Of a DNA stretch of 20,262 nucleotides, positions 1 to 20,262 are shown one piece after another. The notes below the pieces were generated by a model. That model did no database searches. It was not told the origin of the DNA and saw only the letters and a list, made by a program, of their open reading frames with translations. The DNA is taken from IMG/VR virus record IMGVR_UViG_3300035698_004995, positions 1 through 20,262 of that record. One strand, given 5' to 3'. Origin of the DNA: a virus. The position numbers were made by a program, and so were the translations under genes. Numbering within the stretch: the first letter of the stretch is position 1; each line of letters opens with the position of its first letter.

Positions 1-90
1 AGAGGAGATATAGCGGACGATGGGCATTTTGTGAATGATAGTATCACGTACAGTGTAAAAATGGCTTACAATCCAAGTAAAGGAGCTTAA
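1..90 (+). CDS. C-terminal end of an unidentified protein (5' truncated)
   Basis: The frame starting at base 1 is open to a TAA at 88-90 and gives 29 residues, ending in YSVKMAYNPSKGA. The start lies outside the window. The tail contains the ribosome binding site (aaaggagc) of the next gene, two bases upstream of whose ATG this one stops, so both are probably one operon. Too little remains to name a family. Confidence 0.6.
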   Translation, partial: RGDIADDGHFVNDSITYSVKMAYNPSKGA

Positions 91-91
91 A

Positions 92-703
92 ATGAGAACT
101 ATTATATTCGATATTGAAACGAAACCGAATGAGGGGCTGAAAGCCTATTGTGAAGGGACCATTAAACCGAAAGCTAATCTGAAGGACGTTGCTAAGATTG
201 CAGCGGACATTGAGGCTAAAAAGGGCTCCATTACGAAGAAGATGAGTACCGACATTGATTTATTGAGCATTTGTATGGTTGGAGTAAAGGAAGTTGGCTC
301 TGAGGATGGCACGATACTATCATTCGAGGAGTTTGTCGCCTATATAGATGCTGCTTTCAGCGACGGCACACAAAGCGTCAGACTAGTAAGTTTCAATGGA
401 AAGGCTTTCGATGTGCCGGCAATTATAAAGGAAGCGGTGCGATTGGACTATAATCTGCCATGGGCACAATTAAATCAGGCTACTAAGAAATGGGATTGTG
501 ATTTGCATGTGGATATTATGGAGGTGCTTTGTCCTTTTGGTAAGTTTAGGTCTAAAGATGAGTTTGCTAAGATATATTTAGGGTATGATGCGGAACCGAT
601 TGATTTCGCCAATGCTACCAGGGAAGAACTAGAAGCTCATTGTTTAGAGGATTTAGAAGTAACTGAGAAACTATATGAACTGTTTAATGGGAAATTATAC
701 TAG
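92..703 (+). CDS. Predicted DnaQ-like 3'-5' exonuclease (PolB-exonuclease-like, stand-alone)
   Basis: This 203-residue protein has the layout of a stand-alone DEDD-superfamily 3'-5' exonuclease of the PolB-exonuclease type (similar to DNA_pol_B_exo2), which removes nucleotides from DNA 3' ends. Motif I is FDIETKP (D7, E9). Motif II is SFNGKAFDVP (N102, D107). Motif III lies near the C-terminus, HCLEDLEVTEKLY, with D187. No polymerase domain is attached and none follows in the window. In motif III the residue four before the aspartate is His183, where DEDDy enzymes have Tyr (Yx3D) and DEDDh enzymes have Hx4D, so the spacing is DEDDy-like with a His. The start ATG has a good aaaggagc site. Seen: motifs. 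Inferred: proofreading or end-processing in phage replication or recombination. Confidence 0.75.
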   Translation: MRTIIFDIETKPNEGLKAYCEGTIKPKANLKDVAKIAADIEAKKGSITKKMSTDIDLLSICMVGVKEVGSEDGTILSFEEFVAYIDAAFSDGTQSVRLVSFNGKAFDVPAIIKEAVRLDYNLPWAQLNQATKKWDCDLHVDIMEVLCPFGKFRSKDEFAKIYLGYDAEPIDFANATREELEAHCLEDLEVTEKLYELFNGKLY

Positions 704-717
704 AAAGGGGTTATTCT

Positions 718-912
718 ATGATTACTAAATATAACTTAAAAGCCTGTCCGTTCTGTGGATTCGCCGCTAGAATGCAAAAAGTAAGGGCTGGCTGGGACAA
801 CGATACTACTTACTTTAAGGCCGTATGCACTGGATGCGGTGCTAATATGGATCGGTGGCATAAATATGCTGATGAAGCTGAAAGGTTCTGGAATCATCGG
901 GTGGAAGCGTGA
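718..912 (+). CDS. Lar-like restriction-alleviation family zinc protein
   Basis: This 64-residue protein begins with a CPFCG knuckle (residues 10-14), followed by a CTGCG knuckle and an aromatic/acidic tail ending in AERFWNHRV. That is the layout of the Lar-like family (Lar_restr_allev): one zinc ribbon and a conserved W-N-x-R end. Rac-prophage Lar modulates type I restriction in E. coli, but most phage homologues are untested, so an anti-restriction role is inference. It sits 14 bases after the exonuclease gene with an aaagggg ribosome binding site, and overlaps the next gene by 4 bases (GTGA). Confidence 0.7.
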   Translation: MITKYNLKACPFCGFAARMQKVRAGWDNDTTYFKAVCTGCGANMDRWHKYADEAERFWNHRVEA

Positions 913-1820
913 ATGGTTATGATAAGTTAGCTCAATTACAGTCCATGCCGCTTGAAGCGAAAGTGGCTCTTTCAACTCAGCGCATACGTCAATGGTACGA
1001 TCATTGGCATGGAAAGGTATATGTTGCGTTCAGTGGAGGGAAGGATTCGACTGTTCTATTACATTTAGTGCGCTCGTTATATCCTGAAGTAAAAGCAGTG
1101 TTCGTTGATACAGGTCTTGAATATCCAGAGATAAGATTATTTGTTAAGTCAATTGATAATGTTGTGTGGCTTAGGCCTAAGATGGCGTTCAGTGAAGTTG
1201 TAAGGAAATATGGCTATCCAGTTTTAGGGAAATCTACGGCAATGACCATAAGAAAGCTGTTAACGCAAAATCTTTCTGTTAGATACAGGAACAAGCTTAT
1301 GAACGGAGACGAGAGAGGGACTGCTGGAAAGCTGGCAGAAAAATGGAAGATAATGCTAGATGCTCCCTTTAAGATAAGTGAACAATGCTGTGATGTTATG
1401 AAAAAGAATCCAATAAAGGTGTTCGATAAGGAGTTTGGGTTAAAGCAATTTACTGGAGAGATGGCTTCAGAGAGTTTCAATAGGACGAAAGAGTACAATA
1501 AGAGCGGCTGTAATGCGTTTGATAACAAGATTCCTAAAAGCAAACCTTTATCTGTTTGGAATGACTGTGACATTTGGGAGTATATTGAGAGCAGAGCGTT
1601 ATCTTATAGCTCAATCTATGATACTGGGGTAAAGAGGACAGGCTGTATGTTCTGCATGTTTGGAGTGCATCTAGAGAAAGAGCCGAATCGCTTTCAACTA
1701 ATGAAGCATTCTCATCCTAAACAATGGGACTATTGTATAAACAAACTGGGATGCGGAGAAGTCCTAGATTACATTGGAGTAGATTATGGACAACAAGAAG
1801 AGTTTAATTTTAACAAATAA
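909..1820 (+). CDS. Phosphoadenosine phosphosulfate reductase-like / DndC-like PP-loop enzyme
   Basis: This 303-residue protein has the adenylation PP-loop SGGKDS at residues 42-47, followed by VFVDTGLEYPEI, the signature of the PAPS-reductase/ATP-pyrophosphatase superfamily. Several cysteines (QCCDVMKKNP near 155-165, RTGCMFCMFG near 243-252) resemble the cysteine set of phage PAPS-reductase-like and DndC-type proteins, where an Fe-S cluster can be bound. The start is GTG at 909, chosen because it overlaps the previous stop as GTGA; the next in-frame ATG is 12 codons in and has no better site. No dndB, dndD or dndE genes lie nearby, so phosphorothioation is not supported. It may act in sulfur metabolism or nucleic-acid modification; the substrate is unknown. 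Confidence 0.75.
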   Translation: MNGYDKLAQLQSMPLEAKVALSTQRIRQWYDHWHGKVYVAFSGGKDSTVLLHLVRSLYPEVKAVFVDTGLEYPEIRLFVKSIDNVVWLRPKMAFSEVVRKYGYPVLGKSTAMTIRKLLTQNLSVRYRNKLMNGDERGTAGKLAEKWKIMLDAPFKISEQCCDVMKKNPIKVFDKEFGLKQFTGEMASESFNRTKEYNKSGCNAFDNKIPKSKPLSVWNDCDIWEYIESRALSYSSIYDTGVKRTGCMFCMFGVHLEKEPNRFQLMKHSHPKQWDYCINKLGCGEVLDYIGVDYGQQEEFNFNK

Positions 1821-1833
1821 AAAGGAGAACGCA

Positions 1834-2205
1834 ATGATTAAAATTTATGTTGCTGGACATGATCAGAGAACGTCAAGAAAAATAGCTGAAATGTTGCCTA
1901 GAGATAAGGTGCAGATAACAGCATCTTGGCTATATGTGGATATGGATTTTGAGAAAGTTATGGACGAGTTCGAGAAGATGGATGGAGCTAATAGAGATGT
2001 TAATGAGATACTAGATGCTGATGCTATTCTGTTCCTTGCGTCTCTACGAAGATCGCCGGGAGGTAAGCATGTGGAACTTGGGGTAGCTATTGGGGCAGGT
2101 AAGAAAGTGTTCGCTATTGGGCATAGAGAGAATTTCTTAATGTTCAGTGATAAGGTTAGCATGTTCGATTCAGTTGAAGATTTTATTAATAGAGGACTTG
2201 CATAG
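1834..2205 (+). CDS. Nucleoside 2-deoxyribosyltransferase-like protein
   Basis: The protein is 123 residues from ATG 1834, which has the site aaaggagaac; an in-frame ATG 48 bases upstream lies inside the preceding gene and lacks one. It starts with a strand IKIYVAG and continues with NRDVNEILDADAILFLAS and SPGGKHVELGVAIGAGKKVFAIG. This is the pattern of the nucleoside 2-deoxyribosyltransferase family: Asp near a short strand, then a Glu in GxxxELGxA as the likely nucleophile. Family members move deoxyribose between bases or hydrolyse nucleotides. Together with the downstream PRPP synthetase this suggests nucleotide salvage. Enzymes of this fold also occur in anti-defence and signalling, so the exact reaction is open. 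Confidence 0.7.
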   Translation: MIKIYVAGHDQRTSRKIAEMLPRDKVQITASWLYVDMDFEKVMDEFEKMDGANRDVNEILDADAILFLASLRRSPGGKHVELGVAIGAGKKVFAIGHRENFLMFSDKVSMFDSVEDFINRGLA

Positions 2206-2219
2206 GAGGACACACGATA

Positions 2220-2255
2220 TGGTTACAAGAGTTTTTAAAACAATGCGCACCTAAC
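2220..2255 (+). CDS. Possible 11-residue mini-ORF ending in a repeat
   Basis: ATG 2220 follows a strong aggagg site (2206-2211) and gives MVTRVFKTMRT, stopping inside the 20-bp repeat at 2245-2264. It may be a leftover 5' end of a larger gene cut at the repeat, or a leader peptide. Low confidence as a functional gene. Confidence 0.25.
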
Positions 2256-2264
2256 CAGTAACAG
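2245..2264 (+). repeat. 20-bp direct repeat, copy 1
   Basis: The sequence GCGCACCTAACCAGTAACAG occurs here and, identically, at 4184-4203. Both copies lie just after a tiny interrupted ORF and just before a ribosome binding site. This position suggests a recombination or deletion junction between small gene cassettes. Confidence 0.8.
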
Positions 2265-2277
2265 AAAGAGAGTTGAT

Positions 2278-2331
2278 ATGGCAAATTGCATCTTTTGTAA
2301 ATACAGCTATCAAGGGAAGGATAAGATATGA
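2278..2331 (+). CDS. 17-residue Cys-containing mini-ORF before the PRPP synthetase
   Basis: ATG 2278 has a weak agaaagagag site and encodes MANCIFCKYSYQGKDKI. Its TGA overlaps the next ATG as ATGA, the junction used by real genes throughout this region. The CxxC looks like the first half of a zinc ribbon, so it may be a truncated relative of the small zinc proteins downstream. It could serve to couple translation into the next gene. Confidence 0.35.
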   Translation: MANCIFCKYSYQGKDKI

Positions 2332-3071
2332 GCATCGAACTATTTGGAAGTAGTTACAAATTTATACAATTCCCAGCGGGTGAATCACACGTAAGAGTCA
2401 CTAGAGAATCTGGTGAAGTAAGAATCAAGTGGACATATGAGGACGATAGTGAATTGTTTATACTGCTATTACTATGCGATGCCCTAAACAGGCTTCAAAT
2501 CAATATAGCATTCATTCAAATCCCTTATGTTCCGCACGCACGCCAGGATAGAATAACAGTTCCGGGAGAATCGCTGTCTATCAAGGTCTTCGCTGATGTG
2601 TTAAATACGCTAGGTGAGACTATCTTAATAAACGATGCACACTCACCAGTAACAACGGCTCTAATTAATAATTGTGTGGAAATAACACAATATGAAGGGC
2701 TACAACATGTACTTGAAGATAAGATCGCATTCTATCTCGTGTGTCCAGACGCAGGAGCCCATAAGAAAATCATTGAGTTCGCTACTCACAGAGGGTGCCT
2801 TGGTATCGTTGAGTGCTCAAAAGTACGCGATACAGTCACTGGTAATATTGTCGAGACAAAAGTAGATTTAGACTACACACCAGATATGGAAATGATTATC
2901 ATTGACGACATATGTGACGGTGGTAGAACATTTATTGAAATAGCCAAAGTGCTGCATGCTAACCATGCGGGTAAAGTAACATTGGCTGTGACTCATGGCC
3001 TATTCACCAAAGGCATCGAAGCCTTGGACATTATTGACGAAATTTGGACTAGGGAAGGGAAAGCGAAATGA
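2328..3071 (+). CDS. prs: Ribose-phosphate pyrophosphokinase (PRPP synthetase)
   Basis: This 247-residue protein is predicted to make PRPP from ribose 5-phosphate and ATP. Motifs in order: YVPHARQDR (residues 67-75; the bacterial enzyme has a similar aromatic-xx-ARQDR), NDAHSP with D103/H105 of the metal/ATP site, PDAGAHKK (140-147, pyrophosphate region), and the PRPP-binding loop IIIDDICDGGRT (190-201). At 247 residues it is shorter than the ~310-residue cellular enzyme, as in other phage homologues. Phage prs genes often accompany a nicotinamide phosphoribosyltransferase in NAD+ rebuilding that counters NAD-depleting defences; no such gene is in this window. The deoxyribosyltransferase-like neighbour fits nucleotide or NAD salvage. 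The start overlaps the previous mini-ORF as ATGA. Confidence 0.85.
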   Translation: MSIELFGSSYKFIQFPAGESHVRVTRESGEVRIKWTYEDDSELFILLLLCDALNRLQINIAFIQIPYVPHARQDRITVPGESLSIKVFADVLNTLGETILINDAHSPVTTALINNCVEITQYEGLQHVLEDKIAFYLVCPDAGAHKKIIEFATHRGCLGIVECSKVRDTVTGNIVETKVDLDYTPDMEMIIIDDICDGGRTFIEIAKVLHANHAGKVTLAVTHGLFTKGIEALDIIDEIWTREGKAK

Positions 3072-3097
3072 CAGAATTGCAATCTTATTTAAAATAA
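3068..3097 (+). CDS. Possible 9-residue mini-ORF after prs
   Basis: ATG 3068 overlaps the prs stop as ATGA and reads MTELQSYLK before TAA. The context (gggaaagcgaaATGACA) resembles the repeated start sites at 3325 and 4137. It may be a start-site remnant of a lost cassette rather than a working gene. Confidence 0.2.
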   Translation: MTELQSYLK

Positions 3098-3110
3098 CAA
3101 AGAAAAAGTA

Positions 3111-3176
3111 ATGGATAATAAATCCAAAAAAGTAGTTGTAAATGATTGGAAAACGAACGAAGGAGGTAACAGATGA
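3111..3176 (+). CDS. Possible 21-residue basic mini-ORF
   Basis: ATG 3111 opens a short frame starting MDNKSKKVVVNDW and ending at a TGA that overlaps the next ATG (ATGA). Its ribosome binding site is weak (aaagaaaaag). No recognisable domain; it may be a coupling leader. Confidence 0.25.
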   Translation: MDNKSKKVVVNDWKTNEGGNR

Positions 3177-3186
3177 CAAATAAGAG
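3161..3186 (+). repeat. 26-bp start-site direct repeat, copy 1
   Basis: The 26 bases from aggaggtaacag through ATGACAAATAAGAG are identical to 3956-3981. The repeat covers the ribosome binding site, the start codon and the first codons (MTNK) of two otherwise different small genes. Confidence 0.8.
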
Positions 3187-3328
3187 GTGTTGTGATTGTG
3201 TCCACTTTCACAGAGATGATAGAGACGAACAGCCATATTGCTTTTATGGAGTGCTTGTAAAACTAAATCCTAAAAATGTGTGTTATAAATATAAACGTAA
3301 ATGGTATAAGTTTGGGAGAGCGAGATGA
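3173..3328 (+). CDS. Small Cys-rich probable zinc-binding protein (51 aa)
   Basis: The product starts MTNKRCCDCVHFHRD and has further cysteines in YCFYG and NVCYKYK, giving a CxxC...C...C arrangement typical of tiny phage zinc-knuckle proteins. The end is basic (YKYKRKWYKFGRAR), compatible with nucleic-acid binding. The ribosome binding site is aaggaggt, and the stop overlaps the next start as ATGA. Function unknown. Confidence 0.65.
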   Translation: MTNKRCCDCVHFHRDDRDEQPYCFYGVLVKLNPKNVCYKYKRKWYKFGRAR

Positions 3329-3885
3329 TAAATAAGAGTGAGAGAACTGATGAGATTACTGAGTTGGATAGAGAGCTCGTGCAATACAGGTGCGCCTTAG
3401 AGATGGAGATTGCTGGGTTAAGGGCTGAACTAGCAAAACACAAGGTAAAGCAGGAGCTTGATGCAACAGAAATATTCGCCCACTTAATGCTTAGGTCAGA
3501 TGCTTGCGACGATGGCAGAGCAAATATTGCGATTGAAGATTTGGAGCAAGCTCTTTCTGGGTTCGTGGTAAAGCAGGAGAGTGGACTTGTTGAAAGATTT
3601 GACAGAGACATAGCAAACGACTTCGGCACTAGACCTAGTGATAAACAGGAGTGGGTTAGTGTTGAGGATAGGTTGCCAATAAATTGTGGAGAATATGCTG
3701 TTATTTGTCACTACGAAGGAGAAACTTGTGACGGTTATATTGTATGCGAGCCTTCTTGTTACAAAGAGATAATGAAGATAAGTTTTGCTGAAGACAAAGA
3801 AATTCTTTGTAATAGTCAGTTTGATAGCGAGTGGGAATGTGTAGTCTATTGGATGCCATTACCTGAATCACCAAAGGAGGTGTAG
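3325..3885 (+). CDS. Accessory protein with N-terminal coiled coil and C-terminal DUF551 domain
   Basis: This 186-residue protein has a charged helical N-terminus likely to form a coiled coil (about residues 5-45), a linker, and a C-terminal DUF551 domain. The domain starts at WVSVEDRLPINCGEYAVIC (about residue 110) and ends in YWMPLPESP. DUF551 is a common phage/prophage domain of unknown function. The start follows gggagagcgag and overlaps the preceding stop as ATGA; its first codons (ATGATAAATAAGAG) resemble the MTNK start cassette. Confidence 0.75.
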   Translation: MINKSERTDEITELDRELVQYRCALEMEIAGLRAELAKHKVKQELDATEIFAHLMLRSDACDDGRANIAIEDLEQALSGFVVKQESGLVERFDRDIANDFGTRPSDKQEWVSVEDRLPINCGEYAVICHYEGETCDGYIVCEPSCYKEIMKISFAEDKEILCNSQFDSEWECVVYWMPLPESPKEV

Positions 3886-3887
3886 TT

Positions 3888-3971
3888 GTGAATATTTGGA
3901 TTATTGTCTTGTTGTTTTATTTAACATTCATTTTGGGTGCAATCGTAGGATATACAGGAGGTAACAGATGA
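3888..3971 (+). CDS. Single-pass membrane peptide (27 aa, GTG start)
   Basis: A GTG at 3888, nine bases after a perfect aaggaggt, opens a 27-residue frame. It has one hydrophobic helix (IWIIVLLFYLTFILGAIVG) and a short polar end. Its TGA overlaps the next ATG. The strong binding site and overlap support a real gene. Membrane microproteins of this kind appear in phage accessory regions; function unknown. Confidence 0.55.
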   Translation: MNIWIIVLLFYLTFILGAIVGYTGGNR

Positions 3972-3981
3972 CAAATAAGAG
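3956..3981 (+). repeat. 26-bp start-site direct repeat, copy 2
   Basis: Identical to 3161-3186. It places the same ribosome binding site and MTNK start codons in front of a different small gene. Confidence 0.8.
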
Positions 3982-4147
3982 CTTGTTACCAGATTTTATA
4001 ATAAAAGCAAGCAAGATACTTTTAAAAGAGGAATACTGTCCCCATCATGTTGGGTTGAAAGCAGACAGGGAAGCGTGTGTCAAACACGAATGCGATAAGT
4101 GTTGGAAAGAAGCCATTAAACAGTTGGGAGAGCGAAATGACAAATAA
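3968..4147 (+). CDS. Small Cys/His-rich protein (59 aa)
   Basis: The product starts MTNKSLLPDFIIKASK and has the motif EYCPHH, then ACVKHECDKCW. That makes four cysteines plus histidines arranged as a probable single zinc site. It shares its start region with the gene at 3173 through the 26-bp repeat, but the bodies differ. It overlaps the next mini-ORF by 11 bases. Function unknown. Confidence 0.6.
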   Translation: MTNKSLLPDFIIKASKILLKEEYCPHHVGLKADREACVKHECDKCWKEAIKQLGERNDK

Positions 4148-4184
4148 GCAGGGAGTCAAAGACTACCTACTAAACATTACCTAG
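4137..4184 (+). CDS. 15-residue mini-ORF with MTNK start, probable gene remnant
   Basis: ATG 4137 in gggagagcgaaATGACAAATAAG is the third MTNK start in 1 kb. It reads MTNKQGVKDYLLNIT and stops at the first base of the 20-bp repeat (4184-4203). It looks like the 5' end of a cassette gene cut at the repeat. Confidence 0.3.
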   Translation: MTNKQGVKDYLLNIT

Positions 4185-4203
4185 CGCACCTAACCAGTAA
4201 CAG
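4184..4203 (+). repeat. 20-bp direct repeat, copy 2
   Basis: Identical to 2245-2264. It begins at the last base of the stop codon of the mini-ORF at 4137, and the next ribosome binding site (aggaggag) overlaps its end. Confidence 0.8.
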
Positions 4204-4221
4204 GAGGAGAATAACAACCTA

Positions 4222-4617
4222 ATGGACAATCTACGCAATAACACAATAACAACAACAATGGAACTATTCTTTAAAGGGCGTGACATCAATGCGATTTCCG
4301 GGGGAGCAAGTGTAACGGCTGGAAATGCTGTAAGCGTCAAGACCATCAAGAAGGTTATTAAGAAATGCCTGTCTGACTATACCGAACACAAGAGAAACAG
4401 GCTTAGATGCCAATATTGGGCGAAACAGGCTAAGTATGAGGTGGCCATTAATGGATGCACGGTGCTACAAAAAGCAGGGCATGATGTGTCTGCTGATAAT
4501 GGACAAAGTATTTCTAATTTAGTTGATAGCATGGAGCCATTAAGACGAGCTATTGGATATTGGGATGAGGGGACTATTTATGAACTGGATTATATGATTG
4601 GAGAGGAGTTGGTATGA
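4222..4617 (+). CDS. Hypothetical protein (131 aa)
   Basis: Not recognised. The protein has a Thr-rich N-terminus (NNTITTTMELFFKGRD), a small-residue stretch (ISGGASVTAGNAVSVKT), a basic middle (KKVIKKC, HKRNRLRCQYWAKQAKYE) and an acidic end. Soluble, with no signal or membrane segment. The ATG is 12 bases after aggaggag, rather long; an in-frame ATG at 4258 is an alternative start. It overlaps the next gene by 4 bases (ATGA). Confidence 0.6.
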   Translation: MDNLRNNTITTTMELFFKGRDINAISGGASVTAGNAVSVKTIKKVIKKCLSDYTEHKRNRLRCQYWAKQAKYEVAINGCTVLQKAGHDVSADNGQSISNLVDSMEPLRRAIGYWDEGTIYELDYMIGEELV

Positions 4618-4832
4618 CAATAGAAAATCAAGATGCCTACATTGATAATTTCTTAACTAAAGCATTTAACGTTCTAACCGATCACTCTAAGGGATGCTAT
4701 AACCGAGATTGCACATGGGAGTATTTATCTTACCATTATAATAAATGTGTTCAGGAACTATGTGGGGATAATGGGGTTGAGAGTCTTAGAGAGAAACGGA
4801 TGAGCACAAGGGGGTTGAATGGCACAGACTAG
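4614..4832 (+). CDS. Hypothetical small protein (72 aa)
   Basis: Not recognised. The middle contains GCYNRDCTWEYLSYHYNKCVQELCG, with four cysteines and several aromatics, followed by a basic tail. The start follows gagaggagt and overlaps the previous stop; the end overlaps the next gene by 14 bases. Confidence 0.6.
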   Translation: MTIENQDAYIDNFLTKAFNVLTDHSKGCYNRDCTWEYLSYHYNKCVQELCGDNGVESLREKRMSTRGLNGTD

Positions 4833-5028
4833 GTTTGGTAGTTTAATAGAAGGTCTTACTAATATCGTTATTGGTTACACAATAAACTTTATTATTAACA
4901 TGCTGGTATTGCCGTTTTTTGTAGAGGGATTCACGGTAAAGGACAATCTGGTATTAGGTGTTATCTACACGGCAATTTCACTGGTTAGATCGTATGTTAT
5001 TAGAAGGTTCTTTAATGGGAAGGAGTAA
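4819..5028 (+). CDS. DUF7220-like small membrane protein
   Basis: This 69-residue protein matches the layout of the small phage family DUF7220. It starts FGSLIEGLTNIVIGYTINFIIN (first membrane helix), then LPFFVEGFTVKDNLVLGVIYTAISLVRSYVIRRFFNG (second helix and conserved RSYxxRRxFN end). Two membrane passes are predicted. The start has a purine-rich agggggttga site and lies inside the previous gene's end. Function unknown. It is the last gene before the 349-base gene-free region. Confidence 0.7.
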   Translation: MAQTRFGSLIEGLTNIVIGYTINFIINMLVLPFFVEGFTVKDNLVLGVIYTAISLVRSYVIRRFFNGKE

Positions 5029-5053
5029 TATATCTCAGCTAATTGCACATGAG

Positions 5054-5066
5054 GTCTTGACAAGAC
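5054..5066. promoter_or_regulatory. Palindromic operator candidate over the -35 box
   Basis: GTCTTG-A-CAAGAC is a perfect inverted repeat of 6-base arms around one base. It covers the TTGACA -35 element (5057-5062), so a dimeric repressor bound here would block RNA polymerase. No repressor gene was recognised in the window. Confidence 0.5.
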
Positions 5067-5085
5067 GCACCAAATTTGATACAAT
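5057..5085 (+). promoter_or_regulatory. Strong sigma70-type promoter
   Basis: TTGACA (5057-5062), a 17-base spacer, then TACAAT (5080-5085): a perfect -35 and a near-perfect -10 at optimal spacing. Transcription is expected to start at about 5091-5093, the first base of the stem at 5092-5100. It lies in the only sizeable gene-free stretch of the window. Confidence 0.75.
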
Positions 5086-5091
5086 GTAAAA

Positions 5092-5208
5092 CATCCACTG
5101 GAAGATTAAAAGTATTTCTTTTTACACACCTCCTCCCTTGAGAGTAAGGGTGCAATGCCGTATCAGTGGATGATATAAAACTCGGTGTTGCGCCCTTTCT
5201 TTCTCTTT
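5092..5208 (+). ncRNA. Candidate structured RNA / attenuated leader (~117 nt)
   Basis: No ORF covers this stretch. From the predicted start, catccactg (5092-5100) pairs perfectly with cagtggatg (5164-5172), closing a 63-base interior. Inside are a weak AU hairpin (5108-5112 with 5118-5122) and a hairpin ccctt/aaggg (5135-5139 with 5146-5150). The stretch 5126-5136 (acacctcctcc) is single-stranded or partly paired and contains the 16S rRNA anti-Shine-Dalgarno sequence cacctcct. A competing 15-bp helix (5146-5160 with 5183-5197) uses the aaggg strand and is followed by a U-rich tract, as in an intrinsic terminator. This could be a free small RNA or a switch-type leader. No known riboswitch or ribozyme core was recognised. 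Pairing is from reading only. Confidence 0.5.
5146..5208 (+). terminator. Probable intrinsic terminator of the structured RNA
   Basis: AAGGGTGCAATGCCG (5146-5160) can pair with CGGTGTTGCGCCCTT (5183-5197) over 15 bp, including three G-U pairs. The loop is 22 bases and the pyrimidine-rich tttctttctcttt follows (5196-5208). The large loop contains the 3' strand of the closing stem, so terminator and closing stem would form a pseudoknot or exclude each other. Confidence 0.5.
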
Positions 5209-5377
5209 AGAGGACTTTTAAGCCACACAAATAACAGCGAGTAACTAGGGCATGAATTAACTTAACTAAATAACATTGAAACCGTATCTAGTGAAGAGCC
5301 TTGAAGAAGCAGTTGCCACCACAACACTAGTTACTCGCTATTAATAAGGTTACGACCGAAACTAAAGGAGGTTACAG
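5209..5377 (+). other. Gene-free remainder of the intergenic region
   Basis: This 169-base stretch between the terminator-like RNA and the next ribosome binding site has no ORF with a usable start. Apart from the long inverted repeat at 5236-5339 and the aaaggaggtt site (5364-5373), I see nothing assignable. It may be the untranslated leader of the recombination operon or part of a replication origin. Confidence 0.4.
5236..5339. repeat. 13-bp perfect inverted repeat enclosing 78 bases
   Basis: AGCGAGTAACTAG (5236-5248) is the exact reverse complement of CTAGTTACTCGCT (5327-5339). The next four bases inside the left arm (ggca) can pair with tgcc near 5314-5317. An alternative pairing, ctagtg (5288-5293) with cactag (5325-5330), would compete with the long stem. 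No T-run follows, so it is not a standard terminator. It could be an RNA domain, an origin element or a protein-binding site. Confidence 0.65.
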
Positions 5378-5518
5378 ATGAACGAGGAACAGATGGAAGT
5401 AACGTGTATGGAGACATGGAATAACATCTTGTTTGTAGGCACTAAAAACGGACTGTACGAGCTTGGTGATTTTGGGCTTGTAAGGGTCTCACTAGAAGAT
5501 GCGGAGGACGTATTATGA
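5378..5518 (+). CDS. Hypothetical small protein (46 aa)
   Basis: ATG 5378 follows a perfect aaaggaggtt site. The protein starts MNEEQMEVTCMETWNN and contains ILFVGTKNGLYELGD, which resembles a single beta-sheet blade, then an acidic end. The TGA overlaps the next ATG (ATGA). First gene after the intergenic RNA region. Function unknown. Confidence 0.55.
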   Translation: MNEEQMEVTCMETWNNILFVGTKNGLYELGDFGLVRVSLEDAEDVL

Positions 5519-5577
5519 ACGAAGAACAGATGGAACTATTATTAAAAGAGGAACGGGAGGGTAGATATGAGCAATGA
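5515..5577 (+). CDS. 20-residue mini-ORF with MNEEQME start
   Basis: The start overlaps the previous stop, and the first seven residues (MNEEQME) repeat the start of the preceding gene, at DNA level as well. It reads on as LLLKEEREGRYEQ and ends inside the next gene. It looks like a duplicated start cassette; it may only couple translation. Confidence 0.3.
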   Translation: MNEEQMELLLKEEREGRYEQ

Positions 5578-5752
5578 GCACTACAACACAGAACTAGAAG
5601 ACATGTTCCTAGACCATCTAGGGGACGGGGCATTAACCGATGAGGACGTATTGGTGGGAGCAGATAAGTTCTATGAGAATATTATGCAGTTCGCTGATGT
5701 GTTAAGGGATGATGATGCTACACTTAATTTTGTAAATGGAGAGGAGTTGTAA
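5567..5752 (+). CDS. Hypothetical acidic protein (61 aa)
   Basis: This acidic, soluble protein has no known motif (LEDMFLDHLGDGALTDEDVLVGADKFYENI). The site gggagggtag precedes ATG 5567, which overlaps the previous mini-ORF. It ends one base before the ATG of the ATPase gene, suggesting coupling. Function unknown. Confidence 0.6.
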   Translation: MSNEHYNTELEDMFLDHLGDGALTDEDVLVGADKFYENIMQFADVLRDDDATLNFVNGEEL

Positions 5753-5753
5753 T

Positions 5754-6458
5754 ATGGCAGGACCATTCGTATTAGGAAGTGATTCAGAGGGCGTTGTAAC
5801 GGACATATCTAAACAGATATTCTTGTTATACGGCCGTCCGAAGATAGGAAAGAGTGACTTGGCAAGTAAGTTCCCAGGCGTTATATTCGCCGCAACGGAG
5901 CCAGGCACTAAGTATTTGGGTGTCAAGAAAAACAACATATTAACATGGGTTGACTTTCTCTATTTCTCTAAAGCTATCATTGACGGTGGACATACCTATA
6001 AAAACATGTGCATTGATACAGTAGATGTGCTGGTTAAACTAGCGTCCGATTACATCTGTGAGAAGAACGGAATTGGACATCCTGGCGATATGCCGATGGG
6101 TAAGGGATGGGCTCTTGTAACGGATGAGATTAGAAAGGTATTAAATAAGGTAAGTATGTGTGGGGTTGGAATCATCATGATAACTCACTCAAAGGACTAT
6201 GAGATCGTGACACGTAAAGAGAAGTTCACTAAAATGGACCTAGCATTAAGTGGTCAGAATAAAATGGTAGTGGAGAATCTGTCCGATCATATTCTGCTTA
6301 TTGATAGTGCCATGGACGGTGATAACGAGGTCCGTTTCATTCGCACACAGGGCAGTAAATTTTGGAACGCAGGCAGTCGATGCCCTGAATTACAGGAAGC
6401 CGGAACAATCGCATTGAGCTATGAGGCTCTATCGGGTTATTTTACTAAAGAAGATTAG
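5754..6458 (+). CDS. Sak4-like RecA-fold ATPase (AAA_24 family)
   Basis: The protein is 234 residues from ATG 5754; an upstream in-frame ATG at 5736 lies inside the previous gene and precedes the gagaggag site, so the later start fits. The Walker A motif is GRPKIGKS (residues 27-34) and the Walker B-like strand is CIDTVD (86-91), followed by GIIMITHSK (sensor-like). This is the pattern of phage AAA_24 proteins, including Sak4-type single-strand annealing/recombination ATPases, small RecA-core proteins that act with a ssDNA-binding partner. The next gene is the expected place for that partner. Role in phage recombination is inferred from family and context. Confidence 0.75.
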   Translation: MAGPFVLGSDSEGVVTDISKQIFLLYGRPKIGKSDLASKFPGVIFAATEPGTKYLGVKKNNILTWVDFLYFSKAIIDGGHTYKNMCIDTVDVLVKLASDYICEKNGIGHPGDMPMGKGWALVTDEIRKVLNKVSMCGVGIIMITHSKDYEIVTRKEKFTKMDLALSGQNKMVVENLSDHILLIDSAMDGDNEVRFIRTQGSKFWNAGSRCPELQEAGTIALSYEALSGYFTKED

Positions 6459-6476
6459 AAAGAGGAGGAACATTTT

Positions 6477-7295
6477 ATGCAAGACGGAGACGTAGTAGCA
6501 AGTGGAGAGATAGCAAACAACACAACTAACATGCACGATAACAGTGAATTTAAACCAGAAGAGAATACTTTGAGTGATGCAGATAAAAGAATGATGAATG
6601 ATAATAAGGAAGTAGCACCATCAATCGATGCAATGGCACAACAGGCAGCAGCTTTCTTTGATGGGGAAGTAAAGGAACCGATGGCAGAAGCACAAGGAGC
6701 AGACTTTGATAAGTTTGCAGACGTATTGGTGGCATTCAAACCAACTCCTATTAAAGAGAATGGACCATCGTTCCTAAAAGGGTTCTTTAAGGCTCGCATT
6801 GATAGTATTCGTCGCTATACAGGAACCGACAAGAACGGTAATCCATACGACATGTATAGTTTTGCCGTCGAGACTACTGGCCTTGGGAATAAGAAATCAA
6901 AAGGTTATGCTGGTAAAAAGTTATCTGAAACATTCTCGTTGATTGACGGAACCTATAATGATTCGGCAGCTAATTTCCAGAAACTATTAACGTTCTTGTT
7001 CTATGCTGGCATTGAAATCAACTTTGCCAACTGGGATGAGTTTGACGGTAAATGCGGTGAGCTAGAAGGCAAACCATGTTTCGTTGATGTTAAACCTAAA
7101 ATGAAATGGTTGGTAGAAGGACCTGAAGGGTCAAAAACCTTTACGAAAGTGTTAGGTGACGATGGCAAACAACTGTTCGTTGAACGGGACGGTTACATTG
7201 AACATAAATGGGAAATCGTTCCTAACATTCCGAACATGCTGAAGGACGAGGAAGAAACTGCTGGACCTAGTTTGACAGCCGTTCCAGTATTCTAG
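6477..7295 (+). CDS. Probable ssDNA-binding / recombination partner protein (DUF669-like)
   Basis: This 272-residue protein has a long acidic, low-complexity N-terminus (about residues 1-80). A beta-rich core follows: FFKARIDSIRRYTGTD, then ANFQKLLTFLFYAGIEINF and GELEGKPCFVDVKPKMKW. Proteins with this core layout, often called DUF669, commonly sit next to Sak4-like ATPases and are thought to bind single-stranded DNA. The family assignment rests on pattern and position, not on a clear motif. The site agaggagg precedes the ATG by 8 bases. A terminator follows 18 bases downstream. Confidence 0.5.
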   Translation: MQDGDVVASGEIANNTTNMHDNSEFKPEENTLSDADKRMMNDNKEVAPSIDAMAQQAAAFFDGEVKEPMAEAQGADFDKFADVLVAFKPTPIKENGPSFLKGFFKARIDSIRRYTGTDKNGNPYDMYSFAVETTGLGNKKSKGYAGKKLSETFSLIDGTYNDSAANFQKLLTFLFYAGIEINFANWDEFDGKCGELEGKPCFVDVKPKMKWLVEGPEGSKTFTKVLGDDGKQLFVERDGYIEHKWEIVPNIPNMLKDEEETAGPSLTAVPVF

Positions 7296-7313
7296 ATAAC
7301 ACTAATTAATAAT

Positions 7314-7350
7314 GCCCCTCTTGTGACACTAGTTGCTTGAGGGGCTCTTT
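7314..7350 (+). terminator. Intrinsic terminator-like hairpin
   Basis: GCCCCTC (7314-7320) pairs perfectly with GAGGGGC (7339-7345) over an 18-base loop, followed by tcttt. The T-tract is short, so it may be partial. It separates the ATPase/ssDNA-binding pair from the ERCC4 nuclease gene. Confidence 0.65.
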
Positions 7351-7365
7351 AGATGGGAAGGACGT

Positions 7366-7950
7366 ATGGCATACCGAGATACAATAACCATAAAGGTAGA
7401 TAGCCGTGAACAGAAACCATTGAGCTTCGGACGTTACAAAGATGTATTCAGTGTTCGTGAAGGTCTCAAACAGGGCGATTACGGAGCCGTTCTGCACACT
7501 AAGTTTGGTGATTTAAATAGCCGACTAGTATTCGACAGGAAATCTAAAGGCGATCTCTGGGGAACTTTTGCTGGCAACTATGATAGATTCAAACGAGAGT
7601 TCAATAGAAGCCTTGTAGCGCATGAGAAATTATGTCTCATCACGGAAGATGGGGTATCTGACATTTGCACTAAAGGGTTTTTCTTTAAAGGCAGACGGCA
7701 TGAGACATCAGGTGCTACATTGCAGAAGAAATTAGAGACGTTACGTGAGAAGTATGGATTGGAAGTAGTGTATTGTGCGGGAAGGACTGACATGCAACGG
7801 TATCTTGTAGGACGGTTCATGGCACAGTGTAGATTGGTTAATGCATTGCTTAAAGAGTTTAATAAGACAGATAACTGGGAGCTACTTAATACTATTAATA
7901 GAAAGGTGTTCTTATGGGATACAAGAGCAGAGGCAATTTCAAAACAATGA
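7366..7950 (+). CDS. ERCC4-type (XPF-family) nuclease
   Basis: The protein is 194 residues from ATG 7366, chosen for the site gggaagga; an in-frame TTG at 7333 lies in the terminator loop. Motifs: VDSREQ (residues 11-16), LKQGDYG (35-40), FDRKSKGD (56-63) and FAGNYDRFKREF. They match the ERCC4 nuclease domain, whose catalytic core is GDx(n)ERKxxxD; the Glu of ERK is Asp here. These nucleases cut branched or flap DNA and often belong to phage recombination modules, which suits the neighbours. A helix-hairpin-helix domain is not evident, so it is the nuclease domain with a C-terminal extension. The end overlaps the next gene by 37 bases. Confidence 0.75.
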   Translation: MAYRDTITIKVDSREQKPLSFGRYKDVFSVREGLKQGDYGAVLHTKFGDLNSRLVFDRKSKGDLWGTFAGNYDRFKREFNRSLVAHEKLCLITEDGVSDICTKGFFFKGRRHETSGATLQKKLETLREKYGLEVVYCAGRTDMQRYLVGRFMAQCRLVNALLKEFNKTDNWELLNTINRKVFLWDTRAEAISKQ

Positions 7951-8096
7951 GCGTCGAGGAATACAAGAAGATTAGCTGGGGTAAGAAAGAGAAAGATGTG
8001 TTCTGTAGTAAATGTGGTGGTCTAATATGTAATGGACTAGCTGGCGATGAGACATTTAGAGTCTGTGAGGATTGTGGACGAATGGATTGTGAGTAA
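7914..8096 (+). CDS. Small zinc-ribbon protein (60 aa)
   Basis: The motifs FCSKCGG and VCEDCGRMDC give two CxxC knuckles about 23 residues apart, a compact zinc ribbon. The site aaaggtg supports ATG 7914; an alternative ATG at 7947 overlaps the nuclease stop as ATGA. The N-terminus is basic. It may bind nucleic acid; function unknown. Confidence 0.6.
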   Translation: MGYKSRGNFKTMSVEEYKKISWGKKEKDVFCSKCGGLICNGLAGDETFRVCEDCGRMDCE

Positions 8097-8133
8097 CAGG
8101 AATCAGTAGATAACAGGGAAGGAGGAGGTGTAT

Positions 8134-8586
8134 ATGAACAATGTAATATTTTCAAGTAGAAGTGACAACTGGTCTACACCAAAGAATTTATACGACATGC
8201 TTAATGAAGAGTTTGACTTTAACTTTGATCCTTGCCCACTTAGAAATGATTATGTTCTTGACGGACTAACAATTGAGTGGGGTAAGAGAACATTTGTTAA
8301 TCCACCATACAGCGACATTAAGAAATGGGCGAAGAAATGTTACGAAGAGTCATTGAAGAGAAAAACTATAGTTATGTTAATCCCCAGCAGAACTGACACT
8401 AAGTATTGGCATGACCATATCATGCTTGCAGACGAGATAAGATTTATTAAGGGTCGGTTAAAGTTTGGTGATGCAACCAACAGCGCCCCATTCCCTTCTG
8501 CTGTAGTTATCTTTGATGGTGACCACGTTTACAGAAAGTACGGAGAAGTTGTTTGTGGTGTCAGTTGCGTGGGGATGGTGCTGTAA
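8134..8586 (+). CDS. Phage N6-adenine DNA methyltransferase (Dam-like)
   Basis: The protein is 150 residues. It starts with SDNWSTPKNLYDMLNEEF, then FNFDPCPL (residues 30-36) and FVNPPYS (54-60), the catalytic NPPY. This is the compact phage Dam family (phage N-6-adenine-methyltransferase), which transfers methyl from S-adenosylmethionine to adenine, usually GATC. No restriction enzyme is nearby, so it is probably an orphan methylase protecting phage DNA from host nucleases. ATG 8134 is 5 bases after ggaggagg; a GTG two codons earlier would sit inside that site. This binding site is complementary over 11 bases to the RNA at 5126-5136. It ends TAATG with the next gene. Confidence 0.8.
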   Translation: MNNVIFSSRSDNWSTPKNLYDMLNEEFDFNFDPCPLRNDYVLDGLTIEWGKRTFVNPPYSDIKKWAKKCYEESLKRKTIVMLIPSRTDTKYWHDHIMLADEIRFIKGRLKFGDATNSAPFPSAVVIFDGDHVYRKYGEVVCGVSCVGMVL

Positions 8587-9599
8587 TGGGACAAGCAATA
8601 GTATATACCATAAAACAGATGTTAGACCTAGAGTTTAAGTATGACTGGCTAGTAAGTAAATTCCTAATGGTCGGTGACGTTTGGCTCATAAAGGCTCAGA
8701 AGAAAGTTGGGAAAGGAGTGTTGTCTCAGCAGCTTGCGTTCGCTCTCAGCTGTGGAGAGAGGTTCTTGGGCTGTTTCGATACTAAAGGACCATGTAAGGT
8801 GGCGTATCTGTCAGGGGAAGGTTACATTGGTAACTGGCAGAGTCGCATACGAAACATGAAGAAAATGTGGAAGTGCGATGAGGATAACATAACCTTCATT
8901 GATTGCATTGGTTTCAAGCTCCATGGAGATAATGACGCTAAACAGATGCTTGAGATATTAGTAAAGCAGAATGTAAATTACGACGTGCTGATATTCGATC
9001 CGTTGTTTCGGCTCTGTGCTAACGGGGACATCAACAGTAACGCCGACATGGCTCAATTCTTCGGGAACGTTGAGATGATGGTTAAGCATTTTAGTGCGTC
9101 TGCTATCGTAGTTCATCATGACTCTGAGAAAGTGTATCGTGATAATAGAGGCCAGAAACACTCAAGTGCGTCGGTTAAGAACGCAATGGGAGCGTCAGCA
9201 ATTACATGGGCAGCTAGTCACTATGCAACACTAACAACCTATAAGGACAAGAACAAGAAGAAGATTCATAGACTGCAGATGGGTGATTGCCGGTCTTCTG
9301 ACTATGTTGATGACATTGAGTTCTGCATGATAACGCCAGAATCTGATGAATTAGGACGTCTTGGTTACACGACAGATGTAGAAGATACTAACGTCCATTA
9401 TCACGCTATCAAAGAGTACCTATATAAGAATAGAAAGGTTAGCGACCATAAGATATATGATACTATCGGTGTTGCGTCAGCTACCTTCTATCGGAACATT
9501 AAGAAATTACAGGACCATGGGTTTGTTACTAAAGATACTGATGCTCATGGGAAACATTATTATGTTTGGAATGATGAAATGGAGGTAGAGAATGGGTAG
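8586..9599 (+). CDS. RepA-like AAA_25 ATPase / replicative helicase with C-terminal winged helix
   Basis: The protein is 337 residues from ATG 8586, which overlaps the methylase stop as TAATG. Walker A is AQKKVGKG (37-44), the K-x-GKG form of RepA/RSF1010-like hexameric helicases. Walker B-like is VLIFDPLFRL (134-143), followed by SAIVVHHDSEKVYRDNRG with the conserved HH. The last 80 residues (YHAIKEYLYKNRKVSDHKIYDTIGVASATFYRNIKKLQDHGFV) look like a winged-helix DNA-binding domain. The probable role is helicase or loader in phage replication. No primase motif is visible. Confidence 0.75.
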   Translation: MGQAIVYTIKQMLDLEFKYDWLVSKFLMVGDVWLIKAQKKVGKGVLSQQLAFALSCGERFLGCFDTKGPCKVAYLSGEGYIGNWQSRIRNMKKMWKCDEDNITFIDCIGFKLHGDNDAKQMLEILVKQNVNYDVLIFDPLFRLCANGDINSNADMAQFFGNVEMMVKHFSASAIVVHHDSEKVYRDNRGQKHSSASVKNAMGASAITWAASHYATLTTYKDKNKKKIHRLQMGDCRSSDYVDDIEFCMITPESDELGRLGYTTDVEDTNVHYHAIKEYLYKNRKVSDHKIYDTIGVASATFYRNIKKLQDHGFVTKDTDAHGKHYYVWNDEMEVENG

Positions 9600-9933
9600 G
9601 GAGATTAAGTTTAGATGTTGGGACATTAGTAAAGGAACTATGTTTAAACCATACAAGGAGCTTTGTTTTGTTGATGGTCGACTTATAGGTGACGGGGGAA
9701 CTATTAGACATGATGCCGACAGCATCATGCAATTCACTGGCTTATATGACAGAAATGGTGTTGAGATATATGAGGGAGATATTATAAATGTTGGCTACAA
9801 CTATATAGGCATGAGGGTTGTTGAGTTTATAAGTGGAAGGTTTTCGGCAGAGGGATATAACCTTAAACGGTGTGAGGTTATCGGTAATATTCACCAGAAC
9901 CCAGAGTTACTAATGGAGGCAACACATGGCTGA
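9592..9933 (+). CDS. YopX-family protein
   Basis: This 113-residue protein has the YopX layout. It starts GREIKFRCWDISKGTM, has a central MQFTGLYDRNGVEIYEGDII (conserved Q-x-TGLxDxxGxxIYEGDI) and ends EVIGNIHQNPELL. YopX-type proteins are frequent in phages; their role is unknown, with proposals in host takeover or phage regulation. It overlaps the preceding gene by 8 bases (site atggaggt) and the next by 8. Confidence 0.85.
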   Translation: MGREIKFRCWDISKGTMFKPYKELCFVDGRLIGDGGTIRHDADSIMQFTGLYDRNGVEIYEGDIINVGYNYIGMRVVEFISGRFSAEGYNLKRCEVIGNIHQNPELLMEATHG

Positions 9934-10132
9934 ACTATTCTCATTAAAAGCAGAAGTAACTCAGGAAACTGACACATGGCAGGATAGCTCTGACGGACAC
10001 CAGCAATTAGACATTGAATATGTTGATGGCTATTACATTATTAAAACTGAACGATGGGCGTTCGAGACTGTAATGGAATTAACCGAAACGTTAGATAAAC
10101 TCCGGAAAGCAGTAGGTGTATTCAATGGCTGA
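9926..10132 (+). CDS. Hypothetical protein (68 aa)
   Basis: Not recognised. The acidic N-terminal half is followed by YVDGYYIIKTERWAFETVMELTETLDKLRKAVG, which suggests a beta hairpin and an amphipathic helix. The ATG follows atggaggcaac and overlaps the YopX gene; the end overlaps the next start. Confidence 0.6.
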   Translation: MAELFSLKAEVTQETDTWQDSSDGHQQLDIEYVDGYYIIKTERWAFETVMELTETLDKLRKAVGVFNG

Positions 10133-10358
10133 ACATTTCTGTGTTGAGTGCAAGAAACTAGTAGAGATAGTTCATACTGGCGAGATCAAGGAAGAGTTCA
10201 AATGTATATGCTCTAAATGTTACAAAGAACTGTTCGGCAGTGGTCCGGTAGAAGCTATCGGATCAATGTGTTTTACGGCCCTGAACTTACATGCTGATGA
10301 CGTTAAGATACTGAATGATATTCTTAAAGGGAAGGAGCCAACTGATGAGCAAGACTAA
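10125..10358 (+). CDS. Small zinc-binding protein (77 aa)
   Basis: The motifs FCVECKK and CICSKCYKEL give two CxxC pairs, a probable zinc ribbon, followed by a helical tail ending LNDILKGKEPTDEQD. ATG 10125 is preferred over the upstream in-frame GTG 10116, because aggtg lies at the right distance. It overlaps the flanking genes by 8 and 14 bases. Function unknown. Confidence 0.6.
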   Translation: MAEHFCVECKKLVEIVHTGEIKEEFKCICSKCYKELFGSGPVEAIGSMCFTALNLHADDVKILNDILKGKEPTDEQD

Positions 10359-11025
10359 AACGGTTCTAGTTATAGGCGATACTCATTTACCATTTGAACA
10401 TGACGGCTACCTAGCATTCTGTAAACGAATAGAGAAAGCCTATAAATGTAGTGAAGTTATCCATATAGGTGACCTAGTAGACAACAACGCAATCAGCTAC
10501 CATGAGAACGACCCTGATGGCCTCAGCCCAGCTGACGAGATGAAAGAGACTGACGATAAACTGAAGCTCTGGTTCAAGGCTTTCCCGAAAGTTAAGCTAT
10601 GCAGGGGCAATCACGATATTCTAGTTGACCGTAAAGGACGAACTGCTGGCTTACCAACTCGCTGTTTTAAGGACTTCAGGGACATCTGGAAACTGCCGGA
10701 CACATGGCAAGATGATTTCAGTTTCGTTATAGGGGATGTGCTATATAAGCATAGCGGTGCAGGTGGAAAGTTCGGTCATGTGCAGACTGCCAATAATGAG
10801 CGCATGAACACTGTTATTGGGCATTTACACTCGGTAGCTGGCGTTGAATATACTGCTAGTGAGCGAGACATCATCTTCGGTATGTGCGTTGGTTGCGGAA
10901 TTGACCGTAATAAGTATGCGTTCGCTTATGGTAAAGGGTTTGCAAGAAAACCAATATTAAGCTGCGGAGTTGTTAATTACTCACCTAAAGGGACAAGCGC
11001 CATAGTTGTTCCTATGAAAATGTAA
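10345..11025 (+). CDS. Calcineurin-like metallophosphoesterase
   Basis: The protein is 226 residues from ATG 10345 (site gggaaggagc). The metal-binding motifs appear in order: GDTH (11-14), GDLVDN (42-47), GNHD (88-91) and GHLH (159-162). These define the two-metal calcineurin-like phosphoesterase fold. Candidate substrates are nucleic-acid ends, cyclic nucleotides or phosphoproteins; the sequence does not decide. Some phage homologues are annotated as DNA-repair exonuclease-like or protein phosphatases. The gene lies in the early block beside unknown small genes. Confidence 0.85.
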   Translation: MSKTKTVLVIGDTHLPFEHDGYLAFCKRIEKAYKCSEVIHIGDLVDNNAISYHENDPDGLSPADEMKETDDKLKLWFKAFPKVKLCRGNHDILVDRKGRTAGLPTRCFKDFRDIWKLPDTWQDDFSFVIGDVLYKHSGAGGKFGHVQTANNERMNTVIGHLHSVAGVEYTASERDIIFGMCVGCGIDRNKYAFAYGKGFARKPILSCGVVNYSPKGTSAIVVPMKM

Positions 11026-11036
11026 AGGAGCTAACC

Positions 11037-11213
11037 ATGGGAATGATTAAAGGCCAACGTGAATGGAACAAATTCGAGCGTGGTGAGCCACTCAGCAGAA
11101 CAGAATGTATTAAGGCTCATTGCTACGATTGCAACGGCCGAGAAGACAGTAGAATAGACTGTAAAGGGTTTAACTGCCCATTGTATCGTTATCAACCATA
11201 TCGTTCAAAATAG
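11037..11213 (+). CDS. Small Cys-rich protein (58 aa)
   Basis: ATG 11037 follows aaaggagct. The protein is basic at both ends and has ECIKAHCYDCNG, then IDCKGFNCPLYRYQPYR: five or six cysteines in a C-x4-C-x2-C...C-x4-CPLY layout common in phage zinc-knuckle proteins. It lies 11 bases after the phosphoesterase gene. Function unknown. Confidence 0.65.
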   Translation: MGMIKGQREWNKFERGEPLSRTECIKAHCYDCNGREDSRIDCKGFNCPLYRYQPYRSK

Positions 11214-11262
11214 AGGCTTAAACGGCACTTAATCGCCGTCTACAGCACAAGAGAGGAGAGTC

Positions 11263-11784
11263 ATGTCAGACGCAATACACTGGGATAAAGAGAAAATAGA
11301 CAAGTTGCATAAGATAATAAACTATACGCTCAGGAAGCATGGAGTCAATGATTGCCGAACTTTCTGCAAGGCTGACATTAGACAGGACATAGTGCATAAC
11401 GCGTTAGTAACTCCTGACTTCTTTGATAGCTATATATTTATGAGGGTCAAGAGAAGAATGTATGATGCAATCAGAAAATATACTGGCAGGGGTAAGGTTA
11501 CAAATATGAACATTTTCTCTCTAAGCGAGAATAATTATGATTTAGAAATGCCTGTTTATTCCAAGACTAGACATCGCGCTGACGTTCTTATGATGAAACA
11601 TGTGGTTAATAGCTCTAGGTTAAATGATGTTAAAAAGAAAATGTTTGTAGAATACTACGAGAAAGACAGGACGCTGAAGGATATTGGGTTTACTATAGGG
11701 CTGACTGAATCTAGGGTTTGTCAAATAGTAAGAGAGCTTAACGAGTTTATAAGACGCAAATACAAAAACATGAAGGAGGTGTAA
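11263..11784 (+). CDS. Small sigma-70-family factor (FliA-like)
   Basis: This 173-residue protein has a C-terminal sigma region 4-like helix-turn-helix: KKMFVEYYEKDRTLKDIGF, then GLTESRVCQIVRELNEFIRRK. The central FMRVKRRMYDAIRKYTG resembles the end of region 2/region 3 of FliA/WhiG sigma factors (R-x-RGAxxDxLR). Full FliA is about 240 residues, so region 2 is shortened. It could direct host RNA polymerase to phage promoters, fitting its place near the end of the early block and the oppositely oriented late genes. A DNA-binding regulator derived from a sigma factor is the main alternative. The site gagaggagagtc precedes the ATG. Confidence 0.6.
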   Translation: MSDAIHWDKEKIDKLHKIINYTLRKHGVNDCRTFCKADIRQDIVHNALVTPDFFDSYIFMRVKRRMYDAIRKYTGRGKVTNMNIFSLSENNYDLEMPVYSKTRHRADVLMMKHVVNSSRLNDVKKKMFVEYYEKDRTLKDIGFTIGLTESRVCQIVRELNEFIRRKYKNMKEV

Positions 11785-11785
11785 C

Positions 11786-12052
11786 ATGGCAATAAATACT
11801 TCGGGAGACATAGTGAACCATCCTAAACACTACACAGCTCACCCATCTGGCGTGGAATGCATCCAGATAACTGAACATCTCAGCTTCCTAAGAGGCAATG
11901 CTGTCAAATATCTATGGAGAGCAGGAGAGAAAGACGATGCAATACAGGACCTAGAGAAAGCAGTCTGGTATATCAATAAGGAGATTGCCAAGCTAAACAC
12001 CGCAAAGTTTGCAGGGTATGAGGATAAAGGGTGGGCATCAGATGTGGTCTGA
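11786..12052 (+). CDS. DUF3310 family protein
   Basis: This 88-residue protein contains VNHPKHYTAHPSGVECIQI, then SFLRGNAVKYLWRAGEKDDAIQDLEKAVWYINKEI: the conserved NHPxHY...ECI and FxxGNAxKYxWRxxxK signatures of DUF3310. The fold is sometimes linked to nucleotide kinase-like or MazG-like proteins, but the activity is not established. The site aaggaggtg gives strong translation. It overlaps the next small membrane gene by 11 bases. Confidence 0.85.
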   Translation: MAINTSGDIVNHPKHYTAHPSGVECIQITEHLSFLRGNAVKYLWRAGEKDDAIQDLEKAVWYINKEIAKLNTAKFAGYEDKGWASDVV

Positions 12053-12176
12053 GGTTAAGTGTGGGTTCTGGATGACACTATTCGGAATCTTCATTGCTCT
12101 CTACACTATCTATAAGTTTGTGCTGTGGATAGTTACAATGATTACTGTAGGTTTATACAATGTGTTTAAGTCATAG
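12042..12176 (+). CDS. Small membrane protein (44 aa)
   Basis: ATG 12042 lies within the end of the DUF3310 gene. The product is mostly hydrophobic: FWMTLFGIFIALYTIYKFVLW, then IVTMITVGLYNVF, one long or two short membrane helices. The overlap and hydrophobic pattern support it, but no clear ribosome binding site is seen. Holin-like or superinfection roles are possible but unsupported. Confidence 0.5.
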   Translation: MWSEVKCGFWMTLFGIFIALYTIYKFVLWIVTMITVGLYNVFKS

Positions 12177-12201
12177 GCATACTATGAGAAAAGGAGCTAT
12201 A

Positions 12202-12918
12202 ATGAATTTGATACATGGAGATTGTTTAGAAGAGATGCAGAATATACCTGATGGTTCTGTTGATATGGTTATGACAGATCCGCCTTATGGGACTACGGCC
12301 TGTAAATGGGACAGCATCATACCGCTTGAGCCGATGTGGGAGCAATTGAAACGCGTGATTAAACCGAACGGCGCTATTGTGATGACTTGTGCTCAACCGT
12401 TCACGAGCGCATTGGTAATGAGTAATCCAAAGCAGTACAAGCACCACTGGGTATGGCAAAAGGAAAAGGGGACAGGCTTCCAAGTTGCTAAGTATAGGCC
12501 GATGATGAAGACTGAGGACGTAATTTGTTTCTGTGGAGGTCGCCTTGCGTACAATCCTCAGATGGTCAAAAGAGATAAACCAATCACATACAGTTACCCA
12601 ACTAAGCCAAGTAGAAGCAACCCGTTAGCACACTATAAAAAGAAGAAAGTCACAGCAACGCACAAGTATCCAGAGAATATTATAAAGATAAAAACATCAG
12701 GGAGGGGCAAGCTCCACCCAACCCAAAAGCCAGTAGCACTCATGGAGTATCTGATTAAAACATACACCAACGAAGGTGAAACGGTCCTTGACTTCACGAT
12801 GGGCAGTGGCACAACAGGAGTCGCGTGTAAGAACCTAGGAAGAGGCTTCATTGGTATAGAGCTAGACGAAACATATTATAACATTGCAGTTGATAGGATA
12901 AATGGAGCTGTGCAATAA
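12202..12918 (+). CDS. DNA N4/N6 methyltransferase (beta-class)
   Basis: The protein is 238 residues from ATG 12202 (site aaaaggagc); an in-frame ATG 14 codons earlier has no site. The catalytic DPPY (26-29) precedes the target-recognition region. HPTQKP (172-177) and the SAM-binding DFTMGSGTTG (197-206) follow, ending with GIELDETYYNIA. This motif order is that of beta-class N6-adenine/N4-cytosine methylases (N6_N4_Mtase). Specificity cannot be read. With the Dam-like enzyme it is the second orphan methylase here. It is the last rightward gene. Confidence 0.85.
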   Translation: MNLIHGDCLEEMQNIPDGSVDMVMTDPPYGTTACKWDSIIPLEPMWEQLKRVIKPNGAIVMTCAQPFTSALVMSNPKQYKHHWVWQKEKGTGFQVAKYRPMMKTEDVICFCGGRLAYNPQMVKRDKPITYSYPTKPSRSNPLAHYKKKKVTATHKYPENIIKIKTSGRGKLHPTQKPVALMEYLIKTYTNEGETVLDFTMGSGTTGVACKNLGRGFIGIELDETYYNIAVDRINGAVQ

Positions 12919-12927
12919 ACGCACAAG

Positions 12928-12952
12928 TTGGTTGGGGCTCATCACCCCTTCC
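12928..12952. terminator. Weak bidirectional terminator candidate between convergent blocks
   Basis: In the 36 bases between the convergent genes, ggttgggg and ccccttcc face each other across ctcatca. Four G-C pairs form next to the loop, then two T-T mismatches, then two G-C pairs. No strong T-run follows on either strand. Termination is expected here from gene orientation, but the hairpin is weak. Confidence 0.3.
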
Positions 12953-12954
12953 AG

Positions 12955-13104
12955 CTACTCTTCCTCTTCCTCATCATCCTCATCTTCAGGTTCATCGCAC
13001 ACAACATACTCATATTCCTCATCAGGGTCATATTCACCTTTAAATTGATCATAATAGATACACTTTGATTCAGTGAGCTCCTTACCAAAGATGTATCTCG
13101 GCAT
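12955..13104 (-). CDS. Small protein with strongly acidic tail (49 aa)
   Basis: Reading leftward from 13104, the protein begins MPRYIFGKELTESKC and ends in a run of Asp/Glu (DEPEDEDDEEEEE). Such a tail could mimic DNA or bind basic proteins, but this is inference. The start overlaps the end of the 31-residue gene upstream by 23 bases; the ribosome binding site (cggaac) is weak. Last leftward gene. Confidence 0.5.
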   Translation of the reverse strand: MPRYIFGKELTESKCIYYDQFKGEYDPDEEYEYVVCDEPEDEDDEEEEE

Positions 13105-13177
13105 GGTCGTTCCGTCTTATTAGTTCGTTAATCAGTATCTCTGTGCTTAGTGCTTTTATTAAACTTACTGTTCCCAT
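13082..13177 (-). CDS. Hypothetical 31-residue protein
   Basis: A strong aaggaggt lies 6 bases before the ATG at 13177 (another ATG two codons earlier directly abuts the site). The product is MGTVSLIKALSTEILINELI followed by RRNDHAEIHLW, an amphipathic helix with a polar end. Function unknown. Confidence 0.5.
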   Translation of the reverse strand: MGTVSLIKALSTEILINELIRRNDHAEIHLW

Positions 13178-13204
13178 GACCATACCTCCTTGTTGATAGC
13201 TAGA

Positions 13205-13240
13205 TTTTGTCAGAAATAGTTACCTGTTTTTATGACAAAA
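13205..13240. repeat. 8-bp inverted repeat at the end of the DUF1353 gene
   Basis: TTTTGTCA (13205-13212) and TGACAAAA (13233-13240) are exact reverse complements around 20 bases that include the DUF1353 stop codon. No T-run follows on either side, so an RNA-processing or weak termination role is only a guess. Confidence 0.4.
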
Positions 13241-13637
13241 GAGCTTCGTATATGATGCGTTTTTTGCCACGTTTAAGCGCTAACCGTCCACCTAATCTAA
13301 CGCCCCTGTAATAAGTAGCCGCATGGACTCTCCAGCATCCACCACGCAGTAACAGGTCCCTAAAACATAGGTCAGCATTCTTGCGGTACTTCATACTCAA
13401 CTTTGAGGTCTTCATCAATTGATAGAGAATATCATGGACGAGAGACGCATTACGGCTATTCTTATGGTCAGGAGCTCCACCACTACAGCCATCCCATGCG
13501 TAGCCACGTCTTATCCACAGCTTATTGCCTCTCAGTTTAACCCAATAGGTATCAACAGCAGGGAAGCTCTCAGCAAGCACATAGTTCTCATCCTGCACGG
13601 TCCTATATTTATAACGTTTTATCTCTTCATAGCGCAT
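13230..13637 (-). CDS. DUF1353 family protein
   Basis: This 135-residue protein has the DUF1353 signature IRRGYAWDGCSGGAPDHKNSR, then LVHDILYQLM. The C-terminal half carries RVHAATYYRGVRLGG and is basic. DUF1353 proteins are frequent in phage late/lysis regions; their activity is not established. The site gggag lies 7 bases before the ATG. It closely follows the interrupted 78-residue frame. Confidence 0.75.
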   Translation of the reverse strand: MRYEEIKRYKYRTVQDENYVLAESFPAVDTYWVKLRGNKLWIRRGYAWDGCSGGAPDHKNSRNASLVHDILYQLMKTSKLSMKYRKNADLCFRDLLLRGGCWRVHAATYYRGVRLGGRLALKRGKKRIIYEALLS

Positions 13638-13654
13638 TATTAACTCCCATTTAC

Positions 13655-13890
13655 TTACGATTTATACCACTCTAACGGTAATAACTCGTAACATTTCACG
13701 ATATGCCAACGAATAAATGGCAATGATGCCAGTTTTACTAACGTAGCGGTAATAGTAGCTATTTTTTAGCACTGTTAGCAAGCCCCTCAGCAGTATTTTC
13801 CACTACAATCTCGGCCGTCTTCTCTAAAACTTCCTTTGACACAATGAACTTATATATAAATGCTAACAGGTTATCAACCATTGGTTTCAT
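13655..13890 (-). pseudogene. Small helical protein gene interrupted by a frameshift at A6 (78 aa if restored)
   Basis: Leftward from ATG 13890 (site gaggagataac), the frame reads MKPMVDNLLAFIYKFIVSK through ANSAKK and stops at a TAG (13759-13761), 43 residues. The stop directly follows a run of six A on the coding strand. One extra A would continue the frame as KKIATITATLVKLASLPFIRW to YELLPLEWYKS, stopping at 13655, and closing the gap to the DUF1353 gene. The extension has a hydrophobic stretch, so the restored protein could be a small membrane-associated protein. The cause may be a sequencing error, true mutation, or -1 frameshifting on the A-run. Confidence 0.55.
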
Positions 13891-13891
13891 G

Positions 13892-14059
13892 TTATCTCCT
13901 CACATATTCAAGACCGTTAATTGTTATTATTGATTGCTCGTCCGCTTCGCACAGCAGGCCGATTGTCGCTGAAGCTAGGTCAGTATAGGCACAACCGCTT
14001 AAAGTGCCGGAAACGACCAGTAAAGCCAGCAGAACCGCGTAAATACGTGTCTTTTTCAT
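13892..14059 (-). CDS. Small lipoprotein (55 aa)
   Basis: The N-terminus is MKKTRIYAVLLALLVVSGT followed by LSGC, a clear lipobox with Cys23 as the lipidated residue after a signal peptidase II site. The mature part is only about 33 residues and is acidic. Its place among lysis-zone genes suggests an outer-membrane spanin (Rz1-like) role, but it is not proline-rich, so this stays a guess. The ATG overlaps the previous stop (TAATG). Confidence 0.65.
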   Translation of the reverse strand: MKKTRIYAVLLALLVVSGTLSGCAYTDLASATIGLLCEADEQSIITINGLEYVRR

Positions 14060-14145
14060 TATCGACCGCGCCGAATTGGTTTCGGATCGCCTTTTCCGCC
14101 TTGTCTTGGTTTATTTCCGCAATCACCTTTTCTTGGAATGCTCAT
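14059..14145 (-). CDS. Basic Gly/Pro-rich peptide (28 aa)
   Basis: The site atggagga precedes ATG 14145 and the frame reads MSIPRKGDCGNKPRQGGKG followed by DPKPIRRGR. It is very basic and probably unstructured. The stop is shared with the lipoprotein start as TAATG, which supports translation. Function unknown. Confidence 0.5.
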   Translation of the reverse strand: MSIPRKGDCGNKPRQGGKGDPKPIRRGR

Positions 14146-14146
14146 A

Positions 14147-14395
14147 TCAATATCCTCCATTCTTCATTCGTAGTCTCTTAATTAATACGTCCATTTCTTC
14201 AAATGGTCTAACCGTGTTTCTGATCTTATTAAATACATTATGCGCTTGCTCTTCCCAAATCTGAAGATTGCGTCCCTTCGTCTTATTTTTTTCAATGTTT
14301 GTGAGAAAGTGCATCCTCAACACTTCTGTAAATTCATTGGCAAACTCAATCATCGTTTCTTCGGCTGACAACTCTTTGACTTCATTTTCTGCCAT
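14147..14395 (-). CDS. Hypothetical helical protein (82 aa)
   Basis: Not recognised. Mostly helical and charged: an acidic N-terminus (ENEVKELSAEETMIEFANEF), then a basic C-terminal half ending LIKRLRMKNGGY. No signal or membrane segment. The site cggaggcac precedes the ATG. Confidence 0.6.
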   Translation of the reverse strand: MAENEVKELSAEETMIEFANEFTEVLRMHFLTNIEKNKTKGRNLQIWEEQAHNVFNKIRNTVRPFEEMDVLIKRLRMKNGGY

Positions 14396-14412
14396 GGCGT
14401 GCCTCCGTTCTG

Positions 14413-14622
14413 TTACTCTCCTGCAAACGCTAGTTTAGTTACATATGGTAAGAGCTTTTCACCAATCGCAATAAGCAATAAAAATATAATCAGATAGTTA
14501 GCGACAACGAGCTTGTCAAACTTTTTAAACAGGACACCAATTGACTTTTTAATGTGCTTAATGTCAGATTTCGTTGTTGCTACGTCTTTTATCATTTCTT
14601 CGTGCGATTCACATTTCGTCAT
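14413..14622 (-). CDS. XhlA-like coiled-coil membrane protein (possible holin accessory)
   Basis: The protein is 69 residues from ATG 14622, which has ggagg in front; an in-frame TTG four codons earlier overlaps that site. The first 40 residues (CESHEEMIKDVATTKSDIKHIKKSIGVLFKKFDKL) form a heptad-like coiled coil. A single membrane helix, YLIIFLLLIAIGEKLL, and a short tail follow. Haemolysin XhlA and similar phage lysis proteins have this layout. It sits in the probable lysis zone, but no endolysin was recognised nearby. Confidence 0.5.
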   Translation of the reverse strand: MTKCESHEEMIKDVATTKSDIKHIKKSIGVLFKKFDKLVVANYLIIFLLLIAIGEKLLPYVTKLAFAGE

Positions 14623-14638
14623 GCGTTCCTCCAAGTTG

Positions 14639-15049
14639 TTATCGAGCTTTAATTACAGTGTTTTCTATTTGATAAGAGCCTTGTTTAACACAATCGTAAA
14701 CCGTTGCTTCTGGTGTTGCCGCTACCACATCGACTAGCTCAACCGTGGCTCGTCCGTAAGACTTTATTTTCATTCTTACCTTACCGTCGCCTACCATATT
14801 ACCATTCATGCCGTATATTATCATCTTGCGTGATGGAGCGTAGAACTCAACAGACTTGTCACCAGTCCCTAGATACTCAGCGAAATAAGGTTTGCCGCCT
14901 TTTATAGTTGCCTGATAAGCCGCTACGTTTGGTTCGTCAGTAAACGATATTTCGTATTCGTCGTGACTTACTCTCTCTAGAAGTAAGTCGGCGCTTAGTG
15001 GGAAGCAGAGTAATAAGAAAAAGGAAAATAACGCTATCGGTTTTCTCAT
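14639..15049 (-). CDS. Exported beta-rich hypothetical protein (136 aa)
   Basis: ATG 15049 (site aaaggac) starts a classic signal peptide, MRKPIALFSFFLLLCFPLSA, with likely cleavage before DLLLER. The mature part has alternating strand-like stretches (YEISFTDEPNVAAYQATIKGG, KMIIYGMNGNMVGDGKVRMKI) and two features suggesting small beta domains. An upstream in-frame ATG at 15085 has no site and lies in the previous gene. Function unknown; it is the last of six exported-type genes in a row. Confidence 0.65.
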   Translation of the reverse strand: MRKPIALFSFFLLLCFPLSADLLLERVSHDEYEISFTDEPNVAAYQATIKGGKPYFAEYLGTGDKSVEFYAPSRKMIIYGMNGNMVGDGKVRMKIKSYGRATVELVDVVAATPEATVYDCVKQGSYQIENTVIKAR

Positions 15050-15065
15050 TGTTCTGTCCTTTCGG

Positions 15066-16328
15066 TTATCCTTGATATGCGCCAAGGGTTACTGTTGGAA
15101 ATAATGTTTGTATGTATTCGTCTGCGCCTATGTCCCAAGGGTCAGAACGTGTGTCATTATCAATGTCATTAGTGAAGTCAGAAGACAAGTCAGTCCCTGT
15201 GCCTATCAAATCTGAACCTGTTGCCAAATGGAAATCTTCTATACCGCTTGATGTTTCAGTAAACTGCGTGTCGGCAACATTTATAAGGCTATTAGTTCCA
15301 GTTGCAGACGAATCGCCAGAAGCGTTGTAGTCGTGAGTTGTCCCACCAAAAACATAATACGTTTCCAGGTCATTTTCAGAAAACAAATTCATCACTACGT
15401 TGTTGTAAACCTCACCGCTACTTGTGTTCGATATTCCTATGGCGTCTCCACCGTTTAGGTCATTATTGTATATCCCGTAAATAGTATTATTATGTATGAA
15501 TGTATTTCTTGTAGTTCCTATCGCGGTAAAGTTTCTTCCAGAGAACACTGAACCAAGCGGAACGCCACAATCATATACTATGTTATTTCTAATTATCATT
15601 CCCTGATGAAAGCCGTAGTTCTGTATAGCTAAGTCACCACCAGGAGCCCATATTCCAGAGACGATACAGTTTTCTATAATACCGCCTGAACCAGTAGTTC
15701 CGCTTCTATTGTCTGAGTTCGATACTATCTTTCTTCCATCCATAATGAAGCCATCAACAATAATATGCTGATCAGAGATAACGAGGTTATCAGTAAATGT
15801 AAATTTGCCATTCTCGTCTACCCCTTCATGCCTGTATATATCATCAGGGTCACACCATAGCTTGACATAATTATCCGTGTCACAAGTGTAACCGTCCATC
15901 GTCCCTGCGCCTGCAGTAGAGCCACTAGAATTTTTAAACGTGACAAGCATCCACGAACCGGCACCTACGTCTGTAATAGTCACGCTGTTGCCAACAGAAA
16001 CTTGCATAATCTCTCCGCTTGAGAACGTTCCAGTTATTGTATCAAGTAGAATCTGGTCTGAGGTAGCATGAACGATTCGGCCAGTTGCAGAACTAGTCTG
16101 GCCCGTAACAGTCGAACCATCACCAACAGCGCCAGTGATTCCACTGTGTCCAAACACTTTAGTCGTTGTCGCTGTGAGGTCTGTCTGACACGCCGTCTCC
16201 CAATTAGAGAATGACGAGTAGTCATAGCCGGCCCCACTATCTACATCAACAATAACTTCAAACTCAGTAGACGCGGAAACGCTTGTTGTAAAGATTAAGC
16301 ATAGAATTGTTAAGAGTATTTTTTTCAT
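15066..16328 (-). CDS. Exported right-handed beta-helix protein (tailspike/adhesin-like)
   Basis: This 420-residue protein starts with a signal peptide, MKKILLTILCLIFTTSVSA. After a beta domain it has repeated short strands rich in Asn/Gly/Ile: DQHIIVDGFIMDGRKIV, IIENCIVSGIW, MIIRNNIVYDCG, TFIHNNTIYGIYNN, GEVYNNVVMN. These are the coils of a parallel beta-helix (pectate-lyase-like). The end, DLIGTGTDL...DIDNDTRSDPWDIGADEY, matches the common closing motif of secreted beta-helix proteins. Phage beta-helix proteins are usually tailspikes that bind or cut polysaccharide, but those normally lack signal peptides. It follows the preceding stop directly. Confidence 0.75.
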   Translation of the reverse strand: MKKILLTILCLIFTTSVSASTEFEVIVDVDSGAGYDYSSFSNWETACQTDLTATTTKVFGHSGITGAVGDGSTVTGQTSSATGRIVHATSDQILLDTITGTFSSGEIMQVSVGNSVTITDVGAGSWMLVTFKNSSGSTAGAGTMDGYTCDTDNYVKLWCDPDDIYRHEGVDENGKFTFTDNLVISDQHIIVDGFIMDGRKIVSNSDNRSGTTGSGGIIENCIVSGIWAPGGDLAIQNYGFHQGMIIRNNIVYDCGVPLGSVFSGRNFTAIGTTRNTFIHNNTIYGIYNNDLNGGDAIGISNTSSGEVYNNVVMNLFSENDLETYYVFGGTTHDYNASGDSSATGTNSLINVADTQFTETSSGIEDFHLATGSDLIGTGTDLSSDFTNDIDNDTRSDPWDIGADEYIQTLFPTVTLGAYQG

Positions 16329-16669
16329 CTACATGTCCTTTTCTGAAACAATTTCAAAGTTGCTCACTTCTTGTGTTTGATAAGAAGTAGACCCTGAAGC
16401 GTTTCGTGAATAAGCTACGCTAGAAACTACGTTTCTCGGCATGTTCAATACCGACACGCTATTTTTAGTAACAGTTATATCACTTCCTGCGTCTACTTCT
16501 GTGAATGTCGTAAAGTCTAAGTAAGGGGGCTAGGAGCATCAAACGAAACCCCAGCCTCTTGAGCCGACACGCCACTTTTCTCAAACGTCAAGAACGCACT
16601 CTGCTCCCCCATAACTGAAGGGCAGAGCATGAATAATAACATTAATGTTGCTATCAGTTTTCTAATCAT
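16329..16669 (-). pseudogene. Exported small protein gene interrupted by a frameshift at C5 (113 aa if restored)
   Basis: ATG 16669 overlaps the stop of the 626-residue gene (ATGA). The frame gives a signal peptide MIRKLIATLMLLFMLCPSVMG and then stops at TAG (16517-16519) after 50 residues, just past CCCCC on the coding strand. One more C restores a frame that runs through PPYLDFTTFTEVDAGSD, SVSVLNMPRNVVSSVAYSR and QTQEVSNFEIVSEKDM to a TAG at 16329-16331. That TAG abuts the ATG of the beta-helix gene. The tight fit at both ends argues for one original gene of about 113 residues. Either a base was lost in sequencing or the gene is broken. Confidence 0.6.
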
Positions 16670-18546
16670 ACGGCTTTCCTCGCTTCCAAATACCAAGCCT
16701 CACCGTCAACGAAAATCAACAGGCTAGTCGTAAGGCTCGCATCAAGAACAGTGCTACTTGAAGTGTCGCCACTCATCGTTAGATTGCCTTGCAGGTAAAG
16801 GTCGTCTATCTGTATATACCCTTCGCCAACCGTAAGGTTATTCACAAGCGACAAATCACTACCTGCCGCAACGTCCGTTGATTGACTTGCGATATAAAAC
16901 TCATCACTATTACGGTAAGCAATAGTATCACCTGCAACAATAGCGTCATCTGCTGTCATTGTGTTGGTTATCACAACGTCATTGCCTACGCTTAATGTAT
17001 TGCCTAATGAAAGGTCTGTTTGGATTGATACGTCGCCTGTTTCACCGTCTAAAACAAAAGCCGTAGGATCTGTATCAGACTCAATGATGAAATCAATGTC
17101 CAGAGAATTGTTATTTATTATAATTGAATCCTCTGCCCCTTCTATAATAGTAATATAATCATTCCCACCAGCCTTTATTTCTATTCTGTCTGTCAAAAAT
17201 TGTAGATATGTATTCGTATCACCGTTATGAAACAAGTAATCTCCGAAATACATACTAGAGGTAGTGGAAAATACCCCGCTGGTCGTTACATCTCGACCTT
17301 CATTAAGCGGAGTAACAGTATCGACTCCATTGTCTGACCATACAGAAGAGCCACTACCCCCGTCAGGAGTTGCCCAAGAACCATCACCTCGATAATAAGT
17401 CGTAGCACTCGCCGTTCCAGTCGCGTCAATATTAGCAACATCAACAACGCCGTCTGCAATAGTTAATGCTGTCGCACCAGTTACTTCTCCTGTATGGGTT
17501 TTGTTTGATATCTTCGCAGAGTTATCTACAATTTCATCATGAAAATAAGCTGTTAAAAGTCCTGCCTCAGTTCCAGAGGCTTCAACTAACGTGGCATTTG
17601 TGCCATCAGAAGAATTGACAGCCATCGTTGTTCCAGTCACAGTCCCTAAACTTAGGTTTGTACTTACATTAGAAGTCTTTGATGTATTAGTTACTATTTC
17701 ATCGAACTTAGCTTTAGTAAGTAATCCCGCTCTTGAAGTTGACGCTGAATTTAAAGTAGCGTCTGTTCCATCAGAAGAAGTAACAAGAACAGTAGTTTCT
17801 GTTGATGTTCCCTCAGCTAAATTAGTTGATACATTAGTATCTTTTGCATTATTTGTTTCTATATTACCGACAAGGGCAGAAGTCATATATCCATTTCTTG
17901 CATTTGTCGCAGATTGATTACTTATTTCCTGTGTGTCTAGGCTCAGCCCTCCAGCAGTAGCAGAAGTATTTAAAGTTATTGCATCGTGTCTTGCTAAAGT
18001 ATTACTTGCAACATCTGTTTGATTTCCTACTTCTGTATCAAAATCAGAAATATTAGAAGCGTCCAAACCTGTTACTGCTGAAGCGTCACCATTAAGTATT
18101 CTAGCATTAACTACATCAACAGACAAATTTTCTGACATAGTAATGTTTCCAATATTATCAAAGTCAACTTCACTGGTGAAAGACAAGCCGTCCAAGTAAG
18201 CGTGTCGAGCCGTTAAGTCCGAACCAATCGCTAAGCTTTTAGCCGTATCATCCCAAAACAGTTCAGAAGTTTCGGTGTACTGCCATTCTCCAAGAGTATC
18301 GTTCCAAAAAGCCATTTGACCGTCTGCTGTACCATTTATGATATTACTTGCTGGAGCGGCGCTACCTCCACCAGACGTAACAACAGTCCCATCAGCTTCC
18401 ACTTGAATCTTAGCAGGGACACCGCCAGCAGTTTCCCCATACCACATGTATTTGCGGATAGTTGGGTCTGTAGTCTCGTAGTCACTAGCAATCGCAACGC
18501 CAGCAAGTAACAGTAACAGTAATGCTGTGTATAGTATTCGTTTCAT
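16666..18546 (-). CDS. Large exported fibre-like protein with DPTIRK module (626 aa)
   Basis: The signal peptide is MKRILYTALLLLLLAGVAIA. Next is the shared module DPTIRKYMWYGETAGG...VEADGT (residues 27-54), then low-complexity Ser/Thr/Asn-rich beta structure. About residues 218-327 hold two 55-residue repeats (NVSTNL..GT...SSDGT.ATL..AS) and a partial third. Then comes HTGEVTGATALTI and YYRGDGSWATP, wording typical of phage tail-fibre shafts. The C-terminus lacks an obvious chaperone domain. The site aaggagc lies before the ATG. Fibre-like composition suggests receptor binding; the signal peptide suggests export of the monomer or a membrane anchor. Confidence 0.75.
   Translation of the reverse strand: MKRILYTALLLLLLAGVAIASDYETTDPTIRKYMWYGETAGGVPAKIQVEADGTVVTSGGGSAAPASNIINGTADGQMAFWNDTLGEWQYTETSELFWDDTAKSLAIGSDLTARHAYLDGLSFTSEVDFDNIGNITMSENLSVDVVNARILNGDASAVTGLDASNISDFDTEVGNQTDVASNTLARHDAITLNTSATAGGLSLDTQEISNQSATNARNGYMTSALVGNIETNNAKDTNVSTNLAEGTSTETTVLVTSSDGTDATLNSASTSRAGLLTKAKFDEIVTNTSKTSNVSTNLSLGTVTGTTMAVNSSDGTNATLVEASGTEAGLLTAYFHDEIVDNSAKISNKTHTGEVTGATALTIADGVVDVANIDATGTASATTYYRGDGSWATPDGGSGSSVWSDNGVDTVTPLNEGRDVTTSGVFSTTSSMYFGDYLFHNGDTNTYLQFLTDRIEIKAGGNDYITIIEGAEDSIIINNNSLDIDFIIESDTDPTAFVLDGETGDVSIQTDLSLGNTLSVGNDVVITNTMTADDAIVAGDTIAYRNSDEFYIASQSTDVAAGSDLSLVNNLTVGEGYIQIDDLYLQGNLTMSGDTSSSTVLDASLTTSLLIFVDGEAWYLEARKAV
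18368..18508 (-). repeat. 141-bp duplicated module, copy 1
   Basis: These 141 bases match 19670-19810 with three differences (18376/19678, and single changes near 18477 and 18492). They encode the end of the signal peptide plus the DPTIRK module in the 626-residue gene. Confidence 0.85.
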
Positions 18547-18555
18547 GGTTGCTCC

Positions 18556-19851
18556 TTATATTATTTCTTGAATAAATGCTTCCGTGTCTACTGCGAAAAT
18601 ACTCGTGCAATTACTATTAGCAGACACCCTCAAATAGATGTCAATGTTTGTGGTTGGTGTCACCAGAAACCCCAAGCTGGTATTACTGCCCTGAGCAGAG
18701 GTTCCAGATACTGCATATACTTTGTTAGTCGATGAATCTGTTACCTGTTCGCTGTCAGTATCGTTCCACCACTGGCAAGTAAGTGTTCCTGACGCGCTAA
18801 AATTTGCCCTCATGTCACAGAATCCACGATAAGTTCGACCTGCTAACAATGTAGTCTTGAATGTAGTGTCGTTGTGCGCTAGAGTCCCAGAAGATTTTAC
18901 AAAATTTAATGAGTTAGTTGCTGAAACGGAAGTGTCATCTGCCGTCATTTGCAGATAAATATACCCTTGCAAATCACTAACCAACAATTTGTTGTTAACA
19001 CTCAAATCCCCATCAATCAAAGTATTTCCCTGAATCGTAACCAACCCACCAGTAGTCAGTGGTCCATCTATAGTCAACGCACCAGCACTCTCATCAAAAG
19101 ATAAAGCCCCATTAGCAAGAGTAGTTCCACCTACAACGAAATCATCTGTAATACTAGTCACATACGTTACTGTGCCACCAACTGTAATAGCACCAGAAGC
19201 ATATTCAGCACCATCAATATAAATCTTATCGTTAGTTCCAATAGTCAAATCATGGTCAGTCGCTCCACTATCAGGCATAATAATAACGCCCTCAGTTCCA
19301 GACCCACCAACTGTAATAGCACCCGTTGCAGTTATCGCAGCAAACGTTACACTATCAGATGATTCAACGTCCTGATTCATTGCATATAGTTCATTCACAC
19401 CTTGTCCCGTATTAACTGTAGCGAATGTAACAGCACTTGCTTCCAACACATTCTGGTCCATGTCGAATAGTTCGTTCGCTCCCTGACCGGTGTTAACAGT
19501 TGCGAACACTACCGCATCACTAGACTCAACATCTTGGTTCATAGTGTACAATTCATTAGCCCCCTGTCCAGTGTTTATAGTTATAGCTTCCATTAAGCCA
19601 GTTACAGTAACGTCACCATCTAAATAAGCTCCATCTGCCGTCTCGGTAAACACTGAAGTGCCACCAGAACCACCAGAAGTAACAACAGTCCCATCAGCTT
19701 CCACTTGAATCTTAGCAGGGACACCGCCAGCAGTTTCCCCATACCACATGTATTTGCGGATAGTTGGGTCTGTAGTCTTGTAGTCACTAGCAACCGCAAC
19801 GCCAGCAAGTGCAATGAACGCTACTAGAGCAAGTAATAATAATTTCTTCAT
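18556..19851 (-). CDS. Exported fibre-like protein with DPTIRK module and NTGQG repeats (431 aa)
   Basis: ATG 19851 is used because aaaggaga lies 8-9 bases before it; an in-frame ATG nine codons upstream precedes that site. The signal peptide is MKKLLLLALVAFIALAGVAVA, then the module DPTIRKYMWYGETAGG...EADGT. Residues 93-173 are three tandem 27-residue repeats starting NTGQGxNELxxMxQxV. Gly-rich beta structure with IxVGG turns follows. The last ~130 residues (LLAGRTYRGFCDMRANFSAS...) resemble a compact jelly-roll trimer domain of the C1q/TNF type. The architecture fits a trimeric fibre with a globular tip. Confidence 0.75.
   Translation of the reverse strand: MKKLLLLALVAFIALAGVAVASDYKTTDPTIRKYMWYGETAGGVPAKIQVEADGTVVTSGGSGGTSVFTETADGAYLDGDVTVTGLMEAITINTGQGANELYTMNQDVESSDAVVFATVNTGQGANELFDMDQNVLEASAVTFATVNTGQGVNELYAMNQDVESSDSVTFAAITATGAITVGGSGTEGVIIMPDSGATDHDLTIGTNDKIYIDGAEYASGAITVGGTVTYVTSITDDFVVGGTTLANGALSFDESAGALTIDGPLTTGGLVTIQGNTLIDGDLSVNNKLLVSDLQGYIYLQMTADDTSVSATNSLNFVKSSGTLAHNDTTFKTTLLAGRTYRGFCDMRANFSASGTLTCQWWNDTDSEQVTDSSTNKVYAVSGTSAQGSNTSLGFLVTPTTNIDIYLRVSANSNCTSIFAVDTEAFIQEII
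19333..19575 (-). repeat. Three tandem 81-bp coding repeats (NTGQG)
   Basis: Within the 431-residue gene an 81-bp unit occurs three times, each encoding 27 residues from NTGQG to FAT/FAA. Copies one and three are closest to each other (ESSD versus LEAS in the middle copy). Likely structural repeats of a fibre shaft. Confidence 0.8.
19670..19810 (-). repeat. 141-bp duplicated module, copy 2
   Basis: Partner of 18368-18508. It encodes the same module in the 431-residue gene and implies recent duplication or gene conversion. Confidence 0.85.
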
Positions 19852-19877
19852 GTCATGTTCTCCTTTAGCATTATTCA

Positions 19878-20063
19878 TTAACCAATGTTTAGCGTGCCGT
19901 CAGTATCTACAAGCATCTTTACTGGATTGCCAGCTGCTGTTTCTCCGTATGCCATCCCTTTACGTATCGTTGGGTCTCCAGTAAGAGCGTCTGGACTAAC
20001 TGCATATGCTATCCCTACTATAAGAAGGACAGCCCCTAGTGTTATAAGTATTACTTTTCTCAT
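19878..20063 (-). CDS. 61-aa exported protein consisting of signal peptide plus DPTIRK module
   Basis: The site taggaggat precedes ATG 20063. The product is a signal or anchor sequence MRKVILITLGAVLLIVGIAY, a short linker, and the module DPTIRKGMAYGETAAGNP...DTDGT, ending three residues later. It is therefore the minimal form of the module at the start of the two large fibre-like proteins downstream. It could be a free subunit that pairs with them, or a fibre gene truncated after its N-terminal domain; the clean stop and gene spacing favour a real small gene. Confidence 0.7.
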   Translation of the reverse strand: MRKVILITLGAVLLIVGIAYAVSPDALTGDPTIRKGMAYGETAAGNPVKMLVDTDGTLNIG

Positions 20064-20072
20064 GTTATCCTC

Positions 20073-20261
20073 CTAGGTTAAGATTATGCCCTCTTCAGTG
20101 GCTAGTTTAGCTGCGAATAGTGTTAATATTTCCTGTGTTCCTGCACTGTCTGGGTCAGCTATCATTGTTGCAGCTATGATGTTTAGAGCTGGCCAGTTTG
20201 ATGTGCTTAGACAGTCTGATAGAGCACCGTAATAACAGTCTTTTGCTAGAGCTGATAGAGT
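20073..20261 (-). CDS. C-terminal part of an unidentified protein (5' end outside window)
   Basis: The leftward frame is open from the window edge to a TAG at 20073-20075 and gives 62 residues, including DCYYGALSDCLSTSNWPALN and ATEEGIILT at the end. It stops 9 bases before the ATG of the 61-residue gene and overlaps its ribosome binding site, so the genes are co-transcribed. No family recognised; a structural protein is likely from position. Confidence 0.55.
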   Translation of the reverse strand, partial: TLSALAKDCYYGALSDCLSTSNWPALNIIAATMIADPDSAGTQEILTLFAAKLATEEGIILT

Positions 20262-20262
20262 G

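Follow-up and report, generated by a model that had tools for sequence, protein, structure and literature searches.

A candidate structured RNA with its own promoter and an anti-Shine-Dalgarno loop ahead of a viral recombination operon

The IMG/VR record IMGVR_UViG_3300035698_004995, from an uncultured bacterial virus, corresponds in its entirety to the stretch of DNA analysed here, which we call the window (20262 bases). Its genes occupy the + strand between 92 and 12918; from 13230 onward they are encoded on the - strand. The candidate RNA occupies a 349-base gap between a gene at 4819-5028, whose product belongs to DUF7220 (Pfam PF23858), and a small ORF of 46 aa on the + strand (5378-5518), the first of the downstream operon. 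This operon includes a Sak4-like annealing protein (5736-6458), consistent with the original prediction, which had placed the RNA upstream of recombination genes. Farther downstream follow an ERCC4-type nuclease (7333-7950), an N6-adenine DNA methyltransferase (8128-8586, with GTG at 8128 or ATG at 8134 as its start) and a primase-like protein (8553-9599). No tRNA or tmRNA was detected in the window, and this identity was rejected for the stretch; a coding region was likewise rejected, as no convincing open reading frame accounts for it. A 24-nt repeat (5378-5401 and 5515-5538, 92% identical), encoding MNEEQMEV and MNEEQMEL, opens the operon's first two small ORFs, like a duplicated gene start. 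Similarly, two gene starts at ~3161-3184 and ~3956-3980 have by eye GGAGGTAACAGATGACAAATAAGAG in common, spanning both the ribosome-binding site and the start, which hints at a duplication of small genes.

The gap contains a sigma-70-type promoter at 5057-5085 (+), TTGACA-17-TACAAT, as had been predicted, here found to match the consensus at 11 of 12 positions and to carry an extended TG. It is the best site and the only one with 11 matches on either strand of positions 1-20000, where Markov sequences would give 0.33 such sites per strand. Its -10 box ends at 5085, placing +1 near 5092. The spacing thus agrees with the proposal that transcription begins at the first base of a stem; as a run of A at 5088-5091 precedes a C at 5092, however, a start at 5090 or 5091 is equally likely.

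Two helices dominate the predicted transcript, and both exist as originally described. Helix P1 joins CATCCACTG (5092-5100, +), at the predicted transcript start, to CAGTGGATG (5164-5172, +) by nine perfect Watson-Crick pairs, and helix T joins AAGGGTGCAATGCCG (5146-5160, +) to CGGTGTTGCGCCCTT (5183-5197, +) by 15 pairs, three of them G-U. The minimum free energy (MFE) of 5092-5208 is -35.9 kcal/mol (z -4.31), a value that none of 200 shuffles equalled, and among 1390 folding windows on both strands the minimum z, -5.4, falls on the 117-nt one that begins at 5105 (+). Taken singly, P1 or T is weaker evidence than this whole-stretch fold: the window holds six Watson-Crick helices of at least nine pairs with loops of at most 80 nt, against 4.75 expected, and one 15-pair helix with a loop of at most 40 nt, against 0.33 expected. 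What stands out, albeit judged after the fact, is that the promoter, a helix placed at its predicted start site and another, strong helix occur together, and we consider it quite likely that the stretch encodes a structured RNA transcribed from a promoter of its own. The second-lowest z in the scan (-5.1) belongs to 12906-13022 (+), where the + strand gene block ends, and this fold is possibly a terminator.

A DNA element, for instance an origin of replication or a site bound by a protein, is another conceivable identity: the promoter has two inverted repeats next to it, replication and recombination genes lie downstream, and the folds would be side effects of the repeats. In the folding window with the lowest z, however, the + strand reaches -5.4 and the - strand only -3.9; better folding of the + strand is what G-U pairs would produce, and these are meaningless in DNA. 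Iterons are absent as well, and the three short direct-repeat families in 5029-5600 all extend into ORFs. We therefore regard a DNA element as very improbable.

Intrinsic terminators are marked by a G+C-rich stem, a short loop and a run of T. The stem of T is strong, its loop measures 22 nt, and the T-tract, TTTCTTTCTCTTTA at 5196-5209 (+), the presumed termination zone, is interrupted by C. A simple terminator scanner detected nothing in 4000-7000, and a terminator-scoring formula gave T 1.8 at best and -18.8 and -28.3 with other stem limits, the score hinging on the chosen stem end. Of the predicted terminator, the stem and the U-rich tract thus stand, while the long loop, the interruption and the blank scan make the label a weak one; T would be an unusual, non-canonical terminator. 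Antitermination through boxA, whose consensus we take to be YGCTCTTTA, was considered and rejected: TTCTCTTTA at 5201-5209 matches with one mismatch, as do 12 sites in the window where 11.5 are expected.

Could T and the U-tract merely terminate the upstream genes, with the promoter either belonging to the next operon or spurious, and with P1 and the loop sequence discussed below coincidental? T begins 118 nt beyond the nearest gene on its upstream side, and P1-like helices are close to expectation in the window (6 vs 4.75), both of which would fit. Against this, any transcript from the promoter has to cross T, which is downstream of it; P1 begins at the predicted +1; and z for the whole stretch is -4.3 to -5.4. 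On balance, we judge this explanation unlikely.

The original prediction had T trapping the closing strand of the stem in its loop, and the 3' strand of P1 does lie within the 22-nt loop of T; the two helices need not exclude each other, as precisely this arrangement would let both form at once in an H-type pseudoknot whose connecting segments measure 45, 3 and 10 nt. Its energy comes to about -36.3 kcal/mol by a rough stacking sum with a pseudoknot penalty. The best nested fold (-35.9) instead combines T with an outer GAGAG extension and a cap hairpin, UAUCA-GUGGA-UGAUA (5161-5175, +), that is an alternative to P1, while a fold forced to contain P1 reaches -25.7. By these rough energies, the pseudoknot may be on a par with the best nested fold. 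In the growing transcript, P1 with two inner hairpins is predicted to be optimal until 5194 (-24.9), and T prevails by 5198. The ccctt/aaggg hairpin, proposed as the competitor of T, appears only transiently during transcript growth before CACCU/AGGGUG takes over; it is this latter pairing, part of the P1 fold, that T would displace, thereby releasing an anti-Shine-Dalgarno run.

The same succession of folds is what a true riboswitch might use, with P1 closing a ligand-binding three-way junction in competition with T. However, P1 and T are able to coexist, no Rfam aptamer was found even at E 10, no homologue was found that could reveal a conserved core, and no gene has an evident link to a ligand. 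With positive evidence for ligand sensing nil, we consider a riboswitch very unlikely; of the two natures originally suggested, a riboswitch or attenuator on the one hand and a pseudoknotted small RNA on the other, it is the pseudoknot that may form.

The released run is a feature that the original prediction did not mention and is new here. The loop connecting P1 and T displays CCTCCTCCC at 5129-5137 (+), unique in the window, and these positions carry the anti-Shine-Dalgarno motif CCUCCUCCC. Its overlapping CCTCC pair is the sole CCTCC in 1-13000 (+), a range in which 0.0014 occurrences of the 9-mer are expected and one was found, a rarity calculated only after the motif had been spotted. 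In the nested fold, the predicted unpaired probability of 5126-5136 is 0.4-0.98.

Where might such a seed bind? One predicted partner lies in the leader itself: in the folded leader (5092-5420), 5128-5134 pairs with 5366-5372, within the AGGAGG Shine-Dalgarno region of the first downstream ORF (5366-5373, +), with a probability of up to 0.72, and a second pairing, of 5094-5100 to 5390-5397, reaches up to 0.86, so that two long-range helices would flank the start codon at 5378 on both sides. Much of the remaining leader is filled by a second inverted repeat on the + strand, with a 17-nt left arm at 5232-5248 that matches the right arm at 5327-5343 to 94%. Its 13 perfect Watson-Crick pairs form the window's longest such helix, one expected 0.08 times; the MFE of 5209-5375 overall is ordinary (z -0.94).

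These features invite the explanation of a purely cis-acting leader, in which T and the U-tract would form an attenuator, the seed would pair with the operon's own Shine-Dalgarno sequence, and protein, translation or polymerase speed would shift the fold, a free small RNA being irrelevant. The pairings around the start codon, the strong inverted repeat and the uniform + strand orientation of all downstream genes to 12918 agree with it. Shuffled segments, however, do as well in a quarter to a third of cases, equalling the binding to the operon start in 33% of 300 shuffles and the sequestration in 25% of 120, and no homologues were found. We regard this explanation as rather unlikely.

A second predicted partner lies in trans. 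Bases 5126-5136 could form 11 Watson-Crick pairs with 8121-8131 (+), at the ribosome-binding site of the N6-adenine DNA methyltransferase, and this initiation region is the best duplex partner on either strand once the RNA's own complement is excluded. Among 25 initiation regions, it ranks first both after opening energies are subtracted (-11.4 vs -7.9 for the next) and by partition function (-20.1 vs -15.5). How far this exceeds chance depends on the control. Taken as a single target, the methyltransferase pairing is equalled by 0.7% of 300 shuffled segments; allowing the best of the 25 regions, 23.5% of 200 composition-matched shuffles equal the real segment. Shuffling the whole RNA reproduces the best duplex in 36% of 300 cases, 44% of 400 Markov RNAs can form 11 consecutive Watson-Crick pairs with the window, and 1.5% of 200 segments drawn at random from the window equal the best value of the real one. 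By composition-matched controls, neither the methyltransferase pairing nor the operon-start pairing is significant. Because random segments rarely do as well (1.5%) and shuffles often do (23.5%), the pyrimidine-rich make-up is unusual in this genome, and a target beyond it is unproven; the apparent targeting may be nothing more than the match of a loop rich in C and U to the purines of ribosome-binding sites.

The search for relatives leaves the RNA an orphan. In Rfam 15, no covariance model matched any part of the window above gathering, the best sub-threshold match in 4990-5400 being a microRNA model (22.3 bits where 89 are needed, E 0.039); the original description of the RNA as undescribed agrees with this. 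The c4 RNA, which we take to be represented in Rfam, gave no match at gathering or at E 10. No homologue emerged from Rfam, IMG/VR, phages, plasmids or genomes: blastn with 5040-5378 returned merely four records among phages, at E 1 or worse, and three among plasmids, at E 4. Twenty loci with the P1 pattern in viral contigs were rejected, their blastn similarity being limited to short matches and their number being about what chance would give by a rough estimate. The core pattern CCTCCCTT..AAGGGTGCAA identified eight loci in four contexts in viral contigs, which were also rejected, with P1 present by eye in none, and a stricter version gave zero loci in genome contigs. One group among the eight, from unrelated viruses (L133, L135 and L137), shows CTTTTTACA-CCTCCCTT-AGAGG-AAGGGTGCAA in the order of the window RNA. 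With P1 and T absent by eye and a different spacing, the likeness is probably due to chance.

Anchoring the search on neighbouring proteins led to 42 loci for the methyltransferase, 22 for the DUF7220 protein, 36 for a tail protein and six for a phosphoesterase, to none for Sak4, and to none for the ORF at 6477 in either viral or genome contigs. The gene order around the RNA is absent from these loci, each of which matched at most three window proteins; the locus listings may omit records very near the window's own genome. In 20 of the 22 DUF7220 loci, those examined, the next ORF as a rule begins shortly after the DUF7220 gene, and no promoter-like site with more than nine of 12 matches occurs within 300 bases after it. 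The covariance-model search called for by the original prediction, run with a single-sequence model on 96 sources (the window and 95 of 139 loci), returned the window alone at a useful E-value, the next match having E 1.6, and so brought forward no homologues in which compensating changes could be sought.

In the PMC literature, no published counterpart matched the candidate, and the closest parallels are partial. UpsM is described as an sRNA derived from the 5' leader of the Rhodobacter dcw cluster, and shares with the candidate a long operon leader (268 nt there, ~286 here) and an internal terminator able to release a leader-derived RNA; it differs in belonging to an alphaproteobacterial cell-division operon and in that both the RNA and its Hfq-dependent cleavage have been demonstrated experimentally, according to the account in PMC5089854. 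CCUCCUCCC is described as the ultraconserved anti-Shine-Dalgarno motif of the alphaproteobacterial alpha-r14 sRNAs, such as NfeR1 (PMC10746234), and likewise for SmelA075/A099 (PMC3927594). The candidate has the identical motif in a predicted unpaired region and a sigma-70 promoter, as these RNAs are reported to have (PMC3927594, PMC10746234). As in alpha-r14 RNAs, the motif at 5129-5137 is partly to mostly unpaired in the nested fold; whereas they are described with three hairpins, each bearing the motif (PMC10746234), it occurs once in the window, in a connecting loop, and the candidate has no Rfam match. The candidate is thus similar to UpsM in layout and to alpha-r14 in seed, a similarity that does not amount to membership in either. 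RydC, too, is a small RNA with a pseudoknot, but is described as Hfq-bound and conserved with an exposed 5' seed (PMC4337610), whereas the 5' end of the candidate is paired and its seed lies in a long loop. The c4 RNA of phages P1 and P7, finally, is reported to base-pair at a ribosome-binding site, probably through sequences in loops, and to control an antirepressor gene (PMC12197685); in this last respect it differs from the candidate, which also lacks an Rfam match.

What, then, might the RNA do? We tentatively favour, at somewhat below even chances, a partly terminated leader that yields a pseudoknotted small RNA masking ribosome-binding sites. From the promoter at 5057-5085, transcription would start near 5092 and produce a ~286-nt leader of the replication/recombination operon; some polymerases would halt past T, at ~5200-5209, releasing a small RNA of ~110-118 nt. 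P1 would close its 5' end and T its 3' end as an H-type pseudoknot, and the long connecting loop would display CCUCCUCCC as an anti-Shine-Dalgarno seed. The likeliest phage target would be the mRNA of the DNA adenine methyltransferase, and where transcription reads through, the same seed might cover the Shine-Dalgarno sequence of the operon itself. A bolder version, in which both ends are locked and the loop mimics the 3' tail of 16S rRNA to restrain translation of the methyltransferase and, upon read-through, of its own operon, we consider improbable; if true, replication and genome methylation would be timed by one element. For the favoured small RNA, the candidate may be an orphan of a known kind, with a promoter and a tight fold, its regulatory role being a reasoned guess. 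If real, it would be an orphan phage RNA of unusual design, combining pseudoknot-locked ends with an anti-Shine-Dalgarno loop, and a testable case of one RNA timing a replication operon and a methyltransferase; until a homologue or a transcript is known, we regard it as a well-formed candidate and not as a discovery.

Elsewhere in the window, 11263-11784 encodes a protein with a sigma-70 region 4 domain (PF04545), perhaps a phage sigma-like factor. Large tail-fibre-like proteins at 15066-19878 (-) have what by eye resemble N-terminal signal peptides, and two of them share the motif DPTIRKYMWYGETAGGVPAKIQVEADGT.

Follow-up and report, generated by a model that had tools for sequence, protein, structure and literature searches.

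The tails and fibers of tailed phages are generally regarded as cytoplasmic assemblies, and fibers and spikes normally have no signal peptide. In filamentous phages, passage of virion components through Sec/YidC ahead of assembly has a precedent in the M13 coat proteins pIII and pVIII. The short tail of phage SU10 (Kuravirus) comprises an adaptor (gp11), which carries the long fibers and the nozzle, the nozzle itself (gp17), and long and short fibers (PMC9509320). Lambda Lom is a signal peptide-bearing outer membrane protein encoded between the tail spike and fiber genes (PMC12309495), indicating that exported proteins do occur in tail regions. The secreted and SAR endolysins (fOg44 Lys44 and others) are late proteins of tailed phages that use Sec (PMC6116005).

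We analyzed a 20,262-nucleotide stretch of viral DNA (IMG/VR record IMGVR_UViG_3300035698_004995, positions 1 to 20,262), referred to below as the window. Six consecutive minus-strand genes (14639-20063), five with intact frames and one broken, encode proteins starting with signal peptides of the Sec/SPase I type. The calls were made with a crude home-made scorer, not with SignalP, at a working cutoff of 8.5. Six of eight exported E. coli controls scored 9.7 to 10.9, and the other two, PhoA and MalE, scored 7.1 to 7.3, so that this cutoff loses some true signal peptides. Four of five nonexported controls scored 0, the fifth, the membrane protein LacY, reaching 8.0. None of the 33 remaining genes of the window had a signal peptide score, and the clustering of seven positives in the run corresponds to a hypergeometric p value of ~2e-6. 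All six N termini display a positively charged n-region, an uncharged hydrophobic core of 8 to 16 residues, and small residues at positions -3 and -1. Scoring and n/h/c anatomy thus confirmed the claim, made in an initial annotation, of six consecutive products with Sec-type signal peptides. Each of the six genes is preceded by its own purine-rich ribosome-binding site. Proteins of the signal peptide set contain 0.88 cysteines per 100 residues versus 0.41 for the core late proteins, about a 2-fold difference, with no obvious pairing.

The first product of the run (61 residues; 19878..20063, minus strand; ribosome-binding site CTAGGAGG) consists of a signal peptide (residues 1 to 21, MRKVILITLGAVLLIVGIAYA followed by VSP; score, 11.3) and of a module with the consensus DPTIRKxMxYGETAxGxPxKxxVxxDGT, and of nothing further. 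The same module directly follows the signal peptide in two exported fiber-like proteins, of 431 residues (18556..19851, minus strand; AVA/SDY, the slash marking the predicted cleavage site; score, 11.3) and 626 residues (16666..18546, minus strand; AIA/SDY; score, 10.7). The 431-residue length presupposes an ATG at 19851, the longest open reading frame being of 440 residues. This protein contains (V/L)NTGQGANELYxMxQ(N/D)V repeats, which match fiber-like proteins in 36 IMG/VR loci, and its C-terminal region resembles, by eye, a jelly-roll tip. The 626-residue protein has weak matches to long viral fiber proteins. The fourth gene (16329..16669, minus strand) is broken: a frame with a signal peptide (16517-16669; VMG/EQS; score, 9.6) stops after 50 codons, and an open frame in another register continues to 16329. 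Sequencing error, a pseudogene, and slippage are all candidate causes. Hence, the signal peptide of the product of ~113 residues previously described at this position was retained, but its intact frame was not. The fifth gene (15066..16328, minus strand) encodes a 420-residue exported protein (VSA/STE; score, 10.8) that matches phrog_358 (1.7e-8), a PHROG with no assigned function, and is probably beta-helical or appendage-like. The sixth (14639..15049, minus strand) encodes a small exported protein of 136 residues (LSA/DLL; score, 9.7) with no family match in Pfam, PHROG, or PDB; a cohesin-like fold, guessed by eye, was supported by neither Pfam nor PDB. AlphaFold2 models obtained without an alignment had mean pLDDT values of 45 (136-residue protein) and 31 (420-residue protein) and were left out of the fold search.

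Beyond the run, on the same strand, a 69-residue protein with one transmembrane helix near its C terminus (14413..14622) has no family match in Pfam or PHROG and may be a lysis-type small membrane protein. A 55-residue probable lipoprotein (13892..14059, minus strand) has a lipobox, LSGC, fitting [LVI][AST][GA]C at the end of its signal peptide, and its gene has no clear ribosome-binding site. The lipoprotein noticed earlier is therefore present, albeit as the third rather than the fourth gene on. Also encoded on this strand (13230..13637, minus strand) is a DUF1353 protein (PF07087, 2.9e-5) that matches phrog_1158 (5e-19; label, "tail assembly chaperone") and marks the run as phage. On the plus strand, an AAA_25 replication ATPase (8553..9599) is 34% identical to the ATPase located beside the signal peptide run of another contig (G002), thereby linking the two.

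None of the six signal peptide-bearing proteins matched a Pfam family above the cutoff or a tail PHROG, and the three largest had no tblastn match to a tail-fiber family in 50,697 phage records. The assignment of the run to appendages is based on the repeats of the 431-residue protein, which are common to viral fiber-like proteins, on the weak matches of the 626-residue protein, on the domains of relatives (see below), and on late-operon position. Pattern and alignment scans for the module following the signal peptide found no relative in viral contigs, in GenBank phages, or in the 16-genome phylum of the metagenome-assembled genome (MAG) containing locus L168. A scan with the 420-residue protein gave no match. 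One scan of genome contigs returned two MAG loci.

The feature is not peculiar to this contig: among uncultured tailed viruses of diverse kinds, structural operons repeatedly contain signal peptide-bearing fiber, lectin, and decoration-like genes. Such runs adjoin portal, capsid, or tail genes, and the domains of the relatives include LamG lectins, YadA head repeats, and BclA_C (weak match). Signal peptides were found in 14 of 78 fiber-repeat genes versus 45 of 865 other genes. The G002 contig, which belongs to a podovirus and encodes portal, capsid, and tail tubular proteins, has the same layout as the window. Its six scored signal peptide genes directly follow an epsilon15-type tailspike adaptor of 252 residues that matches the epsilon15, phiV10, and HTVC010P tail proteins, and a small membrane protein (12975-13217 of locus L038, which lies on this contig) occupies the place of the 69-residue gene of the window. 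In MW202898, an adaptor is likewise followed by a signal peptide-bearing fiber; in several contigs, including this one, the cassette replaces ordinary fibers rather than adding to them. Scans with the G001 adaptors, the G002 adaptor, and the replication ATPase returned no contigs beyond those in the set.

In rare instances, core tail proteins also have signal peptides. The G001 genome, which is complete and has a terminal repeat of 127 bp, encodes just two SU10-type head-tail adaptors (PF24175, 4e-25 and 2e-24, the profile match beginning at residue 21); both have signal peptides, as does its probable nozzle, whereas its capsid, portal, terminase, and the products of the genes after the nozzle have none. 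An independent contig (G025:C95) encodes an adaptor (PF24175, 2e-17) and a nozzle homologue, both with signal peptides. In three other phages, homologous adaptors lack a signal peptide and begin precisely where the mature form of the signal peptide-bearing adaptors would begin. No signal peptide is present on the tail tubular proteins of G002 or on the adaptors of G011, G013, L168, and four genomes of the Patescibacteria phylum. Because the SU10 adaptor bears the long fibers and the nozzle, the signal peptide-bearing adaptors and nozzle are regarded as virion parts. A signal peptide does not therefore mean that a protein is foreign to the virion.

These observations suggest that, in some phages, parts of the tail may cross the host membrane while the particle is still incomplete. 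For the window, we tentatively favor, at somewhat less than an even chance, a Sec-exported appendage cassette of a tailed phage whose six products join the particle outside the cytoplasm. The cassette would comprise fibers, adhesin- or lectin-like proteins, and decoration proteins, all ordinary Sec substrates. The signal peptide would direct each newly made chain through the inner membrane and be cleaved off by SPase I, and the mature protein would fold and trimerize outside the cytoplasm. The module shared by the 61-, 431-, and 626-residue proteins could provide a common docking piece. DNA-filled heads made in the cytoplasm would not meet the appendages until the cell is breached by holin and lysin; mature appendages would then be added at or after lysis. 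A scan of 20 window proteins, 10 from each strand, gave no match to the SU10 adaptor profile PF24175; since the window, a 20-kb fragment ending upstream of the run, holds no adaptor, nozzle, or portal, its six proteins would be virion members by analogy. A more general and rather doubtful proposal is a two-compartment virion, with packed cytoplasmic heads and Sec-exported fibers joined outside, for which G001 and G025:C95, with export of every tail part that is added after packaging (adaptor, nozzle, and fibers), would represent the extreme and the window a fiber-only version. As known from P22, heads without adaptor and nozzle normally leak DNA, so that it is hard to picture how core parts could be added late and outside the cytoplasm.

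Alternatively, the six proteins could be secreted nonvirion factors of fiber, lectin, or enzyme-like type that remain on or around the infected cell. There they could hide receptors from superinfecting phages, prevent progeny from binding to debris, or loosen the extracellular matrix. The precedent of Lom, the possibly beta-helical 420-residue product, and the occurrence of the fiber repeats in a 4629-residue protein with a hydrophobic N terminus from a Kaiserbacteria MAG (L169) are in keeping with this explanation. However, it leaves unexplained the signal peptides on the adaptors and probable nozzle of G001 and G025:C95, as well as the replacement of ordinary fibers by the cassette, and we consider it unlikely. 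Less likely still, the hydrophobic starts could be anchors that are never removed and fix the proteins in the host membrane or the virion. Cores of 17 to 20 residues (Kadane measure) in the 61-, 431-, 626-, and 136-residue proteins are indeed long for signal peptides. Against this, the motif [AVST]xA follows N-terminal hydrophobic cores in 52% of cases (n = 85) versus 31% after internal hydrophobic stretches and 24% at random positions, and the n-regions contain, per 5 residues, 1.7 Lys/Arg versus 0.09 Asp/Glu in the population test. In addition, the 431- and 626-residue proteins, 83% identical over their first 60 residues, share 67% nucleotide identity in codons 1 to 21 versus 96% in the mature module, and both N termini are still signal peptides; the L137 paralogues have likewise diverged in signal peptide sequence and kept signal-like character. 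The retention of signal-like character despite sequence change supports export signals. Chance N-terminal hydrophobicity was also weighed as the source of these starts and rejected. Finally, assignment of the run to cellular surface-protein DNA or to a misassembly outside a phage structural operon, to which the broken gene and the repeats in the cellular contig L169 might point, is very improbable given the DUF1353/phrog_1158 gene in the same-strand run, the phage replication genes on the opposite strand, the repeated layout in G002, and the occurrence of the phenomenon in the complete phage genome G001; a purely host origin was rejected.

The initial annotation had opposed exported fiber/adhesin-like proteins to virion or membrane anchors. 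Anatomy, [AVST]xA enrichment, and retained signal character argue for its export signals, but its either/or is not a complete choice, since, as the relatives suggest, exported proteins may be virion parts. Its exported fiber/adhesin-like system fits the gene content, and its qualification as undescribed agrees with the full-text literature searched, a scope outside which most subscription journals fall, where no account was found. If the favored reading is correct, part of a tailed virion can be made outside the cytoplasm; otherwise, phages may routinely display fiber proteins on the cells that they infect. In both cases, there would be consequences for thinking on host range and superinfection and for the annotation of fiber genes in metagenomes, where those with signal peptides may be misfiled as host surface proteins.

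Unlike the phages considered here, M13-type phages are membrane extruded, nonlytic, single-stranded DNA phages that have no tail. The secreted and SAR endolysins share with the window proteins the use of Sec by late proteins of tailed phages, but they are lysis enzymes, whereas no lytic domain or family was found in the run by Pfam or PHROG; the run was accordingly rejected as a source of lysis enzymes, including secreted or SAR endolysins. Lom is similarly a Sec-exported phage protein encoded amid tail genes, but it is an outer membrane barrel expressed in lysogens, whereas the proteins described here are fibers, lectins, and connectors that have structural homologues. In epsilon15, phiV10, and HTVC010P, the adaptor domain opens the tail fiber or spike protein itself, which has no signal peptide, whereas G002 and MW202898 encode a short separate adaptor followed by signal peptide-bearing fibers. 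The resemblance to SU10 includes the PF24175 adaptors of G001 and G025:C95, the adaptor-then-nozzle order, and internal or ejection-type proteins lacking signal peptides. A signal peptide is nowhere mentioned in the text of the SU10 report (PMC9509320), and the Pfam profile begins where the signal peptide ends. In contrast to SU10, the adaptors and probable nozzle of G001 and G025:C95 and the fibers described here carry signal peptides, the window representing the fiber part of such a tail.

The window is a linear fragment, the entire 20,262-base virus record. Early and replication genes on the plus strand (92-12918) encode AAA_24, AAA_25, ERCC4 nuclease, PAPS reductase, PRPP synthetase-like, sigma-70 region 4 and metallophosphatase products; within them, a row of PAPS reductase, nucleoside 2-deoxyribosyltransferase-like and PRPP synthetase-like genes (909-3071) possibly serves nucleotide or NAD-related metabolism. 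The late run occupies the minus strand from 20262 down to 13230. As the initial annotation had proposed, six consecutive genes of this run (14639-20063) encode N-terminal Sec/SPase I-type signal peptides (SPs). Each of the six is preceded by its own ribosome-binding site, and their SP scores are 9.6 to 11.3; 0 of the 33 remaining genes of the window scored (clustering, p about 2e-6). These calls were made with our own simple scorer, which requires a charged n-region, a hydrophobic core free of charges and small residues at -3 and -1. Relative to the working cut-off of 8.5, six of eight exported E. coli proteins scored 9.7 to 10.9, PhoA and MalE fell below it (7.1 to 7.3), and one of five non-exported proteins scored (LacY, 8.0). 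A lipoprotein is indeed present beyond the six genes, three genes on rather than four, and the product described as having ~113 residues (16329-16669) does start with an SP, its frame being broken after 50 codons. The break is located at a C5 run, and what is encoded in the other frame (YLDFTTFTEVDAGSDITVT..) looks by eye like the start of LamG-type phage proteins.

The 61-, 431- and 626-residue products share, immediately behind the SP, the module DPTIRKxMxYGETAxGxPxKxxVxxDGT, relatives of which were not detected in viral_contigs, GenBank phages and one small phylum of genomes. The 431- and 626-residue genes are 96% identical in DNA over codons 22 to 62 versus only 67% over codons 1 to 21, and their SPs differ by 9 amino acid replacements in 20 compared codons, both still being good SPs. 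Judged from sequence, these N-termini behave as SPs, whose character is kept while the sequence is free, unlike a specific docking peptide. Since the final SP codons already fall within the conserved tract, a recombination or conversion boundary is located inside the SP.

Neighborhoods with SP-bearing fibre or tail genes were found in other phage contigs from IMG/VR and GenBank. The layout nearest to the window is that of contig G002 (IMGVR_UViG_3300017598_000430), down to divergent early genes with a replication ATPase that is 34% identical. Its portal, capsid and tail tubular A/B proteins (identified from position and by eye) and its epsilon15-type tailspike adaptor (phrog_1640, 9e-41) lack SPs; behind the adaptor comes a run in which six SP genes scored and one more stayed below the cut-off, with a LamG lectin among them, and the layout also has a lysis-type small membrane protein. 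GenBank phage MW202898 repeats this step, an SP-less adaptor preceding a 906-residue SP fibre with a weak BclA_C match. The podovirus head module of G002 is plain except for a 247-residue probable lipoprotein (L166, 6101-6844; lipobox IIGC) encoded between the genes on the capsid side and tail tubular A.

Scanning with the 431-residue protein matched 36 IMG/VR loci via its fibre repeat, VNTGQGANELY, and a degenerate pattern added about 80 loci among the matches listed. In contigs selected by the repeat and with a greedy gene caller, SPs were called on 14 of 78 repeat-bearing genes with a visible start, compared with 45 of the 865 remaining genes (Fisher p 1.4e-4); several obvious SPs of repeat-bearing genes score slightly below the cut-off. 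SP genes adjoin portal or capsid genes in loci L168 and L180 to L182. L168 and G025 come from MAGs, but the bin in which a phage contig falls says little about its host. In L180 (G018), a 401-residue polytopic membrane protein resembling by eye O-antigen polymerase/ligase (12936-14141), possibly a surface-conversion gene product, is encoded between SP-bearing structural genes. Phage fibre repeats also occur in a 4,629-residue Kaiserbacteria MAG protein with a hydrophobic N-terminus (L169, 2270-16159); phage fibres and cell-surface adhesins may exchange genes.

Contig G001 (IMGVR_UViG_3300030616_000005; 44,784 b) has a 127-bp terminal direct repeat and represents a complete genome. SPs are absent from its head genes and present on most proteins from the first after the capsid through the probable nozzle. 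Two of these proteins are SU10 adaptors (PF24175; 4e-25 and 2e-24), the profile match starting at residue 21, directly behind the SP. In G025:C95, a 4.4-kb MAG contig, SPs are found on an adaptor (PF24175, 2e-17) and on a protein homologous to the G001 nozzle (BLASTP 3e-25), whose identities to G001 are only 27% and 26%, respectively; the nozzle label, probable in both contigs, comes from post-adaptor position and resemblance, not from a family match. The SP-bearing stretches (L034, 1835-13861; L179 of G025:C95, 566-4367) also include LamG and YadA-head fibre proteins. SPs on core tail parts of two distantly related contigs arguably outdo the window in strikingness. SP-less adaptors of three other phages begin exactly at the predicted mature N-terminus, and adaptors in four Patescibacteria-phylum genomes also lack SPs. 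The adaptor of SU10 is described as linking portal to nozzle and carrying long fibres (PMC9509320). A decoration-like family occurs in both states, with an SP in G002 and G001 (phrog_5335) and without in Methylophilales phage MEP301. Between adaptor and nozzle of G025:C95 lies an HNH endonuclease ORF (L179, 2803-3276; N-terminus MKWIITVLLLCAPWEGGG..), which looks like the insertion of a homing gene just behind the start of another SP gene. In G001, at least three similar paralogues (L165, 9740-12579) carry repeats like GDASGIWGDVSRIWGCVTG after MKRxLKxxKxxCYYYKDGxKIIG.

Export of the SP-bearing proteins is well supported at the sequence level, and we infer the later steps of the pathway that we favor: Sec would export appendage proteins, SPase I would cleave the SP, folding would occur outside the cytoplasm, and the proteins would attach to heads at or after lysis. 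The main difficulty for late attachment is how packed heads would stay stable while adaptor and nozzle are missing. It concerns G001 and G025:C95 rather than the window, in which the proteins observed are all of fibre type. For the window taken alone, secreted surface factors are a real rival. Across the group, SP-bearing adaptors, probable nozzle, fibres and decoration-like family make it unlikely that the SP marks non-virion proteins. Uncleaved N-terminal anchors are a less likely reading. In a count that does not depend on the -3/-1 rule of the scorer, the SPase I-type pattern [AVST]xA came after 52% of the N-terminal hydrophobic cores (n = 85), compared with 31% for internal hydrophobic stretches and 24% for random positions in these proteins.

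In a full-text literature search, with most subscription journals outside its coverage, no description turned up of tailed phages whose fibres, adaptors or nozzles carry Sec signals. Known neighbors, as presented in the respective sources, are Lom (PMC12309495), the secreted and SAR endolysins (PMC6116005), and hypervariable (DGR) targets reported with SPs, which are cellular rather than viral.
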